In this document: positions 1-64,000 of the stretch, one piece after another
Numbering within the stretch: position 1 is the stretch's first letter
How the letters are laid out: the number at the start of each line of letters is the position of its first letter
DNA from: a virus
Direction: 5' to 3' (one strand)
Virus record (IMG/VR): IMGVR_UViG_3300031578_000013
Coordinates: 1 to 64,000 of that record
Length of the DNA stretch: 64,000 nt
Made by a program: the position numbers and the translations under genes
The notes under the pieces: model-generated
What the model was told of the DNA's origin: nothing
Seen by the model: the letters and a program-made list of their open reading frames with translations, nothing else
Database searches by the model: none

Positions 1-278
1 GGGCACTCGCTGTAAAGCATGGTCTCAATGATGAAGGTATTGTCGAAGGCGTAATCCAGTTCATCGTTATCGCTGTACTGATCGTCTTTGTTCCGGGTAT
101 CCTCTATGTGGTCAGCACTGGAGCAATCGAAGTTCCTGTTGGAACAATCTTCTACAACGCATCGCAATCAACCAACACAAACGTTGCAAACGGTGTTTCA
201 ACGATTGGTGTGATTCCCACCATCTTTGCCATTGTGCTCATCATCGGTGTGCTCATGTTACTGGCAATGAGGAGATAA
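1..278 (+). CDS. Two-TM capsid-like protein, copy 1 (5' truncated)
   Basis: The gene runs off the left edge; the readable frame starts at base 3 and gives 91 residues ending in LLAMRR. It has two hydrophobic helices separated by a polar loop of about 27 residues that carries one N-glycosylation sequon (NAS, in FYNAS). It is a tandem paralogue of the next gene, and both helices are nearly identical. Small proteins with paired hydrophobic helices are the capsid building block of spindle-shaped archaeal viruses; assignment to that group is inferred from shape and context. A pilin is less likely because the hydrophobic segments are internal and paired. Confidence 0.75.
   Translation, partial: ALAVKHGLNDEGIVEGVIQFIVIAVLIVFVPGILYVVSTGAIEVPVGTIFYNASQSTNTNVANGVSTIGVIPTIFAIVLIIGVLMLLAMRR
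54..109 (+). repeat. 56-bp identical segment, capsid-like copy 1
   Basis: This stretch encodes the first hydrophobic helix and is identical base for base to 427-482 in the second copy, although the flanking codons differ. Identity including third positions suggests recent duplication or gene conversion. Confidence 0.9.
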
Positions 279-306
279 CCCTAAAAACATTTTTGGGGGT
301 ATTCTC

Positions 307-651
307 ATGTTTCTCAAAGAAGAACTACAGTCGAAGATGGAAAGTATTCGTTCTGGTGTTGAACCAACCGTTCGTAGAATGGCAAAGAACGCTGGGGTGA
401 ATGATGATGCAATAGTGGAAGGTGTCATCCAGTTCATCGTTATCGCTGTACTGATCGTCTTTGTTCCGGGTATCCTCTATGTCGTATCAAATTCTGCGAT
501 AGATATCCCAGTGAACACTACGTTCTACAACGCAAGCATTACAACAAATACTAATGTTGCAAACGGTGTGTCTACCATTGGTGTGATCCCGACTATCTTT
601 GCGATAGTTTTGATCATTGGCGTGCTCATGTTACTGGCGATGAGACGCTAA
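307..651 (+). CDS. Two-TM capsid-like protein, copy 2
   Basis: A 114-residue protein. Residues 1-38 are charged and probably amphipathic. A first hydrophobic helix spans about 39-62, a polar loop about 63-89 and a second helix about 90-111, ending in Arg-Arg. The loop has two sequons, NTT and NAS; the NAS is shared with copy 1. A GGGGG-rich leader lies just upstream of the start at 307. The architecture matches the small hydrophobic capsid proteins of spindle-shaped archaeal viruses (known for the family), but no sequence match can be claimed. The neighbouring oligosaccharyltransferase gene suggests that the loop is glycosylated (inference). Confidence 0.8.
   Translation: MFLKEELQSKMESIRSGVEPTVRRMAKNAGVNDDAIVEGVIQFIVIAVLIVFVPGILYVVSNSAIDIPVNTTFYNASITTNTNVANGVSTIGVIPTIFAIVLIIGVLMLLAMRR
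427..482 (+). repeat. 56-bp identical segment, capsid-like copy 2
   Basis: Identical to 54-109; see that entry. Confidence 0.9.
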
Positions 652-693
652 TAAATTTCAAAACATAGTACAAAACAACGAGATTTCCCAAAA

Positions 694-713
694 GGGGTTT
701 GGGTAAAAACCCC
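694..713. terminator. Hairpin between convergent genes
   Basis: Seven-base-pair stem GGGGTTT/AAACCCC with a six-base loop, placed between the stop of the capsid-like gene and the stop of the convergent HNH gene. It could act for both strands. Confidence 0.6.
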
Positions 714-717
714 ACTT

Positions 718-1581
718 TTAAGTGCCACTTCGTCTTCCCCATTGTTGATCTAATAAAGAACCATTTGGATATCGAATGTTATATTCTTCTAACGACAACA
801 TGCATTTATTTCCATATTCAAGTGCGATAGTTTCTCGCAATCTCGTTTCAAATTCCGGTTTGTTGCCTTCTCTCGCATGACACGATTTACATAATGTTGC
901 AAATAACCATCCGGATTTATTATTGTTACAGCATGTGGATTTATCACGTGTTACATGATGGACACTCATGTGTTTGTTGTCATTATCTTCTATCCCGGCT
1001 CTACAAAATATGCATTTATTTCCATATCTCGCCCTTACACGCTTTCGGATTTTTAATATCGGATCTGTCCATTTCTTGCAATATACACCAGCCGTTGCAA
1101 ATCTTTTCCAATCTTCTTCTGGGATACCCTGGTGAGATGCACTCATTTTCATTCTGATGTCTTCTGATATGCTCATACCAACATGACACTCTGCAATTTT
1201 TCCTTTCATCTCATCAGAAAAACTCTTTCCATAATTGTGATTCTTCTCACCGCTTGTCGCAATCCTAATCTTCTCTTTAACCTCCTCTGATAATTGTTTA
1301 CCATAATTATAATGCTTCTCCCCTCTATTGGCATCACCAATCGCCTTTTTTATATACTCTGGTCTGTGCGTTCCATACAAAGGATTCTTATCACCTCTTC
1401 GCGAATCCCCGATTTTCTTTCTTGTCTCTTCTGAAAATACCTTCCCAAAATTGTGATTCTTCTCACCAGAATGTGAGAGTCGCATTTTTTCTCTCGTGGC
1501 ATCACTGGCTGTGTGTCCCGTTCTTGCAAGCCTGTTTTTTTCCAGGTGTTCCGGAGATTGTTTGTAACCTTTCTTTGGCAT
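718..1581 (-). CDS. HNH homing-type endonuclease with NUMOD3 repeats
   Basis: 287 residues. Residues 8-150 contain at least five copies of a short unit of the type S-E-E-x-R-x-K-I followed by G-E-K-N-H-N-Y-G-K, the NUMOD3 DNA-binding repeat typical of homing endonucleases. The C-terminal part has an HNH-like zinc site: a CIFC pair, a VHHVTRD core and an LCKSCH pair. It is inserted on the opposite strand between the capsid-like genes and the oligosaccharyltransferase gene, as expected of a selfish free-standing endonuclease. Its target is not evident. Confidence 0.85.
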   Translation of the reverse strand: MPKKGYKQSPEHLEKNRLARTGHTASDATREKMRLSHSGEKNHNFGKVFSEETRKKIGDSRRGDKNPLYGTHRPEYIKKAIGDANRGEKHYNYGKQLSEEVKEKIRIATSGEKNHNYGKSFSDEMKGKIAECHVGMSISEDIRMKMSASHQGIPEEDWKRFATAGVYCKKWTDPILKIRKRVRARYGNKCIFCRAGIEDNDNKHMSVHHVTRDKSTCCNNNKSGWLFATLCKSCHAREGNKPEFETRLRETIALEYGNKCMLSLEEYNIRYPNGSLLDQQWGRRSGT

Positions 1582-1651
1582 ACGTATTGATATTTGGTGT
1601 TTACACTGTTAATACTTTTGTTATTGTTTAGATAATTGCACCAACAGTAAG

Positions 1652-1662
1652 AAATAAATTTA
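1652..1662 (+). promoter_or_regulatory. TATA-box-like element
   Basis: An AAATAAATTTA stretch about 27 bp upstream of the start at 1689, the spacing expected for a leaderless archaeal transcript. Confidence 0.45.
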
Positions 1663-1688
1663 CATGCACTAACATCATCATAATTACT

Positions 1689-3056
1689 ATGGATAGGCGC
1701 GACTATACATTTCTCGTAATCCTCGCGCTTGGATGTGCAATGCATCTTTCATTGCTCGCAACATCCAACCTTTCAAACTATAACCTCTACGATACCGACA
1801 CATGGTGTTTCGTGTGGATGTATTCGCAATGGTTTCACCTGTCACCACTATCAACATTTAATATTCTTGCATTATTTCCACCAATATTATCAGCGTTATT
1901 TGCAGTATCAATCTATTATCTCATCACTAGGCTATATAATAAAACGGTTGGATTTTATGCCGGAGTAATGTTTGCGATATCACCGGGATTGTTATATCTG
2001 AATAGTATGTTCGGAATGATAGACCATCACCTGATACAAGTCGTGCTTTTCACGCTGTCCATTGTATGTCTTTTGTTGTTATACAAGGAACGCAACGTGT
2101 GGTGGGTTATCCCAATAATCATTTCTCTGATTTGTATTCGTTTTACTTCTCCGGTATTAGACGAGATATATTATGGGTTGTTTATCGTGTGTGCGATCAT
2201 TTGCGCTGTTCATTATTTAATTACACTGCGGTACTACAAAATGGCAGTCTTGACATTTGTGGCTGTTATTGCATCTGGTTTTTGGCTATTACAACCGTTA
2301 AACATTATCCCACGAGCAACAAGTTGGATTTCCTGGGTAGAACCAATTACTGAAATACAACCATCAGATCCAATAATATTCTTGATAAAATTTAACACTT
2401 TATTATTCGTTATCATTTTGGGTGTTGCTTCATTTCATCATTCGGATAAAGATGCACCAGAAATCATATTGATATTTCTTACTGTAGTATTATTCATTGC
2501 GACATTAAGATTTGTCAGGATGGAATATATATTCGCTGCCCCATTGATGATCCTATCGGCGTATTATATTGATAAGTATTTCACACGAGACATATCCCAC
2601 TCCATAATAGCAATATTCCTAATTATATCTATTCTATTCGGATGCGTTATTACAGCAGAGATGATGAGGACTGAAATAAACAACGAGGCATGGGATGGTG
2701 CGCTGAAATTTATATCAAAAGAACCGAATGGGCTGGTTCTATCACATGGGGATTATGGATACTGGATTAAGAATGCCAACCAAACAGAGTTCGATAATTC
2801 AGCGTGGGGAAACGCGCTCAACGGAGGAAAGATATTCACTTCGTCTAATATAACAGCAGCGAAAGAATTGATAATGTCGCATGGTATATCTTATATAATT
2901 GTTACCGAGCGGGATATGCGATATTATGAAGCACAGCAGTTCTATGCAAAATCAACAACTGATTATAATGAGAGCATGCTATTCAAATTAATACGTGGGA
3001 CTTCTGGTTATGATGCGATATATTCAAAAGATGGTATTATAATATATAAGACGTAA
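1689..3056 (+). CDS. aglB: Minimal AglB/STT3-type oligosaccharyltransferase
   Basis: 455 residues, multi-spanning. Family hallmarks appear in order: a YDTD motif at 34-37 in the first external loop (metal-binding Asp), IDHH at 111-114 (second acidic motif), ITEIQP at 220-225 (the SVSE/TIXE external-loop-5 motif with its catalytic Glu), and HGDYGYWI at 353-360, a variant of WWDYG in which both Trp are replaced by His-Gly. A short soluble tail ends near YIIV at 402-405. Typical AglB proteins are 600-1000 residues, so this one lacks most of the C-terminal globular domain. The enzyme family transfers a lipid-linked glycan to Asn in N-X-S/T. It sits between the capsid-like genes and a sequon-rich spike candidate. 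The altered WWDYG motif could change sequon recognition. Confidence 0.85.
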   Translation: MDRRDYTFLVILALGCAMHLSLLATSNLSNYNLYDTDTWCFVWMYSQWFHLSPLSTFNILALFPPILSALFAVSIYYLITRLYNKTVGFYAGVMFAISPGLLYLNSMFGMIDHHLIQVVLFTLSIVCLLLLYKERNVWWVIPIIISLICIRFTSPVLDEIYYGLFIVCAIICAVHYLITLRYYKMAVLTFVAVIASGFWLLQPLNIIPRATSWISWVEPITEIQPSDPIIFLIKFNTLLFVIILGVASFHHSDKDAPEIILIFLTVVLFIATLRFVRMEYIFAAPLMILSAYYIDKYFTRDISHSIIAIFLIISILFGCVITAEMMRTEINNEAWDGALKFISKEPNGLVLSHGDYGYWIKNANQTEFDNSAWGNALNGGKIFTSSNITAAKELIMSHGISYIIVTERDMRYYEAQQFYAKSTTDYNESMLFKLIRGTSGYDAIYSKDGIIIYKT

Positions 3057-3063
3057 AAAAGTA

Positions 3064-3819
3064 TTATTCCCTTTTTCTTACCGATACAAGAAACATTGCA
3101 ATGGCTACGGCAAATCCTATGATAAATGGGGGTAGTGGCGTTTCTTGGACAGTTAACGTTTGATAAGATGCCCCATCATCTCCCCCATTTGCAGGACAGA
3201 TATACCATCCACTCTCAATCATAGAAGCCCGAAGATTGCCACCAATTACCATTGATACTGTTCTTGCTGGCAAATTTGATGTACTGGCATATATTTTTAT
3301 TACAATACGATCTCCGTCAAATAGCGTAGTCGAATTTCGGCGGGCATATGATGTTAGAAATTCTGTAGCCACGGGATTATCAATATCCTCCGTTATGAAC
3401 GGTTTGTAGAATAATTTCGTTTCTACACCAGTAGAACTACGGTTGTATAGTTTAAACTCGATGCGTGTGAGTCCAGTAGCACTTGTAGTATTTAAATATA
3501 CACGCGATCTCCACAACCCAGGCGCAATTGTTGTTACTCCCGGAGAACCATCTGGGGTTACAAATGCACCAAGAAGAACTTCTCCCGATGCCGGGACTAT
3601 ATCTACTGCTTGAACCAACGATTCATCGGCTTTTTCAGGGATATGATCGATTATTTTATACGAACCATCTTTAATTAGGTCAGATGATTCGTTCCAGAAG
3701 AATATATCCTGTTTTCCGCACCATAAGAAATCTTCCGATTCACACGATGCAATAGGAGCAATAATAGCAATCATCGCAATAAAAGAGAGTATAACAACCA
3801 ATCGTTTTAAGTTTGTCAT
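3064..3819 (-). CDS. Secreted C-terminally anchored glycoprotein, spike candidate
   Basis: About 251 residues when started at MTNLKRL, which lies 25 bp from a TATA-like TAATAATAC on the minus strand (about 3843-3851); a start at 3840 is also open. It has an N-terminal signal peptide, an all-beta-looking ectodomain, and a C-terminal transmembrane helix followed by RKRE. Sequons include NES, NTT, NRS and NST. The design of signal peptide, ectodomain and anchor resembles archaeal viral spike or surface glycoproteins. The gene is convergent with the oligosaccharyltransferase gene, and only seven bases separate the two stops. Function is inferred. Confidence 0.65.
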   Translation of the reverse strand: MTNLKRLVVILSFIAMIAIIAPIASCESEDFLWCGKQDIFFWNESSDLIKDGSYKIIDHIPEKADESLVQAVDIVPASGEVLLGAFVTPDGSPGVTTIAPGLWRSRVYLNTTSATGLTRIEFKLYNRSSTGVETKLFYKPFITEDIDNPVATEFLTSYARRNSTTLFDGDRIVIKIYASTSNLPARTVSMVIGGNLRASMIESGWYICPANGGDDGASYQTLTVQETPLPPFIIGFAVAIAMFLVSVRKRE

Positions 3820-3910
3820 GCATAGAATGTAATCATGCAATTGTATTATTACTTTCCATGCTCTGAATAAAAGAAAGACTTAATACAGTTATAGTATCAT
3901 AATCTTCTAT

Positions 3911-4399
3911 ATGATTACCATCCCAAAGCGACTCCTTATTCTTATCACTCTTGTATTGCTTATTATACAACCAGCAATTGCCTCAATACCCGACTCTGGA
4001 ATGTCAAGTTATATTACCACCTCGGATGTTGTTATCAACACACCATATCTTGATTTCAACACATGGGTTTTCATAACACTATTGGGATTCTTCTTCCTGA
4101 TACTAAGTAACTTTGCAAAACCAGATCAGGCTCCGAAGTTGTGGGCAATTATCGCTCCACTCTTTATAGGCCCGTCGGCATATTTTGTTTTGATGCTTCG
4201 GAGAGTTACAGTTGGTATGCATATGACATCCACAGAGATGCATATTAACGCGGTTAATACAATTATGCACCCAGAGTGGCTTTGCTTTGTGATGTCGGTA
4301 ATTCTAGTCATAGCGTTGATTAACGTATGGGTGCAATTATCAAAACAACCCATTGAGAAAACGAAGAAAGAAGATATTTTGGGGAGTGGTGGTTTCTAA
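3911..4399 (+). CDS. Membrane protein with signal peptide
   Basis: 162 residues: signal peptide about 1-25, then hydrophobic helices at about 51-68, 78-95 and 122-142 and a charged tail. It is the first gene of a plus-strand series joined by overlapping stops and starts; its stop overlaps the next start. Not recognised; a virion membrane component is plausible from context. Confidence 0.75.
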   Translation: MITIPKRLLILITLVLLIIQPAIASIPDSGMSSYITTSDVVINTPYLDFNTWVFITLLGFFFLILSNFAKPDQAPKLWAIIAPLFIGPSAYFVLMLRRVTVGMHMTSTEMHINAVNTIMHPEWLCFVMSVILVIALINVWVQLSKQPIEKTKKEDILGSGGF

Positions 4400-4536
4400 T
4401 GATTGATGACGTTGATACAACAGAGCGAGACAAAAAGATACTTCTTTCGATTGCGATAGGACTTGGGATAGGATTGATTATCTTCATTGTATATCTTTTT
4501 GCGAGTGGTGAGATTTATTCCATGAGGTTATTCTGA
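4399..4536 (+). CDS. Small single-TM protein
   Basis: 45 residues: a charged N-terminus (MIDDVDTTERDKK) followed by one hydrophobic helix at about 15-35. The start overlaps the previous stop (TAATGA) and the stop overlaps the next start. Unrecognised. Confidence 0.65.
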   Translation: MIDDVDTTERDKKILLSIAIGLGIGLIIFIVYLFASGEIYSMRLF

Positions 4537-5084
4537 TGGCGTGGAAAAATCCCTTGGTGCAAGAGAATATCCAGGTGGAGCCACTCATTGAGCCAGTTCC
4601 ACAACCAATCGGTGGTGATATGGGTATGGGTGGTGGAAATTTGCCCCCAATGTCCTCATATGGCCCCATGCTTCCAGCGTGGAACGAAGCGATGATGACT
4701 CTGCTGGTGGATATCGAAATCCCGGAAGAGTACATGAAAAGCCCTCTGATGACGAAGGTATTCATCTGGTCGAAGAAGGTTCTCATGCAATTGCAGTTTG
4801 GTAACTACACCGCATCAATCCAGAAGAAGATGATTAAAGATTTGCAGATGATCCTTTTTCTTGGTGGACAAGACGGTAATGAGGGGTTGGTTGCCGAAGC
4901 ACAGTTTATCTTTGTTGCGAATATGCAAATCTATAAAGGAAGGAGTGATATGCCCGATGGTATCAGGGAAAGGATAGCGTGGATTATGGGGATTAACAAG
5001 CAGGTGTTTAGTGAGGATAGACCGGCTAGACCAGCAGAGAATAAGGGGATTTTGAGTTCGATATGGGGAGGGGGGAATAGATGA
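4536..5084 (+). CDS. Soluble protein of the virion gene cluster
   Basis: 182 residues. A Pro/Gly/Met-rich stretch (GGDMGMGGGNLPP, about 27-39) precedes a helical domain (about 48-160); the C-terminus is Gly-rich. No membrane segment. It lies inside a run of membrane-protein genes with start and stop overlaps on both sides. Not recognised. Confidence 0.75.
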   Translation: MAWKNPLVQENIQVEPLIEPVPQPIGGDMGMGGGNLPPMSSYGPMLPAWNEAMMTLLVDIEIPEEYMKSPLMTKVFIWSKKVLMQLQFGNYTASIQKKMIKDLQMILFLGGQDGNEGLVAEAQFIFVANMQIYKGRSDMPDGIRERIAWIMGINKQVFSEDRPARPAENKGILSSIWGGGNR

Positions 5085-5248
5085 TTGATTTGCCACTTAA
5101 AACGAGAATCGATCGGATTGTAGAAAAGGGTGTAACACAAGAAAGATTTGTCGAATCAATATGGCATACAATTTTCATATCGGTTGTTGTGATGTTTATA
5201 ATGTTTATGACAATCGGATTATCATATTACATTGGAGCGTTGATATAG
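5081..5248 (+). CDS. Small single-TM protein
   Basis: 55 residues: a polar N-terminal half and one hydrophobic helix at about 30-52. The start overlaps the previous stop (ATGA), and the next gene starts directly after this stop. Unrecognised. Confidence 0.65.
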   Translation: MIDLPLKTRIDRIVEKGVTQERFVESIWHTIFISVVVMFIMFMTIGLSYYIGALI

Positions 5249-5443
5249 ATGAAATTCAAATGCAATAGATACTTCGTATTCGGTGTTGCTTACATCACAG
5301 GAATGATACTCATAGGGATTGCTTCTCTTGGGAGATTTTATGAAGCATATATTTTCAGCGAATACACACTTATTACGCTTATCATAATGAGCACTATTCC
5401 TTTTGTAGTTGGATATTTAGCAGAGGTTGAATTTTCATGGTAG
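5249..5443 (+). CDS. Small two-TM protein
   Basis: 64 residues with hydrophobic helices at about 9-28 and 38-57. Overlaps the next gene by 7 bases. Unrecognised. Confidence 0.7.
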   Translation: MKFKCNRYFVFGVAYITGMILIGIASLGRFYEAYIFSEYTLITLIIMSTIPFVVGYLAEVEFSW

Positions 5444-6285
5444 ACTTACAAGCAACACAGCAGCAGCAACTCACCATCTTTTTCGGTGGTCAGATGGATC
5501 AGGTTGTCGCAGGAGCACCCGTTTATTTCTGGTGTATCTTTGCATTAGGCATGTTATGCATGGTAATGGGATTCTTAATCCTATACTATCGTCTATACAT
5601 CCTCGATAAAGTGTGGGCATTTGTTGAGTGCTACAAGAAAAGAAAACCCCTTGCTTTGGTAAGGAACAGCAACCGACAGGCATACTTTAAAGCACTCGAA
5701 TATATGGCGCAGGTGTTTTATTCTGACGATGGCCCGGATAGGTGGATTAGTTCTGCTCTCGAATCCTCGCAGAGCATCGCAGGTGTGCCACTCCTTGATG
5801 TGTGCGACTATTACGATTGGCTACAAGATCCATTTAAAAATCAGGCAATCCTGGAGATCGTATCTGCATGGAATGATGGTATTCTTGATGAGACCGAAGA
5901 ACAAGATCCAGAGACCCCTATCTTCCTGAAAGGAAAAGAACCTCATGCGGATGATGAAAAGATATACAACGGAGAGCAACTTCAAAAATTGCTCGGTTCG
6001 GGGAAATTGACGGATTATTTCGATTCAACAGAGATTGTTGTGTACAAGAAAGGAAGTGTTAAAATCCCGGCATTCTTCATCATTGATATCTCAAAGGTAG
6101 AGCAATACCTTCCGAGGATTCGAGGCTCTGCGTTGTTTGGTGGATATACGAGTTGGCTTGTCGAACAGGCTGGTGGGAAGCAAGAGAAAGATAACAAAAC
6201 AATGGCGATGTACTTCATAGCGGGATGTACTGCCATTATTATCTGTGGTGTTATCGCTGGGTTGTTGAGTGGGGCAATTGGATAA
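5437..6285 (+). CDS. Membrane protein with N- and C-terminal TM helices
   Basis: 282 residues. A Gln-rich start (QATQQQQ) leads into a TM helix at about 27-50, a soluble domain of about 200 residues, and a C-terminal TM helix at about 255-278. A T-rich tract after the stop (CTTCTTTTATT) may end the transcript. Last gene of the 3.9-6.3 kb operon. Unrecognised. Confidence 0.75.
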   Translation: MVDLQATQQQQLTIFFGGQMDQVVAGAPVYFWCIFALGMLCMVMGFLILYYRLYILDKVWAFVECYKKRKPLALVRNSNRQAYFKALEYMAQVFYSDDGPDRWISSALESSQSIAGVPLLDVCDYYDWLQDPFKNQAILEIVSAWNDGILDETEEQDPETPIFLKGKEPHADDEKIYNGEQLQKLLGSGKLTDYFDSTEIVVYKKGSVKIPAFFIIDISKVEQYLPRIRGSALFGGYTSWLVEQAGGKQEKDNKTMAMYFIAGCTAIIICGVIAGLLSGAIG

Positions 6286-6322
6286 CACCCCCACTTCTTT
6301 TATTGTACATACATCAAATACA

Positions 6323-6330
6323 TTTATAAC
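6323..6330 (+). promoter_or_regulatory. TATA-box-like element
   Basis: TTTATAAC about 25 bp upstream of the start at 6352; suggests a leaderless transcript for the following small-gene operon. Confidence 0.5.
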
Positions 6331-6351
6331 ACTACATAGCATAACACTATT

Positions 6352-6573
6352 ATGGAACGATTAACCAAAGATGAGCAATTCATCATTGTTGGTATCGGAA
6401 CTTCGGCAGCGGTCACCGGATTGGGGGTTATGCTTTTCTACGCTGCCCTTATGGAACCAACTACGCTTGGTTATATGACTGATATGTTTCTAGGAACTAC
6501 ACTCTCTGTGAGTGGTGTTGTTGGGGTTATGGGGTTCTGCTCTATCTTCTTTAACTATCGAGCAATACTGTGA
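6352..6573 (+). CDS. Small two-TM protein
   Basis: 73 residues with hydrophobic helices at about 12-32 and 45-65. Preceded by a TATA-like box at leaderless spacing. Size and layout recall the capsid-like proteins, but without sequence similarity. Confidence 0.7.
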   Translation: MERLTKDEQFIIVGIGTSAAVTGLGVMLFYAALMEPTTLGYMTDMFLGTTLSVSGVVGVMGFCSIFFNYRAIL

Positions 6574-6615
6574 GGTGGTAGAACGACACACAAATTATTA
6601 TCATTCGCATCCCAT

Positions 6616-6804
6616 GTGTTTATGATTTTTGGGGTTATTATTGCCGCAGTTTCACTATGTTTAGTGGTAATTAAGGCTCCATCGGGTGTATATGATGTGC
6701 TTGTCATTAGCGGATGTATACTCGCATTAGCCGGTTTGGGTTTAAATCTATCATTACGGATAGATGAACTATCAGACATAGTAGAGGAGTTGAAAAATAA
6801 ATGA
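6616..6804 (+). CDS. Small two-TM protein
   Basis: 62 residues from a GTG start (ATG two codons later), with two hydrophobic helices at about 1-20 and 26-44 and a charged tail. No ATG or GTG lies further upstream in frame. Stop overlaps the next start. Confidence 0.55.
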   Translation: MFMIFGVIIAAVSLCLVVIKAPSGVYDVLVISGCILALAGLGLNLSLRIDELSDIVEELKNK

Positions 6805-6953
6805 GTTATCCAATCAATCTATCATTCAAAGATGCCGAGTTCGAACAAGTAAACAAGGCGGCAACCAAGATGAAAACAAAGATTAGGGAATACATCAAAG
6901 ATGCTGCTACGCAAAAGGCGGAAGCGGATCTTAAAACAGGAAGTGTATCATGA
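6801..6953 (+). CDS. Small helical charged protein
   Basis: 50 residues, Lys/Glu-rich and probably helical, with ATGA overlaps on both sides. Unrecognised. Confidence 0.6.
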   Translation: MSYPINLSFKDAEFEQVNKAATKMKTKIREYIKDAATQKAEADLKTGSVS

Positions 6954-7228
6954 CGAAAACAAAACCAGAACCAGAACCAACACCCGAAAAGCCGGTATAC
7001 ACGATGCGTGAAATGAATGCCGTTGAGGAACTATTGCAGAGTATTTATTCCCTGGATGATGCTGTTGCCAATCAACTTGCCCTGAAACGTCCTGAAACGT
7101 TCATCCAGCCGTTGAGGAACATCAGGGAGAATGTGAATAATGCATTGGGAAGATTATTTGAAAAAGGAAATCAACTGGCAATGGATGAAAAGTCAAGCGA
7201 ACCTTCTGATGCAGATCCAACGACATAG
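6950..7228 (+). CDS. Small soluble protein with Pro/Glu-rich start
   Basis: 92 residues. The start TKPEPEPTPEKP is a flexible extension, followed by a helical region to about 80. Unrecognised. Confidence 0.65.
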   Translation: MTKTKPEPEPTPEKPVYTMREMNAVEELLQSIYSLDDAVANQLALKRPETFIQPLRNIRENVNNALGRLFEKGNQLAMDEKSSEPSDADPTT

Positions 7229-7239
7229 GGGATATCGAA

Positions 7240-7566
7240 ATGGATGACTCTACATCTTTAAAGATAACCTACTATTGTGGTTATACCGGAATGGTATTAT
7301 CATGGTTTGTTATATTCGCAGGATTATTGATTGTCTTTTCATCCTTTGGGGTATCACAAGCCATTAGTATTGCCGAAGCAATCGGGAGTGTGTCTCCACA
7401 AGTCGCTGCAAATATCATCCTGACAAGAGGTGAAGGGGTTATCATTGGGTTGTTGTTTGTTGTGATTGGATTCCAGGCGGATCATACTTTCACTTTGATG
7501 TGCAAAGAGGCAAAGAAAGAACTTGTTAATGTATGGCCCCACCAAAAATTAATGTCGTATAGTTAA
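7240..7566 (+). CDS. Two-TM membrane protein
   Basis: 108 residues with helices at about 10-32 and 65-82 and a charged cytoplasmic-type tail. Last gene before a non-coding gap. Unrecognised. Confidence 0.7.
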   Translation: MDDSTSLKITYYCGYTGMVLSWFVIFAGLLIVFSSFGVSQAISIAEAIGSVSPQVAANIILTRGEGVIIGLLFVVIGFQADHTFTLMCKEAKKELVNVWPHQKLMSYS

Positions 7567-7684
7567 ACCACAATCTTTTTTAATCCACATCCCCAATTCT
7601 ATTTTGCTACTGTGTTTTTGCATACTTGGTTTTGTCCGATTTCTAAGTCTGATTTTTCCACAGTGGCACTTTAAGGTCTGGTAT

Positions 7685-7731
7685 AGTCATTGTTGTGTGT
7701 GAAAGAGGGTCTGCATAACAATGACTTTTTT
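7685..7731 (+). terminator. Long-stem hairpin followed by T tract
   Basis: AGTCATTGTT at 7685-7694 pairs perfectly with AACAATGACT at 7717-7726 across a 22-base loop and runs into six T. This is terminator-like for the upstream membrane operon. The rest of 7567-7684 shows only T-rich tracts. Confidence 0.6.
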
Positions 7732-7765
7732 AATTTTATACATAGCATTGCCTATGTGTGAAACC

Positions 7766-7972
7766 ATGACTAACAAGATCGTAACGTATGAAATAGAGTA
7801 TTGCAATTCGACTTGTATTCATTTCTATCATAAATATGAAGATATGGAGAATTGTTGGTGTAGTAAAATGAATAAGAAAACTTTTGAGTGTGATACGCTT
7901 ATGAATCTTAATGATTACAAAAAAAGAGAGATACCAAAAGTGTGTCCACTTGAAAATTCATCACAAATCTGA
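7766..7972 (+). CDS. Small Cys-rich protein
   Basis: 68 residues with cysteines in the pattern C..C, CWC, C and CPL, probably metal-binding. I choose ATG 7766 because it lies about 25 bp after a TATA-like TTTTATACAT (7734-7743); the in-frame ATG at 7721 lies inside the terminator stem. Function unknown. Confidence 0.6.
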   Translation: MTNKIVTYEIEYCNSTCIHFYHKYEDMENCWCSKMNKKTFECDTLMNLNDYKKREIPKVCPLENSSQI

Positions 7973-8191
7973 TTTTTTGCGAAGTTTTGCAGTTCTGGAG
8001 GGTGCTGGCACACCAAAGGGTTTGAGTTCGGGGATTTCTAGTGCCTTGGTACAATTCTATTCTCGGACACCCACCAATACAAAACAAAACTTTTGTAAGT
8101 TGTCAAGATTGTATATAGTGTAAGTATCAGGCGTTAAATAATAAAAACGGATTGTCATTACTTATTTTGTGTGGTTATATGTTGACATAAG
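7973..8191. other. Non-coding region before the recombinase gene
   Basis: About 220 bases with no convincing gene. An open frame crosses it without start-site support. The position next to a tyrosine recombinase would suit an attachment site, but no inverted core or repeat that identifies one can be seen. Confidence 0.3.
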
Positions 8192-8201
8192 TTTAATATA
8201 C
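8192..8201 (+). promoter_or_regulatory. TATA-box-like element
   Basis: TTTAATATAC about 23 bp upstream of the recombinase start at 8224. Confidence 0.5.
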
Positions 8202-8223
8202 ATTGTCAAACAAATAGTATTGT

Positions 8224-8832
8224 ATGGATGAAGTTTTGGAAGAACAAATATTACCAAAAGCCATAGTAAAAGAGAACACAAGGATCTTAACACCAAAAGA
8301 GTATGCAAAATTAAAAGAAAAATTATCTGCCGATTATAATTGCATATGTGATGTTCTTTTGTATACTGGAATGAGAATGCCGGAATTTATAAAATTTTCA
8401 AAACACCCGGAATGGTATGATGCACACAGGAGGTGTATCGAACTTCCAACAACAGCGATCAGAAAGAAAAAGACGGTTTATAAAACCCGTCAGATCAATT
8501 TGAATGTTAATGGGTGTGATGCCATAAAGCATTTCCAGTCTATGGTGAAAGCAAATCTGCATATCCCATCCAGACAGTCAATGGTGGGTGTTCTATCACG
8601 TGCTGCGGTTGAAGCAAAACTTCCAGAGGGTGATAAGGGAATATGCCCGAAAATGTTCAGGAAGATGCTTGTATCGTATCTCATGAAGTGTTTCCCAGAA
8701 AGAATGTTTGAAATTGCTGCAAATATGGGGCATACATTAGAGGTTATGAGGATTAATTATACAAATCTATCTTTTGCAAGAGAAGATACAGAAGATATTA
8801 GGATTTTTTTGAAAGGGTGGGGTGATGCATGA
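8224..8832 (+). CDS. Tyrosine recombinase / integrase (catalytic domain only)
   Basis: 202 residues. The catalytic set is complete: Arg in YTGMR, Lys-rich hairpin (KKKTVYKTRQ), a KxxR box (PKMFRK, Lys in place of His), GH in NMGHT, and the Tyr nucleophile nine residues after that His (RINYTNL). The N-terminal core-binding domain of full-length integrases is very short or absent. The family cuts and rejoins DNA for integration or dimer resolution. A TATA box at leaderless spacing supports the start. Confidence 0.85.
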   Translation: MDEVLEEQILPKAIVKENTRILTPKEYAKLKEKLSADYNCICDVLLYTGMRMPEFIKFSKHPEWYDAHRRCIELPTTAIRKKKTVYKTRQINLNVNGCDAIKHFQSMVKANLHIPSRQSMVGVLSRAAVEAKLPEGDKGICPKMFRKMLVSYLMKCFPERMFEIAANMGHTLEVMRINYTNLSFAREDTEDIRIFLKGWGDA

Positions 8833-8879
8833 GCACCGGTGAACTGGCACAGTTGATGAAAGATAAGGGTGGTATCTAA
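8829..8879 (+). CDS. Very short ORF, possibly a remnant
   Basis: Encodes 16 residues (MSTGELAQLMKDKGGI). Starts by ATGA overlap with the recombinase and ends inside the left copy of the 31-bp direct repeat. Either a mini-peptide that couples translation or a leftover of the duplication. Confidence 0.3.
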   Translation: MSTGELAQLMKDKGGI

Positions 8880-8883
8880 AATG
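8853..8883 (+). repeat. 31-bp direct repeat, left copy
   Basis: Starts TTGATGAAAGATAAGGG and ends TCTAAAATG; identical to 9237-9267. It includes the start codon of the gene that follows, so the repeat supplies the same translation start to two genes. Confidence 0.95.
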
Positions 8884-9240
8884 TGGTTACAAGATATCAA
8901 ATATAGATTTTACATATATGGAGCAATTCTTGGAATTCTCGTAGCAATACTTGTTGTTGCAACTAATACTGTAATATTAGATATGCAAAATAATGAAATA
9001 GAGCACACGAAAACAATAACCATTATTGGGAAAATCTGCCCGCATAACTTATTTGGTAGCAACCTTGGAAAAATACAAGATTCTGATGATGTTATATATT
9101 TCATAGATCCTTCAAAGTGCAACGAATATATTATAGGTTCTACAAGAAATATCTCGTATCATAAGATTCATCAGGTACTTAGTATGAAAATGTTTGATTT
9201 TAATAGAGTGTCTGGAAAATATGGGGGTTGGGATCATTGA
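8881..9240 (+). CDS. N-terminally anchored protein between direct repeats
   Basis: 119 residues from ATG 8881; an in-frame GTG at 8869 inside the repeat is an alternative. A TM helix at about 12-36 precedes a soluble domain with two Cys (GKICPHN, DPSKCNE). The gene is bracketed by the exact 31-bp repeat, and its stop lies in the right copy. This indicates insertion as a cassette or a local duplication. Function unknown. Confidence 0.7.
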   Translation: MWLQDIKYRFYIYGAILGILVAILVVATNTVILDMQNNEIEHTKTITIIGKICPHNLFGSNLGKIQDSDDVIYFIDPSKCNEYIIGSTRNISYHKIHQVLSMKMFDFNRVSGKYGGWDH

Positions 9241-9267
9241 TGAAAGATAAGGGTGGTATCTAAAATG
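9237..9267 (+). repeat. 31-bp direct repeat, right copy
   Basis: Identical to 8853-8883; the repeat-to-repeat distance is 384 bp. Confidence 0.95.
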
Positions 9268-9915
9268 GCTAAACTCACAGAGAAAGAACGCGAAGGATTC
9301 GAGGCAATACTAATGTCCGATTTAAAAGCAATCAATTCCCGTTTTATGAGTCAGATAAAAGACTTTTGGGGTATTGCCAGAATACAGGTTCTTGAAACAA
9401 AAGGATGGGATAAACTCATTAAAGAAAAGGAATTGCTGGATATTCAACGGAAACAAATCATAGAACGCATCCATTCAATAGAGCATATTCTCAATAGCGA
9501 ACATCTGCTAGCAGAACAAGTAATAGAACTCGGTGGAAAAGCAAATGACTATGGCAAAATGGATGGTGCTAATTTCTATGGTATCCCGGTAACTTCTCAA
9601 TTCGAGTATGAAATAGTCGAGTATATCAGAAGTAATATTGATCTTGAAATCCCGTCAAAAATATTACGCGATGTTTGCCAATCGTCCATTCGTGCTCTTA
9701 CGATGTCTGGGTCATTTGAAGAGGCGAGGGGTGCGTATGAGAAGTTTTATTCGCTTGATTTCAGGAAGTATGGTGTTGATATTCCTCCGAGACTTGATGA
9801 TATTTGTGAGGATAGGAAAACTATGTTGTATGCACAACAATCTTTACAGCAGATTAATGGTGGGAAACCAGATATGAAATTGTTAGAGGGTGATAAAGAC
9901 AAGGAGGGGATTTGA
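9265..9915 (+). CDS. Helical soluble protein
   Basis: 216 residues, strongly helical, with coiled-coil potential at about 25-85 (charged heptad-like stretches). GTG 9253 in the repeat is an alternative start. The stop overlaps the next gene's ribosome-binding region. Unrecognised. Confidence 0.7.
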   Translation: MAKLTEKEREGFEAILMSDLKAINSRFMSQIKDFWGIARIQVLETKGWDKLIKEKELLDIQRKQIIERIHSIEHILNSEHLLAEQVIELGGKANDYGKMDGANFYGIPVTSQFEYEIVEYIRSNIDLEIPSKILRDVCQSSIRALTMSGSFEEARGAYEKFYSLDFRKYGVDIPPRLDDICEDRKTMLYAQQSLQQINGGKPDMKLLEGDKDKEGI

Positions 9916-9917
9916 AA

Positions 9918-10175
9918 ATGCAAAAACAAGACACACAACCACACGATATTGTAAACTATCTACCAGTCCCAACATATCCATCCAAACCAACTCTACCACT
10001 AAAGAAAGCACTCGGTATAATCTCACAGTCACAGCACATCATTATCTCGAAAAACCTTACAGAAGAGCAGACTACAATGCTTATAGAGAACTGCACAAAA
10101 TTGATAGGGTTTATCGAGAGGGATTACTATCCGAAATCATTTCTGTCTGGTTTATTTGGTAGGGGTGATGAGTAA
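9918..10175 (+). CDS. Small soluble protein
   Basis: 85 residues. ATG 9918 is chosen because GGAGGGG sits 8 bases upstream at 9903-9909; a TTG two codons earlier is possible. Pro-rich N-terminus, then helices. Unrecognised. Confidence 0.65.
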   Translation: MQKQDTQPHDIVNYLPVPTYPSKPTLPLKKALGIISQSQHIIISKNLTEEQTTMLIENCTKLIGFIERDYYPKSFLSGLFGRGDE

Positions 10176-10408
10176 TGACACATGGTTTTAAGTGGGAATA
10201 TCCATTATTTGCATTCTTATGTAGTGGGTGGTTCATAGCAATATATTTGGCAATGCTTCCTGGATTTAATAAAATGATGAGTGAAGCATCAGAAGATGGA
10301 ATACTGTTGAATGTAATTCCTCCTACAATGTGGTTGGGGATGTTTGTCGCTGCCAATATGGTTGGGTGGATGGTTGCTGTATTTATACCCACTGGAGTTG
10401 ATGAATAA
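10175..10408 (+). CDS. Small two-TM protein
   Basis: 77 residues with hydrophobic helices at about 8-27 and 50-70. Starts at the previous gene's last base and its stop overlaps the next start. Confidence 0.65.
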   Translation: MTHGFKWEYPLFAFLCSGWFIAIYLAMLPGFNKMMSEASEDGILLNVIPPTMWLGMFVAANMVGWMVAVFIPTGVDE

Positions 10409-10545
10409 TGCCCTTTGAATGGTGTTACATCTGCAATGAGTTTATAGACACTGTGTTGATTCAGAATTGTGGCAAGTGGGATAAGAGCGTTGAGGTTACT
10501 CATCGCTGTATGGAGTGTGGTTTTGAATGGAGTGAGATTGTGTGA
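10408..10545 (+). CDS. Small zinc-ribbon protein
   Basis: 45 residues with two CxxC pairs (WCYICNE and RCMECGF) about 25 residues apart, a minimal zinc ribbon. Overlapping start and stop on both sides. Confidence 0.65.
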   Translation: MPFEWCYICNEFIDTVLIQNCGKWDKSVEVTHRCMECGFEWSEIV

Positions 10546-10805
10546 GAGGTGGTGTTGGAGATTGTGTGGATGGTATGCGTAACATACTTCAGCAACCTGT
10601 CGATATTTTTCGCAGAATGCATATTATTGAATCTTGGATTACCAACATCAGCAAAAATAAAAGAAATATGAACCAACCAAGCAATAATTTCAACCAAAAA
10701 TATCTTTTACTACTCGATAGTATGGACAAACGACGGAAACGGAGAAATCCCATGCGATATGTAATGATGAGGGCAAAACGGAGTTGTGATGGGGATTTGG
10801 TATGA
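10542..10805 (+). CDS. Small basic protein, uncertain
   Basis: 87 residues from a GTG overlapping the previous stop; Asn- and Arg-rich (DKRRKRRNP). Composition is unusual, and the true start could be the ATG at 10722. Kept because it fills the space between overlapping neighbours. Confidence 0.45.
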   Translation: MRGGVGDCVDGMRNILQQPVDIFRRMHIIESWITNISKNKRNMNQPSNNFNQKYLLLLDSMDKRRKRRNPMRYVMMRAKRSCDGDLV

Positions 10806-10981
10806 ATAAACAATCCAAAGAAGATTTTGCAACGGTTCTACTCGCAGGAGTAATTGCAGCAACAATTTTTGGAATCGTTGCGGTTCGTGATGATGTTGTA
10901 GGAATTCTTATGTTAATCGGATTTCTGGTATTTCTTATTGGGGTGTATTCGTTTGGTAACTGGGAGTATGAAAAGATATGA
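10802..10981 (+). CDS. Small two-TM protein
   Basis: 59 residues with helices at about 10-27 and 32-50. Start and stop overlap the neighbours. Confidence 0.6.
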   Translation: MNKQSKEDFATVLLAGVIAATIFGIVAVRDDVVGILMLIGFLVFLIGVYSFGNWEYEKI

Positions 10982-11115
10982 ATAAAAAGAAGATAATCGT
11001 CGAGAATACAAACAACGAAATCCAACTCACTATAGGAGACAAACTCCTAATGCTTGTATTTGCAGCGATAGGAATACCACTACTATTTCTCTGCATTATC
11101 AAGCAACACTTTTAA
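10978..11115 (+). CDS. Small single-TM protein
   Basis: 45 residues: basic N-terminus (MNKKK) and a helix at about 22-42. Ends two bases before the stop of the convergent gene. Confidence 0.55.
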   Translation: MNKKKIIVENTNNEIQLTIGDKLLMLVFAAIGIPLLFLCIIKQHF

Positions 11116-11116
11116 G

Positions 11117-11359
11117 TTACTTTCTCTTCTTCATAGCCTTATCAATCGCCGCCATTCTTTTCTCTGCAACGGGTAATACTATATAATAAGATTTATATTC
11201 CTTCAAGTGTTGTTTAGCGATCCTAATCGCTCTCCTCTTGTTATACTCTGGTGATGCGGTCGGAGTAGCGTGTTCCATTTCAATCTTAGTGCCTATGGCG
11301 AGTTGCTTCTTGTTATACATACTTCCCATAGAGTATGCAAAACCTATAAATCTTCCCAT
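11117..11359 (-). CDS. DUF5661-like small protein
   Basis: About 80 residues from MGRFIGFAY; a start at 11389 would overlap the divergent gene. The IGTKIEMEH motif followed by RAIRIAKQHLKE...YY is the pattern I associate with DUF5661, common in phage and environmental genomes, function unknown. Confidence 0.6.
   Translation of the reverse strand: MGRFIGFAYSMGSMYNKKQLAIGTKIEMEHATPTASPEYNKRRAIRIAKQHLKEYKSYYIVLPVAEKRMAAIDKAMKKRK
11344..11351 (+). promoter_or_regulatory. TATA-box-like element
   Basis: CTATAAAT about 26 bp upstream of ATG 11377, the leaderless spacing. Confidence 0.45.
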
Positions 11360-11376
11360 GCCAATCACTCTATAGT

Positions 11377-11565
11377 ATGGCAACTCCAATCATGACTGGT
11401 AATCGGCAGATGCAGGAGTATCTTCGGCAGCAGTATGAGCAAGCCCATCGCTTCCATAGCATCTTCGAGTACGAGCGTGGCCTGACAAAACGTGAGGCAC
11501 ATGCCGTAGCATTCCAGCAACTCCTGGCGGCAAAGCGTGCAGCAGAATCGCAACATAGAAGGTAA
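11377..11565 (+). CDS. Small helical Gln/Ala-rich protein
   Basis: 62 residues, Gln/Arg/Ala-rich and almost wholly helical. TATA-like box at leaderless distance. Higher GC than its surroundings. Unrecognised. Confidence 0.6.
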   Translation: MATPIMTGNRQMQEYLRQQYEQAHRFHSIFEYERGLTKREAHAVAFQQLLAAKRAAESQHRR

Positions 11566-11595
11566 TACAGTAGCATCTGCAAAATATGCAAAACG

Positions 11596-11603
11596 TTTAT
11601 ATT
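11596..11603 (+). promoter_or_regulatory. TATA-box-like element with TGCAAAA repeats
   Basis: TTTATATT between three TGCAAAA-like heptamers (11578-11612), which could be binding sites for a regulator of the small gene at 11641. Confidence 0.4.
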
Positions 11604-11640
11604 CTGCAAAAACTGTCTATACAGTAGGAGCGTGATCAGG

Positions 11641-11736
11641 ATGGTTCAGAAAACCAAGGTGAAGGTAAAGCAGTATGTGAGAGATGTGCCGAGTAAATAC
11701 CGTCACCACAAAACGCCAAGACCGAAAAAGTATTAA
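11641..11736 (+). CDS. Very small basic protein
   Basis: 31 residues, about 40 percent Lys/Arg/His (MVQKTKVKVKQYVRD start). Has its own promoter-like region. Possibly nucleic-acid-binding. Overlaps the stop of the convergent HNH gene. Confidence 0.45.
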   Translation: MVQKTKVKVKQYVRDVPSKYRHHKTPRPKKY

Positions 11737-12275
11737 AAAGACTCTTCTTTTATTTTTGATCTCCATCTATTTCCAAGACCACTATACATAGATGTGTTTT
11801 TAGACGAATTACAATGTCGACATAACGCTTGTGCATTTTTAAATGTTAATGCACCACCCTTTGATAATGGTATTATACAATCTTTTTGTGCTTTCATATC
11901 TTCTGAAAATACACGCATACAAATAGCGCATCTATGATTCTGCATAATTAAAATATAATTCCATTCTACAAATGATAGTGTGTGTTCAACATTTATATTA
12001 TATTTTCTAGATACACTCCTATGATCCTCTTTTGAATAATTGAATTTTCCTTTTTCTGTAATACCAAATCTTTTTTTCCTGGATTTATACCGTGGTGTTT
12101 TTTCGAGTTCTTTTTCCCTGGCTTTGTAGAATGGCGAGATCCTATATTCGCGCTTACACTTTATGCAAATTATCATGAGACCATCTTTATTTCTTTTATC
12201 TTTATGGAATTCAGATACGGATTTTGCACAATTGCACTTAGTACAGATTTTTATTCCATTTACCGCTCTTGGCAT
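11733..12275 (-). CDS. HNH homing-type endonuclease, probably inactive
   Basis: 180 residues from MPRAVNG. An N-terminal zinc motif (CTKC at about 11-14, CIKC about 27 residues later) is followed by a basic region and a C-terminal HNH module: CAIC, DCIIPLSKGG, NAQALCRHCN. The first catalytic His, expected in DHIIPLSKGG, is Cys here (codon TGT), so nuclease activity is probably lost. Same architecture as the gene at 40975, which keeps DHIIP. An AT-only box (12294-12305, minus strand) lies 25 bp upstream of the chosen start. Confidence 0.8.
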   Translation of the reverse strand: MPRAVNGIKICTKCNCAKSVSEFHKDKRNKDGLMIICIKCKREYRISPFYKAREKELEKTPRYKSRKKRFGITEKGKFNYSKEDHRSVSRKYNINVEHTLSFVEWNYILIMQNHRCAICMRVFSEDMKAQKDCIIPLSKGGALTFKNAQALCRHCNSSKNTSMYSGLGNRWRSKIKEESF

Positions 12276-12306
12276 ACTTACAATATTTGGATTCAAAATA
12301 TATATA

Positions 12307-12510
12307 GTACGTCCCGACGATTTTACAGGAGTGAGAAAATTTAGAAAAAAATTTTTTTCGAGGTGAAAATTGACCGGTACGTCCCGCCACTTTTGGGTGC
12401 ACGTATCGACGCGCTCTGACCATTGGTTTCTTCTTAAAAGGGGGATGGGGGTACGGCCTTAGTATTTTGATTAGAAGAAAAAAATTTTTAAATTTTTGAG
12501 GGTGCGTCCC
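12307..12510. repeat. Degenerate repeat units in non-coding region
   Basis: Part of a non-coding stretch of about 415 bases (12297-12711). GTACGTCCCG occurs at 12307-12316 and 12377-12386, and GTGCGTCCC at 12502-12510. Two GAAAAAAATTTTT tracts (12345-12358 and about 12476-12489) precede the second and third units. Could be origin iterons or regulator sites. A minus-strand frame through it looks spurious. Confidence 0.5.
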
Positions 12511-12662
12511 TATTCGCACATCGGCCATAATTCCCACCGATCGCCATCTCAACAATTTTGCCATTACAGGGTATATCGGTTAAGCACGGTTTTTCCGATG
12601 GACTACCAAAGATATCCCGGTTTTAATTGGCTTTTAGATTGTGTGGTTTTTTTGGGGATAGT

Positions 12663-12669
12663 TATATAA
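12663..12669 (+). promoter_or_regulatory. TATA box of the accessory operon
   Basis: TATATAAAC context upstream of the first gene of the long plus-strand block, with the start at 12721 and a leader carrying AAGGAG. Confidence 0.55.
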
Positions 12670-12720
12670 ACTAGTAATAACATATTAGAAAGTGCCTAAC
12701 AGGTTAAGGAGATGAGAAAA

Positions 12721-13068
12721 ATGCCGTACGCAATAACAAATGGAACGGAATGGTTAAGTGGTGTAATTACCGCCGGTAAAACACGACCGATATTAACAAA
12801 GCTCACAGAACGCCGGTACGAGTACGACGACTATAACGCTGCTGATGACGTAATTACGGGATTATATCAAAACGGGTACGGCCCGGTAGCTACCACTCTG
12901 CGTATTGTACCGGTACGAACACTCTCACTTTTTGCCCGGATTACGCCCGGACTCGTAAACAGATGTATTGTGATTGCGATATCCTGTGGGGAGCGGGAGC
13001 ACCGTGGTACGGTCGCAAAGAACACAGTGGATATAGTATTCAGGTGTGATCATGTCAGTACTGGATAA
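12721..13068 (+). CDS. First gene of the accessory block, unknown
   Basis: 115 residues from MPYAIT. AAGGAG at 12705-12710 is correctly spaced for 12721 and too close for the ATG at 12712. Mixed alpha/beta composition with a hydrophobic centre. Higher GC than the genes after it. Not recognised. Confidence 0.65.
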   Translation: MPYAITNGTEWLSGVITAGKTRPILTKLTERRYEYDDYNAADDVITGLYQNGYGPVATTLRIVPVRTLSLFARITPGLVNRCIVIAISCGEREHRGTVAKNTVDIVFRCDHVSTG

Positions 13069-13507
13069 AAGACAGGATATCGAACAGATTACCGATGCAC
13101 TGCTATATGATGCAATGGGATCGCGGCGGTTTGTCCATGCAGTATGCAACGACCTGAACGCTTTTTCGGCCAATGTTGAGGATTACAAAGGGATCATCTA
13201 TGCATGGGCTAACCGGCTATACATCGCTAATCAAATTGCGTATATTCTCACCTATTCGCATAATGATGACTGCGATATGACCATTGTGCAGCTCAACGAC
13301 ACGGACCACTTAAACCACGGTGGGCATCTGATGAAGGATATTGCCCGGTGGTATAGGATGTTGGAATCAATTAAGTATAATTTGTTCTCTAACGGCGGGC
13401 AGGTTATGTTATGCCGTGAGGATATGGAGCGCCTTGATACTCTAATGAGCGTACTGAGCCGGGAAATAGTCGGAATGTATCAAAAGGAAAAAGGAAAGGT
13501 GAAATAA
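13052..13507 (+). CDS. Soluble helical protein, unknown
   Basis: 151 residues from ATG 13052; two Cys, otherwise acidic and helical. Overlaps the preceding gene by 17 bases. Not recognised. Confidence 0.65.
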   Translation: MSVLDKRQDIEQITDALLYDAMGSRRFVHAVCNDLNAFSANVEDYKGIIYAWANRLYIANQIAYILTYSHNDDCDMTIVQLNDTDHLNHGGHLMKDIARWYRMLESIKYNLFSNGGQVMLCREDMERLDTLMSVLSREIVGMYQKEKGKVK

Positions 13508-13509
13508 TT

Positions 13510-13863
13510 ATGAATTGGCTAAACGCAGTGCAGGAAGTAAAGAGAGATCATCAATTTTGTATGATACACACCCCAACCGGCAACAAGGTAACAAAGAGAA
13601 AAACAAATTTCTATATCGATACATTAGAATCTATAGAAAATTTGGAGACTGAAGGATCTTCGGATAAAGCAATTTGCAAAATATTACCAACCGCAAAAAA
13701 GGTACTGAAAACCGATTGTGTGTTAATGGATGCTGTAACCGCAAATATGCTATGCTGTATCTACGATGCACTATCACCGGATAACCAAAAGAAATTCGCA
13801 GGATTTAAAATCGATTTTGCAGTAAAAACGGGATGGAAATTATACGAAAAATGCAAGGTGTGA
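13510..13863 (+). CDS. Soluble protein, unknown
   Basis: 117 residues, Lys-rich and helical, with three Cys in the C-terminal half. Starts two bases after the previous stop. Not recognised. Confidence 0.65.
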   Translation: MNWLNAVQEVKRDHQFCMIHTPTGNKVTKRKTNFYIDTLESIENLETEGSSDKAICKILPTAKKVLKTDCVLMDAVTANMLCCIYDALSPDNQKKFAGFKIDFAVKTGWKLYEKCKV

Positions 13864-13865
13864 TC

Positions 13866-14008
13866 ATGACTGAAGTATTGCAATACATCAGGAAAAACCG
13901 GGGCAGGTTGCCAAAGATGTTTCTGCCCTTCTCTCTGTTAAGAACATCACAGAGATCAGGATAGTAAAGAGAGAAAAAGAAATATTCGTTTATTCGGGGA
14001 GTGAGTAA
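13866..14008 (+). pseudogene. Frameshifted small protein
   Basis: The frame from ATG 13866 reads MTEVLQYIRK and is then lost at a five-A run near 13893. One extra A would continue as KPGQVAKDVSALLSVKNI and on to a stop at 14006-14008, just before the next start. The recovered product would be about 47 residues and helix-rich, possibly a small HTH. A sequencing or assembly indel, or a genuine mutation. Confidence 0.5.
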
Positions 14009-14009
14009 G

Positions 14010-14195
14010 ATGTCACAATTTATCTTGAAAATCAAGTTAGGCAATGAAGCAATGCTAACAGGTTATGACATTGCAGGCGCATTAAGAGAGATTGCCGATA
14101 AGGTAAATGATAATGAAGATATGAGAGAATTTTCAGGAGAAAAAAGGATACTGGATATTAACGGTAATAGCGTTGGTACGTGGTCAGTAAAGTAA
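14010..14195 (+). CDS. Small soluble protein
   Basis: 61 residues from ATG 14010 with GGGGAG upstream at 13996-14001. Two-helix start and a beta-rich end (ILDINGNSVGTWSVK). Unrecognised. Confidence 0.6.
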   Translation: MSQFILKIKLGNEAMLTGYDIAGALREIADKVNDNEDMREFSGEKRILDINGNSVGTWSVK

Positions 14196-14198
14196 ATC

Positions 14199-14264
14199 TA
14201 CCCTCATAAACCTTTTAGGGTTTTTGCGTTCAATCGCATTGAGGGTATACCTGCGCAGGCAGGG
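14199..14264 (+). ncRNA. Three-way-junction RNA motif, copy A
   Basis: Outer stem 199-206/240-247 (TACCCTCA/TGAGGGTA, offsets from 14000), hairpin 208-212/219-223 (AAACC/GGTTT) and hairpin 225-228/235-238 (TGCG/CGCA) with loop TTCAAT, then a short CCTG...CAGG hairpin before the RBS GGAGATG. A second copy at 15535 keeps the TTCAAT hairpin while the other stems change in sequence but still pair. Likely a cis-acting leader element. Class unknown. Confidence 0.55.
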
Positions 14265-14285
14265 ATTAGAGGAGATGTAAAGACA

Positions 14286-14477
14286 ATGTTGGAAGTGTTT
14301 GTAATCTATCAGCATAGAAATATGCAGAAATTTGTATTCGGATATACAAAGGATGAAAAAATCGCAGTATCCGAATTAATGCGATTGACGAATGAATCAA
14401 GCGAAAACCATTTTTCGATGGAATATAATTTCATCCCGTTTAATGGTGTATTGCTAAAGGATAATTCACACAAATAA
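14286..14477 (+). CDS. Small protein downstream of RNA motif A
   Basis: 63 residues beginning MLEVFVIYQH, alpha/beta. RBS GAGGAGATG about 10 bases upstream, directly after the structured element. Unrecognised. Confidence 0.6.
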   Translation: MLEVFVIYQHRNMQKFVFGYTKDEKIAVSELMRLTNESSENHFSMEYNFIPFNGVLLKDNSHK

Positions 14478-14491
14478 GGAGATGTAAAGTA

Positions 14492-14737
14492 ATGCAAGCA
14501 AAAACCAGATATTCGGTAAATGTGATGGATCTCACAAAAGACGATGTCTTAAGCACCTTTATGATCGCGCCGGTGATTCAATCACGAATAATTGTAGATG
14601 TTGAAAAAGGGCGCATTGATGGTAAAGCAGTGGTGCTTGATTGTCCTGAAGAGCAAGCATTAGCGATAATTGAGATCATCCATCAGAAGTATGGGAAAAA
14701 TGAATTCAGATGCTATAAGGGCACAAAGAGGATTTAA
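14492..14737 (+). CDS. Small protein, unknown
   Basis: 81 residues, alpha/beta, acidic. Preceded by AAGGAGATGTAAAGTA, the same leader type as its neighbours. Confidence 0.65.
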   Translation: MQAKTRYSVNVMDLTKDDVLSTFMIAPVIQSRIIVDVEKGRIDGKAVVLDCPEEQALAIIEIIHQKYGKNEFRCYKGTKRI

Positions 14738-14739
14738 CC

Positions 14740-15015
14740 ATGCCAAAAACAATTAAAATTTCAATCATCCAAGATGAGATCAATCGACTACTATCACTGG
14801 ATAACATCGACGAACAAACCAAAATTACCCTTTGTAATTTCATCGAAAAAATCCTTATGGATACCAAAAACTATAAGGGTTTTAATCACATCGACTGGTC
14901 AAACGGAGGTTTCGATCAATGGGAAAAAGACGGCGAACCGGGGTTTCCTGAAAAATCAAAATATCTCGGAAGGGAATATTCAAGGGTATATTACAAAAGT
15001 GAGAAGTTGATTTAA
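14740..15015 (+). CDS. Small acidic protein, unknown
   Basis: 91 residues: helical N-terminal half and an aromatic C-terminal half (WSNGGFDQWEKDGEPGF). Two bases after the previous stop. Confidence 0.65.
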   Translation: MPKTIKISIIQDEINRLLSLDNIDEQTKITLCNFIEKILMDTKNYKGFNHIDWSNGGFDQWEKDGEPGFPEKSKYLGREYSRVYYKSEKLI

Positions 15016-15017
15016 CC

Positions 15018-15329
15018 ATGTCACAAATTACCACTCACAGAAAATCCCTTTTTGATATCTCATTACGGGATATCCAATTAGACAAACATATGATAGTGAT
15101 ACGAGAAATAGAACCGGCGTATAATGATTCGTTCGCATATTACCTTTGTACAATTAGGGAAATTCATAATCCAGAAAGTAAAGACCCTGTAGTATGTGTC
15201 TGGATTAAGGCTATGTCTTTTGACGATAAAAGATGGTATAAATCATCATCCACATTAGCATGGTTTAGAGCATCAAAAATATTGAGGATTGATAATAATC
15301 TTCAATATGAATTATTACCGGAGCCCTGA
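15018..15329 (+). CDS. Small protein, unknown
   Basis: 103 residues, beta-rich, with two Cys. Two bases after the previous stop. Unrecognised. Confidence 0.65.
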   Translation: MSQITTHRKSLFDISLRDIQLDKHMIVIREIEPAYNDSFAYYLCTIREIHNPESKDPVVCVWIKAMSFDDKRWYKSSSTLAWFRASKILRIDNNLQYELLPEP

Positions 15330-15360
15330 TCATTATGCAAAAACAGAAAGGTGAATAACA

Positions 15361-15534
15361 ATGATGAAAATGGAGCGACCAATATCATACAAAGCAGCGG
15401 TATCCGAAAAACGATCACTAATGAGATGTGGTATAAAATGTCACGTAATTGAATCAAAAATATTTAATTTGGATTACTTATACAATCGTAATGAACCTCA
15501 ATGGATATCCACCTACATGGTACAATTATTATAA
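15361..15534 (+). CDS. Small protein upstream of RNA motif B
   Basis: 57 residues (MMKMERPISYKAAV start) with two Cys. A seven-codon ORF precedes it (15335-15358), probably only a leader. Its stop abuts RNA motif B. Confidence 0.5.
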   Translation: MMKMERPISYKAAVSEKRSLMRCGIKCHVIESKIFNLDYLYNRNEPQWISTYMVQLL

Positions 15535-15593
15535 TCCCATTTTTACATCGGTAATAGCGTTCAATCGCAAAATGGGAATACCCTGTAATGGGG
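15535..15593 (+). ncRNA. Three-way-junction RNA motif, copy B
   Basis: Outer stem 536-543/569-576 (CCCATTTT/AAAATGGG, offsets from 15000), a short TAC/GTA hairpin (544-546/551-553), the conserved GCG-TTCAAT-CGC hairpin (557-568), then CCC...GGG (581-593) before the RBS GGGAGATG. Same order of elements as copy A with compensatory changes in the outer stem. Confidence 0.55.
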
Positions 15594-15612
15594 TTAAGGG
15601 AGATGTCAGACT

Positions 15613-15819
15613 ATGAGAAACACAAAAAAACTGGATGCTCTATTAATCGAAAAATCGGTTAATATGGCACGCCGAAAAGGAGACGAATATAACGGTTTCC
15701 TTTTTGCACAAATGAATACAGCGCGTTTAACCGATGCTGAAAGAAGATCCTGCAATGTGTATCTATTCGGTGCAATGTGGGATAGGATGACCATTGAAGA
15801 TTTGAAGGCATTACCATGA
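15613..15819 (+). CDS. Small helical protein downstream of RNA motif B
   Basis: 68 residues, basic N-terminal half and helical throughout. RBS GGGAGATG upstream. Unrecognised. Confidence 0.6.
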   Translation: MRNTKKLDALLIEKSVNMARRKGDEYNGFLFAQMNTARLTDAERRSCNVYLFGAMWDRMTIEDLKALP

Positions 15820-15989
15820 TGCAAATATCATCAACCCGAAAAAACATTGCTATGGTTGTGTTTACCATTGGTGATACAATCCATTTTACACCACTGGACA
15901 AATACAACCCTAATGTAATGGATGCAAAAGCACCGGTGTTCGATGGAACTTTTGATGACTGCGTGACATTCATTTCAGAGGTTTTATAA
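15816..15989 (+). CDS. Small beta-rich protein
   Basis: 57 residues; starts by ATGATG overlapping the previous stop and ends overlapping the next start. Unrecognised. Confidence 0.55.
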   Translation: MMQISSTRKNIAMVVFTIGDTIHFTPLDKYNPNVMDAKAPVFDGTFDDCVTFISEVL

Positions 15990-16264
15990 TGGATGCCTAT
16001 TTCACAACTTGTAAAGATGCTGGTCGCACTGCATACCTGTTAGGGCCATTCACCACAGAAAAAGCATGTAAAGTATTTGCAGAATTCCCGGAGGATAACC
16101 CAGAATCCAGGCACACTGAAATATATGATGCATGTTGTGAGATTGATCGCAAGGCGCACTTTTTCGCATATGGTATGTGTCGAGTAAGGGATTTTAAACC
16201 GGGTGAAATAACCGGGATTTTGAATAGAGTTGATAAAGAGAAATGGGATAAGGTGTTAGGATGA
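15989..16264 (+). CDS. Small Cys-containing protein
   Basis: 91 residues with Cys at 8, 27, 49, 50 and 64 (approximate). The frame is tightly coupled on both sides. Reminiscent of phage early proteins but not assignable. Confidence 0.6.
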   Translation: MDAYFTTCKDAGRTAYLLGPFTTEKACKVFAEFPEDNPESRHTEIYDACCEIDRKAHFFAYGMCRVRDFKPGEITGILNRVDKEKWDKVLG

Positions 16265-16422
16265 CGTTCGATAAAGTAATACCATATCGTTGCTCAACTG
16301 GGTGCAAGCCCTTTATGCTAGCAACAAACATCAATGCACCAATTTGTCCAACGTGTAAAGATCCGATGACACGATCAAAAGAGCATTTTGCACAAAAGAG
16401 GAGATATTACCATGTTGATTAA
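16261..16422 (+). CDS. Small zinc-finger-like protein
   Basis: 53 residues with CSTGC and CPTC pairs 14 residues apart, then a basic tail. Probable zinc binding. Overlaps the next gene. Confidence 0.6.
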   Translation: MTFDKVIPYRCSTGCKPFMLATNINAPICPTCKDPMTRSKEHFAQKRRYYHVD

Positions 16423-16681
16423 TTACGCTATCCGAGATATCAATACGGGAAAATATTACCGTCATCCAAAAACCGATGTAACCGGCGAACGACTAGAGTT
16501 GGTATCTGGTATAAACCGGGCTATGACATGGGTACAATCAGATGATGGAGAACCACGTACAGCCCGCTATGTAATCTGTCATCATAACCTAATCGGTTGT
16601 GAAATTGTAGCATGTTATGAACATGAAAATCTTAAGAAAGGGAGATTGTATAACCGGGAAGTTAAGGGAGTTGTATCATGA
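16412..16681 (+). CDS. Small protein, unknown
   Basis: 89 residues from ATG 16412, chosen for the RBS AGAGGAGAT at 16397-16405. Beta-rich with three Cys. Unrecognised. Confidence 0.6.
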   Translation: MLINYAIRDINTGKYYRHPKTDVTGERLELVSGINRAMTWVQSDDGEPRTARYVICHHNLIGCEIVACYEHENLKKGRLYNREVKGVVS

Positions 16682-16881
16682 CCACAATTCCTGAAAAAGA
16701 ATGGAAAAAGATACAAACTCTATCTGATACTATCAAACGTAAAGTATGGGAGATTGAGAACGATATAGAAAATCTGGATAACCTCTTACACGCTTTACAT
16801 GGAGAAGGTATTAGAAACCGAAAATATACCACGAGTGGTTATCCGCAGGTATTTCAAAATGGGGAATGGGTTGATCGGTGA
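16678..16881 (+). CDS. Small coiled-coil protein
   Basis: 67 residues; residues 8-40 form a charged amphipathic helix (IKRKVWEIENDIENLDNLL). Overlaps the previous stop by ATGA. Confidence 0.6.
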   Translation: MTTIPEKEWKKIQTLSDTIKRKVWEIENDIENLDNLLHALHGEGIRNRKYTTSGYPQVFQNGEWVDR

Positions 16882-16888
16882 TGGGATC

Positions 16889-17152
16889 ATGATAGAATTC
16901 GCAGATAACAAAACAGGTAAAACCATTATGGTATCCCATGCAGAATCCTTCAAGTACGGCTCTGAAAATCAAAGACGTTTTGCGGATAAGATATCTGCAA
17001 AATATATCCTGATAACAGGAGACAATAGAGGGCGATTGCCACTATGGACAAAGCGTATCTTGAAGGAGAATAATCTTTGGTATAGAAAGATAGGGCGCAC
17101 CACGTATAAGAGTAATACTTTTGCGTTGTATGACGAGAGGATGAAACCATGA
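16889..17152 (+). CDS. Small basic protein, unknown
   Basis: 87 residues from ATG 16889, which follows the previous stop; longer in-frame versions would overlap deeply. Basic, alpha/beta, with an N-terminal beta hairpin. Unrecognised. Confidence 0.6.
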   Translation: MIEFADNKTGKTIMVSHAESFKYGSENQRRFADKISAKYILITGDNRGRLPLWTKRILKENNLWYRKIGRTTYKSNTFALYDERMKP

Positions 17153-17334
17153 ATCAAGTATTCAAAGATATTGATGCTATCCTTACTGAATACAAAGTAA
17201 AAGGATTCAAAGTAACTGATGGTGAAATGATCGCTATAAGGAAAAACCATCTTTGGTATTATTTCAGATGGAATTGCAAAGAAAATGGATTAATGCTATC
17301 GGGTGAAACTGATCGTTATGAAAGGAGATGGTAA
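17149..17334 (+). CDS. Small protein, unknown
   Basis: 61 residues, basic, ATGA overlap with the previous gene. Unrecognised. Confidence 0.6.
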   Translation: MNQVFKDIDAILTEYKVKGFKVTDGEMIAIRKNHLWYYFRWNCKENGLMLSGETDRYERRW

Positions 17335-17338
17335 AACA

Positions 17339-17578
17339 ATGACCCCAGAAGAAATTGCAAAAAACAAAAGATTGCAAGATACGCAATGGAACAAACAACC
17401 AATACCGGATAAATTCGATATGCAGGGGATAATCAAATACCTGCACGAATACTCAGGGAGAATCCCCAACGAGAACGAATGTTTACGATTCAATATGTTT
17501 CTTGAATCATTCCAGGGGAAACCATCAGAGCGGGAATGCTCTGATTTCTTACAGGTATTGGGGATGGTTAAGAAATGA
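17339..17578 (+). CDS. Small protein, unknown
   Basis: 79 residues from MTPEEIAK, with AAGGAGATGG 8 bases upstream. Helical, acidic, Pro-containing. Unrecognised. Confidence 0.65.
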   Translation: MTPEEIAKNKRLQDTQWNKQPIPDKFDMQGIIKYLHEYSGRIPNENECLRFNMFLESFQGKPSERECSDFLQVLGMVKK

Positions 17579-17718
17579 CCCCCTCCAAAAAATCCCTACT
17601 CAACCTCTTCAAAGCAAACACCGGCAAAACACAACTCAGAGTGCCACAGATTGATGAGCGGAGGATAGTATTGCAAGGGTGGCAGAATAGCAAGGTAAAG
17701 AATTATAGGAAGTGGTGA
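17575..17718 (+). CDS. Very small basic protein
   Basis: 47 residues beginning MTPSKKSLLNLF and ending NYRKW; strongly basic, possibly nucleic-acid-binding. ATGA overlap. Confidence 0.5.
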   Translation: MTPSKKSLLNLFKANTGKTQLRVPQIDERRIVLQGWQNSKVKNYRKW

Positions 17719-18032
17719 TGATGAAAATTACAAAAGATGGATACTTTAAAAAAGGCGCATTTAAACTGGGTGTAAACCCAACAATGATCGGACAGAAGAT
17801 CATACACGTTGATCGGTGTGAAACTCCATACGGTTATGATGGATCTTATTGCACGATTGCTGGAATAGGAATTCCACAAAATCCAAAATATGAATATGTG
17901 ATCTTGAGAGAAATTTGTAAGGATAGATCACTCGTGATTGAATGGAATCCCCGCATATTCCCGGGCGAATTATCCAGATTAGAACCGTGGTGGAATGATG
18001 GCAAATGGGTTTTGCTAGAGAGTATAGTATGA
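17718..18032 (+). CDS. Small beta-rich protein
   Basis: 104 residues from ATGATG at 17718. Beta-rich and Gly/Tyr-rich with three Cys; aromatic end (EPWWNDGKWVLLE). Unrecognised. Confidence 0.6.
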   Translation: MMKITKDGYFKKGAFKLGVNPTMIGQKIIHVDRCETPYGYDGSYCTIAGIGIPQNPKYEYVILREICKDRSLVIEWNPRIFPGELSRLEPWWNDGKWVLLESIV

Positions 18033-18175
18033 CCCTCTCCCACTTTGCAAAATCCTATCTCCATCTCCAGGGTGTCGAACTCCTAAAACCGCGAGAGAGA
18101 AGCAAACCCGTTGGGGATAGACAGGGTGAGACTATGATTAAGGTTGATCAATGTGAAAGGGGAGATTTATCATGA
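18029..18175 (+). CDS. Very small basic protein
   Basis: 48 residues, basic, overlapping both neighbours by ATGA. Unrecognised. Confidence 0.5.
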   Translation: MTLSHFAKSYLHLQGVELLKPRERSKPVGDRQGETMIKVDQCERGDLS

Positions 18176-18387
18176 ATATTGAAATTGGTTGCATTGACAA
18201 ATACGATGCTATGGAAAAATTCGGAAATGACGAGATTGACATTCTATTCCGCACATGGAACGAACAAAGAAATCGGATGACCGGGTGGAGATCATTCCAA
18301 AAAGTATGCAAAACTATTGCCAGTCCAGTATGGCCGTGGGAATATCCATGTTCACAAGTTGAATGGAAATATGTGAGGGTATCATGA
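18172..18387 (+). CDS. Small protein, unknown
   Basis: 71 residues with three Cys and many Trp. RBS AAAGGGGAG upstream. Unrecognised. Confidence 0.6.
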   Translation: MNIEIGCIDKYDAMEKFGNDEIDILFRTWNEQRNRMTGWRSFQKVCKTIASPVWPWEYPCSQVEWKYVRVS

Positions 18388-18545
18388 CCGATTTATCAGA
18401 TGTCGAAATACACTTGTATGTAGAGTGTGTTAAGATGAACTACTCAAAAGAACAATCCGAGAACTTCTTTAAGAGTGTGGATGAGACGATTAACTTCGAA
18501 TTTCTTAACATCTTACGAGAACAGTATGGGAAGGAGAGGTTATGA
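18384..18545 (+). CDS. Small helical protein
   Basis: 53 residues from MTDLSDVEIHL, acidic and helical, ATGA overlaps on both sides. Confidence 0.55.
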   Translation: MTDLSDVEIHLYVECVKMNYSKEQSENFFKSVDETINFEFLNILREQYGKERL

Positions 18546-18739
18546 AACCAGAAACCAATGAACTGATACGAAACTGGTTTTATCAGTCATGTCTTAACCA
18601 TCAGACATTTAAAAATCTAAATTATCAAAACCAGTATAACGTAAGAAATCTCCTTGCTGGATTTCTTCAGGCGTGTGAAACATTCAAACACATTACTCGC
18701 GATGAAGGCACAAAGTTATTTGAAGAGTTGACATCATGA
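18542..18739 (+). CDS. Small helical protein
   Basis: 65 residues, helical, two Cys, ATGA overlaps on both sides. Confidence 0.6.
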   Translation: MKPETNELIRNWFYQSCLNHQTFKNLNYQNQYNVRNLLAGFLQACETFKHITRDEGTKLFEELTS

Positions 18740-19086
18740 TACCCAAAACAATCCAGGATGCAAATACACTCTACAACCCCAAAGTCCTCTATGATGTTTC
18801 AGATGAGTATGACACACTCCTGCAAAACGGAATGGGGTTCAATAGAGGTGAATCTAACATCGTTGCTATTGAGTCTGATACAGCAAAGCGCAACAAGAAA
18901 TTACAATCCCTGCGAGAGAAGAATCCCTTGCAGGAATACCGTGTGCAAGGAGATTATATAGACGCGATATGTTACTATCCCATGCACGGCTCGGATGCAG
19001 ATGTGCTTCAGGATGATAAGCAGGATTATGAATGGTCAGGGGAACAGATGGGTGTTTTGACGATGCCCTTTGATGGGAGGAAATGA
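18736..19086 (+). CDS. Soluble acidic protein, unknown
   Basis: 116 residues, Asp/Tyr-rich, single Cys. Unrecognised. Confidence 0.6.
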   Translation: MIPKTIQDANTLYNPKVLYDVSDEYDTLLQNGMGFNRGESNIVAIESDTAKRNKKLQSLREKNPLQEYRVQGDYIDAICYYPMHGSDADVLQDDKQDYEWSGEQMGVLTMPFDGRK

Positions 19087-19089
19087 AGT

Positions 19090-19257
19090 ATGCAAAAAAC
19101 CCTCTTCGATTGCGCACGACGCCCGGCATTCAAAATCTGCGATAGGTATGACATAGATGGCGAGTGGCATCATAAGCAAGGCATCGATCCATGTATCGTT
19201 GTTGGCTACACCGATACAGGAATGGTTTTCAAGTCGGAGGGGGTGGTCGATGCCTAA
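19090..19257 (+). CDS. Small protein, unknown
   Basis: 55 residues with three Cys (FDCARRPAFKIC). A gap of about 140 bases follows before the next coding start, so this may end an operon. Confidence 0.55.
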   Translation: MQKTLFDCARRPAFKICDRYDIDGEWHHKQGIDPCIVVGYTDTGMVFKSEGVVDA

Positions 19258-19366
19258 CACTGTCTAACAACGCTATTGTATATCTCCTCAAATACCAGCA
19301 CTGCACTACAAAGTGCAGCAATGCCACACGATGTAGCAATACAATACCCAATAATTTTCATCGCCG

Positions 19367-19373
19367 TATAAAT
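19367..19373 (+). promoter_or_regulatory. TATA-box-like element
   Basis: TATAAAT 29 bp upstream of ATG 19402. An upstream ATG at 19381 would fall before the expected transcription start, so it is not the start. Confidence 0.55.
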
Positions 19374-19401
19374 CCTCACAATGAAAGGGGAGTACAGGGG
19401 A

Positions 19402-19791
19402 ATGAGAATGAATCTTAAACAAGCCAATAAAATCTCTAAAAGATTATCATCACAGTATGGGATTATCAATCCTCCCGTGGTGCAATCTTTACCATATTCC
19501 AGGATGGGAAAGAAAGTAATACTTGGGTATTACGATAACCTTGCAAATCAGATAGAGATAAACAAGTATGCTTTGGAATTGTGGAACGCCCAACAAATCA
19601 CCGATACCATAAAGCACGAGTTGATGCACGCCAGATGTTATCAGGACTTCGGGCATGGTGGACACGGAAAGCAATTTGGGTTACTATGTGATTTGTATGA
19701 ATTAACCAATGATATTAAAAGAGCAATCAAGCGACCACACGTATACCACATTAACAAAAAAGCACTACTGGAAATGCGAAGGGTGATTTGA
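19402..19791 (+). CDS. SprT/WLM-like zinc metallopeptidase
   Basis: About 129 residues from ATG 19402 (or 19408). The HELMH motif in the C-terminal half gives two zinc ligands and the catalytic Glu; GHGGHGKQF about 13 residues later supplies further His. This is the SprT-like layout. The cellular family acts on DNA-protein crosslinks; a viral role in DNA processing is inference. Has its own TATA box, so it probably heads a new transcript. Confidence 0.75.
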   Translation: MRMNLKQANKISKRLSSQYGIINPPVVQSLPYSRMGKKVILGYYDNLANQIEINKYALELWNAQQITDTIKHELMHARCYQDFGHGGHGKQFGLLCDLYELTNDIKRAIKRPHVYHINKKALLEMRRVI

Positions 19792-19794
19792 GTT

Positions 19795-20061
19795 ATGCAG
19801 GTAATTTGGGATAGAAGGGGATATCCCGCGTGCTGTGAAAGTGAGGGGGTAAAAGTGGTGGTGGCGAAGGAACGATATATACGTCCAAACCCCGCTACAT
19901 TTTATGACGTTTGTGCAAAACGGACACACTTCCCAGTCAAAAACGGATGCCCGTTTGAATTAGGCAATATCATACGATGTCTCGATTATCACGTCGATTG
20001 TATCACGTGCATTAAGATGTATGCGTATTGCCGTAATCTTACTGGAGTTGGTCGGATATGA
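19795..20061 (+). CDS. Small Cys-rich protein
   Basis: 88 residues with nine Cys including CC, CAKR, CLDYHVDCITC and CR; likely metal-binding. ATGA overlap with the methylase-like gene. Confidence 0.6.
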   Translation: MQVIWDRRGYPACCESEGVKVVVAKERYIRPNPATFYDVCAKRTHFPVKNGCPFELGNIIRCLDYHVDCITCIKMYAYCRNLTGVGRI

Positions 20062-20642
20062 AAGTTATTGTTGGTTGTGAAGAAAGCCAGGTTATCTGCA
20101 AGGCATTCAGAGCAAAGGGACATGAAGCATACTCGTGTGATATTATACCTTGTAATGGTGGACACCCCGAATGGCATATTCAGGATGATGTTTTAAATCA
20201 TCTTGGAGATGGTTGGGACTTGGGAATCTTCCATCCGATGTGTACGCACCTTGCTGTATCAGGAGCGAGATGGTTTAAAGAGAAAGAGATTGTGCAAAAC
20301 GAAGCGATCGTATTTTTCTTTGAGTGTGTCAATGCACCCATACCGAAAATCTGTATCGAAAACCCCATCGGAATAATGAGCACCCTGTACCGTAAACCCG
20401 ATCAGTATATTCAACCCTATGAGTATGGACACCCCGAAACAAAGAAAACCTGTCTATGGCTTAAAGGATTGCCAAAACTTGTAGAGACAAACAACGTTCG
20501 TGATGGAATGTTGTTGTTACCAAAGAAACAACAGAATCGAATACACTATATGTCTCCATCTGATAACCGGTCATCTGAAAGATCAAAGACCTACACGGGA
20601 TGGGCAGAAGCAATGGCAACCCAATGGAATTTCAAGGAGTAA
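20058..20642 (+). CDS. Rossmann-fold DNA-methylase-like protein
   Basis: 194 residues. VGCEESQVICKAFRAKGHEAYSCD is the SAM-site region typical of phage proteins annotated as DNA (cytosine-5) methyltransferase-like. FHPMCTHLAVSG occupies the position of the catalytic PPC loop, with Pro-Met-Cys instead of Pro-Pro-Cys. IENPIG (after CIE) matches the ENP/ENV motif. The target-recognition region is very small. Could modify or merely bind DNA; activity is uncertain because of the altered motif. Confidence 0.7.
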   Translation: MKVIVGCEESQVICKAFRAKGHEAYSCDIIPCNGGHPEWHIQDDVLNHLGDGWDLGIFHPMCTHLAVSGARWFKEKEIVQNEAIVFFFECVNAPIPKICIENPIGIMSTLYRKPDQYIQPYEYGHPETKKTCLWLKGLPKLVETNNVRDGMLLLPKKQQNRIHYMSPSDNRSSERSKTYTGWAEAMATQWNFKE

Positions 20643-20646
20643 CTTT

Positions 20647-20766
20647 ATGCAAAACCCAACACCGGCGCAAGCCCTACTCTATATCAAGTCCCGCTACCCA
20701 CATCATCGCTTGATATGGAATGACTACCTGAAAGCGCCGAAGGTAATGAAGGTTGAGAAGATATAA
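20647..20766 (+). CDS. Very small protein
   Basis: 39 residues (MQNPTPAQALLYIKSRYPHH start), basic. RBS AAGGAG lies about 11 bases upstream, inside the preceding stop region. Confidence 0.5.
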   Translation: MQNPTPAQALLYIKSRYPHHRLIWNDYLKAPKVMKVEKI

Positions 20767-20769
20767 ATA
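20761..20769 (+). promoter_or_regulatory. TATA-box-like element
   Basis: ATATAAATA 44 bp upstream of ATG 20813; would give a short leader containing GGAG. Confidence 0.45.
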
Positions 20770-20812
20770 ATAGTAGTAATATAGTAGATAATGCGAAACG
20801 GAGCACAATGGA

Positions 20813-21061
20813 ATGACAGACTTAAAAAAAGCAACCAAAGAAGAATTGCAAGCGGGGATGGACAGACGAACTACATTAGCAACCCAAATGGACATTGCAG
20901 ATAAGATAGCAGATATTGCAGGACATGGAATTTCTGGCAACATCGTATCTATATGGAAAGGTGCGTTGTTATACAAGTCGATTGATAAAAACAACCCCGA
21001 TATGACACGCTATGTAACATACCTTGTCCGAACAAATATAAAGAAAATCGAGGATGACTAG
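20813..21061 (+). CDS. Small helical protein
   Basis: 82 residues; possible HTH-like region (ADKIADIAGHGISGNIVSIW). GGAG upstream. Unrecognised. Confidence 0.6.
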   Translation: MTDLKKATKEELQAGMDRRTTLATQMDIADKIADIAGHGISGNIVSIWKGALLYKSIDKNNPDMTRYVTYLVRTNIKKIEDD

Positions 21062-21063
21062 TC

Positions 21064-21267
21064 ATGCAACCACAATGCACACCCCCGGTAACCGTCCTGC
21101 ACCTCCCGCTCCATTGCGGGGCAAGAGGATATGGATGTAAGGTAAGTGGGAATGAACTCATAGTGACACACAACCCACTGACGGTGAAAGCCTTTGAGGA
21201 TGTAAAGCCACGAGTGACTACGATGGTAAGAAGTCGTTGGAATGATTTGGTGGTTTGGAAGGAGTGA
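21064..21267 (+). CDS. Small protein, unknown
   Basis: 67 residues, beta-rich, three Cys near the N-terminus. Two bases after the previous stop. Confidence 0.55.
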   Translation: MQPQCTPPVTVLHLPLHCGARGYGCKVSGNELIVTHNPLTVKAFEDVKPRVTTMVRSRWNDLVVWKE

Positions 21268-21273
21268 GATGGA

Positions 21274-21648
21274 ATGACATACTTTGCAGTGATAACAAAA
21301 ACTCCAACATCGGATGATGGAAATCGTGCGTGCTCTACAGTGTATATCAACCCGCACGGAGAAGAGCACGTTGTTGGATCTCGCATAATAATATCCCCAA
21401 ATAAATTCGAGGATGATCTGTTTGCAAAAGCAATCACTTCAGTGTGTATGAATACAATTGATCTATCAGAAGAGCAGGTTCTTTTCTGTATGGTTCCGGT
21501 ATTCAAACTCGGAGAAATTCTTGTTATGGATTGTAATAGTGATAGAACAATTCCAGATGGAAGAAAACCTTCAAAATGGGATGTTGAATATGAAACCTTC
21601 AATGATATTGAGAGTGCTGTTAAAAGAGCAATCGAGGTGGTGGAATGA
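21274..21648 (+). CDS. Soluble protein, unknown
   Basis: 124 residues, alpha/beta with Cys at about 16, 51 and 64. RBS AAGGAGTGAG upstream. Unrecognised. Confidence 0.65.
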   Translation: MTYFAVITKTPTSDDGNRACSTVYINPHGEEHVVGSRIIISPNKFEDDLFAKAITSVCMNTIDLSEEQVLFCMVPVFKLGEILVMDCNSDRTIPDGRKPSKWDVEYETFNDIESAVKRAIEVVE

Positions 21649-21842
21649 ACATCGCAGAACTAATAGCAATCCCTGGAAGATTACACTCCCGATTGCCCGT
21701 GTACATCAGAGAATGGGATAGCGAGTCTGACTGTGAGGATTTAATACCAGAATATATCAGTACACAATATATTACGGTGGTTGATGAAGACGAAGAAGAG
21801 GATACGGAAATAAAAGCACTTGTGCTTGGAGAGATGGAATGA
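21645..21842 (+). CDS. Small acidic protein
   Basis: 65 residues with an acidic tract (VDEDEEEDTE) near the C-terminus; N-terminal LPVYIREWDSESDC resembles small phage proteins of unknown role. Confidence 0.6.
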   Translation: MNIAELIAIPGRLHSRLPVYIREWDSESDCEDLIPEYISTQYITVVDEDEEEDTEIKALVLGEME

Positions 21843-22087
21843 ACAAATTAACATTTACCCCCCTCATTAAAAAGCGACGTGCAAAGTATATTGTTAAAGA
21901 TGATGGGCAAATTATGGAAAAGTCTGGATCAACCCCTTACTACTACTATATCTGCTCAAATAGAAAATGCACGTGGGAATATCGATGGGTAAGTAGAGAC
22001 CCTGAATTAAAATGTCATTGCTGCGGGAAACCAATGATACTGGTTGCTAACCCGCAAGCGTTTGAATTGAAGGTGATAGATGGATGA
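21839..22087 (+). CDS. Zinc-ribbon protein
   Basis: 82 residues with CSNRKC and CHCCGKPM about 27 residues apart, a zinc-ribbon layout. ATGA overlap on both sides. Confidence 0.65.
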   Translation: MNKLTFTPLIKKRRAKYIVKDDGQIMEKSGSTPYYYYICSNRKCTWEYRWVSRDPELKCHCCGKPMILVANPQAFELKVIDG

Positions 22088-22272
22088 TAATTAATACAGG
22101 ATCAAAAGCGTTTTGGCTTGGGGCATTATTCTTTGTCCTGATTTGTGATAGTGTTATTAAAATAATTGCAGGTCTTACTCACATGCCGAAACCCACGCAT
22201 TACAGATTTTCAAATCCATTAGATGGACTTTTAATACTGGTGATATCTCTCGGATGGTGGTTTGGATCATGA
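22084..22272 (+). CDS. Small two-TM protein
   Basis: 62 residues with hydrophobic helices at about 8-27 and 45-61. Unrecognised. Confidence 0.6.
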   Translation: MIINTGSKAFWLGALFFVLICDSVIKIIAGLTHMPKPTHYRFSNPLDGLLILVISLGWWFGS

Positions 22273-22574
22273 CCCTCGAAACGGATAACCTGGAAAAAGA
22301 ACTCGAAGAGAACCGCCTTGAAATTCAAGGTTTGGAAGCGAGGAATGCCGAAATCACAAAGCAGTTGATTAAGGCGTTTCATGGTATCGAAGTTGGGGAT
22401 ATTGTATTGCACAAAGGCAATGAATATCAAGTCAAAAGGATTGAAATACTACGACCCTGGAGCGTGTATGAACAAACACATAAGCCGTGGGTATATGGTT
22501 ATGCAAAAAAGAAAGATAACACATGGGGATGTTTAAGGGCGCGTTGTTTGTATACCGAGTGGGTGAAGGCATGA
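22269..22574 (+). CDS. Coiled-coil plus beta-domain small protein
   Basis: 101 residues from MTLETDN. A coiled coil at about 4-35 leads into a small beta domain (GDIVLHKGNEYQV). ATGA overlap with the Toprim gene. Confidence 0.65.
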   Translation: MTLETDNLEKELEENRLEIQGLEARNAEITKQLIKAFHGIEVGDIVLHKGNEYQVKRIEILRPWSVYEQTHKPWVYGYAKKKDNTWGCLRARCLYTEWVKA

Positions 22575-23644
22575 CTATTATATTACCCACTGCTACAGGA
22601 GGATTAAAGTACACGAGCCAACTCGCCAAATTTGCACTCGGTCTTATCGAATTGTCTGATGAAATCGGATTCCGTATGTCAGCCCGTGGTTGGGCATATA
22701 CATTAGAAGGATTGCGTCTTATCAACAAAGACCAATTCAATCGTGTTGAATCCCTTATCAATACCTGTAGAGAACGCGGGTACTTACCCATTGACTTTAC
22801 AGCAGAGGAAGAGGGACGTAAATTTGCAGGCATTGAAACGCCCACAAAAGAAACAGTACCGACATTTCTAAATAAATATGTTAATTATGTTGCGCACTGC
22901 GAACGCTCGTTTGTCCCGGAATGGTGGGATGGAGAGAAATATTATATTCAAATGCTCGTTGAAAAAATCGATCTGAAAACATTATTTGAACCAGTTTGTG
23001 AAAATTATAAAATACCAATCGCCACTTCAAAAGGCTGGTCATCTATGCTTCAACGCGCCGAGTATGCCAAAAGATTTAAAGCAGCAGAAGAAGTCGGACT
23101 TGAATGTATCTTACTATACTGTGGTGATTTAGATGCAGATGGTTTACGAATTTCCAAATTTCTATTTGACAACTTGGATCAAATTAAAAATATCGAATGG
23201 GCAGATGGAACCACTGGGTATGATCCTACCAATCTTACGATAAATCGATTTGGTCTCAATTATGATTTCGTAACCCGTCATGGATTAACATGGATTGATA
23301 ATCTCATCACGGGTTCTGGAAAAAATCTGGCGAGCCCAAAACACAAGAATTTCAAGATGCCCTATGTGCAAGAATACCTAAAAACAATTGGAGAACGCAA
23401 ATGTGAAGCAAACGCCATTGTTAAAGATCCACCACTAGGACGAGCATTGTGTCGAGCAGCCATTGAAAGTTACTTAGGAAAAAATGCTGTCGGTAGATTT
23501 AAAGCACGGCGAGAAAAAATAAACGATGGATTTGACACACTGCGGTGTTGCCTATCAATTGATGTTCTCAACGAAGGAGATCAACTAACATTAGATAGGT
23601 GTATAGATATGTTCTCACACAAGTTGGAGATGATGAACGAATGA
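22571..23644 (+). CDS. Stand-alone Spo11/TopoVI-A-like Toprim protein
   Basis: 357 residues from ATG 22571. An N-terminal winged-helix region carries SARGWAYTLEG (about 37-47), where Tyr43 is the candidate strand-cleaving nucleophile, and LINKDQFNRVESLI...LPIDFTAEEEGR, the motif that precedes the Toprim fold in this family. The Toprim domain has LVEKIDLKTLFEPVC (acidic Glu131) and GDLDADG (185-191, metal-binding DxD). TopoVI-A normally works with the ATPase B subunit, and none is seen here. Possible roles are a nuclease or double-strand-break initiator for viral recombination (inference). Confidence 0.75.
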   Translation: MTIILPTATGGLKYTSQLAKFALGLIELSDEIGFRMSARGWAYTLEGLRLINKDQFNRVESLINTCRERGYLPIDFTAEEEGRKFAGIETPTKETVPTFLNKYVNYVAHCERSFVPEWWDGEKYYIQMLVEKIDLKTLFEPVCENYKIPIATSKGWSSMLQRAEYAKRFKAAEEVGLECILLYCGDLDADGLRISKFLFDNLDQIKNIEWADGTTGYDPTNLTINRFGLNYDFVTRHGLTWIDNLITGSGKNLASPKHKNFKMPYVQEYLKTIGERKCEANAIVKDPPLGRALCRAAIESYLGKNAVGRFKARREKINDGFDTLRCCLSIDVLNEGDQLTLDRCIDMFSHKLEMMNE

Positions 23645-23775
23645 CACTCCCACAATGGATGATCGAACTTATCGACAAAACACAAAGCAATACCTTTGAT
23701 GTTATGGTTGAGCAGATGAAGATAAACCCCGATGCTATGGAAGCGTTGTATAGTAACTCGGAGTTGCGGCAATGA
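23641..23775 (+). CDS. Very small acidic protein
   Basis: 44 residues, helical, coupled by ATGA on both sides. Unrecognised. Confidence 0.5.
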   Translation: MTLPQWMIELIDKTQSNTFDVMVEQMKINPDAMEALYSNSELRQ

Positions 23776-24029
23776 CACTCTCCCACTCCGACATCGAAGC
23801 ATTCAAAACCCTTCCCGCACCCCCAGACTTAACAGACGATAATTTCTATCGCTTTAAACTCCAGCGCTATAGAAGCAAGTGTTTCCTGGATGCGGTGAAG
23901 AAAGACTTGCTCATTGAAGGGCATCCCAAGGCAGACTTGCTGTTGAGTATTGCATGGAGCAATGGGCATGCAGGGGGATACCATGAAGTGTACCGGGAAG
24001 CGATGGAGTTGGTGGAGTTGCTTCGATGA
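23772..24029 (+). CDS. Small helical protein
   Basis: 85 residues (MTLSHSDIEAFKTLPAPP start), ending in EAMELVELLR. The HAGGYHEVYREA region is typical of small phage proteins of unknown function. Confidence 0.6.
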   Translation: MTLSHSDIEAFKTLPAPPDLTDDNFYRFKLQRYRSKCFLDAVKKDLLIEGHPKADLLLSIAWSNGHAGGYHEVYREAMELVELLR

Positions 24030-24205
24030 AATACAAAGTGTGTTATTCGGAATTTTCCACGCACGAAATAGAGATCAATGCCAAGAGTGCCGAAGAAGCA
24101 GAGCGTATGGTATTGGATGGTGATGGTGTTGATTATACCACATCGCATGAACGGGATGCCGAACTAGTAAGTGTGAATAGCGTGGAGGTGATTGGGGAAT
24201 GTTAA
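24026..24205 (+). CDS. Small protein, unknown
   Basis: 59 residues, a beta-alpha-beta pattern (MKYKVCYSEF...INAKSAEEAE) similar in outline to small phage DpnD/PcfM-like domains; not certain. Confidence 0.55.
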   Translation: MKYKVCYSEFSTHEIEINAKSAEEAERMVLDGDGVDYTTSHERDAELVSVNSVEVIGEC

Positions 24206-24453
24206 ACGATTTTGATGGATTTGTATTACCGTGCTTATGTATGCACTCGGCCGGATTTGACGAAAAAAAGAAAAACGTTGTGAATGGATATGATTTATTT
24301 AATATACGAGAACTCAATGGTGTTGTCATTATTCCATTCAATCGTGTTGCTGATATCAAAGCCAATGCGAAAGATTATCCGAACTCTTGGATATCAGTAC
24401 TTAACGCTGATGTGTTCTATGACGACATACCATTTTTCGTGAGGGATCATTGA
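24199..24453 (+). CDS. Small protein, unknown
   Basis: 84 residues, alpha/beta, two Cys early. Overlaps the previous gene by 7 bases. Confidence 0.6.
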   Translation: MLNDFDGFVLPCLCMHSAGFDEKKKNVVNGYDLFNIRELNGVVIIPFNRVADIKANAKDYPNSWISVLNADVFYDDIPFFVRDH

Positions 24454-24478
24454 GGAATGATTGGGAGATGAGTGAATC

Positions 24479-25357
24479 GTGATTGATATTACCAAAATCA
24501 AATATCCACACCTTGAACGGATTTACAATCTGAAGCCAAACCCGGAGATCCTACTCGGACAGGAAATTTTTTGGACTGAAAAACGGGACGGCTCAAACAT
24601 CGGGGCATACCTCACAGAAGATGGGGTACAGTTACGGAGTCGCAATCAGGACAAAGCATCAGAGGATTTCTATAAAGCGTTCAATGCTTCAGAACAAGCA
24701 GTGGGAATCCTTGAACTGTTACGGGATGCCTCTAATTGGGGTAACGAATACGTTATTTTTGGCGAAATGCTCACAATGGGCAAAAGTCCAACCCGGATAG
24801 AAACCCATGAGAAAAACGAGTTTATTGTATTCGACATCTGGGATTCAAAGCATCAGGGATTCATGAACTATAACGCAACGTTCCAGCATTGTCACCACTT
24901 CGGACTTCCGATAGTTGAACTCTATGGAACATCCAATGTATGCACCGTTGAGGCGCTGTATGCCTTTAAGGATCAGATGCTCGAAAAGGCAAAGGAATGT
25001 GGGAGAGAGGGCGCTGTTGGGAAAGCGTGGGGAGAGACAGCGTTTAATCGTGGTGAGAATGCAGGATGCTCTCGTAATATCACCTACTTCAAAGAGAAGA
25101 ACGATCTACCTGCGCTTGAGAAAGTGCCACGATCAGAACAACCTGGATATGTCATTCTCCCGGAACTTCCAGATTCTGAAATATATGGAGCCACAGAAAA
25201 GGTTCGCACCGATATTGGGGATGAGAAATTCCGTGATATCAGGATCGCCATGCCTTTGATCGCCCGTTACGTTGGTGAGGAATGTAAGAAACACAATTCA
25301 ACTGGGCCAAAGAACTTGTATCAATACTATCAACAGCGTTTGAAGGATATTTCATGA
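24479..25357 (+). CDS. RNA ligase (nucleotidyltransferase superfamily)
   Basis: 292 residues from GTG 24479, with GGGAGATGAG upstream. Motif I is EKRDGSN (Lys35 adenylated, K-x-D-G), motif III FGEML, IIIa EFIVFDIW, IV REGAVGKAW, and V YFKEKND. The layout is that of T4 Rnl2-like and archaeal/phage RNA ligases, which seal nicked RNA, often tRNA cut by host defence nucleases (known for T4; inferred here). No polynucleotide-kinase partner was recognised nearby. Confidence 0.8.
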   Translation: MIDITKIKYPHLERIYNLKPNPEILLGQEIFWTEKRDGSNIGAYLTEDGVQLRSRNQDKASEDFYKAFNASEQAVGILELLRDASNWGNEYVIFGEMLTMGKSPTRIETHEKNEFIVFDIWDSKHQGFMNYNATFQHCHHFGLPIVELYGTSNVCTVEALYAFKDQMLEKAKECGREGAVGKAWGETAFNRGENAGCSRNITYFKEKNDLPALEKVPRSEQPGYVILPELPDSEIYGATEKVRTDIGDEKFRDIRIAMPLIARYVGEECKKHNSTGPKNLYQYYQQRLKDIS

Positions 25358-25698
25358 CAGAACCATTAACTGTTAAGGATTTGAATTGTGGGAATTGCAT
25401 CGTGCCGCACAAAGTTGTAAATGGATTAAGCAGGCATCCTAAATTTTATTGCAATGATGTGGAGTTACCCATTTCAACATATCAAGTGGTATGTGAACGC
25501 GGTTGCTGTACAAACCCCCTCGCCCTGCAAGTATTGGCACAGGGTGTTGTGAAAGAACTGGAACAGAAAGCAACACACTACCACAATGAGAGTGAAGGAT
25601 ATGCAGAATCATTAAACAAGCCCCTTGAAGAAAGGTTGTGGGGGGAATGGCTGGGAATAACAGAAGCAATCAAACTCCTGCAAGGTGATACCAAATGA
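25354..25698 (+). CDS. Soluble Cys-containing protein
   Basis: 114 residues: CGNC, and CERGCC about 35 residues later (possible zinc site), then an acidic helix. ATGA overlaps. Confidence 0.6.
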   Translation: MTEPLTVKDLNCGNCIVPHKVVNGLSRHPKFYCNDVELPISTYQVVCERGCCTNPLALQVLAQGVVKELEQKATHYHNESEGYAESLNKPLEERLWGEWLGITEAIKLLQGDTK

Positions 25699-26351
25699 GT
25701 TACACCGGCGTAAACAAAAAGTGGTTGGAAGATCACGACAAAGCCATCCGCAATGCCGCACTGGATAAAGCGATAGAAGAAATCACATCTCAATTGAACG
25801 ACATGGATCGGAATTGGAAAGGCATGAATAAGTCCATTGGGATTATTAAATCGTTGCGGAGTGGGGTTATGGCTGAAGAGCACCAATTGAAATATATCAT
25901 TACAGAAGAACTTATGAATGATATTAAATTTTGTTTATGTGTTGGTTGTGATGGTACATTACCCAACGAACGTGAATTGCTCAACGCTATTGTTAAGTAC
26001 GCACAACCACTCTCCAACGAACTCAGAAAAGAGCGAGTAAAAGTAATGGATACATTTGGAATCCTACACGGTGAAGATGCAATTCGTTTTAATAAGTATC
26101 TCAACTCCCATGAACCTTTGAACCAGCGAGCGCAGGAGATTGTCAGGCAAGCAAGGGATTTGGTTGCTGAAGATAAGAACCGTGAAACCACACACATATT
26201 GAACGATGCATTCTTTTCGATGGATATCTTCTTTGGGGATATTCCTATGGACGAACACATTATAAAGTGGGCTGTATCAAAACAGGATTCGTTTGTTACA
26301 GCAGCAATGGCGTGTTATTTAGAATCAAGGAAACTTCGAGGTACATTATGA
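25695..26351 (+). CDS. Soluble helical protein, unknown
   Basis: 218 residues, mostly helical, with few Cys. Coupled on both sides. Unrecognised. Confidence 0.65.
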   Translation: MSYTGVNKKWLEDHDKAIRNAALDKAIEEITSQLNDMDRNWKGMNKSIGIIKSLRSGVMAEEHQLKYIITEELMNDIKFCLCVGCDGTLPNERELLNAIVKYAQPLSNELRKERVKVMDTFGILHGEDAIRFNKYLNSHEPLNQRAQEIVRQARDLVAEDKNRETTHILNDAFFSMDIFFGDIPMDEHIIKWAVSKQDSFVTAAMACYLESRKLRGTL

Positions 26352-26575
26352 TCCCCTGCTCCACATGCAGCATCAAAGACACCTGCAAGCGCAAACTCTC
26401 CCACCCCAATGTCTGCACCCACAAACCCGTCTTACTCCCAAGAAGCATTGTCAGACCTCCAGTGTGGCATAGACCCAACAATGTTATCGAAGGCCCGAAC
26501 TACATTACAAGAATGATGCGACAAGAGAGAGTATTACGAGCGGGTATTACGGAGGGGAGCAGGGATGAATACTAA
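26348..26575 (+). CDS. Small Cys-rich protein
   Basis: 75 residues: CSTCSIKDTC then C near 24, followed by a basic Arg-rich half. ATG 26348 overlaps the previous stop. Probable zinc-binding. Confidence 0.55.
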   Translation: MIPCSTCSIKDTCKRKLSHPNVCTHKPVLLPRSIVRPPVWHRPNNVIEGPNYITRMMRQERVLRAGITEGSRDEY

Positions 26576-26768
26576 CGAAACGCCCCCCATCTGTAAAATC
26601 TGTGGTAAGCCGATCCACAAACACATCATTCAAGAAGGTGCACGATTTCATGTTACATCATACAAGCTCGTCGTTCGGGATAGTGCTGAACACGCTATTG
26701 TAAGATGTAGTGATCCGTTATGCGAACACAATCATGGTGATGGGGTTGGGGGGTGTGGTGATGATTAA
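26565..26768 (+). CDS. Small zinc-finger protein
   Basis: 67 residues with ICKICGKPIHKH, then CSDPLCEHNH: a two-pair Cys/His site. Overlaps the previous gene by 11 bases. Confidence 0.6.
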   Translation: MNTNETPPICKICGKPIHKHIIQEGARFHVTSYKLVVRDSAEHAIVRCSDPLCEHNHGDGVGGCGDD

Positions 26769-26952
26769 CCTTGACGACATCACATCTCCAGATTATTTCC
26801 AGATGCGAGAATGTAAAAAAGAAAGATATCGCAACAATATGCTTTCACAATGTCAATTTGTTTGTCATCACAATGAAGAGTGTCTCAAGCGTGTAGGAAT
26901 TGATGCAGAGATTTGGAAAGAAGAATATATGTTTAAGGTGTTTAATGGATGA
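26761..26952 (+). CDS. Small Cys-containing protein
   Basis: 63 residues from ATG 26761, with C, C, CHHNEEC. Overlaps neighbours. Confidence 0.55.
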   Translation: MINLDDITSPDYFQMRECKKERYRNNMLSQCQFVCHHNEECLKRVGIDAEIWKEEYMFKVFNG

Positions 26953-27161
26953 GTATTAACATGCTATCACGAAGCCAAAACCAGAACCCATTGTGTTGCA
27001 GGAAAATATTCCGAAACTGTGATGGTTGCTTAACATGCAACTCGGAAAATTATGAGTATGTACGAACAAAATGTATTGATGGATATGGACATTGCAAATG
27101 CCGTGTGAATAGATGGACAGGAAAAACGGATATTGATGGCATTCCCAAGGGTGATGAGTAA
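26949..27161 (+). CDS. Small Cys-rich protein
   Basis: 70 residues with eight Cys, including CCRKIF, CDGCLTC and CKC; likely metal-binding. Confidence 0.55.
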   Translation: MSINMLSRSQNQNPLCCRKIFRNCDGCLTCNSENYEYVRTKCIDGYGHCKCRVNRWTGKTDIDGIPKGDE

Positions 27162-27370
27162 TGCCAGCACTCCCAAGAGCACAGAAAGCACGAGAGTATC
27201 TGGATCAACTTATCCCAACTCGCACGAGCGGTTCGGTGCTATTAACGGAAAACATCGCCTCGTCGCTTAGTACTAGATTTCGCTCGGTGCATAGCAAAAC
27301 CGTTGGACTTGCTATGCGAGAGAGAGACGATGTGGAATTGATAAGCAATGGAAGATGGAGGGTGAAGTAA
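27161..27370 (+). CDS. Small winged-helix-like protein
   Basis: 69 residues; LLTENIASSLSTRFRSVHSKTVGLAMR followed by VELISNGRWRVK looks like helix-turn-helix plus a wing. Low certainty. Ends an operon before a 343-base gap. Confidence 0.5.
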   Translation: MPALPRAQKAREYLDQLIPTRTSGSVLLTENIASSLSTRFRSVHSKTVGLAMRERDDVELISNGRWRVK

Positions 27371-27385
27371 CTCTTTACCCCACAT

Positions 27386-27396
27386 GTTTTTAAATC
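27386..27396 (+). promoter_or_regulatory. TATA-box-like element
   Basis: TTTTTAAATC about 30 bp upstream of ATG 27425 in the gap between 27371 and 27713. Confidence 0.4.
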
Positions 27397-27424
27397 CACA
27401 AAACAATTACTATCCATACCCTCA

Positions 27425-27646
27425 ATGATACACCTTCGCAGTTTCATCTCCTTCTGCGAAGATGTGGAGAACGAAGCATGTAAGACATGCCCAGCACTGG
27501 AGTGTGCACCAAGAACAACAAGAGCGCCTGTCAAACCAGCAACCACAATTCAGAGTGGGCATCTCTATCCCATAGTAAGTCTCTTCATGATGCACCGGGA
27601 ATCTCCTTACCAGCATTTGGGATTCCTGGTGCTGACTCTTTTTTAG
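27425..27646 (+). CDS. Doubtful small ORF in a sparse region
   Basis: 73 residues with CEDVENEACKTCPALEC early on. It occupies most of the 343-base gap (27371-27713). A TATA-like box supports expression, but the second half of another frame (27487-27675) looks equally protein-like (LPAFGIPGADSFLG), so a frameshift is possible. Confidence 0.35.
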   Translation: MIHLRSFISFCEDVENEACKTCPALECAPRTTRAPVKPATTIQSGHLYPIVSLFMMHRESPYQHLGFLVLTLF

Positions 27647-27673
27647 GACTCTTTTTAGAGGGTGGGTTTGGAT

Positions 27674-27703
27674 AGGGGATACCCTTAAATAAGGGGAACC
27701 CCT
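27674..27703 (+). promoter_or_regulatory. Promoter with flanking inverted repeat
   Basis: CTTAAATAAG (27684-27693) is TATA-like and lies between GGGGAT and AACCCC arms, 25 bp ahead of ATG 27714. The arms could be an operator. Confidence 0.45.
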
Positions 27704-27713
27704 ATGTATATGT

Positions 27714-27845
27714 ATGACAACAAAGCGATATAAAGTTCATTTCAGTGAACAGGATGTTTTTGTGGATGCAACCGAAGAAGCAGAAGCGATGTTCCTTGCG
27801 CAGTCAGATGTTGAATGCAATTCAATAGATGAGTGTGACACATAA
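27714..27845 (+). CDS. Very small acidic protein
   Basis: 43 residues (MTTKRYKVHFSEQDVFVDA start); the beta-alpha pattern resembles the gene at 24026. Leaderless promoter. Coupled to the next ORF. Confidence 0.55.
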   Translation: MTTKRYKVHFSEQDVFVDATEEAEAMFLAQSDVECNSIDECDT

Positions 27846-28054
27846 TGACAGGAAAACCACAAATTGTTGTAATGCCTTCTACGGATAATGCAATTACCGT
27901 AAATGGAATGTCTGAAGGAAATGAATGATTACTACCCACACTTGGGATAAGGACATTTAGCCACTCCTTCGAGATTGTAGTTGTTGATCTCGCAGGGGAT
28001 TTGGTTCATACAATTGTTGTAAGACAGAATGGAGAAGTTGAGGTGGATAAGTAA
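27845..28054 (+). pseudogene. Small ORF with in-frame TGA
   Basis: From ATG 27845 the frame reads 27 residues (MTGKPQIVVMPSTDN start), meets TGA at 27926-27928, then stays open for 41 residues with protein-like sequence (FEIVVVDLAGDLVHTIVV) up to the TAA overlapping the next start. Either a nonsense mutation, a small ORF followed by a frameshifted one (GGG run near 27950), or an assembly error. Confidence 0.45.
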
Positions 28055-28257
28055 TGACAGAAAACGACAAAATATTTTGGGTTGGGGTTATGGATCATAA
28101 ACACGCAATCGGATATCTCGCCTTTGAGATTATCCCCAACAAATTCTTAATTTATTATGGTGGGCACAAATTCTCACCTGGGCACGGAGAACATTTTATT
28201 CGAGTATCAGAGAATTGCTACGACAAAATTGTAGATAAATCAAAGAGGGTTGTATAA
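28054..28257 (+). CDS. Small protein, unknown
   Basis: 67 residues, beta-rich with several His and Tyr (IYYGGHKFSPGHGEHF). Coupled to both neighbours. Confidence 0.6.
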   Translation: MTENDKIFWVGVMDHKHAIGYLAFEIIPNKFLIYYGGHKFSPGHGEHFIRVSENCYDKIVDKSKRVV

Positions 28258-28433
28258 TGCCCTCCGCTAAATACTCAATCTCCAAACCCTCTGCTATCAT
28301 CGCCCTGAAGTATGGCAAGAATGTCAGCCGGGGGATACTGGAAATGCAGAAGAAGATTGTGGAGCAGGAGGAAGAAATCTCAACAATGGGTGCATGGATT
28401 GCTGGCTTTCTCCAAAAGATTTGCGAAAAATAA
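28257..28433 (+). CDS. Small helical protein
   Basis: 58 residues; basic start, then a charged helix (EMQKKIVEQEEEIS). Coupled. Confidence 0.55.
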   Translation: MPSAKYSISKPSAIIALKYGKNVSRGILEMQKKIVEQEEEISTMGAWIAGFLQKICEK

Positions 28434-28449
28434 TAAAGGAGTGTGTGAA

Positions 28450-28719
28450 ATGAACGAACTTGAATATTTAATGCATGTGGCTGATATGTTTAATTCTCAA
28501 ATTATCATTCATGTAAGGAATTTTTTTGATGATCCGAATGCGATATTTTACGCACAAATTGAACACGTTGAGGTATCAGACACCCCCGGCTTCCTTACAA
28601 GTAAATGTGGTAATGGGGCAACCGCAGATGTCGCACTTCATGATTACCACGATTGGATACGAGGCAAAGTCCTTGTCAAACATGCTGGATGTTCTAATGA
28701 GATTCGGCGGAGGGTATAG
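28450..28719 (+). CDS. Small soluble protein
   Basis: 89 residues from ATG 28450 with AAAGGAG upstream. Alpha/beta, two Cys. Unrecognised. Confidence 0.6.
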   Translation: MNELEYLMHVADMFNSQIIIHVRNFFDDPNAIFYAQIEHVEVSDTPGFLTSKCGNGATADVALHDYHDWIRGKVLVKHAGCSNEIRRRV

Positions 28720-28721
28720 GA

Positions 28722-28880
28722 ATGTGTGGAATGACTGACAAACCCTACATATCAGAAGAGAATATTATCGATCTCCGTGGTATTGCAGCGAGTATGCATA
28801 GGATAGGTGTAATTAAAAATAACACCATTGATGATTGTATATCCGAATTGATTACGTATTGGATGCGTGATGATGTATGA
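28722..28880 (+). CDS. Small helical protein
   Basis: 52 residues from ATG 28722 (ATG 28731 also possible). ATGA overlap with the next gene. Confidence 0.5.
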   Translation: MCGMTDKPYISEENIIDLRGIAASMHRIGVIKNNTIDDCISELITYWMRDDV

Positions 28881-29281
28881 CTGATATCCCGCATCGCATG
28901 ATCATAATGTCCGAAGATGATTTTGATATGATTGTCAAAAATACCTTTGGTAATACATTTATACAGGAGTTAATCGAGCGTGTCCGTTCTAGCCACCGCA
29001 CCACCCCCGCACCATCCCCAAGCACCCCCAACAAGATGAACTTCAATGGTGGGAAATGCACCTGTGATGAATTTTTTAATTGCCATGATTGTAGAGACTT
29101 GCTTCGGTGTAATAAAGAGCATGATGCCGAGGTGAGGGAGAAAGTGCTGGGTGATCTGATTATACATTTCAAAGGATTTGAAAATCAAAGAACATTCCAA
29201 TATAGTGCGGCAGACATAATCCAGTATTTGGAAGTATTCCAGAGAATGGAATCCCTCCGCACCAACAAGGAGGAGCAATGA
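28877..29281 (+). CDS. Protein with Pro-rich linker, unknown
   Basis: 134 residues: helical N-terminal part, linker HRTTPAPSPSTP (about 36-47), a Cys cluster (CTCDEFFNCHDC...C) and a helical end. The next gene shares the RTTPAP linker, suggesting paralogous modular proteins. Confidence 0.6.
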   Translation: MTDIPHRMIIMSEDDFDMIVKNTFGNTFIQELIERVRSSHRTTPAPSPSTPNKMNFNGGKCTCDEFFNCHDCRDLLRCNKEHDAEVREKVLGDLIIHFKGFENQRTFQYSAADIIQYLEVFQRMESLRTNKEEQ

Positions 29282-29946
29282 CCGATAACCCACAACACCC
29301 AGATCCCTGCCAGATCTGTCGATACAGGACTCAAGCATGTGCTTACATAATGGATGGTAATAAGAAAGAAGATGCCTGTTTAGATAAGATGCGATGGTTG
29401 AGAAGAACCACACCGGCACCCCAACCACCACAGTTCACCATCGATGCCGTATTGCGAGCAGAGGTGATAGAGACCCTCCGTAAGGCAGGATGTCCATGTC
29501 TGGCGGAACAAGTGCGAGATGAGACCACGCCAAATTATCATTGGTGTTCGGGGGTAAGTAATACCCCGAAGCAGGCAGAAACCATGACCGATCAGCAGAA
29601 ATACCTCATCGATGATGCAATGCTTCTCCAGTGGAGAGCGGGGTGCATTCGAGCAGCCCCAATCAATCCCGATTGTGACGGCTGTGAATTTGACAACGAA
29701 ACACGTGGTGGTTGTGATTTCGACGATGACGAAATGCAGAAAATATTCCAGTCCCGCCCATACAACGGTGTCACACTCTATACTGCGGGCATGGTGGCCC
29801 ATCGGGTTGCACACGCAAAAAAGGAGGTGCTGAATGAAGTAATCAAAATTGTAATGGCATATGAACGGAAGCCCAAATATGATTATGAAGCAACACTTTG
29901 TAGTGTGATTGTGGAGAGTTTAGAATCCCTACGGGGTGCACCATGA
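29278..29946 (+). CDS. Cys-rich modular protein, unknown
   Basis: 222 residues with CQICRYRTQAC...C early, RRTTPAPQPP linker (about 42-51), a CPC and a CDGCEF...GGCDF cluster in the middle, helical end. Probable zinc sites. Unrecognised. Confidence 0.6.
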   Translation: MTDNPQHPDPCQICRYRTQACAYIMDGNKKEDACLDKMRWLRRTTPAPQPPQFTIDAVLRAEVIETLRKAGCPCLAEQVRDETTPNYHWCSGVSNTPKQAETMTDQQKYLIDDAMLLQWRAGCIRAAPINPDCDGCEFDNETRGGCDFDDDEMQKIFQSRPYNGVTLYTAGMVAHRVAHAKKEVLNEVIKIVMAYERKPKYDYEATLCSVIVESLESLRGAP

Positions 29947-30014
29947 GCGAAGCCCTCTCAACCCTTTTTGAAGGGCATGAAATCAGAGTATTGGAACAGG
30001 ACAATGATCTATGA
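29943..30014 (+). CDS. Very short ORF, possibly half of a frameshifted gene
   Basis: 23 residues (MSEALSTLFEGHEIRVLEQD start). The first part resembles the start of Bro-N-type phage proteins. Followed in another frame by the ORF at 30004. Confidence 0.35.
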   Translation: MSEALSTLFEGHEIRVLEQDNDL

Positions 30015-30060
30015 AGATGAGAAGGGTGAATATTTTGTTGAGAGAGGAAGTAAAAGATGA
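30004..30060 (+). CDS. Very short ORF
   Basis: 18 residues (MIYEDEKGEYFVERGSKR). Overlaps the previous ORF by 11 bases and the next by ATGA; may be its frameshifted continuation. Confidence 0.35.
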   Translation: MIYEDEKGEYFVERGSKR

Positions 30061-30407
30061 CAATGCCAGAATATGATGAAGAGTGTGATTGTGATCTCTG
30101 CAAGCAGTTGCGAGAACGCGGGATACCAACCAAACTGAAAGCGAAAGGATATGCAAGTGTAAGAAGTCAGATATCAACAAAGGATCAAATGGGTGCTCTT
30201 TTTAAGAAAATTGAGAATCTGATTTATGCGGCAGAGGTGGCGTGTCATTCGATTAGTGACAATGAATATCATTGTGCACTTGGGAGAGAATGTCCGTTCA
30301 AAAATATTGGGAATCTATATTTCAGTTGCAGGGTAAATAGTATGCGATCTGTAATGGGCGAACGCCCGGAGCAGCACGACATCCCGCACGTGGAGTTGAA
30401 GGAATGA
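30057..30407 (+). CDS. Soluble Cys-containing protein
   Basis: 116 residues with CDCDLC early and CALGRECPF...C later; possible zinc ligands. Unrecognised. Confidence 0.6.
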   Translation: MTMPEYDEECDCDLCKQLRERGIPTKLKAKGYASVRSQISTKDQMGALFKKIENLIYAAEVACHSISDNEYHCALGRECPFKNIGNLYFSCRVNSMRSVMGERPEQHDIPHVELKE

Positions 30408-30499
30408 CAGACAAAGAACGATTTGGGATGATGGGTTGTCTTATTATGACAGACGAAACGGATTATAATATCACATGGTATTGTGGGTGGACGGAATGA
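30404..30499 (+). CDS. Very small protein
   Basis: 31 residues, ATGA-coupled. A further 14-codon ORF (30496-30540) links it to the radical-SAM gene. Confidence 0.4.
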   Translation: MTDKERFGMMGCLIMTDETDYNITWYCGWTE

Positions 30500-30536
30500 C
30501 ACACGAACGCAAAGATAGTAACACCGCTGGTGTAAA

Positions 30537-31595
30537 ATGAAAATCCTAATCGTTGATGCAGACAGCACAATTCCAAATCGTGCTTGCTGTCAATTGAATG
30601 CCTACTGGAAAACAAAGGAGTGTGACATAACATTCCTTCGATTGGGAATATCGGTATATGGAAAATCAAAACACCACACCATCGATTGTAATGGATATGT
30701 TCGATCATTCATTAGTTCCATATTTGATACAACTCCACAACACATCGAAATACTAACAGGAGATTGTATTGTTGATTGCGGCGGTACTGGTTACGACATT
30801 AAAAAGAAACTCCCTCCAGAAATTGCAGCGTGTAAACCAGACTATTCAATCTATCCAGACAACGACACAACATATGATTTCATATCGAGGGGGTGCTTCC
30901 GTAATTGTGATTTCTGTATAGTCCCACAGAAAGAAGGTGGTATGCACCAAGAGGTTCAGAGTGTAACCGAATTAATACAACACAAGAAAATCAAATTCCT
31001 TGACAACAACTTCCTTGGACTTATCAATCATAAGATGTTTCTCAAAGAACTCGTAGCATTACAGATCCCATGCCAGTTTAATCAGGGTTTGGATATCAGA
31101 CTTATAGATGATGAAACCGCCAGACTATTACAGCAACTCAATTACATTGGGGAATACATCTTTGCCTTTGATCATATCGAAGATAAAAAAATCATAGAAG
31201 AAAAACTAGCAATTGTAAAAAAGTATATCACAACACCGTGGAAGATAAAATTCTTTATTTATTGCCACCCAAAGATGGATATCGAATCGGATGTCCTCGC
31301 TCGGATAGAATGGTGTAAAGAAAATAAAGTTCTCCCATACTTCATGCGGGATTTGTCATGTTGGCAATCCGAGAATGCCAGAACCTACAATGACTTTTCC
31401 GCGTGGTGTAACCAACCCGGAATATTCAAGCACCACTCGTATAGAGAGTTTTGTTTGAAACGTCGTCCACAACCGAATAGGGTGGATGTATTCCCAGAAT
31501 GGTTAAATGGGCAAATCACCCCGCATCCAACTCAACCTATATTAACTATTAGTAACATATTACTTGTTAGAAACAAAGTGGTGATTTTGAAATGA
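30537..31595 (+). CDS. Radical-SAM protein
   Basis: 352 residues. RGCFRNCDFCIVP (118-130) provides the CxxxCxxC iron-sulfur motif that binds S-adenosylmethionine. Residues 1-90 form an alpha/beta region like the B12-binding or flavodoxin-like domain that precedes many radical-SAM enzymes. FNQGLDIRL and the C-terminal half fit the TIM-barrel. Substrate unknown; proteins of this layout recur in phage and environmental viral genomes. ATGA-coupled to its neighbours. Confidence 0.8.
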   Translation: MKILIVDADSTIPNRACCQLNAYWKTKECDITFLRLGISVYGKSKHHTIDCNGYVRSFISSIFDTTPQHIEILTGDCIVDCGGTGYDIKKKLPPEIAACKPDYSIYPDNDTTYDFISRGCFRNCDFCIVPQKEGGMHQEVQSVTELIQHKKIKFLDNNFLGLINHKMFLKELVALQIPCQFNQGLDIRLIDDETARLLQQLNYIGEYIFAFDHIEDKKIIEEKLAIVKKYITTPWKIKFFIYCHPKMDIESDVLARIEWCKENKVLPYFMRDLSCWQSENARTYNDFSAWCNQPGIFKHHSYREFCLKRRPQPNRVDVFPEWLNGQITPHPTQPILTISNILLVRNKVVILK

Positions 31596-31807
31596 GATTT
31601 GAAGAGTACTTAGATAATTCAAAATTGGGAACTATCCTGCGTGTGGAAAATGATCGCGGGGAATGCATCAATCTGTGCGAAGCAGATATCCGGGAGTTAT
31701 CAGAATGGCTTGTAGAACATCGCAGCGAAATGATTGTTGATGTAAGGATAAAGCAGCGCGAGAGGGTGAATACTATGAGGGAAAGGTTGGATGGGGTGGG
31801 TGCATGA
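31592..31807 (+). CDS. Small acidic protein
   Basis: 71 residues, helical, two Cys. Coupled to the radical-SAM gene by ATGA. Unrecognised. Confidence 0.6.
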   Translation: MRFEEYLDNSKLGTILRVENDRGECINLCEADIRELSEWLVEHRSEMIVDVRIKQRERVNTMRERLDGVGA

Positions 31808-31944
31808 CTTGCGACTGTGATGCGACTCCCTTTACCCTCATCGGCCTTACATTCTGTATCCTTGCTGTCTTAACCGGCATAGTTGTTATCAAGTTTATAT
31901 CCGTGTTCGATACTTACCGGCGGGATAGGGATGAGCAATCATGA
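31804..31944 (+). CDS. Small single-TM protein
   Basis: 46 residues: CDCD at the start, TM helix at about 11-33, charged tail. Confidence 0.6.
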   Translation: MTCDCDATPFTLIGLTFCILAVLTGIVVIKFISVFDTYRRDRDEQS

Positions 31945-32522
31945 CTTATGAGCAAGGCAAACTCCTCGCGTGCTGGCGCAAGAAGTCTATCGATGTCACT
32001 GCGAAGTTGGTTCTCTATGCGGCGTGTGTGATAGATACTCTCGCTGTGGGAATTATAACATTTCTTGCGTCAGTATGGACATATGAGAATTTTTATTCGC
32101 CCACAGTTAGTTTGTTCACTGGCATTGTATCGCTTGTCTCACTCATCATCGCATTCGTGCCGTGGTATGTCTGGCTTGGCGTTGGGGTTATAGTGGCGAT
32201 ACTTGTTTATTCGTATGCGTGGTGTGTAGCGAGGGAGTTTACGGATGAGGATTGGGCGTGTGAAAATACTTTTGTAAGCGTTAGTGTAATAGGTATATCC
32301 GGTGGAATTGTATCAATCGTGCTTGCATATGCAACTTCGGTGTTTATAATTATTTATCTTGGGGGTCAGGCAGATGGGTTGCTTGTTGGAACAATTGGCC
32401 TGTGGTTTATTTATGTTTTCATATTATTAGGTATCGGTATGTCTCTTGTGGGATGCAAATGGATTTGGGTTTCAGATGTGTATCTCCACTACCGCAAAAG
32501 AATCAAGGGTGAGAAGAAATGA
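31941..32522 (+). CDS. Multi-TM membrane protein
   Basis: 193 residues with about five hydrophobic helices (roughly 20-43, 58-75, 76-94, 109-135, 141-165). No recognisable transporter motif. Confidence 0.65.
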   Translation: MTYEQGKLLACWRKKSIDVTAKLVLYAACVIDTLAVGIITFLASVWTYENFYSPTVSLFTGIVSLVSLIIAFVPWYVWLGVGVIVAILVYSYAWCVAREFTDEDWACENTFVSVSVIGISGGIVSIVLAYATSVFIIIYLGGQADGLLVGTIGLWFIYVFILLGIGMSLVGCKWIWVSDVYLHYRKRIKGEKK

Positions 32523-32761
32523 CTCCATCATGGCAAGTAGATCCAACAACCATCTTCTTCGAGGAACTCCAGCGCAGGATGAAGTCCGGCGAAGTAGTGC
32601 AATGCAATGAATGCAAGTCCTACATGGTGTGGGAGAAAATACCCAGTGATGATATCATCACACAAGGAAATGGTGTGCTATCCTTCTGGGGTGCACCCTG
32701 CGAGGAAATCATAGTAGTGGGGTTTGTATGCCCTGCTTGTACAGCATCGAATGAATTGTAA
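32519..32761 (+). CDS. Zinc-ribbon-like protein
   Basis: 80 residues with CNEC near 28-31 and CPAC near 72-75; one more Cys between. Probable zinc ribbon. Confidence 0.6.
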   Translation: MTPSWQVDPTTIFFEELQRRMKSGEVVQCNECKSYMVWEKIPSDDIITQGNGVLSFWGAPCEEIIVVGFVCPACTASNEL

Positions 32762-32773
32762 AGAGGCATTGAA

Positions 32774-32974
32774 ATGACAGCATCAGAATTACTTGAATCA
32801 CAAATGAGAGAAATGCGAGAGGATATGGCATCACTCAACCGAGCACTCGGAGCATTGCATATCCACTTGCATAGAATTGATGAACTGACAAAGGATTACG
32901 TTGGCAGAGAAGCCATAACGGAAGAACTTCAGAAAGCACAGAATATCATCAGTAGAAGAGAAGGGGTGCGATGA
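32774..32974 (+). CDS. Small coiled-coil protein
   Basis: 66 residues, helical with heptad pattern (LLESQMREMREDMASL). AGAGGCATTGAA upstream gives weak RBS support. Confidence 0.6.
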   Translation: MTASELLESQMREMREDMASLNRALGALHIHLHRIDELTKDYVGREAITEELQKAQNIISRREGVR

Positions 32975-33459
32975 TGGAACCACAAGCAGAAGCACAAAGC
33001 CTAAAATCCGAACCACTCCCGGTATCAGAGAAAGAGAAAACCATTCCCACCCAAATCCACACGCTTGACATTCACATCTCACTCCTAAAGGAAAACCTCG
33101 CCCATCTGCAAGCCCAGATTGCTGACTCGGAGACAGACAGGAAAATCCTCATCTCCAAAGCAAAGGAGTATCACATAACCACAGACTCAAACTACAAAAT
33201 CATCGAAATCCCTCTCTATCCAAAGAAGCATGTCGATGTCGAGCTATTGAGAACAAAGTATGAAGATAAATACACGCTTATCATTGCGAACAAAAGAGCA
33301 CAACTCCGGGACAAGATAGAGAGTGAGACGCAGAAGTTGCTTGATGTGATTACACAGGCTGATTTGAAGGCAGTTGTTAAGGATAAGGCGGCGTTGGCGA
33401 TGTTGATACCAGAGCCGAAGGAGCCGAATGGATTTGAAGTGAATGTGGTGCGGCGATGA
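32971..33459 (+). CDS. Coiled-coil protein
   Basis: 162 residues from ATGATG at 32971. Coiled coil at about 27-65 and a second helical part at about 95-145. Resembles phage Gp157/nuclease-inhibitor-type helical proteins in outline only. Confidence 0.6.
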   Translation: MMEPQAEAQSLKSEPLPVSEKEKTIPTQIHTLDIHISLLKENLAHLQAQIADSETDRKILISKAKEYHITTDSNYKIIEIPLYPKKHVDVELLRTKYEDKYTLIIANKRAQLRDKIESETQKLLDVITQADLKAVVKDKAALAMLIPEPKEPNGFEVNVVRR

Positions 33460-33764
33460 ATAATTCACTGTTTGTATTCGAGCAAGGACACGTCAGTATA
33501 ACATTCGTGAATGGTTATAGAATATCAATGACAAATTATTCGTGTGCACATTGTGATTATAATTCATTACGATCAGATATTCATCGTTCGGTTTCATTTA
33601 ATGTGGAGGTGATGATATTTGATCCATCTATGAATGATATCACAAAGGTATTTTTCAAGGATGCATCACCAGACGCGGGGCATATAGATTCTGCTGGTAT
33701 TGCTATAATTATTAATAAATTACGATACTACAAAGACTCGTTTACAAAAGAGGATTTAGAATGA
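33456..33764 (+). CDS. Soluble protein, unknown
   Basis: 102 residues, alpha/beta, with CAHC. ATGA overlaps both sides. Confidence 0.6.
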   Translation: MNNSLFVFEQGHVSITFVNGYRISMTNYSCAHCDYNSLRSDIHRSVSFNVEVMIFDPSMNDITKVFFKDASPDAGHIDSAGIAIIINKLRYYKDSFTKEDLE

Positions 33765-33991
33765 CTGGCATATTCCCACAATGTTTTGCGTGTTACTGGT
33801 GCAGGGATAGCGATGATAACAACCCATCTCCTAAAAAAACATACGCTCTGGATAAGGGAGAACTCACTTGTAAGTGTTCTGGTTGGATTGATCCAATGCC
33901 TATACGGTATATGGATTATTTATTTATGAAATCGGTTGGGTGTCATACATTTGCGTTGAGAACGGATGGTATTGATTTAAAGGCGGTGTGA
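33761..33991 (+). CDS. Small Cys-rich protein
   Basis: 76 residues with CFACYWC and CKCSGW; likely zinc-binding. Unrecognised. Confidence 0.6.
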   Translation: MTGIFPQCFACYWCRDSDDNNPSPKKTYALDKGELTCKCSGWIDPMPIRYMDYLFMKSVGCHTFALRTDGIDLKAV

Positions 33992-33995
33992 GTAA

Positions 33996-34202
33996 ATGCT
34001 ATCTATCACCATACAGCACCCCGATACACCATTCCTTCAATATTGCCCCTCGTGCAAGCGCAAGCACTACATGCTTCACCAGTCTTGTCCAACATGCAGT
34101 GTCTACGAAACCCCACAGCCGGTGTCGGATAAAGTCTATGATGCTTGTGGTGCGGATTATTCATGCGATGGATGCGAGGCATATAAGGAGCATCTGGCAT
34201 GA
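33996..34202 (+). CDS. Small zinc-finger protein
   Basis: 68 residues with CPSC, CPTC, C and CDGC. Chosen over a longer overlapping frame starting at 33988 because of the ordered Cys pairs. A 14-codon ORF (34199-34243) follows. Confidence 0.6.
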   Translation: MLSITIQHPDTPFLQYCPSCKRKHYMLHQSCPTCSVYETPQPVSDKVYDACGADYSCDGCEAYKEHLA

Positions 34203-34244
34203 CTTTGGAGAATGGTAAGACGGTTTATACAAGAGAGGTTTGAA

Positions 34245-34724
34245 ATGAAAGAAAACTGTTTCAAAGAAACACTAAAGCGAGACTTCAAAAACATTGGAAC
34301 TTGCGCACTTTTAATATGTGCAATTGGTATAGCAGGAGTTGTTGGATGGTTGGGTACAGTTGCCGTAAATGCATGTATCATTCCAATAGTCATTCCAATA
34401 GTATTACCACACATTACAGGATACAATTGTTATATCGTTGCTTCGTGTGCTGCGATTTTAATCGGGGTGTTTATCTCGTTGACCACGAATGATTCAGATG
34501 ATTGTAAATCATTATCTGATGCCGATGCAACGATTTATTTGCTTGGTACGGAATTATTACTTGCTGGTGTATACACTTACACGGTGATATGGGCAAATCT
34601 TGCGGGGGTTGTTGTCTATCTTCCACCACTTATGGTAGCACCAACAATTGAATGGATTGCATTCTCACTCGCAGCACTCGTAATTATTACGGTTGTTACA
34701 GCATATGCACGATGCAGGGACTAA
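34245..34724 (+). CDS. Multi-TM membrane protein
   Basis: 159 residues from MKENCF, with AGAGAGG upstream. Four hydrophobic helices at about 19-42, 48-75, 100-122 and 132-155. Unrecognised. Confidence 0.65.
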   Translation: MKENCFKETLKRDFKNIGTCALLICAIGIAGVVGWLGTVAVNACIIPIVIPIVLPHITGYNCYIVASCAAILIGVFISLTTNDSDDCKSLSDADATIYLLGTELLLAGVYTYTVIWANLAGVVVYLPPLMVAPTIEWIAFSLAALVIITVVTAYARCRD

Positions 34725-34726
34725 CA

Positions 34727-34888
34727 ATGCCCCCAATGAACGGTAAGAAAAGCAAGGGTGGGGTCTCCCAGAAAACCTCCACTCACAGGTTGGTTCTCGT
34801 AAGACAAGGAAAGGCGAGTTGGCTTCCGATAAGATTGATGAGCGTTGAGGATGCTTGCAGGAAGGCGGGGTTGGAATGGGTAAACTAA
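34727..34888 (+). CDS. Small basic protein
   Basis: 53 residues, basic start (MPPMNGKKSKGG) and helical end. Overlaps the next start. Confidence 0.55.
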   Translation: MPPMNGKKSKGGVSQKTSTHRLVLVRQGKASWLPIRLMSVEDACRKAGLEWVN

Positions 34889-35160
34889 AGTTTGAGAGAT
34901 GCACTCGCTTTGACACGCTATGCCGCTTTTGTTCCAAAGAAATGGTTGTGATACCATATTCACCTTTAATCACAGATCCTAGAAGCAAACGGCTAATAGC
35001 GGGCGCTGTTGAGTATCGTGGCGAGTCTTTGGGCGAATGGTGTAATAATTTATCGCAATGGTGTAACACTGTTAACAAGTGTCCCGCCAGGGAAGGGCTT
35101 GCCGCTTACGGGTGTGGGATCAAGGCTGATGGGTGTGGGGTGTATGCGGTGATTAAATAA
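34876..35160 (+). CDS. Small Cys-rich protein, last of block
   Basis: 94 residues from MGKLKFERC; CTRFDTLCRFC plus later Cys (KCPAREG, YGCG, DGCG). Last gene of the 12.7-35.2 kb plus-strand block. Confidence 0.55.
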   Translation: MGKLKFERCTRFDTLCRFCSKEMVVIPYSPLITDPRSKRLIAGAVEYRGESLGEWCNNLSQWCNTVNKCPAREGLAAYGCGIKADGCGVYAVIK

Positions 35161-35348
35161 TGGGTAATAATAACATATTACAGAAAATTTTGGAGCAGTT
35201 AAGTATTTTTAATTTATATAATAGAATGTTAAAGTAATGGTATGATTTATACCTACTTCGCAGAATAATTTTTAAATTCGTTTATTTGTCTTGAATACGA
35301 ATTAATATCCACAGTGGTGTTGGAATCGACTTTTTTTACTAGTCCCAC

Positions 35349-35437
35349 TAATCTCTTTAATCTCCTAAAGAACTCTTAACTCTTTTAACGCGAATAAGAT
35401 GTAGTATATAAAGACTTAAAAGAGATTAAAGAGATTA
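35349..35437. repeat. 16-bp inverted repeat with iteron-like units
   Basis: Lies in a 350-base AT-rich non-coding stretch (35161-35510). TAATCTCTTTAATCTC (35349-35364) is the exact reverse complement of 35422-35437. An inner pair CTCTTTTAA/TTAAAAGAG (35380-35388/35416-35424) nests inside. From 35421 an imperfect tandem of AGAGATTA-like units runs to about 35470. Next to the replicase gene; candidate replication origin. Confidence 0.55.
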
Positions 35438-35485
35438 TAGAGATATTAGAGATATAAGTGATATAAGAGACTACTAATTATTATA

Positions 35486-35502
35486 ACGCCGATATCAGGC
35501 GT
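35486..35502 (-). terminator. Hairpin downstream of the PrimPol gene
   Basis: ACGCC/GGCGT stem with loop GATATCA; on the minus strand it follows the PrimPol stop and is followed by an AT-rich tract. Confidence 0.5.
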
Positions 35503-35510
35503 ATAAAAAA

Positions 35511-37778
35511 TTAGATTACTATATGATACATTCTTTTGTTGCCATCCTGAATCATCTTTATCTCTTCGCTTTCAATCAATGTTCGGATAGCCCTGGCGAA
35601 TTCGGTAGAATCCATCTTTGTTCTTTTCAACAATGCAGTGTGTTTAGCAATGCCACCAAATGCTTTGAGCGACTCTAATACATGCAGTTGCTTATTGGTG
35701 ACATCAACCTTATTTGAATAGTCGACCACTATCATCATTCGTGGTAGAAGATATTTCTCAACAATTAGTATCGCCTCACGCACCCAACGTTCGGGTATCT
35801 CTACTCGAATCGGATAATCTGATCTGCCCAAAACCTCTTTCTGAAAATCTGGATCAAACATGGCAAGCACCATAGCAATCTTATAAACGTGGATAACACT
35901 TCTCCCGGTTGCCGCCTGATATGTTTCATCATCGCTTCGTTTGCTGATGTCCATACTCCACTGTTCAATTATATCATTAACCGTGAAACATATAGAGTCT
36001 GGTTGCATTCGTTTTAGAACAGTTCCTATGTTGACCAGTTCGTTTTTAATATCCGCAATATCTTTTAAATCACCCGTGCTTGCCGTCACGTTTTTTTTCT
36101 TTTCACCACCATGTTCTAAAAACCATAACCACCTGTAAAAGAAACCACTTCCAACAATCTTATTGGTGGATGCTTCTTTTAATTGGTTGATAGTCATATT
36201 AAATAATAAACTCAAAAACGGCGTGGGGCATATCCATTTGTTATCTTCTGAATCGGGTTTGTTGCTTTTATTGGATCGTGCGCTTTCAAGCGACGAGCCA
36301 TCATACGCAGTACATAAATTACCTATGATTGGTGCATTCCAACCCCGCTCTGAACTCTCGTCAAAGAATTCTTTGGCCTCGTCATAGTACCACAGCATAT
36401 TGTGCGACTTGCTTAAATCCTGTACCAATCTTGGGTTGCTACAGGATTTTCTTTTTAATACTGTGCTATCGGTTGGATTTACAAGCGTTGGTATATTTAC
36501 TGTTGGTATTCCCAACTCCTGTATTGCCGTATCCGACGAGAATGATTTCCCCGATATTGTGCTTGTCCCAACCAACATCATATTAAAATTGGTATAGGTA
36601 TATTTAGTTGAAATCAAAACCCCGACGCGCCTACCCAACGCCATAGCTGCGATTGCCAGAAGGTTTCCAAAGTGATATGACTTGTGGGAATACATCAGTC
36701 GCCCTCCCACTTCCATCCACTTCTTAAATAGTGGGTGTGTTATCTCTGGGAGAGGCGGGAGATTGTCGCATAGTTTAATCGCGTCGCGTATTACTTTTAT
36801 CTCGACTTGGGTGAGTTGTTGGGTGGAAGTAGTTGAAACCGTTTGTTTTGTTTTTTTGAGAAACGCAGTTGCGATTTCGCTACCGTGCTTGATATCTCCA
36901 GTAGACGTGGGTTTGTAAAAACCAGTACATGTGTCAATTGCTTTCCGAATTGTAATCTGTGATAGATATGTTTTGTGACTATTCCACTTATCTCGTAATA
37001 ATCCCGATTGTCGCATTATGCGTTCAATCTGGTTTGCGTCTCTGGTGTAGAATGCCAGAATACTTGCGAGTGCCATATCTGAACTACTACGATCCGATCC
37101 GCCATCTCCATTCATAAGGCGCAGGAATTTATCGGATGATGTCGAGTGTGAAATTATACTAATGATATCTTCATCGGATAAGTCGTTGGTATCGGTTGGG
37201 GGGGTGAGATGTTTCGGTGGTGTTGGATTAAGAAACGGATCACACAATAGCCGGATCAATTCAGCCGGATATTCCTTTATGGTTGATGGAGTGCCAACAA
37301 ATTGATTTCCCGTAACCGTGAAATATCTACCTTCCGAATATATTTCCAGATCGCCTTTCTTTCTACCAGTGGTATAGGGTTTTGTTTTACAACGGAGTAT
37401 AAGATGTAATCCAGTTCCAGATGGAGATATTTCAGTATATGTTTTTAGTTGTGTGAGAATAAGGGCAAACTTGTCAGAAACGTTGCCATCGAGTAAACAG
37501 TGGTCTAAATCTATACCAACAATACCGTTACCATCGAATACAAATCCTATTCCCTTATCAGGTGCGGGTGGAATAGACCGAACCTCTTCATATGATCTCC
37601 ACGTTGTTTTATCTGTGGATATTGCGAGTGTTCTCTTATCGGAGTATGGGAGTTTTGTTAGTTTGTTATCTTTGGTTAATGTTAATTTCCACCCCACCCA
37701 GTTTGGTAGTTGCTTAAGTTCCTCTGGAACGGTGGAATAGTCATCTGGTGGTATCTGCGGTGAATGCACAGAGATCAC
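35511..37778 (-). CDS. PrimPol-helicase replication protein
   Basis: 755 residues from GTG 37778. N-terminal archaeo-eukaryotic primase domain: GIDLDHC (Asp90, Asp92), SPSGTGLH (118-125) and EGRYFTVTG (149-157). A helical domain (about 221-285, SSSDMALASILAFYTRD...RDKWNSH...TIRKAI) is typical of NrS-1-like PrimPols. Then an SF3/DUF3987-like ATPase: Walker A GTSTISGKS (404-412) and Walker B near LWYYDEAKEF. A C-terminal winged-helix-like end. Probably primes, copies and unwinds the element's own DNA. Its start overlaps the stop of the HTH gene (GTGA). Confidence 0.85.
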   Translation of the reverse strand: MISVHSPQIPPDDYSTVPEELKQLPNWVGWKLTLTKDNKLTKLPYSDKRTLAISTDKTTWRSYEEVRSIPPAPDKGIGFVFDGNGIVGIDLDHCLLDGNVSDKFALILTQLKTYTEISPSGTGLHLILRCKTKPYTTGRKKGDLEIYSEGRYFTVTGNQFVGTPSTIKEYPAELIRLLCDPFLNPTPPKHLTPPTDTNDLSDEDIISIISHSTSSDKFLRLMNGDGGSDRSSSDMALASILAFYTRDANQIERIMRQSGLLRDKWNSHKTYLSQITIRKAIDTCTGFYKPTSTGDIKHGSEIATAFLKKTKQTVSTTSTQQLTQVEIKVIRDAIKLCDNLPPLPEITHPLFKKWMEVGGRLMYSHKSYHFGNLLAIAAMALGRRVGVLISTKYTYTNFNMMLVGTSTISGKSFSSDTAIQELGIPTVNIPTLVNPTDSTVLKRKSCSNPRLVQDLSKSHNMLWYYDEAKEFFDESSERGWNAPIIGNLCTAYDGSSLESARSNKSNKPDSEDNKWICPTPFLSLLFNMTINQLKEASTNKIVGSGFFYRWLWFLEHGGEKKKNVTASTGDLKDIADIKNELVNIGTVLKRMQPDSICFTVNDIIEQWSMDISKRSDDETYQAATGRSVIHVYKIAMVLAMFDPDFQKEVLGRSDYPIRVEIPERWVREAILIVEKYLLPRMMIVVDYSNKVDVTNKQLHVLESLKAFGGIAKHTALLKRTKMDSTEFARAIRTLIESEEIKMIQDGNKRMYHIVI

Positions 37779-37948
37779 AACGGGGTTTCTAGGTAATCCG
37801 ATAATTTAACAACCGTCCCATAACTTACATTTCCAGGCATCCCTTTGGCGATGCGCCACACGGTAAGATATGATACTTCAGAGCGGCGGGATACTTCCGT
37901 GAGTTTTCTATCTTGTAAAATTTTTGTAATTTCTTCTAAAGTGAGCAT
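37775..37948 (-). CDS. Small HTH regulator (Cro-like)
   Basis: 57 residues: LTEVSRRSEVSYLTVWRIAK is a helix-turn-helix of the XRE/Cro-like type often seen as a minimal phage regulator. It overlaps the PrimPol start, so both are probably translated from one message. TATA-like box (37971-37978) and a 7-bp-arm palindrome lie directly upstream, suggesting autoregulation. Confidence 0.8.
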   Translation of the reverse strand: MLTLEEITKILQDRKLTEVSRRSEVSYLTVWRIAKGMPGNVSYGTVVKLSDYLETPL

Positions 37949-37970
37949 GAAAGTAAGTTGTGCTTCCTTC

Positions 37971-37978
37971 TATATATC
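37971..37978 (-). promoter_or_regulatory. TATA box of the HTH-PrimPol operon
   Basis: TATATATC on the plus strand (GATATATA on the minus), about 25 bp from the HTH start at 37948. Confidence 0.5.
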
Positions 37979-37992
37979 ATTTACCAAATGAT
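37976..37992. promoter_or_regulatory. Palindromic operator candidate
   Basis: ATCATTT-ACC-AAATGAT, perfect arms, touching the TATA box of the minus-strand operon and 20 bp from that of the plus-strand operon. Likely site for the adjacent HTH protein (inference). Confidence 0.5.
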
Positions 37993-38011
37993 AATTTTTG
38001 TTTATCAGAAG

Positions 38012-38020
38012 ATATAAATA
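38012..38020 (+). promoter_or_regulatory. TATA box of the recombination operon
   Basis: ATATAAATA; would give a leader of about 60 bases carrying two AACCAATCGAAC direct repeats (38071-38094) before ATG 38103. Confidence 0.5.
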
Positions 38021-38102
38021 CTAACCTATCTAACATAGTATCGCAGAGCGTTAACACGCCGAGCAACCAACCAATCGAACAACCAATCGAACGGAGAACA
38101 CC

Positions 38103-38879
38103 ATGATCGATCTCAAATCAATTTCAAAAAACACGGTTAAATCACCACGCATTGTAGTGTATGGGCCACCCGGAGTAGGTAAGACTACCTTTGCAGCGAT
38201 GTCTGAACAACCAATTTTTATTCTAACAGAAGAAGGTCTTGGCGATTTGGAGGATATACACGCGATCCCAGTGGACGAATCTGGAAAGCCCCACGTCGCA
38301 ACAACATTCGCAGATGTTATAGATTGTTTTGCAGCACTTGGAAGTCAGGATCACGATTTCAAAACAGTCGTGATTGATAGTCTTGATGCGCTTGAACAAC
38401 TCATATGGGCATCTACTTGCAGGCGCATGGGTTATTCTTCAATCGAAGCCCCAGGATGGGCCAAAGGATATAGAGAAGCAAACACAGAGTGGGATGAATT
38501 TTTCGCATGTGTGTCGGCATTACGCGACATAAAGAATATGACTGTAATTATGATTGCGCATAGCGCATACACTCATATTAACGATCCAGAGCGCCCGTCC
38601 TATGATACCAACACGTTGAATGTCCACAAGTATGCTATTCCCATAATTGTTGGTACAGCAGATATTGTTGGGTTTGCAGCACAGAAAGTTTACACGCAAG
38701 CGGATGCCATCCCCGGTAAAAAGGATGACAAGCGTGTCCGTGCGGTTGCTGGAGTTAAACGCGAACTTCGCCTATCTATCTCCCCCGCATTCACCGCAAA
38801 GAACCGCTATCATATGCCAGACAGTGTACCGCTATCGTGGGAAGAATTTGCAAAGTATTTACCGAATGGAGGAACCTAA
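38103..38879 (+). CDS. Sak4-like RecA-fold ATPase
   Basis: 258 residues. Walker A GPPGVGKTT (about 21-29), Walker B TVVIDSLDAL (about 87-96), and a loop VIMIAHS (about 148-154) typical of phage nucleotide-binding proteins of the Sak4 group, which help single-strand annealing recombination. Directly followed by a DUF669 protein, its usual partner. Confidence 0.8.
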   Translation: MIDLKSISKNTVKSPRIVVYGPPGVGKTTFAAMSEQPIFILTEEGLGDLEDIHAIPVDESGKPHVATTFADVIDCFAALGSQDHDFKTVVIDSLDALEQLIWASTCRRMGYSSIEAPGWAKGYREANTEWDEFFACVSALRDIKNMTVIMIAHSAYTHINDPERPSYDTNTLNVHKYAIPIIVGTADIVGFAAQKVYTQADAIPGKKDDKRVRAVAGVKRELRLSISPAFTAKNRYHMPDSVPLSWEEFAKYLPNGGT

Positions 38880-38882
38880 ATT

Positions 38883-39395
38883 ATGGCAGCAATTAATTTT
38901 GATTCAAACTTGGTTGAACCGGCTGGTTCATTCGAGCCACTACCGATTGGAGAATACACCGTTGTTATTTCAGCATCGGAAATCAAACCAACAAACAAGG
39001 ACAAGGACAAGCCCGAATCCGAACAGAGGAATAAGTACCTTTTGCTAACGTATGATGTTGCAGACGGTAAGTTTCAAGGCAGGCTGATATTTGATCGGCT
39101 TAATATCAAAAACGAAACCCCAAAAGCACAGGAGATCGCAGAGCGATCATTATCGGCAATATGCAGAGCAACCGGAATTTTGCATCCAGATGTAACCGAA
39201 GAGTTACACGGTATCCCATTCATCGTGAAACTTGGTATTAGGCCAGGAGACGATAAATATGGCCCTACCAACGATATAAAGGAATACAAACGCATTGACG
39301 GGGTTAAACTTTCCGAAGTGTGCGATAGTGCGCCGACAGAAAAGAAAGCAGCAGCACCCGCAAAGAAGAAGATGCCGTGGGAGAAGAAGGCATAA
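38883..39395 (+). CDS. DUF669 protein, probable ssDNA-binding
   Basis: 170 residues. LPIGEYTVVISASEIKPT early, YLLLTYDVADGKFQGR and GIPFIVKLGIRP in order fit DUF669, commonly encoded beside Sak4-type ATPases. The C-terminus is Lys/Ala-rich and ends MPWEKKA, reminiscent of SSB-like tails. Function inferred from context. Confidence 0.75.
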   Translation: MAAINFDSNLVEPAGSFEPLPIGEYTVVISASEIKPTNKDKDKPESEQRNKYLLLTYDVADGKFQGRLIFDRLNIKNETPKAQEIAERSLSAICRATGILHPDVTEELHGIPFIVKLGIRPGDDKYGPTNDIKEYKRIDGVKLSEVCDSAPTEKKAAAPAKKKMPWEKKA

Positions 39396-39453
39396 ATTAT
39401 TTTTTATGACAATATGGCATCGTGTAGCCAGTTGTTATGTACGAGGTTTAACA

Positions 39454-40434
39454 ATGTCTAAACTACCAACCGAGCAAACACTAACAGTAGACTTGATCTA
39501 CAAAATGTATGAAGAAAAGAACGGTGACTGGAGACGCAACCATATGGGAGCATCACAGATTGGGCATTCATGTGAACGTAAGTTGTGGTATGATTTTCTG
39601 TGGTGTTCCGAACCAAAGTTCGATGGGAGAATGCTGCGGTTGTTCCAGACTGGATTTAGGGAAGAGTCCCGCATCATAGATGAATTGCGAGCGAACGGTA
39701 TAACCGTCTATTCGGTTGATCCGTATTCGGGCAAGCAGATCCACTACGAGGACTTTGGTGGTCATCTTGGTGGTTCACTTGATGGCGTAGCAATTGGGTT
39801 TCCCGAAGCACCAAAAACATATCACGTTCTCGAAATTAAAACGGCAAATACCAAATCAACCAACGCATTAACGAAGAATGGCGTTGCTGCTGCAAAACCA
39901 GTCCATTACGCACAGATGCAGATATACATGCGGTGGGCGGGTCTTGAACGGGCAATGTATCTTTCCGTATGCAAAGAAACGGATTTCATTTATGAAGAGC
40001 GGGTTTACTATGATGAAGCGGTTGCCCTTCGGTTGAAGAATAAAGCAGAGCGTATTATTTTCTCTGCTTCCCCACCACACCAAATTGGAACTCCAGACAA
40101 TTTCGAATGCAAATGGTGTAACCATAAAGATGTTTGCCACCAATGGAAACTCCCGATAATCAGTTGCAGAGTTTGTGCATTCGTGAATGCAGAAGAAAAT
40201 GGAAAGTGGATGTGCACTAGAGAGGGCAGGGTGTTGTCTCCGCTCGATCAGCGAATGGCGTGCGAGAAACACTGCTTCGTCCCTGGGGTTGTTCCACTCG
40301 AACAAACTGATGCATCTGAAGAGAAAGGAACCATAACCTACGGGGATATCACTAACGGATTTGGAGAGGTGCTGTCGAAGGATTTACAGGGGGTTGTTGA
40401 TTGTCAAACTGGGCACGCAGACAAAGTTGGGTGA
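39454..40434 (+). CDS. RecB/Cas4-like PD-(D/E)XK nuclease
   Basis: 326 residues from ATG 39454 (GAGG upstream at 39443-39446). GASQIGHSCERKLWYDFL near the start, GGSLDGV (about 107-113) and LEIKTAN (about 125-131) form the nuclease core. CKWCNHKDVCHQW after about 220, with the early Cys, suggests an Fe-S or zinc site as in Cas4/AddB. A further CRVC...C motif follows. Likely processes DNA ends in recombination. Confidence 0.8.
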   Translation: MSKLPTEQTLTVDLIYKMYEEKNGDWRRNHMGASQIGHSCERKLWYDFLWCSEPKFDGRMLRLFQTGFREESRIIDELRANGITVYSVDPYSGKQIHYEDFGGHLGGSLDGVAIGFPEAPKTYHVLEIKTANTKSTNALTKNGVAAAKPVHYAQMQIYMRWAGLERAMYLSVCKETDFIYEERVYYDEAVALRLKNKAERIIFSASPPHQIGTPDNFECKWCNHKDVCHQWKLPIISCRVCAFVNAEENGKWMCTREGRVLSPLDQRMACEKHCFVPGVVPLEQTDASEEKGTITYGDITNGFGEVLSKDLQGVVDCQTGHADKVG

Positions 40435-40472
40435 CGAAAGATACTCATACTAATATCGTAAAAGATATTACT

Positions 40473-40598
40473 ATGATAACAGACAAAGAGTGTAAACGTT
40501 GTGGTCACAAGTGGATCCCCAGAACACATGATGATCCCATAGTATGCCCGGTTTGTAAATCTCCTTATTGGAATAGGGATAGGAAGGATCGGCGGTGA
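40473..40598 (+). CDS. Small zinc-ribbon protein
   Basis: 41 residues: CKRCGHKWIPR and CPVCKSPYWNR, a compact rubredoxin-like zinc ribbon common in archaeal genomes. Starts before the Nudix gene and overlaps it by 4 bases. Confidence 0.7.
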   Translation: MITDKECKRCGHKWIPRTHDDPIVCPVCKSPYWNRDRKDRR

Positions 40599-40978
40599 AC
40601 CATATCGGAGTGTATGGGAGAAAAAGGGGAACCGCAATAGTTGACACACCCAAAGGAATTGTTGTAGTTAAAGGTAAAGATCCCAATTCAAAGTTTATTC
40701 TTCCGGGTGGTGGGCCGAAAGGAAGAGAATCCAGATTGGAGGCATCTGTTCGTGAGTTGCGCGAAGAGACAGGATTGATTGCAAGGGGTGTTTTATTTAT
40801 GTTTGATTACCAAAAATCAAAGGTATTCCTTATAGACGCGATTGGACTTCCGCACCACCACCATGAGATTGCTGCTATCGGATATTATACTCCATATAGT
40901 AACGTTGCGATTACATACGATACTCTAATGGTGATAGAACAATACTTAAGAATGAGGAATAGGATGAGAAGAAAATGA
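40595..40978 (+). CDS. Nudix hydrolase
   Basis: 127 residues from GTG 40595. The Nudix box is perfect: G-x5-E-x7-REL-x-EE-x-GL within GGPKGRESRLEASVRELREE. Such enzymes hydrolyse nucleoside diphosphates linked to another moiety; substrate unknown. Confidence 0.85.
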   Translation: MNHIGVYGRKRGTAIVDTPKGIVVVKGKDPNSKFILPGGGPKGRESRLEASVRELREETGLIARGVLFMFDYQKSKVFLIDAIGLPHHHHEIAAIGYYTPYSNVAITYDTLMVIEQYLRMRNRMRRK

Positions 40979-41688
40979 CCACAAGAGTTTGCACGCAGTG
41001 TGGTGTAGAGAAAGACGTGGGTTTATTTTATATAGAAAATAGGAGTAAAAAACCAAGATCGACGTGTATTAAATGTACCAGTTCCGCATGCAAACGATAC
41101 CGAGAAAACAATGCAGATGTATTAAAGGAACACGCAAAATTATATCGGTGCGCCAACAAGCAGGAGATATCGGAACGCAGTAAAGTGTATCGTATGCAGA
41201 ATTCTGAGTTACTAAAACAAAAGAAACGAGAACGGTTTGCAGCAAATTCCGAAGTATTGAATGCAAGACATAGAGCAAAGCATCAACAAAATAAAGATTA
41301 CGACAACGCAAAAACCAAAGAATATCGTGATGCAAATAGAGAAAAAATCAGGGTGTCGGATAGAGCATATTATCTCAATCCAATACGCCAAGCAAAAACA
41401 AAATGGTATAGTCATAATCGGAGGCAGAGAATTTTGAATAGTGATGCATCTCTTACGGTAAAACAGTGGATGAGAATTATAGAGATGCAGAATAACAAAT
41501 GTTCCAATTGTGGGCGTATGTTCGGTGAACATCTAAAACCAACAAGGGATCACATCATTCCTGTATCGCTTGGAGGAGGCTTGACGTTTGGTAACGTTCA
41601 GGCACTTTGCCACTCGTGCAACTGTAAGAAGAGTAGTAGCGTCATATTCACAAGAGCATTAAATGAATTGCTGGTGAACCCATGCTAA
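40975..41688 (+). CDS. HNH endonuclease, intact motif
   Basis: 237 residues: N-terminal CTQC...CIKC zinc motif, a long basic repeat-rich helical middle, and a C-terminal HNH with CSNC, RDHIIPVSLGG and NVQALCHSCN. Same design as the gene at 11733 but with the catalytic His kept. Sits between the Nudix and helicase genes, with ATGA and 7-base overlaps. Confidence 0.85.
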   Translation: MTTRVCTQCGVEKDVGLFYIENRSKKPRSTCIKCTSSACKRYRENNADVLKEHAKLYRCANKQEISERSKVYRMQNSELLKQKKRERFAANSEVLNARHRAKHQQNKDYDNAKTKEYRDANREKIRVSDRAYYLNPIRQAKTKWYSHNRRQRILNSDASLTVKQWMRIIEMQNNKCSNCGRMFGEHLKPTRDHIIPVSLGGGLTFGNVQALCHSCNCKKSSSVIFTRALNELLVNPC

Positions 41689-43364
41689 CCCTTCGTCCAT
41701 ATCAACAGAAAGCAATACGAGACTTATTTGAGTTTTGGGAGTCTGATAAAGGAAATAACGCCGTCGTGGTCATGCCAACGGGATCTGGGAAAAGTTTATT
41801 AATCGCAGATTTCTGTAGACAGGTGGGTTTAGAAAATCCACTTGTAAGAATACTAATCGTTACTCACTCAAGAGAACTCGTTTGGCAAAACGAAAAGGAA
41901 TTAAAGTTATATTGGCCAGAAGCAATAACTGGTATATATTCGGCTGGTCTTAAATCAAGGGACACGGATAAACCAATTCTTTTTTGTGGAATTCAAAGCG
42001 TCTATAACAAAGCATTCGAGTTTGGGAAGATAGATATTGTCGTGATTGACGAGTGTCATGCGATTTCAAGAAAGGCGGGTTCGCGGTATCAGCAATTCTT
42101 TAAAGATTTGCGTATTGCCAACCCGAATGTTGTGATTTGGGGATGCACCGCAACACCATTCAGATTGGAGAGCGGTTTAATACACGAAGGCAAAGATGCC
42201 ATATTTGATGAAATCGTGCATGTAACAGAGATCAAAAATCTTATTAAAGATGGGTTTCTCGTTCCGTTGATATCAAAGGGTGGTATGAGATCAATTGACT
42301 TGACAAATGTAAAAATAAAGGCTGGCGAGTACGATGCAAAAGATTTAGCATATGCCGCAGACGATCCAATACTTGTAAAACTTGCAGTAGAGGAGATTGT
42401 GACGTGTGGAGAAAAGCGTAAATCGTGGATTATATTTGCGGCTGGCGTTGCACATGCTGAACACATTGTAAGTGCGCTGCAATGGCGTGGTATTGACTGT
42501 CACCTTATTACTGGTGAAACCCCACTGGATGAGCGCGATAGAGTCATCTCAAAATTCAGAGCGGGTAAGTTGAGATGTATTGTAAACATTGGCGTTCTCA
42601 CTACAGGGTTCAATGCCCCTTGCACGGATTTGATAGCACTTCTATTTTCGACATTATCTACTGGAAAATATATACAAGTCTGTGGGCGAGGTATGAGAAC
42701 ACATACAGGCAAAAGAGATTGTTTGTTGTTAGATTTTGGTGGCAACATTTTAAAACACGGACTTATTGATGAACTTGATCCCGTAAGAAAAAAAGATATA
42801 TTGTGCATGCCTATGGCAACCCCTCCCATGAAACAGTGCGAAAGATGTAATGCAATTGTTCATCCGAGAGTTTTGATATGTCCAGTTTGCGAACAGGCAT
42901 TCCCGGTAATATCTCCGCATGGAACTACCGCATACGAAGGGCCGGTTCTCTCTACGCAAGTTCTACCATTCATAGTAGAAGTGAAAGACCAGTGGATAAG
43001 CAGGCACAAGAAACAAGGAGGCAAGGACTCAGTCAAGGTTGCATTTTATGACTCGATTGAAAAAGAGTATGCGTTGTGGTTAGCACTTGATCACGGAGGA
43101 TACGCTTCCGAAAAAGCAAGAGCACTTGTTAAACAATTTGGGGGTAGTGCCACAACCGTTGACATGGCATTGAAAGAACAATTCACCTGGAAGAAAGCAA
43201 CGCACATCCGCGTAAGAAAAGAAGGCAAATTCTTTCGTATAGATGGGTTTGTGTTTGCACCCAGAGTATTGCAGCAGACAATTCATACGCAGCAACAAAC
43301 CATTGGTGGTGGCGTACCGATTGACGATCAATTTTGGAATGAAAAAATAAGGAGAAAAGTATGA
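41682..43364 (+). CDS. SF2 DNA helicase
   Basis: 560 residues. Motif I MPTGSGKS (31-38), Ia VTHSREL, motif II DECH (123-126), III GCTATP, V/VI ending in QVCGRGMR, then a zinc motif CERCNAIVHPRVLICPVC. The C-terminal 150 residues hold an extra domain. DEAD/DEAH-type helicase of phage replication modules. Coupled to the VRR-NUC gene by ATGA. Confidence 0.85.
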   Translation: MLTLRPYQQKAIRDLFEFWESDKGNNAVVVMPTGSGKSLLIADFCRQVGLENPLVRILIVTHSRELVWQNEKELKLYWPEAITGIYSAGLKSRDTDKPILFCGIQSVYNKAFEFGKIDIVVIDECHAISRKAGSRYQQFFKDLRIANPNVVIWGCTATPFRLESGLIHEGKDAIFDEIVHVTEIKNLIKDGFLVPLISKGGMRSIDLTNVKIKAGEYDAKDLAYAADDPILVKLAVEEIVTCGEKRKSWIIFAAGVAHAEHIVSALQWRGIDCHLITGETPLDERDRVISKFRAGKLRCIVNIGVLTTGFNAPCTDLIALLFSTLSTGKYIQVCGRGMRTHTGKRDCLLLDFGGNILKHGLIDELDPVRKKDILCMPMATPPMKQCERCNAIVHPRVLICPVCEQAFPVISPHGTTAYEGPVLSTQVLPFIVEVKDQWISRHKKQGGKDSVKVAFYDSIEKEYALWLALDHGGYASEKARALVKQFGGSATTVDMALKEQFTWKKATHIRVRKEGKFFRIDGFVFAPRVLQQTIHTQQQTIGGGVPIDDQFWNEKIRRKV

Positions 43365-43690
43365 GCGACGAGCACTCGGGGCAATCGGGGTTTGTTCGGT
43401 GGTTTCGTAATAAATATCCAAGCATCTTAATTTTTGCCATCCCTAACGGAAGTTACAGGGATATGTCAACTGCGAAGAAATTAAAAAAAGAGGGGGTTGT
43501 TTCGGGTGTCCCCGACTTGTATGTACCGAAGTACCATTTATGGATTGAGATGAAGCGCAAAGAGGGCGGCGTGTTATCAGAGGAACAAAAGGCAATGCAT
43601 CACTACTTAACTATGATAGGGGATACGGTAATAGTTGGTTACGGTGCAGAAGACGCAAGCCGCAAAGTTTTAGGGGTGATTGGATGGTAA
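43361..43690 (+). CDS. VRR-NUC nuclease
   Basis: 109 residues: early Glu/Gln region, PNGSYRD, VVSGVPDLYV (catalytic Asp), and LWIEMKRKEGG (E-x-K), the stand-alone virus-type VRR-NUC layout. Holliday-junction or flap-type endonuclease activity is known for the family. It follows the helicase, a common phage pairing. Confidence 0.85.
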   Translation: MSDEHSGQSGFVRWFRNKYPSILIFAIPNGSYRDMSTAKKLKKEGVVSGVPDLYVPKYHLWIEMKRKEGGVLSEEQKAMHHYLTMIGDTVIVGYGAEDASRKVLGVIGW

Positions 43691-44745
43691 TCGTAATTGA
43701 AGGGGATTGTCTTGATGTCATGAAGATGTTTGATAATGATATGTTCGACTCCATCGTGACTGATCCACCAGCAGGGATTTCATTCATGGGAAAAAAGTGG
43801 GATCATGACAAAGGTGGGCGTAACCAGTGGATAGCGTGGATGACAACCGTTGCTACCGAATGTCTGCGTGTCATTAAACCCGGTGGACACGCATTGGTAT
43901 GGTCTATTCCGAGAACGAGCCATTGGACTGCTACAGCGTGGGAAAATGCGGGGTGGGAATGTCGCGACAAAATTGTACATATTTTCGGAAGTGGGTTTCC
44001 GAAAAGTTTAAATATAAGTAAATCTTTGGATGCGATGTTGGGAGCAGAGCGGGAAGTTATTGGGAATAGAACGAGAGTATATGGTTACGAGAAGGACTAT
44101 CACAATTCGTTTGATAATGCATTGTTTGATGTGGGAAACAATAATAAAATTACCGCTCCCACAACAGACATTGCTAAACTTTTTGACGGCTACGGCACCT
44201 CACTCAAACCGGCGCACGAAGATTGGTTGCTCTTTCGTAAACCATTGGCGGGCACAGTCGCGCAGAACGTTTTAAAATATGGCGTGGGTGGGATTAACAT
44301 TGACGGGTGTAGGGTTGAGTTAAACGGAGAAAAGCCATTCCACTATCCAAACGGTGCGGGGGGTAGCGATCCTAATCATATGTGGCGAGGTAGAGAGAAG
44401 GGAGATGGTGACATTCCGCAGATGGGGAATGACAAAGGACGTTTCCCTGCGAATTTAATTCTTGACGATAGTGAATGTGTGAGGGAGTTGTTTCCACATA
44501 GCAAATCTGGGGCAATGACAAAGCCATATGTTTATACAAATACGGGCCATTCGTTAGGTAAGCCTGCAGGTTCCACAAAAACACTTTGTGAATCAAGTGA
44601 AGGTTCCGCAGCCCGTTTCTTCTATTGTGCGAAGGCGAGCAGAAGCGAAAGATCAGAAGGATGCGAAGAGTTTTATACTTTAAACAGCAATATATCTACA
44701 GATGACATAAACGAGATTGTTAAAATACTCGCTTTTGTTACATAA
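43684..44745 (+). CDS. DNA methyltransferase, N-terminal fragment of a split gene
   Basis: 353 residues. Motif IV-type DPPAGISFMGKKWD (about 28-41) and the phage-methylase end RFFYCAKASRSER are present, but the SAM-binding motif I and the HPTVKP motif, which in this beta-type order come last, are missing. They are found in the short ORF at 45455 beyond an HNH gene. The two pieces together make one normal N4/N6-type methyltransferase. Confidence 0.8.
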   Translation: MVIVIEGDCLDVMKMFDNDMFDSIVTDPPAGISFMGKKWDHDKGGRNQWIAWMTTVATECLRVIKPGGHALVWSIPRTSHWTATAWENAGWECRDKIVHIFGSGFPKSLNISKSLDAMLGAEREVIGNRTRVYGYEKDYHNSFDNALFDVGNNNKITAPTTDIAKLFDGYGTSLKPAHEDWLLFRKPLAGTVAQNVLKYGVGGINIDGCRVELNGEKPFHYPNGAGGSDPNHMWRGREKGDGDIPQMGNDKGRFPANLILDDSECVRELFPHSKSGAMTKPYVYTNTGHSLGKPAGSTKTLCESSEGSAARFFYCAKASRSERSEGCEEFYTLNSNISTDDINEIVKILAFVT

Positions 44746-44754
44746 GGTAATATT

Positions 44755-45453
44755 ATGGGTAAGCGAACGGTTTTTAAAAAATATATAATAAAAAAATGTA
44801 TTTTTTGTGGTGTTGATATACTAAAACGCTCAAATGAAAGCATCAATACCTATTATAAACGAAAGTTTTGCAAATTGTCTTGCCAACATCAATGGAATGC
44901 GAAAAATAAAAGTAGCGATGTCAAATGTGATTTTTGTGGAATTTTATTAAGACGGAGAAACAGTGGCATCGGGGTTCATAATTTTTGTTCAGAACGTTGC
45001 CAATATAAATATTATTCTCAAACTCACACAAAAATCGCTTCGTGTAATTGGTGTGGGAAATCATTTACTAAAAAATTATCGGATCGTAAAACCAAAAGAG
45101 TATTTTGTACACGAAAATGCATGGGTGAGTGGCAATCTAAATATGTTATAGGAGAATTGTCCCCCAGTTGGAATGGGGGATCGTCTTCACTGAATCGTAG
45201 AATACGTAGTTTGGTGAAATATGTTACTTGGATGAAACGAGTTTATAATAGGGATAATTATACCTGTCAAGTGTGCGGAGATGCAGTTGGTGGAAATTTA
45301 AATGTGCACCATATTAAATCTCTTTCAAAAATTATCAAAGATTGTGGTATAAAATGTATTGCAGATGCCATCATTTGTTCCGAGTTGTGGGATATAGAAA
45401 ATGGTGTAACAGTTTGTAAAAAATGTCATGCAATTAAACACAGGAGGAAATAG
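44755..45453 (+). CDS. HNH homing-type endonuclease splitting a methyltransferase gene
   Basis: 232 residues with three C-x2-C/FC..C zinc-finger units (CIFC...FCKLSC, CDFC...FCSERC, CNWC...FCTRKC) and a C-terminal HNH: CQVCGD, NVHHIKSLSK and CKKCHAIKHR. AT-rich compared with its host gene. Located exactly between the two halves of the methyltransferase, with no intron or intein splice signature seen. Confidence 0.85.
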   Translation: MGKRTVFKKYIIKKCIFCGVDILKRSNESINTYYKRKFCKLSCQHQWNAKNKSSDVKCDFCGILLRRRNSGIGVHNFCSERCQYKYYSQTHTKIASCNWCGKSFTKKLSDRKTKRVFCTRKCMGEWQSKYVIGELSPSWNGGSSSLNRRIRSLVKYVTWMKRVYNRDNYTCQVCGDAVGGNLNVHHIKSLSKIIKDCGIKCIADAIICSELWDIENGVTVCKKCHAIKHRRK

Positions 45454-45454
45454 A

Positions 45455-45727
45455 ATGATAATATCAAAAGAGCAATACAATAAACTTCCAAAAAATTTAC
45501 AAGATTGCTTTGAACCTATGAAAAATATTCATCCTACGGTCAAACCCATTGCCCTCTGCAGATACCTCTGCCGTCTCATCACACCCCCAAAGGGATTAAT
45601 CCTTGATCCTTTCGCGGGTTCTGGTTCCACTGGGGTTGCTGCTACTAATGAAGGGTTTGAAAGTATCCTGATTGAGTTAGAACATACATCGTGTGAAACT
45701 GCACGAATGAGGAATGGCTTACATTGA
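45455..45727 (+). CDS. DNA methyltransferase, C-terminal fragment of a split gene
   Basis: 90 residues. NIHPTVKP (about 24-31) and LDPFAGSGSTGVAA (SAM-binding motif I). An ideal RBS AGGAGG sits upstream of ATG 45455, so this half is translated on its own, probably to reassemble with the N-terminal half. Confidence 0.8.
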   Translation: MIISKEQYNKLPKNLQDCFEPMKNIHPTVKPIALCRYLCRLITPPKGLILDPFAGSGSTGVAATNEGFESILIELEHTSCETARMRNGLH

Positions 45728-45751
45728 TGAATACCGCAACGGAGCAAAACA

Positions 45752-46513
45752 ATGATTGAACCAAACCGAATATACTGCGGGGATAATGTAAAAGTAATGC
45801 AAGATATCCCAGACGAAAGTATTGATCTGACGGTAACATCCCCACCATATGACAAACTGCGAATATATCAAGGCTATTCCTTTGATTTTGCACGAGTAGC
45901 ACAGGAGTTATATCGTATAACAAAGAAGGGTGGTGTTGTTGTCTGGGTTGTTGGTGATGCCACAATTAAAGGAAGTGAAAGTGGAACTTCTTTTAGACAG
46001 GCACTTCATTTTAAAGAGATTGGATTCAATCTGCATGATACGATGATCTATGCGAAGAATAGCTATATGCCACTTACACACAATAGGTATGAGCAAGCGT
46101 TTGACTATATGTTTGCTTTCAGTAAAGGGAAACCCAACATATTCAATGCTATAAAAATACCTTCGGTTACCGCAGGGACAACCCGCAACCGTGGTGGTAG
46201 CAAGGCAAAAGAAGTCACATATTCAGAACGAGTGAGAAATGAAAAAACCGTGGTGTCTACGACAAAGCAGCATCCGAATATATTCTATTATGATGTCGGA
46301 AAAAATGATAAAACAGAACATAATGCACCATTCCCAGAACGGTTAGCAAATGATCACATCCTCTCTTGGAGCAACGAAGGTGACATTGTTTTAGATCCGT
46401 TCAATGGTTCTGGGACAACTACAAAAATGGCAAAGAAAAACAATCGCAAATTTATCGGAATCGACATCTCTCAACAATATTGTGATAATGCTATGGCACG
46501 ATTAGAAATGTGA
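45752..46513 (+). CDS. DNA methyltransferase (beta-type, N4/N6)
   Basis: 253 residues, complete: VTSPPYD (motif IV), then LDPFNGSGTTTKMAK near the end (motif I), the circularly ordered beta class. Likely protects viral DNA or acts as an orphan methylase; no restriction partner is seen. A gap and T-rich sequence follow. Confidence 0.85.
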   Translation: MIEPNRIYCGDNVKVMQDIPDESIDLTVTSPPYDKLRIYQGYSFDFARVAQELYRITKKGGVVVWVVGDATIKGSESGTSFRQALHFKEIGFNLHDTMIYAKNSYMPLTHNRYEQAFDYMFAFSKGKPNIFNAIKIPSVTAGTTRNRGGSKAKEVTYSERVRNEKTVVSTTKQHPNIFYYDVGKNDKTEHNAPFPERLANDHILSWSNEGDIVLDPFNGSGTTTKMAKKNNRKFIGIDISQQYCDNAMARLEM

Positions 46514-46548
46514 TTTTAACATCCCTCTTTTCCCAACACCCAAACACC

Positions 46549-46560
46549 TTTAAATATTAA
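46549..46560 (+). promoter_or_regulatory. TATA-box-like element
   Basis: TTTAAATATTAA about 25 bp upstream of ATG 46579; starts the next transcript. Confidence 0.5.
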
Positions 46561-46578
46561 TACAACTTATATTATAGT

Positions 46579-46728
46579 ATGACAAACTTTGTTATACGAA
46601 GGTTAGGTGAAGATGTATTTTTGGACATTACAGGTATCAAACATATCCTCGTGACTAACAGTGGAACCCGCGCCGAGATACAATTATCAGAGGGGGATGT
46701 TATGATGCTGCGGGAGGCATTGCGATGA
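46579..46728 (+). CDS. Small beta-rich protein
   Basis: 49 residues (MTNFVIRRLGEDVFLDITG start), first gene after a promoter. Unrecognised. Confidence 0.6.
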   Translation: MTNFVIRRLGEDVFLDITGIKHILVTNSGTRAEIQLSEGDVMMLREALR

Positions 46729-47009
46729 CAAACATTACGATGATGAAACTATGCCCGTTGATGAGCAGGGGGATACACCCGGCAGATTGTTATAGTCATT
46801 GTATGGCTTACATCCCCCCAACCGATCACTACTTCGCTTGCACCCTTGAACTCACAATAAAAAACTACAGCGAGTTATGCAAGTCAGAACGCTACATCGA
46901 AGCCCCAGATACCCCGCAGGAAATGACTTGTGATGGGTGTGAGTATTACAAGAAGATCCAGTGCACTCCCATTCCTGCACGGTGTAAACTTATGGAGAGG
47001 AAAACATGA
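46725..47009 (+). CDS. Small Cys-rich protein
   Basis: 94 residues with ten Cys or so in short spacing (CPLM, ADCYSHC, CDGCEYY, C). Metal binding likely. Confidence 0.6.
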   Translation: MTNITMMKLCPLMSRGIHPADCYSHCMAYIPPTDHYFACTLELTIKNYSELCKSERYIEAPDTPQEMTCDGCEYYKKIQCTPIPARCKLMERKT

Positions 47010-47338
47010 CATCTAAAACAGAAAACCTAACCATCCTCAATGTCCCGCGAACCGTAGCAGGAGTACTCGAAGTCCTGGCAGACTACCAACCCCACACAAT
47101 GCACGACATCGAACGCAAGTCCGACTTGCGACAACCCGAAGTAAGCCTTGCTATTGGAGGGGCATTAAGTGCGTATGTTACCGTGGAGGATGTGAAGCGA
47201 GTAACACCGGGTAGACCCGTTAAGATCGTAACAATGAAACACGAGGCATATGATGAGTATATCGACGCATGTCTTGCTTGCTTTGAAGCAGCGTATGATG
47301 TTGCGAAGGAGGCGGCGGGGGAGTTGCGAGGGAGATGA
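47006..47338 (+). CDS. Winged-helix DNA-binding protein
   Basis: 110 residues: HTMHDIERKSDLRQPEVSLAIG is a clear winged HTH (helix 2/3), and VTPGRPVKIVTM the wing, then a helical tail suited to dimerisation. ArsR-like regulator of unknown target. Confidence 0.75.
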   Translation: MTSKTENLTILNVPRTVAGVLEVLADYQPHTMHDIERKSDLRQPEVSLAIGGALSAYVTVEDVKRVTPGRPVKIVTMKHEAYDEYIDACLACFEAAYDVAKEAAGELRGR

Positions 47339-47688
47339 GAAATGATAATGCTCATATCGGAATTGTAGGAGCATTCGCGCTCTTTAGCGTGTCTATTGTT
47401 GCGATATTTTTTGGGGTTGCCGCGTATACAGTCATATCAAGTAGTTATCCGAGTTCCTATGATAACGTAACCATTCTTGACAAAACATCATATGATGTGT
47501 CACAAGGATTTTTTTCGTCCAGAGAAGGATTCTTTGTATTTACAGATAAAGGAAACTACGAGGTTGGAACTACTGGGAATGTTGCAGATGTATATGCATT
47601 GTATTCTCGTTTGAAGGTTGGACATACATATAACATAAAAGTATCTATGGGTTTGGTATTAGGAGCAGAGGAGGTGAAAGAGAGATGA
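47335..47688 (+). CDS. N-terminally anchored protein
   Basis: 117 residues: TM helix at about 9-33, then a beta-rich domain (VTILDKTSYD...VFTDKGNYEVG). Unrecognised. Confidence 0.65.
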   Translation: MRNDNAHIGIVGAFALFSVSIVAIFFGVAAYTVISSSYPSSYDNVTILDKTSYDVSQGFFSSREGFFVFTDKGNYEVGTTGNVADVYALYSRLKVGHTYNIKVSMGLVLGAEEVKER

Positions 47689-48089
47689 TCCAAAATCCCA
47701 TAGATGATTTCAACGAACAATACAAGAAAATACAAACGGATTATGATCAGGAAGAACTAGACGAACTCCGCGAGCGAGAGCATACCAGATGGCAATTGAA
47801 ATCCATAGCGGCGCGACTGGTTGGGTTTTTCATTAAAGTTTGGATTGCATATTGGATATTCTCACTTGCTTATATTGGGGCAAGAGAGTTGTGTAGACTT
47901 GATTATGCGTGGATTGGATTATATACAGTGTTGATATATTCGAGCTCGTGCATATGGATTATCTACGAAGCAATGTCCACAACGATATACAACCCAATTC
48001 GAGAGGATGCACAAAAAGGATTTGAAATCCTTGGTGGCAAACTCAAATGTGCGATAAAGGGTTGGAGAGAATGTAAGGTGGGGGAATAG
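47685..48089 (+). CDS. Two-TM protein
   Basis: 134 residues: charged N-terminus and hydrophobic helices at about 44-66 and 75-97, soluble end. Unrecognised. Confidence 0.65.
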   Translation: MIQNPIDDFNEQYKKIQTDYDQEELDELREREHTRWQLKSIAARLVGFFIKVWIAYWIFSLAYIGARELCRLDYAWIGLYTVLIYSSSCIWIIYEAMSTTIYNPIREDAQKGFEILGGKLKCAIKGWRECKVGE

Positions 48090-48091
48090 TA

Positions 48092-48244
48092 ATGAATGGA
48101 TTAAGAACGTACATAAAAAAATTAATTTGCTGGAAATGTCGTCACTACACCACATTCTCACATAAGTGTGTGTTTGATCCATCACCCCGCGAAGAAGATA
48201 ATACTTGTAAATTGTTTGAGCTAGATAGTGGGGGTTACGTGTGA
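48092..48244 (+). CDS. Small Cys-containing protein
   Basis: 50 residues: CWKCRHYTTFSHKC, then C; small zinc site. GTGGGGGAATAG upstream. Stop overlaps the next GTG. Confidence 0.55.
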   Translation: MNGLRTYIKKLICWKCRHYTTFSHKCVFDPSPREEDNTCKLFELDSGGYV

Positions 48245-48480
48245 CTCCTAATGTAGATACCATACCCACAAAATATTCCCTAACCATTCTGGGCTACACC
48301 ATCCCCTTAGAACCAGAACTGTTTGAAACACACGAAAAGATTGGATGGATATTATATGTCCTTATCTTTTTCTATACCTACACTATATTCAGTATCTTCT
48401 TGACTACTTACATTTGGTTGCTGGTGAATGTATTTGGATTCAGAGTTACTGGAACAATCCTTGGGATATGGGGGATGTGA
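48241..48480 (+). CDS. Two-TM protein
   Basis: 79 residues from GTG 48241; hydrophobic helices at about 35-58 and 60-78. Confidence 0.6.
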   Translation: MTPNVDTIPTKYSLTILGYTIPLEPELFETHEKIGWILYVLIFFYTYTIFSIFLTTYIWLLVNVFGFRVTGTILGIWGM

Positions 48481-48481
48481 G

Positions 48482-48691
48482 ATGACAGACTACTACGTTG
48501 TGATAATTGAGAACAAACATGATAATACATCCCGCAGCGTCTTAAAGAATTTCCTGCGCAAGCGAACAAAGGTAGATATGGGAATAACACAGATTTCAGC
48601 AGAGGGTAAAACAGCAAAGGAAATACTCACAACTCTTTTTAGGATCGTGCAGGCTAATCCCCACCAATTCATTGGTGGGATACAGCCGTAA
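48482..48691 (+). CDS. Small protein, unknown
   Basis: 69 residues from ATG 48482, basic centre. Last gene before a 278-base gap. Confidence 0.6.
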   Translation: MTDYYVVIIENKHDNTSRSVLKNFLRKRTKVDMGITQISAEGKTAKEILTTLFRIVQANPHQFIGGIQP

Positions 48692-48828
48692 TTCATGTCA
48701 ACCACAAACTTTATTGTTCGTGGGGTTCTATAATTAATTACAATTACAAAAGAACAAAGCGGAAGATGCTGGTTCTCACGATTTTCATGTTTCTTCACCT
48801 GAAATATGTAATTGTGTAATTTCAATAC

Positions 48829-48897
48829 CGGATTGGGGCTACAATCCGTTGGTGAAACTCCATAGATGCCCGTCAATTTATTGGCGGGAGTGGTCAC
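48829..48897 (+). ncRNA. Structured intergenic RNA candidate
   Basis: In the non-coding 48692-48969 stretch. Hairpin CGGATTG/CAATCCG (829-835/842-848, offsets from 48000), then GTGA/TCAC (852-855/894-897) plus ACT/AGT (857-859/889-891) enclosing hairpin CCCGTCAA/TTGGCGGG (869-876/881-888) with loop TTTA. All stems are perfect apart from one T-G pair. Some bases (GGTGAAACTCC) recall the cobalamin riboswitch, but other parts do not fit. Confidence 0.4.
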
Positions 48898-48931
48898 ATA
48901 ACCAACTTTTCCCAACCCCACAGCAAAGCCT

Positions 48932-48940
48932 TAATATACT
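48932..48940 (+). promoter_or_regulatory. TATA-box-like element
   Basis: TTAATATAC-like box about 30 bp ahead of ATG 48970. If it is the promoter of the next gene, the structured element lies upstream of it rather than in its leader. Confidence 0.4.
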
Positions 48941-48969
48941 CTTACTACAAACATATTATAGGTGACTCA

Positions 48970-49140
48970 ATGAGCATCACGACACAAGTTAGTTTCCCAA
49001 AAGAACGAGAAATCCAACTCTCGCGGATCTTCGCAAAGTGTCCCGATCTTGCCGAACTCGGCACTTCCGGGGCAATCTATAAGATCCTCTTCGATGCGAT
49101 GGATCGTATCATCCCGCTTGAAAAGAAAGGTGACGCATAA
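48970..49140 (+). CDS. Ribbon-helix-helix-like regulator
   Basis: 56 residues: TTQVSFPKEREIQLSRI then GTSGAIYKILFDAMDRI matches a beta-strand followed by two helices. A RHH fold is inferred; a small regulator is likely. Confidence 0.6.
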   Translation: MSITTQVSFPKEREIQLSRIFAKCPDLAELGTSGAIYKILFDAMDRIIPLEKKGDA

Positions 49141-49325
49141 TGATCCTCGATGAACAAGACTACACAATTGAATTCTCCCTTCTCATGCCCAACGCCCAGA
49201 AAACAACTTCCTACCCCATCACGGTAAAGGCATCGTGCATGGAGGAAGCCCTTACAAAAGCAAAGGCCAAGTGGGAAGAAATCACATCGCAGTATAGCGT
49301 TAAGATTAACGCGGTTAAGAAATAA
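49140..49325 (+). CDS. Small protein, unknown
   Basis: 61 residues, beta-alpha-beta (YPITVKASCMEEALTKAKAKW), the same outline as the gene at 24026. A T-rich tract follows. Confidence 0.6.
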   Translation: MILDEQDYTIEFSLLMPNAQKTTSYPITVKASCMEEALTKAKAKWEEITSQYSVKINAVKK

Positions 49326-49388
49326 CCGTTTCAATTTTTATTTTCTCTTTTAGGAATGTTTATTACATATTGCAGCATATTACTACAT

Positions 49389-49538
49389 ATGGTAACATTC
49401 TGTAAAGCGCGAACCGTAGCAAGGGGCGAAAAGATATTCCATGCTCCGAGGGATGCAGAGGGATATTTTGAGTGCACGGAGAAGCGCGATGAAGATGGGA
49501 TTTTGAAGGAAGTTGTTTTTAGGAAGTATGAGGTATGA
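49389..49538 (+). CDS. Small protein, unknown
   Basis: 49 residues from ATG 49389; a longer in-frame version from 49356 is hydrophobic and probably leader sequence. Basic and beta-rich. Confidence 0.5.
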   Translation: MVTFCKARTVARGEKIFHAPRDAEGYFECTEKRDEDGILKEVVFRKYEV

Positions 49539-49855
49539 CTGGCATACACGACTATTGGAAATCCAAGCGTCTGAACTATGATGATGTTTTATTCTCACAC
49601 ATAAAAGAACAAACCGCTTATATGGCAGATGTGGCTGGAGATAATGCTAGACAGTGTAAAGATAAAAATTCCGAAGAGTATCACTACTGGGCTGCATTCT
49701 CTGATATAGTGGGGAAATTCAATTCGCTGGCGGCATCGGAACACGTCGGGGAATTCGCGTTGGGAAAAAATCGTATTAAAGGTATGCTTGATGCAATGAA
49801 TGTAATTTGCAACGGGGTATCGAAAGGGGATTTTTCAATCGGGGAACGATCATAA
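49535..49855 (+). CDS. Small helical protein
   Basis: 106 residues, helical, one Cys near the C-terminus. ATGA overlap with the previous gene. Precedes the RecA-like gene by one base. Confidence 0.6.
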   Translation: MTGIHDYWKSKRLNYDDVLFSHIKEQTAYMADVAGDNARQCKDKNSEEYHYWAAFSDIVGKFNSLAASEHVGEFALGKNRIKGMLDAMNVICNGVSKGDFSIGERS

Positions 49856-49856
49856 T

Positions 49857-50597
49857 ATGACGCTCTCCTTAATCTACGGTGCTGATGCAACCGGTAAATC
49901 CCTTCACTGCAAAACCCTCTGCGAAGCATCCGAGACTCCGCTTTACATCAGTCTTGAACTTAAAAACCGAAGAATGCTATCCCTCGATGCAAGAACTGGT
50001 GCAATGACGAAAGACACACCCTTTGATGTGTTTGAAGCAATCGTGTTGGAAAAAACTCCGAAATTTAATACCGATTTGATCGCCACTTACAATAAATTGG
50101 GTGAGGTGTTGGAGAAGATCCTTAATAATAAAGGATTTGATGGTAAACCGAAACACTATGATGTTGTTGTAATTGATGGCGTATCTGACTTGTCAAAGAT
50201 GGCAGAGAAGATTGTAATTAAAGAGTTACAAAAGAAACAATCAACAAGACAGGAAATTGGAAAAAATGATCTTGCATCGTGGGAAGTCAGAAATAATCTT
50301 GCGTGTATGCCATTGGAACGACTTGCAAATTGGGCGCAAATAGAAAGCGTACATGTTATTGTCACTTCGCTTCTCACAGGAGAATATGTTAATGATACTA
50401 AGGTTGGTTATAAGATTGCGGTTCAGGATCGTATAAAAGAAAAGGCAAGTGCAATACAGGTGAAACTGTTAAAGGATGGTCGGGGGTATATTGCCGATTT
50501 CGAGAAAGTGCCAAACTGGGCAAACGATGGTAATCAAACCGTGAAGGTGATGCGTGGGGGTTTGGTTGCGGAGTTTGGCAAGAGGGGCTTATTATGA
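49857..50597 (+). CDS. RecA-fold ATPase (second Sak4-like)
   Basis: 246 residues: Walker A YGADATGKSLHC (about 6-17), Walker B DVVVIDGVSDL (about 102-112), helical middle. Like the gene at 38103 it belongs with phage RecA-fold nucleotide-binding proteins. Two such ATPases in one element are unusual; sequence similarity between them is weak apart from the motifs. Confidence 0.7.
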   Translation: MTLSLIYGADATGKSLHCKTLCEASETPLYISLELKNRRMLSLDARTGAMTKDTPFDVFEAIVLEKTPKFNTDLIATYNKLGEVLEKILNNKGFDGKPKHYDVVVIDGVSDLSKMAEKIVIKELQKKQSTRQEIGKNDLASWEVRNNLACMPLERLANWAQIESVHVIVTSLLTGEYVNDTKVGYKIAVQDRIKEKASAIQVKLLKDGRGYIADFEKVPNWANDGNQTVKVMRGGLVAEFGKRGLL

Positions 50598-50761
50598 CTT
50601 ACTCGCCAGACACACCAGTGACTTATGAAGTATCAGTGCGTGTGTTCAGAAAGACATCAACACCAGCAGATGATAAATTACTCGCTTATACAAACATACC
50701 GTTCAAGACAATCAAAGAAGTGACGGACTGGATAGAGAAAGCAGGAGTGACTTTCATATGA
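50594..50761 (+). CDS. Small protein, unknown
   Basis: 55 residues, beta-alpha, coupled to the ATPase gene. Confidence 0.55.
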   Translation: MTYSPDTPVTYEVSVRVFRKTSTPADDKLLAYTNIPFKTIKEVTDWIEKAGVTFI

Positions 50762-50771
50762 GGCACGATAG

Positions 50772-51464
50772 ATGGAGTGGGGGTGTATCATTATTTGCAT
50801 AGACACACGCGAATGTTACCGCGATGAAATCAAAGCGAAGTTAGACAGGATAGGCAATGCCTCGGAAATATGCACCTTCTCCCAATGGACGGGGTGTGAC
50901 TACTATGTTGTTAATTTGCATGGTTCGGCGTGCATCCAACGAAAAGACAGTGCTGCGGAGTTATGCTCTCAAATGGAAGAGTTGCGGTATGATGTGCTCC
51001 CACGGTTGATCAACTTCGCATCCGAACTCAATTCCAATCCTGTCTTACTCGTAGAAGAAACGCATACGATTGGTGACGTGGGGTATATCTTCCGAAGAGG
51101 AAAGAGAGGGGTATTTGTTGAGACTGGTTTGCACATCTCGTCTTACTACGGCTTTCTCCAAAGTGTGAGGTTGATGGGTATCGATGTTGTTACTACGAAG
51201 GGCTTATCAGAATCAATCTGGTATCTCTCTGCCTTGGATGGCTTTCTATCAAGGCAACACTATCCCAGGCATAACAAGTCTTACAAACCCCACCAGCAGG
51301 CGCTTGGGGCTTTGTGTTGTATTCCAACGATTGGCTCTAAAAGGGCAACGAAAGCACTTACAGAGTGTTCCATTGCAGAGATGCTTCATGCGAAGGAAGT
51401 TGAGGGGTTGACGAAAGTGCAGTTGGGGAAGGTTAAGAGAGTATTGAGGAGTAGATTGACATGA
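50772..51464 (+). CDS. ERCC4-family nuclease with HhH
   Basis: 230 residues from ATG 50772. ICIDTRE at the start (GD..RE equivalent) and CIQRKDSAAEL (ERK-x3-D equivalent) are the ERCC4/XPF nuclease signatures, with the family Glu changed to Gln. A C-terminal helix-hairpin-helix follows (LCCIPTIGSKRATKAL, about 180-195). XPF-type nucleases cut branched DNA. The recombination role is inferred. Confidence 0.75.
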   Translation: MEWGCIIICIDTRECYRDEIKAKLDRIGNASEICTFSQWTGCDYYVVNLHGSACIQRKDSAAELCSQMEELRYDVLPRLINFASELNSNPVLLVEETHTIGDVGYIFRRGKRGVFVETGLHISSYYGFLQSVRLMGIDVVTTKGLSESIWYLSALDGFLSRQHYPRHNKSYKPHQQALGALCCIPTIGSKRATKALTECSIAEMLHAKEVEGLTKVQLGKVKRVLRSRLT

Positions 51465-51769
51465 CACCAGATGAAAAAACCGCACTCGCATTCTTTCTGA
51501 TACTTCTGGCATTATTCGCTGGGGTAGCACTGGGAAACTTTTATGCATCATTTTCTATCCCGTCCTGTAAAGTGTGGGATTCCCCAAGATTATACGATCA
51601 TATCCTCATAGCAGATGATGTGGTATGTACATCGTGGAATGAAGTGAATGCCACGTATTATCGCTATGATACTTTGGTGTTTAACGGGACAGAGTATATC
51701 GTGCAGAAAGTAGAGGTGGAGAATACGACAGCGAAGAGTATTATTGTTTGTAGTGGAGGGAGAGTATGA
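51461..51769 (+). CDS. N-terminally anchored protein
   Basis: 102 residues: TM helix about 9-28, then a beta-rich domain with Cys at 36, 51 and 98. Coupled by ATGA to both neighbours. Unrecognised. Confidence 0.6.
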   Translation: MTPDEKTALAFFLILLALFAGVALGNFYASFSIPSCKVWDSPRLYDHILIADDVVCTSWNEVNATYYRYDTLVFNGTEYIVQKVEVENTTAKSIIVCSGGRV

Positions 51770-51972
51770 CACACGATAAGATAAACCCGCTTGCTATTCT
51801 TGAAGCGTGTATCGAAAACGATATGGACGAATGCAAGTTTGTTTTTACAGACTGGAACGATGAGGGTGAAGTTGTTCTGGATTGTTTCGAGATTAAACTC
51901 ATTATTGAAGAACTCCGCACAAACCCAGAGGCAGTTTGTGAGCGTGGAAGAAAAGAAGGGTGGTTGGAGTGA
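51766..51972 (+). CDS. Small acidic protein
   Basis: 68 residues, acidic, three Cys. Unrecognised. Confidence 0.6.
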   Translation: MTHDKINPLAILEACIENDMDECKFVFTDWNDEGEVVLDCFEIKLIIEELRTNPEAVCERGRKEGWLE

Positions 51973-52136
51973 TACTCTATGTTAACTGGGACAAGGACGA
52001 TAAATATCATATTCATGTTGGCCCCGCAGTTCACAGATGTACTAAACAAATTAAACAAGAAATACCATTTGGTATCAACCCATGTATCAATTGTGACACG
52101 CACCAAACTGGCAAAGTTATAAGGTGTGATCCGTGA
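51969..52136 (+). CDS. Small Cys-containing protein
   Basis: 55 residues from GTG 51969 overlapping the previous stop; cysteines at C, CINC and C. Confidence 0.5.
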   Translation: MILYVNWDKDDKYHIHVGPAVHRCTKQIKQEIPFGINPCINCDTHQTGKVIRCDP

Positions 52137-52265
52137 ATGACACCCATTGAAATATGTTTGTCGCATCTAGCATTGGTATTAGATGGGGTTCCCCCACTAT
52201 TGTTAATATGCGGTATTACAGGATTCTCATTGTGGGTAACACACGGGCTGTTCAATGGCGATTAA
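52137..52265 (+). CDS. Small single-TM protein
   Basis: 42 residues: hydrophobic helix at about 18-37. Overlaps the next start. Confidence 0.5.
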   Translation: MTPIEICLSHLALVLDGVPPLLLICGITGFSLWVTHGLFNGD

Positions 52266-52590
52266 AATGACCCTCACAAAATACCCACACGAATATATCA
52301 ACGTCCCATTTCTGGTGTTCGTTGCATCTCTAACCATACTCATAACATCCGTCATAGTTCCCTCGTGGTGGGTGAATACACAACCAATCGGTCTGATCGG
52401 TTTTTGCTGTTCTACGAATTGGTATGATGAGTTTATGTTTGCCCCATGGTATATTCAAATATTGAATTGGGTTTGGATAAAGATCATATGCCTCGTGGTA
52501 ATGGCTATATCGGTATTATATCAGTTAATTCCTACTGGTGAAGAAAAGACGTGTGAGAATTGTAATAACTATAAGAGGAAAAAAGAATGA
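52255..52590 (+). CDS. Membrane protein
   Basis: 111 residues (or from 52267): helices at about 20-40 and 70-90 and a Cys pair CENCNN near the end. Unrecognised. Confidence 0.6.
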   Translation: MAIKMTLTKYPHEYINVPFLVFVASLTILITSVIVPSWWVNTQPIGLIGFCCSTNWYDEFMFAPWYIQILNWVWIKIICLVVMAISVLYQLIPTGEEKTCENCNNYKRKKE

Positions 52591-52772
52591 AACAAAAAAC
52601 ATGCATTTTATATTACGGTTTCGGAGTAACAATCCCCGAACGCATAGCAGACATTTCAGGCGATGGAACATGCATTGGTTTATTCACACCAGATGGGGGT
52701 TACAAGTCCTGCCGTGAAGCAATTGCTGCATTGAAATGCCCGAAGAAGAGAACAACTTGGTTGGAGGGATGA
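52587..52772 (+). CDS. Small protein, unknown
   Basis: 61 residues with four Cys; ATGA overlap with the previous gene. Unrecognised. Confidence 0.6.
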   Translation: MKQKTCILYYGFGVTIPERIADISGDGTCIGLFTPDGGYKSCREAIAALKCPKKRTTWLEG

Positions 52773-52778
52773 AAGACG

Positions 52779-53060
52779 ATGAAAGTAATTCATAGCAACC
52801 CCAAAGAAACAGTCGGTATTGTAACTGAACTCGTAGGACTCACAACAGTGGGGGAGTTTGATCTTGCTATATTAGAAGAGTGGATCAAACAAGTGCGGGA
52901 TGTATTCGGTGATGATGAGTATATCCACGTGCAGTTCAAGATGTCCGATGATGCAAGAGAACCTGGATATATGATTACCGCGTGTCACGGCAATACAGAC
53001 CCCAAGATTGCAGTGTGCGGGACTTACAAGAAAGACGGGACAAAGTGGGAGAGTGGGTGA
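52779..53060 (+). CDS. Small protein, unknown
   Basis: 93 residues, acidic, alpha/beta, ends just at the start of the PP-loop gene. Unrecognised. Confidence 0.6.
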   Translation: MKVIHSNPKETVGIVTELVGLTTVGEFDLAILEEWIKQVRDVFGDDEYIHVQFKMSDDAREPGYMITACHGNTDPKIAVCGTYKKDGTKWESG

Positions 53061-53980
53061 TGACTTTCGATATTAAATCATACCAACAGTATCATCATGA
53101 TATAAAAGTTGTTATAACTAAATCTCTCATAGAAAATTACTATAACGAAAACGGCGGGAAAGTGTATGTTTCATTCTCCGGTGGGTTGGATAGTAATGTC
53201 CTGCTTCACATTGCAAGGCAAGTAATACCCACAATGAAGGGGGTGTTCTCGAATACAGGATTGGAATATCCAGAGATTGTTAAGTTTGTCAAAACCTTTA
53301 ATAATGTAGATATAGTAAAACCCAAGATGCGATTCGACGAGGTTATTGAGAAACATGGCTACCCCGTTGTGAGTAAGAGGATTTCCCGTTATATCAAAGA
53401 CTTGCAAAACCCAACCGAAAATAATGTTAATGTCAGAAACTTGCGCCTCACTGGTATTAGCAGTGTAACACAACCTGGTAAACTTCAAAAATCAATGCAA
53501 CTCCCCAAAAAGTGGTTATATCTTGTAGATGCCCCATTTAAGATATCTGATGTATGTTGTGATAAATTAAAGAAAGAACCACTTAATCGCTATGCGAAAG
53601 AAACCGGGTGTAAACGTATTATTGGTGTGATGGCAGATGAGAGTGATATGCGTATGCAGCAAGCACGTAGGGATGGATGGTCAGGAAAGGATTTACTACA
53701 ACCTATGATTTTCTGGACACGCCTTGATGTTCTTGCATACACCAAACTTCATAATCTCCCATACTGCTCGGTGTATGGTGATATTAAAGATGGACAACAC
53801 GGGCTTGAAACAACTGGAGAACACCGCACAGGTTGTATGTTCTGTATGTTTGGGGTTCACATGGAGAAGGGAGAGAATAGATTTCAGAGGATGAAGAAAA
53901 CACACCCCAACCAATATAATTATTGTATGGATAAACTTGGGTGTGGAAAGGTATTGGATTTCATAGGAGTTAATAAATGA
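53060..53980 (+). CDS. PAPS-reductase-like PP-loop protein
   Basis: 306 residues from ATG 53060. YVSFSGGLDSNVLLH (about 36-50) is the pyrophosphate-binding loop, and CMFCMFGVHME near the C-terminus a Cys pair. The fold is that of phosphoadenosine phosphosulfate reductases and DndC-like sulfur-transfer proteins, frequent in phages. A role in sulfur modification of DNA or nucleotides is possible but no dnd partners are present. Confidence 0.8.
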   Translation: MTFDIKSYQQYHHDIKVVITKSLIENYYNENGGKVYVSFSGGLDSNVLLHIARQVIPTMKGVFSNTGLEYPEIVKFVKTFNNVDIVKPKMRFDEVIEKHGYPVVSKRISRYIKDLQNPTENNVNVRNLRLTGISSVTQPGKLQKSMQLPKKWLYLVDAPFKISDVCCDKLKKEPLNRYAKETGCKRIIGVMADESDMRMQQARRDGWSGKDLLQPMIFWTRLDVLAYTKLHNLPYCSVYGDIKDGQHGLETTGEHRTGCMFCMFGVHMEKGENRFQRMKKTHPNQYNYCMDKLGCGKVLDFIGVNK

Positions 53981-54339
53981 CCCCTACCCCTTCCGAGAAC
54001 CTCCGCAAGCACATCAATACCCGCACTCGCAAAACCGTTGCCCAGTTAGAAACAAAAGTTGGTTCTCTCAACCCACAAGAGAAGAAATCCCCCTCGCAGA
54101 AGCACAGCGAAGCGATGCGCAAGAAACTAAATCGCGGGGTTGTTCCACCGGCGCAGATTGGTTATGATTGCAACGACTGCTCTAAATACCCGTGTGGTGA
54201 AACAACAAAGACATGCTCGGAATCAACTCGTAAGAATCGCTGTGCCAAGTGTGGAATGGTGGTTGTGTATCGCTTTGTAGCAGAGGGTGAATGGCAGTAT
54301 TGTTTGCCTTGCCGGGAGGGATTTAAACGAAAGTCGTAA
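53977..54339 (+). CDS. Zinc-ribbon protein
   Basis: 120 residues: basic N-terminal half and a Cys-rich C-terminal half (CNDCSKYPC, CAKCGMV, CLPCREG). Nucleic-acid binding is plausible. Coupled to the previous gene by ATGA. Confidence 0.65.
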   Translation: MTPTPSENLRKHINTRTRKTVAQLETKVGSLNPQEKKSPSQKHSEAMRKKLNRGVVPPAQIGYDCNDCSKYPCGETTKTCSESTRKNRCAKCGMVVVYRFVAEGEWQYCLPCREGFKRKS

Positions 54340-54341
54340 AC

Positions 54342-54650
54342 ATGCATACCTGCAAACCCCCATTCGGGCAGGTGGGTGATATCCGCATTGACAGGAAAAC
54401 CAAGTGGGGTAATCCATACCCACTTCCATGCGATACACCATCGTTGAGAAGTGCAGTGATTCGGAAGTATGAAGTCTGGGTGAAACAACAGATGGCAGAG
54501 GGGAAGTTAGACATTGATGAACTTGCGGGTGTTGCGAGGTTGGGGTGCCATTGCAAGCCTAAGGAATGCCACGGGGATGTTCTGGTGAGACTGCTTGGAG
54601 AGAAGTATAAACGGGAACAGACTACTTTGATATCGGAGGGATTTGAATGA
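54342..54650 (+). CDS. DUF4326 protein
   Basis: 102 residues. DIRIDRKTKWGNPYPL and LGCHCKPKECHGDVL are the hallmarks of DUF4326, which is common in phages and of unknown function. Confidence 0.8.
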   Translation: MHTCKPPFGQVGDIRIDRKTKWGNPYPLPCDTPSLRSAVIRKYEVWVKQQMAEGKLDIDELAGVARLGCHCKPKECHGDVLVRLLGEKYKREQTTLISEGFE

Positions 54651-54838
54651 TGACAAGGAAAGACATGCAGCAAATATATGGAATGACAACAAAGGAAGAC
54701 AGCATGGCTCTCGATACCATGTCCTGCATTCTCCATGCAGCAGAGCAAGGCGTGGCATTCGAGACTTACATGGATAGTGTGAGGGATTGTGGCAGGAAGA
54801 GGATTAGAATGATAAGCAAGGGGTTGGTTGCGGAATGA
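54647..54838 (+). CDS. Small protein, unknown
   Basis: 63 residues, helical, two Cys. ATGA-coupled. Confidence 0.55.
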   Translation: MMTRKDMQQIYGMTTKEDSMALDTMSCILHAAEQGVAFETYMDSVRDCGRKRIRMISKGLVAE

Positions 54839-55140
54839 CAAGCAATGTTGGTAAATTAACAGTGAAACAAATCCACGCAATCCACAGGAGCACAAACAAC
54901 TTCGTTGGATTGATGAAATTGAAACTAATGGAGAATGCCGACAAGGGATTGTGGGATAAAGAATCGTATGAGTGTCTTCGTTCACGAGTGAACGATGAAC
55001 TTATAGAATTGGATACAAAAATTGCATCTGGAGAATACTTGAACGCACGATTAGAATGTGCCAATGCTGCGAATTTCCTGATGATGATAAGTGATAATAT
55101 ATCATATGGGAAATTTGAGGAATTTAAGAAGGAGCGGTAG
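54835..55140 (+). CDS. Helical protein, unknown
   Basis: 101 residues, helical (LMKLKLMENADKGLWDKE). Unrecognised. Confidence 0.6.
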   Translation: MTSNVGKLTVKQIHAIHRSTNNFVGLMKLKLMENADKGLWDKESYECLRSRVNDELIELDTKIASGEYLNARLECANAANFLMMISDNISYGKFEEFKKER

Positions 55141-55142
55141 TA

Positions 55143-55412
55143 ATGACTTCCTACAATTGTTGCGCCTACCCAGGTTGCTATATCAAAATCCCCTACGAAA
55201 TCGGTGACACCCCAGAGAAGTATTGCGAGAAGCATCTGGGAAGAAATCGAAGCAATCTATTTACAACTCCACTACCAGTCGCTACAACCCCGATGGTAAC
55301 ATTCCGATGCAACGAGTGTCATGCCAAGCGTGACATTGATCGGGAATTGTGGATGGGTGGTGCTGTGCCATTGTGTTGCGAACAGAAGATGGTGTTTCAT
55401 AAGGAGGTGTAG
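55143..55412 (+). CDS. Small zinc-finger protein
   Basis: 89 residues with CCAYPGC, YCEKH, then FRCNECHAK and CCEQ: two probable zinc sites. Unrecognised. Confidence 0.6.
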   Translation: MTSYNCCAYPGCYIKIPYEIGDTPEKYCEKHLGRNRSNLFTTPLPVATTPMVTFRCNECHAKRDIDRELWMGGAVPLCCEQKMVFHKEV

Positions 55413-55414
55413 GG

Positions 55415-55588
55415 ATGAACTCCATACAAGTTCTATTTGTACATTTTGGATTGACTATACTATCGCTAATGCTAACACTAATATTTGGAGCAATAGTTGG
55501 ATTTCCATTCTTTTGTCTATCAACGGTTTGGACTGTATTGAAGTGGAATGACGTTAAACACGAGAATGATATTGTGTGGAGTGGATGA
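55415..55588 (+). CDS. Small two-TM protein
   Basis: 57 residues with one long or two short hydrophobic helices (about 5-41). RBS AAGGAGG lies farther upstream at 55401-55407. Confidence 0.55.
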   Translation: MNSIQVLFVHFGLTILSLMLTLIFGAIVGFPFFCLSTVWTVLKWNDVKHENDIVWSG

Positions 55589-55861
55589 ATGAAAATAGAA
55601 CGTGAAAACATCGGACTAGACCTTGCCACCATCGCAACCATCATTTCCGTCGCCGGAGTCCTTACAAATAATTGCGCACTTGAACACATCGCGGCCATGT
55701 GGATCTGGCTACCAAGCAATCTCCTCTTCATCATCTACTTCTATGGCAGGGGCAAAGAGTGGTGGGTGGATGGTTTGAGTGCCAGGATGATATGCATTAA
55801 TTACTGTGTGATGCTGATAAGTGGTATAGTCGGATTGATGCAGATTTATGGAGTGGTGTGA
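55589..55861 (+). CDS. Membrane protein
   Basis: 90 residues with hydrophobic helices at about 11-29, 33-51 and 65-87; starts directly after the previous stop. Confidence 0.65.
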   Translation: MKIERENIGLDLATIATIISVAGVLTNNCALEHIAAMWIWLPSNLLFIIYFYGRGKEWWVDGLSARMICINYCVMLISGIVGLMQIYGVV

Positions 55862-56116
55862 ATGTGTGGAGATAAACCAATGTGCGGTGATATGAAACAA
55901 ATCCCAAAAGCAAAAACAGCCCACGAATTATTACTCGAAAAACAATCAAAGACACAATCAACCATGTGGTTCAATGAAGAGCATTGCCCGGAATGCGAGG
56001 CTCCGATTTACACCGATGGTAAACTAGAGTGGTGCAAGGCGGGGTGTGGTAATAATGGAACGCGGGGTATTGACAGAGAGGGGTATATGGGATTTATAAG
56101 TGATGTTATCCGGTAG
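55862..56116 (+). CDS. Small zinc-finger protein
   Basis: 84 residues with CGDKPMCGD early and CPECEAPIY...CKAGCGN: a zinc-ribbon pattern. Confidence 0.6.
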   Translation: MCGDKPMCGDMKQIPKAKTAHELLLEKQSKTQSTMWFNEEHCPECEAPIYTDGKLEWCKAGCGNNGTRGIDREGYMGFISDVIR

Positions 56117-56156
56117 CACCCCAACCAATTAATCCTTTCAAATCCAACTATTAAAC

Positions 56157-56318
56157 ATGATACCAAAAGATCAACCCTGCAATTTTTTAGACACGTCAAA
56201 GAAATCAATAGTAGAATGCCGTGCTCATAGCGTGGGGAGTTGCCCCAAGAAGGTTTCGGTAGATAGAAAAAGAACCATCACCCAATTATGCTGGAGGGTG
56301 AGGAAATCTCCAAAGTAA
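56157..56318 (+). CDS. Small basic Cys-containing protein
   Basis: 53 residues, basic, four Cys. Isolated between short gaps; moderate support only. Confidence 0.45.
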   Translation: MIPKDQPCNFLDTSKKSIVECRAHSVGSCPKKVSVDRKRTITQLCWRVRKSPK

Positions 56319-56343
56319 CTCTTTTCAGAAATCATCGCAACAG

Positions 56344-56350
56344 TATAAAT
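56344..56350 (+). promoter_or_regulatory. TATA box of the adhesin operon
   Basis: TATAAAT about 25 bp ahead of GTG 56374; gives a leaderless transcript for the surface module. Confidence 0.5.
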
Positions 56351-56373
56351 ACTATAGCGTGTCTATAGCATTT

Positions 56374-56493
56374 GTGGCAAAACGTAAAATTTCTTCTATA
56401 CAATTATCAGAACCGGCAAAACTAAAATTGAAGCGTAAGAAGCGCGAATATGAAACCTACGAGGAATACCTGCGAAGGATAGGTGTTGTATGA
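56374..56493 (+). CDS. Ribbon-helix-helix-like mini-protein
   Basis: 39 residues from GTG 56374: ISSIQLSEPAKLKLKRKK then YETYEEYLRRI, a strand-helix-helix pattern of RHH antitoxin/regulator type. Overlaps the next start; TATA box at leaderless spacing. Likely autoregulates the surface operon (inference). Confidence 0.55.
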   Translation: MAKRKISSIQLSEPAKLKLKRKKREYETYEEYLRRIGVV

Positions 56494-57056
56494 AACGCCT
56501 GTTAATAGTTTTGTTAATTTTGTGTTTCGTACTTCCAGTCATAGCAGTATCTCCATATATCAACGATCCGATTACAGAAGATTCGTTCGTGTATAAGGAA
56601 GCATCAAAGTCGGAGATACAAACCCCCCCGCTAGTAACTATAGATATCACTCCCTTCCTATCAAGCGGGGCTAAATTAAATAGAAATATCCACGAGAAAG
56701 AACTTCCTTACAATCAAATGGTTACAAATCTCGTCGAGCACGTAAACAACGGGGTTAAGAAAATCAAGACAGTGCAGATATATCCAGAGTCTATTTTGGA
56801 AATGTCCGACGATGCCGAGACAATCAAGCAAACTATGGATGGTAGGGTGAGGCTTGAATTATATTACGGATATCAAACCGCAAAGCCGTGGGCGCAATAT
56901 TACAAAGTAGAGAATTGCGACGCTACAAAATGTAGGGTTGTGAGGGCAGACTTTGCTACACGACAAGTCTGGATAGAAACAATCACAGTAGAAATTGCGA
57001 ATGGGATAACCGGATTGCCCGAATATAATGACTTGCCCAAAGGAGTGAAGATATGA
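56490..57056 (+). CDS. Secreted protein, unknown
   Basis: 188 residues with a signal peptide (about 1-19), no other membrane segment, acidic ectodomain. Overlaps the adhesin gene by 4 bases; likely an accessory of the surface module. Confidence 0.65.
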   Translation: MKRLLIVLLILCFVLPVIAVSPYINDPITEDSFVYKEASKSEIQTPPLVTIDITPFLSSGAKLNRNIHEKELPYNQMVTNLVEHVNNGVKKIKTVQIYPESILEMSDDAETIKQTMDGRVRLELYYGYQTAKPWAQYYKVENCDATKCRVVRADFATRQVWIETITVEIANGITGLPEYNDLPKGVKI

Positions 57057-60000
57057 AACTCTCACATAAAATCCTCATAGGGTTAATCCTGATCGGGATG
57101 CTGGTTGTGCCGGTAAGTGCAACCGTTTATGGTGACAACTTCGCTCCTATAATGTCAAGCAATACCCTATCTAACGGCGTAACTGGCAATACAACGAGTG
57201 CGAGCAGCGAATATAATACGGGGGCTTATGGGGCGTGGGCGGCGTTTGACCGTAATATATATTCCAGCCCAACTCACGGGTGGGTTACAAAAGATAATAT
57301 TGTTGCGGGTTGGCTACAGATAGAAATGCCAACGGGGAAGGTGCTTAAAAAATATACTTTGTCACAGAGTAATTTTTCGAGTCTTGCAGCCAACGCCCAA
57401 GCAGCTCCGAACCAGTGGAATGTTAATGCGTCAAATGATGGCACAACGTGGACGGTTTTGGATACGCAAACTGGTATTCCGTGGGATAATACCGCGAGTG
57501 TCCCTCAAACATTTACAATCTCAAATACCAACTCATATAAATTTTATCAGATTAATGCAACGGCAAATGCCACAAATCCTGCGGCGGCTCTCGGTATTGG
57601 GGAATGGTACTTATACGATGAACTGGTGGCATCGTTTACACCAGTTACTTCTACGGGGTCAAGTCCGTATGGAGTTACATTCACCGATACATCAACCGGG
57701 AGTCCGACAAGTTGGAACTGGAATATTACGGGATATGGAACTAATACATCAATATATTCAACTGCAAGCACATCACAGAACCCGCCGTTCACGTTCTTAA
57801 CGGGCAATTTCACTGTTAATCTCACGGTTACAAATCCATACGGTTCAAACATCTCAACGCAGGTAACGTGGGTGAATGTAAGCACCCCCGCACCAGTTGC
57901 ATCATTCACCCAAAACAAAACCAGTGGGCAATCCCCCCTTGCAGTTCTATTCACAGATACGTCAACGGCAAGACCGATGTTCTGGAATTGGTCTGTTAAT
58001 AGTACCGACTGGACAACCCGCACATGGTATAACTACACCACATCAACCAATCTGGTTCAGACATTCACAACTGCCGGTATCTACAACGTCACCCTGTCAG
58101 TCCAGAATATAACTGAAAGTCCAGACATAAGTACAGTCCAACACGACGTTCTAGTTAATGCAACTCTCATCGCAGATTTCGTAGGAGCGCCACTATCGGG
58201 ACACGCAACGACAGACGTATCTTTCGTTGATTTCTCTGTAGGTGGAGGAATATACTCGTGGGATTGGGACTTCGGAGATGGTGGTACTTCTACTGAAAGA
58301 AATCCAACCCATCCATACTCAACAACAGGAACCTTTGATGTGTCTTTAACTATAGATGGCGCAGATGGAACAAACACAACAACGATGCCGGGCTATATCA
58401 CGATAACGGAAGCATCAGATATCAACCCAGACAGTACCTACCGGTTCAAACCCGATAACAACATCATTAGTAATCTCACGCTTTATAACCGTACAATAGA
58501 AATGGGTAATGTAAATAATGCCACGTATGCCTTGGGATCAACGCTTTTCGACAAAGATCATATTCGAGTTATGCGGGTGCTTCCGAATGCGACAACGTAT
58601 GGTGATATCGTTCTTACGTCTTACTCTATGGACAACACCACCGGCATAGTGAATTGGAATGTCACCCGCCCCGGAGGATTTGCTCCCATTGCAGCATTCG
58701 TTCCGATACTGGATATCGAAATGTTTTATGATCGATATAGTCCCGGAGTTACCGGAGCAGCGTGGGGTAGTGGAACTTTGATCAATGGCACATACCGCAA
58801 TTCGTTCCCGGTAACAAACTTATTAGATTCGCCACTAACATATTCGTGGACAACATACAGCAACTTCAGCGTTGATAATAACGCACCTATTCTCTTCGAG
58901 GATGCGGTTATATTTACCCCAATTGAATTAAACTTCACTCCGAACAGGTGGTTATGGGATTTCGGGGATGGAAATACAACACTCTTAACAACTCCGAGCA
59001 GCATAGCGCACATCTATTCGGGAACACCCAGTACGCTCAACCCCTCACTGACGGCATACATCATAGAAAACACAGCAGTAACAAACACCACGACATTGTA
59101 TGGCGCGATTGTTACTGCATGGAATACAAGTTATGTTAAGGCAGATTTCTCCGCAACCCCAATCACCGGAACTCCCGGCGTTGCAGTTTCGTTTACTGAT
59201 TTATCACAGTGGGGTAGTACAGATGCAGTAAGTGGTCGAACATACAATTGGAGTTTTGGCGATGGGTTGTATTCATCATCACCCTATTCGGATGTAACTG
59301 GAGATGTCTTGCATGTTTATCCAACAGTGGGCGTTTATTCCGTCAATCTCACTGTAAATAACACAATTGATTCTGATCATGTGGAAAAATTAAATCACAT
59401 TACTGTCGCTATAAGTCAGGTTCAGCAAACAACGTGGTACACCCCAAAGCAAATAGGCATCACTGCGGTGTACCGCGATCCCGCAGGCATTCCCATTCCC
59501 AACACCACCCTCACCGTAACTGCAATTGGTTCGAGTATCCCGGCAACTGCAACAACTTCCACGGGAGAATCGTTACAGGCATTATATGGTATAAATCCTA
59601 CCGCAGCAAACCTTATGCTCAACAACACACTTATCATGTCTGGCACAACCGGTGGTGATGGTTCGGTGGCGTTTATTGTAGTAGCAACTATATCATACTC
59701 GGTTGCAGTGACAGATCCAGCAACGGGACTGATATGGACAACGACTCTCTTCCCATCTGATCCAACAGGACTGTATACAGTGTGGGTGGGAGAACTGCCC
59801 TACACATCCCTTGGAAATACCACCCTGACTTATATGAATGCCACGCGGATATATTACACACAACCCGATATTGGCAATGTCACATTTCATATTGATTATC
59901 AGGATATAAGTGGATATACCACGAATGTCTTGTTTGAAGTTATTGATGCTGGTAATATGACTACGGTGTATAGTGCGAATCTTGGAGCACCAGGCACCGG

Positions 60001-60085
60001 TTTATTACAAGCGAATTACACACTGCCTAACAAGATGGGTTATACCTACTACTGGGGATATAATGCTACGAGGGATACACCGTGA
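57053..60085 (+). CDS. Large PKD-domain adhesin/spike
   Basis: 1010 residues. Signal peptide 1-23. Residues about 40-190 look like a discoidin (F5/8 type C) sugar-binding domain (AWAAFDRN, WLQIEMP, NDGTTWTVLDTQ). Then at least five PKD-type units: VTFTDTSTGSPTSWNW, LFTDTSTARPMFWNW, YSWDWDFGDGG, WLWDFGDGNTT and YNWSFGDGL. The C-terminal part is beta-rich and carries many N-X-S/T sequons. No membrane anchor; the next gene, overlapping by 4 bases, begins with a hydrophobic segment. Presumed surface fibre for host attachment or a cell-surface protein. Confidence 0.8.
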   Translation: MKLSHKILIGLILIGMLVVPVSATVYGDNFAPIMSSNTLSNGVTGNTTSASSEYNTGAYGAWAAFDRNIYSSPTHGWVTKDNIVAGWLQIEMPTGKVLKKYTLSQSNFSSLAANAQAAPNQWNVNASNDGTTWTVLDTQTGIPWDNTASVPQTFTISNTNSYKFYQINATANATNPAAALGIGEWYLYDELVASFTPVTSTGSSPYGVTFTDTSTGSPTSWNWNITGYGTNTSIYSTASTSQNPPFTFLTGNFTVNLTVTNPYGSNISTQVTWVNVSTPAPVASFTQNKTSGQSPLAVLFTDTSTARPMFWNWSVNSTDWTTRTWYNYTTSTNLVQTFTTAGIYNVTLSVQNITESPDISTVQHDVLVNATLIADFVGAPLSGHATTDVSFVDFSVGGGIYSWDWDFGDGGTSTERNPTHPYSTTGTFDVSLTIDGADGTNTTTMPGYITITEASDINPDSTYRFKPDNNIISNLTLYNRTIEMGNVNNATYALGSTLFDKDHIRVMRVLPNATTYGDIVLTSYSMDNTTGIVNWNVTRPGGFAPIAAFVPILDIEMFYDRYSPGVTGAAWGSGTLINGTYRNSFPVTNLLDSPLTYSWTTYSNFSVDNNAPILFEDAVIFTPIELNFTPNRWLWDFGDGNTTLLTTPSSIAHIYSGTPSTLNPSLTAYIIENTAVTNTTTLYGAIVTAWNTSYVKADFSATPITGTPGVAVSFTDLSQWGSTDAVSGRTYNWSFGDGLYSSSPYSDVTGDVLHVYPTVGVYSVNLTVNNTIDSDHVEKLNHITVAISQVQQTTWYTPKQIGITAVYRDPAGIPIPNTTLTVTAIGSSIPATATTSTGESLQALYGINPTAANLMLNNTLIMSGTTGGDGSVAFIVVATISYSVAVTDPATGLIWTTTLFPSDPTGLYTVWVGELPYTSLGNTTLTYMNATRIYYTQPDIGNVTFHIDYQDISGYTTNVLFEVIDAGNMTTVYSANLGAPGTGLLQANYTLPNKMGYTYYWGYNATRDTP

Positions 60086-60909
60086 TTGCTATAACTCGCC
60101 CCCGCATTGTTTTACTGGTTATTGCAGCATTTGGATTGCTGGTATCCACCGCAAGTGCAGTTGTATCCTATGCTCCGGCATATTCGGGGTTGACAATGTA
60201 TGGTGATTGTCCCGGCGGGGCGATGGTATGTCTTGGGTTTCCCATAGAGTTTGTCTATTTTTATAATTACATATCTATCGGATTCTTATTTCTCATAGCA
60301 TCGTCTGCTTCGGAACGTAATTCATCATTCTTTGCGATTTTGCTACCATTGTTCGCTGGTTTGTTTGCATGGTGGAGATGGCTTGTTCTGCCGTCATTCG
60401 AGCAGGTGGGTGGGGTGATTATATGCTGCGCTGTGCTTGCCGTTGCGATTTATATAAAGAGTAAACAGCAGGAGAAGTTTGGTATCGCAGGGCCGGGGTC
60501 GCCCTTCCTCAACATCGTGTTCTGGATGGTGGTGGTTCAGGCATCGATTGGTTTTATTAATTCAATGGGGATGTTTGAATATAACGTGATGGTTACACCA
60601 GATGTATTCCAGAATGTCGTTCTCGCAGACACCGTGGCAATGCATGTGGGTGCGGGTGGGTTGTGGTCGGCAATCACATCGGTAGCATATCTCACAGGTG
60701 GGCTTGCAATATCGGCGCTAATGATGATGATAAATACTCTGCTGGCTATCGTGTACTTCAAGGGGTTGGTGCTGAGTATAATTCCATTCGCAGGAGGTAT
60801 TCCGGTTGTGGAGAATATGCTCACGGTTATAACTGTAGGGATTGATGTTGTAATTATATTTGCGATATTCTTGTGGCATTACAAACCAGGAGCGGGTGAA
60901 ACTGTATGA
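60082..60909 (+). CDS. Multi-TM membrane protein
   Basis: 275 residues from GTG 60082 with a signal-like start and about six further helices. Immediately follows the adhesin gene, so may anchor it. No recognisable family. Confidence 0.7.
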   Translation: MIAITRPRIVLLVIAAFGLLVSTASAVVSYAPAYSGLTMYGDCPGGAMVCLGFPIEFVYFYNYISIGFLFLIASSASERNSSFFAILLPLFAGLFAWWRWLVLPSFEQVGGVIICCAVLAVAIYIKSKQQEKFGIAGPGSPFLNIVFWMVVVQASIGFINSMGMFEYNVMVTPDVFQNVVLADTVAMHVGAGGLWSAITSVAYLTGGLAISALMMMINTLLAIVYFKGLVLSIIPFAGGIPVVENMLTVITVGIDVVIIFAIFLWHYKPGAGETV

Positions 60910-61163
60910 GTTCTCAATCTTTTATCGGGTATGCGATCATCATCGCGTTCTCGCTCATCATCTGGGGAATGGCTGGATATGCAATAGATTTGATAGTACC
61001 GTGGGGCAACAGATTTCTAATAGGGTACGCGCAAAGTCAGGATAGTTTAAACACGGCGCACCTATTACTTCAGATTGTCGTTTCATCGCCATTCATCGGA
61101 CTGCTTTTGTGGGGCTATGATCATATCAACAATTCAAACTCTCAATCTGGAGGGGATAGATAG
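60906..61163 (+). CDS. Two-TM protein
   Basis: 85 residues: helices at about 7-30 and 48-68, polar tail. Shape similar to the capsid-like proteins, but no sequence match. Confidence 0.65.
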   Translation: MSSQSFIGYAIIIAFSLIIWGMAGYAIDLIVPWGNRFLIGYAQSQDSLNTAHLLLQIVVSSPFIGLLLWGYDHINNSNSQSGGDR

Positions 61164-61441
61164 TGGCATCGGCACAGGCAAAAATGGAGGCGATGGCACT
61201 CTGGGTTGGGGGTTCAATTTTATGTCTGACAATGTCATTCTTCGGTACGCCATTATGGAGTATCATCAATGGCATCAATTCAGCATTCCATATCACCGGG
61301 GAAATGGGAATGAGCAATCTTCACAGCGTCCAGCCAATTCCAATGATCTACTACGGCTTCCTCGTCGTGTTCGAAATTGCCCTTATCGTCAGAACAGCCT
61401 TTGTGGTATGGAGCTCTGGTAGTTATGAATCGGGGTACTAA
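61163..61441 (+). CDS. Small membrane protein
   Basis: 92 residues from GTG 61163; hydrophobic helices at about 11-33 and 60-83. Coupled to its neighbours. Confidence 0.65.
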   Translation: MASAQAKMEAMALWVGGSILCLTMSFFGTPLWSIINGINSAFHITGEMGMSNLHSVQPIPMIYYGFLVVFEIALIVRTAFVVWSSGSYESGY

Positions 61442-62171
61442 TACACTACTCGATAGATTGCAGACATCCAACATAGCAACCTTCGTAGACAAACATCACC
61501 AGAGTATCTTTCTACTATGGATAGTGTTGTGTGCACTTGGCATTCTCATAACTCCTGTTGTTGCAATTCCGACAACAGGTGCAGCAACTCTAGTAGGAAG
61601 TAACAACGCCACACTTGCAGCGACAGGTGGTGGTGTAGATTGTTGGTTTACGTATGGTACTAATTCTGGCAATCACTACTGGATCACCCCAAACACCACA
61701 GCAGCCGCAGGAGTGTTTTCACAGAGGATACACTCTGCTCCATTGACGGGCAACACCTTATGGTATTATGCAGCGTGTGATGAAACGGGTTGTGATGCCG
61801 AACAGTCATTCTTCACCTTACCCGTCACTCCACTCCAACAGACAAACATGGGGGGGTTCTATCGCAACATAACGCAGAGTGGTTTTAATATTCCTAACAT
61901 GGCTGCGAACTTGATAGGCCCGTATGTCTGGAATACCAACATCCCACTTGTGATCGTGTTCCTGCTTATCTTCATGCCCGTATTTGTTGGGATCTGGTTA
62001 CGGAGCAGGAGTGCTATCATGGTGATGATTACAGGTTTCATCACTGGGAGTTTTATCCTGTATGCAGACAGGGGTTTGCAACTTGGGATTCCGCCTGATG
62101 TGGTGCAGGTGGCACAGGCGATGTGCTACGTGGCGTTCGCCGGGGCTGTGATTTATATATTGAAGAGATAA
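61425..62171 (+). CDS. Membrane protein with exterior domain
   Basis: 248 residues from ATG 61425. A TM/signal helix at about 28-48, an exterior beta-rich, possibly fibronectin-III-like part (WYYAACDETGCDAEQSFFT) with sequons, and three helices at about 167-247. Last gene of the surface operon. T-rich tract follows. Confidence 0.7.
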   Translation: MNRGTNTLLDRLQTSNIATFVDKHHQSIFLLWIVLCALGILITPVVAIPTTGAATLVGSNNATLAATGGGVDCWFTYGTNSGNHYWITPNTTAAAGVFSQRIHSAPLTGNTLWYYAACDETGCDAEQSFFTLPVTPLQQTNMGGFYRNITQSGFNIPNMAANLIGPYVWNTNIPLVIVFLLIFMPVFVGIWLRSRSAIMVMITGFITGSFILYADRGLQLGIPPDVVQVAQAMCYVAFAGAVIYILKR

Positions 62172-62342
62172 CATTTTCTTTTTCCCGCGTGTGGGGTTCT
62201 GTTAACTTGGTGAGGGATAAAAATGAGTGTTAACCAGAGTGGGATAATCAATAGAAAGAACTCGATTTTTCCTTGGTATAACAAAATCAATCATAATATT
62301 ATAATAATGGACTCCCCCAATAGTCAATTGAGGCAGAAACCC

Positions 62343-63134
62343 ATGACGATTTGTATAGCAGCGATATCTAAAGATGGGGATGATGAGTGCATTGTGCTTG
62401 CAACGGATCATATGGTTTCGTTGGGAGAGGATATTCAGTTTGAACACAACATAAAAAAATACAAACGAATTAACAAAACAACCATTGCTTTATTATCTGG
62501 TCAATTTTTAATGTTTGATGATTTAATAAAATTATCAGACGAGAATTTATGCTATTCTAACATTGCAGAAGAAATATTGCAGAACTTTAAAAATATACGA
62601 AAAGAGAGAATAAAAAATGAAATTTTAGATAGGGCGCAAATAGACCGTGATTTCTTACTTTCTCGTTTATCTGAATCAGAAACAAGTCAAATAATGGGTG
62701 CACTTTTTAAACAAATATACGAATATAGCCTGAGCACAACAATCATATTAGCAGGGTTTGAAGGAAGTAAAGCCGTAATTGGCGAAATTTCTGAAGATGG
62801 AATTGAACATACCCGAGATATGTTCTTTACAACGATTGGAATTGGAGACATAGAAGCACACAATACTCTTCTCTATCAAAAGCACAATATTATAGATCCT
62901 GTTAGAAAAACAATTTATAATGTTTTCAAAGCGAAAAAGCATACAGAACATTTACCCGGAATTGGTAAAGATACAGAAATTTTAATCCTTAAACGAGATG
63001 GCTTAACAGAATTTACCGATTTGGAAATTCTTGAGAAATTATTTAAAAAAGAAAACGATTTTGGTAAGAATCACGAGGACTTAAATAAAATAAAAATTAA
63101 TAGGTCACAGGAGGTTAATGATGTTAAAAAATAA
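62343..63134 (+). CDS. Proteasome-like Ntn hydrolase
   Basis: 263 residues from ATG 62343. If Met is removed, MTICIAA exposes a Thr nucleophile; LATDHMVSLG (the Asp17 region), IKKYKRI (Lys33 region) and LLSGQ (Gly47 region) follow as in proteasome beta subunits. In-frame starts at 62223 and 62307 would bury the Thr. AT-richer than the upstream genes, suggesting separate origin. A peptidase or a non-proteolytic relative; target unknown. Confidence 0.7.
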   Translation: MTICIAAISKDGDDECIVLATDHMVSLGEDIQFEHNIKKYKRINKTTIALLSGQFLMFDDLIKLSDENLCYSNIAEEILQNFKNIRKERIKNEILDRAQIDRDFLLSRLSESETSQIMGALFKQIYEYSLSTTIILAGFEGSKAVIGEISEDGIEHTRDMFFTTIGIGDIEAHNTLLYQKHNIIDPVRKTIYNVFKAKKHTEHLPGIGKDTEILILKRDGLTEFTDLEILEKLFKKENDFGKNHEDLNKIKINRSQEVNDVKK

Positions 63135-63237
63135 GAAAAAAGTTACTAACGAAGATTATTTAAAAAAAGCATTGGATAAAATTATTAACCGGCCATATGA
63201 TGATATGTTCAAGAGAAAAGTAAAGGGGAAACTATAG
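63121..63237 (+). CDS. Very small basic protein
   Basis: 38 residues, Lys-rich (MLKNKKKVTNEDYLKKALDK). Strong RBS AGGAGG upstream, overlapping the Ntn gene end. Confidence 0.55.
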   Translation: MLKNKKKVTNEDYLKKALDKIINRPYDDMFKRKVKGKL

Positions 63238-63246
63238 ATCCCGATT

Positions 63247-63408
63247 TCACTCCTCTTTTTCGATAATTATTTTTTTCCCATCAATCTTCATTTTTAAGTT
63301 ATCATTGGGTGCAAACGGAAACGCGCTATCTCTAACAAATTCACTTGGTAGATTTATGCTGTGCCGTGATTTTACGGCATATAGTTTGACCTTTGCTTGG
63401 TTCACCAT
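63247..63408 (-). CDS. AbrB/SpoVT-like regulator
   Basis: 53 residues from MVNQAKVKLY. SRHSINLPSEFVRDSAFPF followed by DNLKMKIDGKKIIIE is the swapped-hairpin AbrB pattern. Divergent from the transposase gene with palindromes between; likely binds there (inference). Confidence 0.75.
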   Translation of the reverse strand: MVNQAKVKLYAVKSRHSINLPSEFVRDSAFPFAPNDNLKMKIDGKKIIIEKEE

Positions 63409-63438
63409 AGTTATTCTTTGGGTTATACGGTATTTAAT

Positions 63439-63458
63439 ACTTTGGTGTATACCAAAGT
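63439..63458. promoter_or_regulatory. Palindrome ACTTTGG...CCAAAGT
   Basis: Seven-base arms around TGTATA, between the divergent AbrB-like and transposase genes. Operator candidate. Confidence 0.5.
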
Positions 63459-63465
63459 GCACACA

Positions 63466-63504
63466 TAAGTATAAATACATACAATAGTATATACTATAGT
63501 ATAC
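63466..63504 (+). promoter_or_regulatory. TATA-like box and ATAGTATATACTAT palindrome
   Basis: AAGTATAAATAC (TATA-like, 63467-63478) is followed by a perfect 14-bp palindrome at 63484-63497 and a GTATAC at 63499-63504. GTATAC also occurs at 63447-63452 within the other palindrome. May be an operator set for the AbrB-like protein or ends of the insertion element. Confidence 0.45.
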
Positions 63505-63524
63505 ACCAACAAGAGGTAAACAAA

Positions 63525-64000
63525 ATGACACAAACTTACGAACCATTAACAACAACCCGCGAGGAACGTGGTGAAGCCATCGCAAAACAGAACGGTCAGA
63601 TTGCGCGACTTGATGACAACCATTACGCAGTTAAATCCCAATCGGGAAATGGAATTTATGAAGTAATGCAGACAGAGATCGGATGGAGATGCACATGCCC
63701 CGACCATCAAACACGCGGCGTAGAATGTAAACATATCATCTCCGTGAAATTAAGCTTTGCGATAAGAAAACACATTGAGAAAATCCGGATTGCACCGGTT
63801 AATTCAACGGCTGATATATGCGTATTCTGTGGTTCATCTCTCATTGTAAAGGACGGGGTGCGGCACAACCAATACGGCGACATACAGGTTTTCTACTGTA
63901 AGGAATGTAATCAGCACTTCACCTTAAACGCAGGATTCGAGGGTATGAAAACATTACCGCAGGATATTACAAGCGCGATGCAGCTCTACTTTAGCGGACT
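63525..64000 (+). CDS. Transposase with SWIM zinc finger (3' truncated)
   Basis: The first 158 residues are visible, from ATG 63525 to the window edge. A SWIM-type motif (WRCTCPD...GVECKHI, about 47-67), a CVFCGS...CKECNQHF zinc ribbon (about 102-127), and GFEGMKTLPQDITSAMQLYF match the N-terminal part of archaeal IS6-like/DDE transposases known in methanogens. The catalytic DDE core lies beyond the edge. An insertion sequence therefore interrupts or bounds the element here. Confidence 0.7.
   Translation, partial: MTQTYEPLTTTREERGEAIAKQNGQIARLDDNHYAVKSQSGNGIYEVMQTEIGWRCTCPDHQTRGVECKHIISVKLSFAIRKHIEKIRIAPVNSTADICVFCGSSLIVKDGVRHNQYGDIQVFYCKECNQHFTLNAGFEGMKTLPQDITSAMQLYFSG

Follow-up and report, generated by a model that had tools for sequence, protein, structure and literature searches.

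Can a virus of archaea carry its own oligosaccharyltransferase (OST), and which proteins would such an enzyme glycosylate? Archaeal virions are N-glycosylated, and the literature surveyed ascribes the transfer step to host AglB and credits viruses with glycosyltransferases at most. SSV1 is said to depend on its host for glycosylation, and glycosylation genes have been ascribed to His1 and NSV1 (PMC10866085). The DNA analysed here (the window) comprises positions 1–64,000 of the 76-kb IMG/VR virus record IMGVR_UViG_3300031578_000013 (G000), and has an STT3/AglB-like gene close to its start, beside genes for capsid-like and spike-like proteins.

Probable Viral Origin of the Record

The source of G000 is probably an uncultivated archaeal virus. 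The record has an NrS-1-type primase gene (phrog_1829, E 8e-68) together with genes for integrase, homing endonuclease and methyltransferase. No tRNA or Rfam RNA was found on it, and no cellular housekeeping gene among the proteins scanned. An archaeal mobile element of another kind, or a piece of chromosome wrongly assigned to a virus and holding an ordinary cellular OST gene, would account for the absence of any confident match to a known capsid family among G000 proteins and for the mobile-element pieces that G000 and Methanosarcinia-class genomes have in common. Such an origin is very improbable in view of the phage-type replication and integration genes, the lack of housekeeping and RNA genes just described, and a search of 238 genomes of one methanogen-type class, where the matches listed are mostly ordinary, longer AglB frames and include no near relative. 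The enzyme gene sits on a virus record, and is not confined to host chromosomes, the finding that the earlier note on this DNA had set against its own proposal.

A Reduced STT3/AglB Homologue

The open reading frame (ORF) at 1689–3056 (plus strand) encodes a 455-residue STT3/AglB-type OST homologue, as judged by Pfam, TIGR04154, AlphaFold and Foldseek. It scores above the curated cut-off for Pfam STT3 PF02516 (31.3 bits, cut-off 24.5, E 2e-7) and matches NCBIfam TIGR04154, the archaeosortase-associated OST, at E 2e-16 with 59.5 bits, far under the 450-bit cut-off of that family. The AlphaFold model (pLDDT 80.6, pTM 0.81) was built on an alignment of OST homologues, so the fold evidence partly depends on the sequence match. 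Its best PDB matches in Foldseek, the comparison with AglB that had been proposed as a check, are the OST catalytic subunits STT3/AglB/PglB (E 5e-11), and all 24 PDB matches at E ≤ 0.001 are STT3/AglB/PglB or DPY19. A frameshift or chance-ORF artefact was rejected, the 455 codons being open and the matches running along the full length, as was mis-calling of an unrelated multi-pass protein, since profile and fold concur. By profile and predicted fold, beyond motif resemblance, the ORF is a virus-borne STT3/AglB-type enzyme.

The protein is small for its family. The predicted model has about 11 membrane spans, against 13 in STT3/AglB/PglB, and the first external loop is shortened relative to homologues. 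The membrane region is followed by a small mixed alpha/beta domain of about 120 residues only, which bears out the absence of a large C-terminal domain claimed in the earlier note. AglB-S1 and AglB-S2 of A. fulgidus (591 and 593 residues) were termed the shortest known STT3/AglB/PglB proteins (PMC3703281; 2013). They resemble the window enzyme in a C-terminal domain cut to its central core, and that of the model fits AfAglB-S2 with a TM of 0.68 (3.2 Å); they differ in being chromosomal, about 135 residues longer, and in having WWDYG and a variant DK motif.

Active-Site Motifs

The motifs reported in the earlier note (YDTD, IDHH, ITEIQP and DYGYWI) were all recovered in the ORF. The first DXD motif, YDTD (residues 34–37; 1788–1799, plus strand, as are all motifs below), is proposed to correspond to Gly-Asn-Asp47 of A. 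fulgidus AglB; it was positioned by eye, since the MAFFT alignment of homologues has a gap there. The second DXD-type motif, IDHH (residues 111–114; 2019–2030), aligns with the AglB DHH as counterpart of Asp161-His-His163. The TIXE motif reads PITE (2343–2354) within PITEIQP (residues 219–225), and its E222 aligns with the Glu invariant in 64/64 homologues. R277 (2517–2519) aligns with an Arg present in 97% of homologues and is by position the counterpart of Arg426 of A. fulgidus AglB, near the lipid-phosphate site; the roles of the catalytic D-H-H, TIXE Glu and Arg residues have been described (PMC8342417). Loss of the catalytic pocket had been named as a result that would tell against the proposal; the metal and catalytic residues are retained.

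Two other motifs have changed. HGDYG (2745–2759, within HGDYGYWI, residues 353–360) replaces WWDYG, with DYG kept and both pocket Trp gone, as the earlier note had read. Trp occupies both columns in all 64 aligned homologues and in 11/11 further readable relatives. The DK motif (2937–2951) is degenerate, the Lys and Met of homologues being replaced by Q417 and K421. In OSTs the Ser/Thr of N-x-S/T fits a pocket formed by the WW and DK-motif residues (PMC3703281, PMC8342417). With these substitutions the Ser/Thr (+2) pocket of the viral enzyme is dismantled; the acceptor rule is therefore probably relaxed or other than N-x-S/T. In yeast OST, replacing the DK-motif Lys or Met by Ala leaves transfer intact and suppresses hydrolysis of the lipid-linked glycan (PMC8342417), so the loss of both residues is compatible with activity.

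Compared with AglB/STT3/PglB (PF02516; 7e9s, 3waj, 5ogl, 8agc), the window enzyme is alike in predicted fold, metal motifs, TIXE-type Glu, Arg and DYG, and has the small mixed alpha/beta C-terminal domain in common with them; it departs from them in length, in WW to HG, in the replaced DK Lys and Met, in the shorter first loop and in the predicted number of helices. As WWDYG and the DK/MI motif are both altered, we class it as a divergent STT3/AglB/PglB homologue rather than a canonical OST.

The enzyme is possibly inactive, because none of the other homologues examined lacks either Trp. A degenerate or non-catalytic OST, either a remnant or a binder of lipid-linked glycan or of the host OST without sugar transfer, would fit the missing Ser/Thr pocket residues, the short first external loop and the two membrane helices that are apparently absent. 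It is a minority possibility, since drift is unlikely to have preserved D112-H-H, E222 and R277 across a very divergent 455-codon frame, and the predicted fold is intact. Still less probable is a GT-C enzyme with another reaction on an STT3 scaffold, such as C-mannosylation (as in DPY19) or O-glycosylation (as in PMT/ArnT). The missing WW removes a hallmark of Asn-x-Ser/Thr recognition, and DPY19 ranks directly behind the OSTs in the fold search (E 1.7e-6), but matches to the best OST structures are stronger by orders of magnitude, the sequence profiles match STT3 only, and the protein retains DYG and the TIXE-type Glu.

Capsid-Like and Spike-Like Neighbours

Tandem two-helix proteins with NAS in both loops and NTT in one are present as claimed. 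Copy 1 (3–278, plus strand) is cut by the contig start, is 82% identical to copy 2 and has NAS in its loop. Copy 2 (307–651, plus strand; 114 residues) has a charged N-terminus and two hydrophobic helices, with NTT and NAS in the loop between them; hydropathy gives two helices, and the low-confidence model (pLDDT 62), which was not confident enough for a fold search, places them at 33–63 and 93–113. Two hydrophobic helices with a sequon-bearing loop also characterise VP1/VP3 of SSV1 among Fuselloviridae and spindle-shaped viruses, and glycosylation of SSV1 capsid proteins has been reported (Quemin 2015, as relayed in PMC10384203 and PMC10866085). In the Huangdivirus of Bathyarchaeia, a spindle-type provirus, sequons occur in VP1 and VP3, and the virus's own glycosyltransferase has been proposed to glycosylate the capsid; that case differs in that a glycosyltransferase, not an OST, is described (PMC10848311).

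Homology of the window copies to these capsid proteins is tentative. The fusellovirus VP1/VP3 profiles phrog_5402 and phrog_11172 do not match the window copies, while they match SSV1 VP3 at 9e-42 and a protein of a second viral contig, L079 (see below), at 4e-5. Against an alignment of VP1, VP3 and the L079 protein, hhalign gave E 0.003 but a probability of 10%, and copy 2 matched a PHROG virion structural protein at E 0.035 only. No orthologues were found by single-sequence scans of IMG/VR and GTDB contigs. Matches in 41 Methanosarcinia-class genomes were rejected as chance similarity of hydrophobic segments, because they are mostly one family of frames of about 480 residues, one of which, when inspected, resembled a TrkH-type K+ transporter.

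The spike candidate (3064–3840, minus strand; 258 residues) starts with a hydrophobic signal peptide, ends in a membrane anchor and has exactly four sequons (NES, NTT, NRS and NST), in line with the at least four claimed; it has no confident Pfam or PHROG family match. The enzyme and spike genes are convergent and an endonuclease gene separates the enzyme from the capsid genes, so no operon argument is possible. This NUMOD3/HNH homing endonuclease (718–1581, minus strand; Pfam NUMOD3 E 5e-29), overlooked in the earlier note, is probably not part of the glycosylation system.

Sequon Statistics

Sequons in the capsid loops are as frequent as composition predicts. Shuffling gave P = 0.43 and 0.27 for the two whole proteins and P = 0.67 and 0.58 for the loops only, so the loop sites do not stand out from chance; the test is weak for short proteins, SSV1 VP1/VP3, reported as glycosylated, giving P 0.14 and 0.27. 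For the spike candidate, P = 0.04. With the WW and DK pocket residues replaced and the capsid sequons at composition level, the proposal that the enzyme glycosylates the NAS/NTT sites is weakened.

The strongest sequon signal lies about 54 kb from the enzyme and had been overlooked. A secreted PKD-repeat protein of 1010 residues (57053–60085, plus strand; Pfam PKD_4 E 3e-31), whose N-terminal domain resembles tail proteins and carbohydrate-binding domains (phrog_17517 tail protein, E 3e-21), has 42 sequons, against 19.4 expected by shuffling and 16 reversed (P 0.0002). Host AglB could equally be the enzyme that glycosylates this protein, and N-x-T may be favoured in PKD repeats on unrelated grounds.

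Source of the Glycan

The locus had been proposed as a self-sufficient N-glycosylation cassette. No glycosyltransferase of the two large families GT2 (PF00535) and GT1/GT4 (PF00534) was found on the 76-kb record (control searches were positive in 14/14 genomes), and no glycan-synthesis families were found among the other G000 proteins scanned. The lipid-linked glycan is thus probably supplied by the host, and G000 is probably not self-sufficient.

Other Viral OSTs

Co-occurrence of an OST with sequons in a capsid loop had been suggested as a check, and two further viral contigs proved positive. L006 (IMGVR_UViG_3300025655_000107) encodes an OST of 597 residues about 1 kb from an 88-residue two-helix protein whose loop has NAT and NNT. 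Like the window enzyme it is virus-borne, without the large C-terminal domain and next to a two-helix, sequon-loop protein, and unlike it WWDYG is retained. L079 (IMGVR_UViG_3300035698_028676) encodes an OST of 906 residues about 5 kb from a fusellovirus-like two-helix capsid-like protein with ten sequons, and has giant sequon-rich surface proteins, features with which G000 compares; its OST differs in being full-length, retaining WWDYG and having alongside it a glycan-synthesis cluster of GT2, GT4, PMT-like, epimerase and sugar-kinase/cytidylyltransferase genes.

In the tree, the L006 OST groups with Nitrososphaerota OSTs (95/92) and the L079 OST with DPANN OSTs (97/94). The viral OSTs appear to be of separate origin, since an AU test rejects a single viral clade (p 3.4e-5). 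Recurrent capture of OSTs by archaeal viruses looks real and is apparently undescribed: no report of a viral OST was found in the literature surveyed. A Cariaco Basin paper on viral N-glycosylation genes was rejected as a precedent, as it concerns a UDP-sulfoquinovose synthase.

Single-sequence scans of IMG/VR and GTDB contigs gave no close relative of the window enzyme or of the structural proteins; OST relatives were reached only when the query alignment contained A. fulgidus AglB fragments or cellular OSTs. No OST was found in GenBank phage records by tblastn. A BFVD fold search with the enzyme model gave no viral match at E ≤ 0.001, and weak matches (E 0.31 and 0.89) to two Nitrosopumilus spindle-shaped virus proteins, which may be other GT-C enzymes.

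Proposed Function and Meaning

We regard it as an evenly balanced proposition that the ORF is a captured, stripped-down STT3/AglB-family enzyme which glycosylates the virus's own surface proteins with a host-made glycan. Expressed and active, the enzyme would lie in the membrane of the host cell, its active site presumably facing outward, take the host-made glycan from its dolichol carrier, and transfer it to Asn of viral surface proteins during their passage through the membrane, foremost the PKD protein and then the spike and the capsid loops. The acceptor rule would probably be relaxed or different from N-x-S/T, and the virion glycosylation pattern would then not be set by the host enzyme alone.

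An active enzyme might instead re-glycosylate host surface proteins (S-layer, pili, sheath), blocking superinfection or altering receptor recognition. Host surface glycoproteins are the normal substrates of AglB, the host presumably makes the lipid-linked glycan, G000 having neither GT2 nor GT1/GT4, and for one virus, deletion of aglB in Halorubrum alters both production and the stability of the particles (PMC10384203). This is nonetheless unlikely, since 3/3 viral contigs (G000, L006 and L079) have the OST gene at most a few kilobases from two-helix capsid-like genes, sequon-enriched giant surface proteins occur on two of the three, and for host proteins a full-length OST of host type would do just as well.

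For glycosylation of the virus's own proteins, a bolder and more doubtful reading is that an OST without the Ser/Thr pocket follows a relaxed or different Asn rule suited to virion proteins, and that several independent captures, this one among them, give archaeal viruses control of their own N-glycosylation, with L079 coming near to a complete pathway. With a transfer enzyme of its own, the virus could choose which of its proteins are decorated, and three contigs with separately derived OSTs suggest a recurring, testable strategy. If active, the 455-residue enzyme would show how far an OST can be reduced and whether it can do without the Ser/Thr pocket, a question with direct bearing on sequon recognition.

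Predicted Structure and Active Site of the Viral Oligosaccharyltransferase Homologue

The 455-residue oligosaccharyltransferase (OST) homologue encoded at 1689-3056 (+) scores over the Pfam STT3 cut-off; against the archaeal STT3 model it reaches E 2e-16, yet its score lies far under that model's cut-off. The best NCBIfam match is the archaeosortase-associated OST. In structure searches the AlphaFold model (pLDDT 80.6, pTM 0.81) matches OST catalytic subunits best (E down to 5e-11), followed by the C-mannosyltransferase DPY19, and the predicted C-terminal domain resembles that of AfAglB-S2 (TM 0.68, 3.2 A); because OST homologues made up the folding alignment, the fold evidence depends in part on the sequence evidence. 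The predicted number of membrane spans is about 11 (AglB has 13), and the enzyme's first external loop is short. AglB-S1 and AglB-S2, with 591 and 593 residues, were called the shortest known in 2013 (PMC3703281).

Judged against 64 aligned homologues, the enzyme retains D112-H-H, E222 (invariant), and R277 (97%), whose counterparts are assigned to binding metal, to holding the sequon, and to the phosphate site (PMC8342417). Its TIXE motif reads PITE. Ser/Thr at position +2 is bound by WWDYG and the DK/MI motif (PMC3703281; PMC8342417). The window enzyme has HG in place of WW, and Gln417 and Lys421 in place of the DK Lys and the Met. WW is present in 64/64 aligned homologues, a set partly gathered with a pattern favouring WW, in all 11 readable relatives gathered without any motif pattern, and in the OSTs of two other viral contigs (L006 and L079). 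Changes in WWD are usually damaging. The changes in the DK motif need not abolish activity, since in quoted yeast data transfer stays intact after change of the DK Lys or Met (PMC8342417).

Sequons in Proteins of the Window Virus

The ORFs and motifs described in the earlier note are present, except that the contig start truncates the first capsid-like gene (3-278); the capsid genes are separated from the enzyme gene by one for a NUMOD3 homing endonuclease. N-x-S/T counts were compared with shuffled proteins (4000 shuffles) and with the reversed motif. The argument built on capsid-loop sequons gains no support from these numbers (P 0.43 for the first copy, 0.27 for the second at 307-651), although SSV1 VP1/VP3 would likewise fail this shuffle test. 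The spike candidate (3064-3840, -) has four sequons (P 0.04). In the PKD protein at 57053-60085 there are 42, where shuffling predicts 19.4 and the reversed motif occurs 16 times (P 0.0002, the lowest value that 4000 shuffles can give); the remaining membrane/secreted class of the window virus shows no excess (29 vs. about 28 expected). No family match was found for the spike candidate; its C-terminal end, PLPPFIIGFAVAIAMFLVSVRKRE, is like an archaeosortase-type C-terminal sorting signal.

Nature of the Record and Possible Host

The source record, G000, is a linear IMG/VR virus record of 76,161 bases; the window (bases 1-64000) and the final 16 kb were analyzed. It fits a virus because it carries primase, integrase, nuclease, methyltransferase, and homing endonuclease genes, and searches for tRNA and Rfam RNA found none. 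Since no G000 protein gave a confident capsid-family match, there is a small chance that the record represents another archaeal mobile element rather than a virus. Three viral contigs (L003, L004, and L005) have the replication module in common with this putative virus, with primases 55-99% identical and, for L003, near-identity across shared genes; no OST was found on these fragments. The 303-residue product of 62223-63134 weakly matches a proteasome subunit (E 0.0055, under cut-off).

At 48650-48902 lies what looks like a non-autonomous IS200/IS605-like element whose ends are palindromic. Its right end shares 83-85% identity with sequence directly after the apparent TnpB C-terminus in Methanosarcinia-class genomes. 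An IS240-type DDE transposase is encoded at 63312-63998 and, on the L002 stretch of the same record, at 3526-4632, part of it having 76% DNA identity to a copy in one Methanosarcinia-class genome. These two pieces would hint, weakly, at a methanogen-type host.

Proposed Mode of Action and Precedents

We infer the activity, substrate, and acceptor rule of the enzyme. Most likely it would be a membrane protein with its active side outward, would draw on a dolichol-linked glycan, and would act on virion surface proteins. The glycan would be made by the host, because no GT2 or GT1/GT4 family member was found on G000. No report of a virus-encoded OST was found in the open-licence papers searched, and no viral structure matched the enzyme model at E<=0.001. 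The nearest precedents are Huangdivirus, with a glycosyltransferase and sequon-bearing VP1/VP3 (PMC10848311), and His1 and NSV1, stated to encode glycosylation genes (PMC10866085).

Further Viral Oligosaccharyltransferases

Co-occurrence of an OST with sequon-bearing two-helix proteins, for which the earlier note had proposed a search, recurs on two more IMG/VR contigs from alignment-guided scans, both with a tyrosine integrase gene. L006/L078 (38 kb) encodes a 597-residue OST with WWDYG, an 88-residue two-helix protein whose loop carries NAT and NNT, and a 2035-residue surface protein with no sequon excess. Giant proteins without predicted membrane span and with few or no sequons are encoded on L084 (a stretch of the L006 contig; 5684-11029) and L082 (a flank of L079; 11619-17102). 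L002 encodes a 1409-residue protein without family match (9036-13265). The giant span-less, sequon-poor proteins of the three OST-bearing contigs are perhaps an internal virion protein.

The tree speaks against a single origin of the viral OSTs. In a tree of 49 rows, the L006 enzyme clusters with Nitrososphaerota (95/92) and that of L079 with DPANN OSTs (97/94), and a single clade of all three is rejected (p 3.4e-5). The window OST forms a long branch without sure placement, and its position is not to be over-read because of the long branches in the tree.

L079 (65.6 kb), described together with its flanks L081, L082, and L083, encodes a full-length OST of 906 residues and a 176-residue two-helix protein bearing ten sequons (P 0.0002). 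The latter is a fusellovirus-like capsid protein, matching phrog_5402 (4e-5) and phrog_11172 (1e-3), the families that SSV1 VP3 also matches. Of its several giant, sequon-rich surface proteins, those of 1518 and 1052 residues have 70 sequons (35 expected) and 40 (19 expected), and the glycan-synthesis genes comprise GT2, GT4, PMT-like, epimerase, and PfkB/cytidylyltransferase. L079 is thus a better candidate than the window, and a plausible one, for the self-sufficient viral N-glycosylation cassette.
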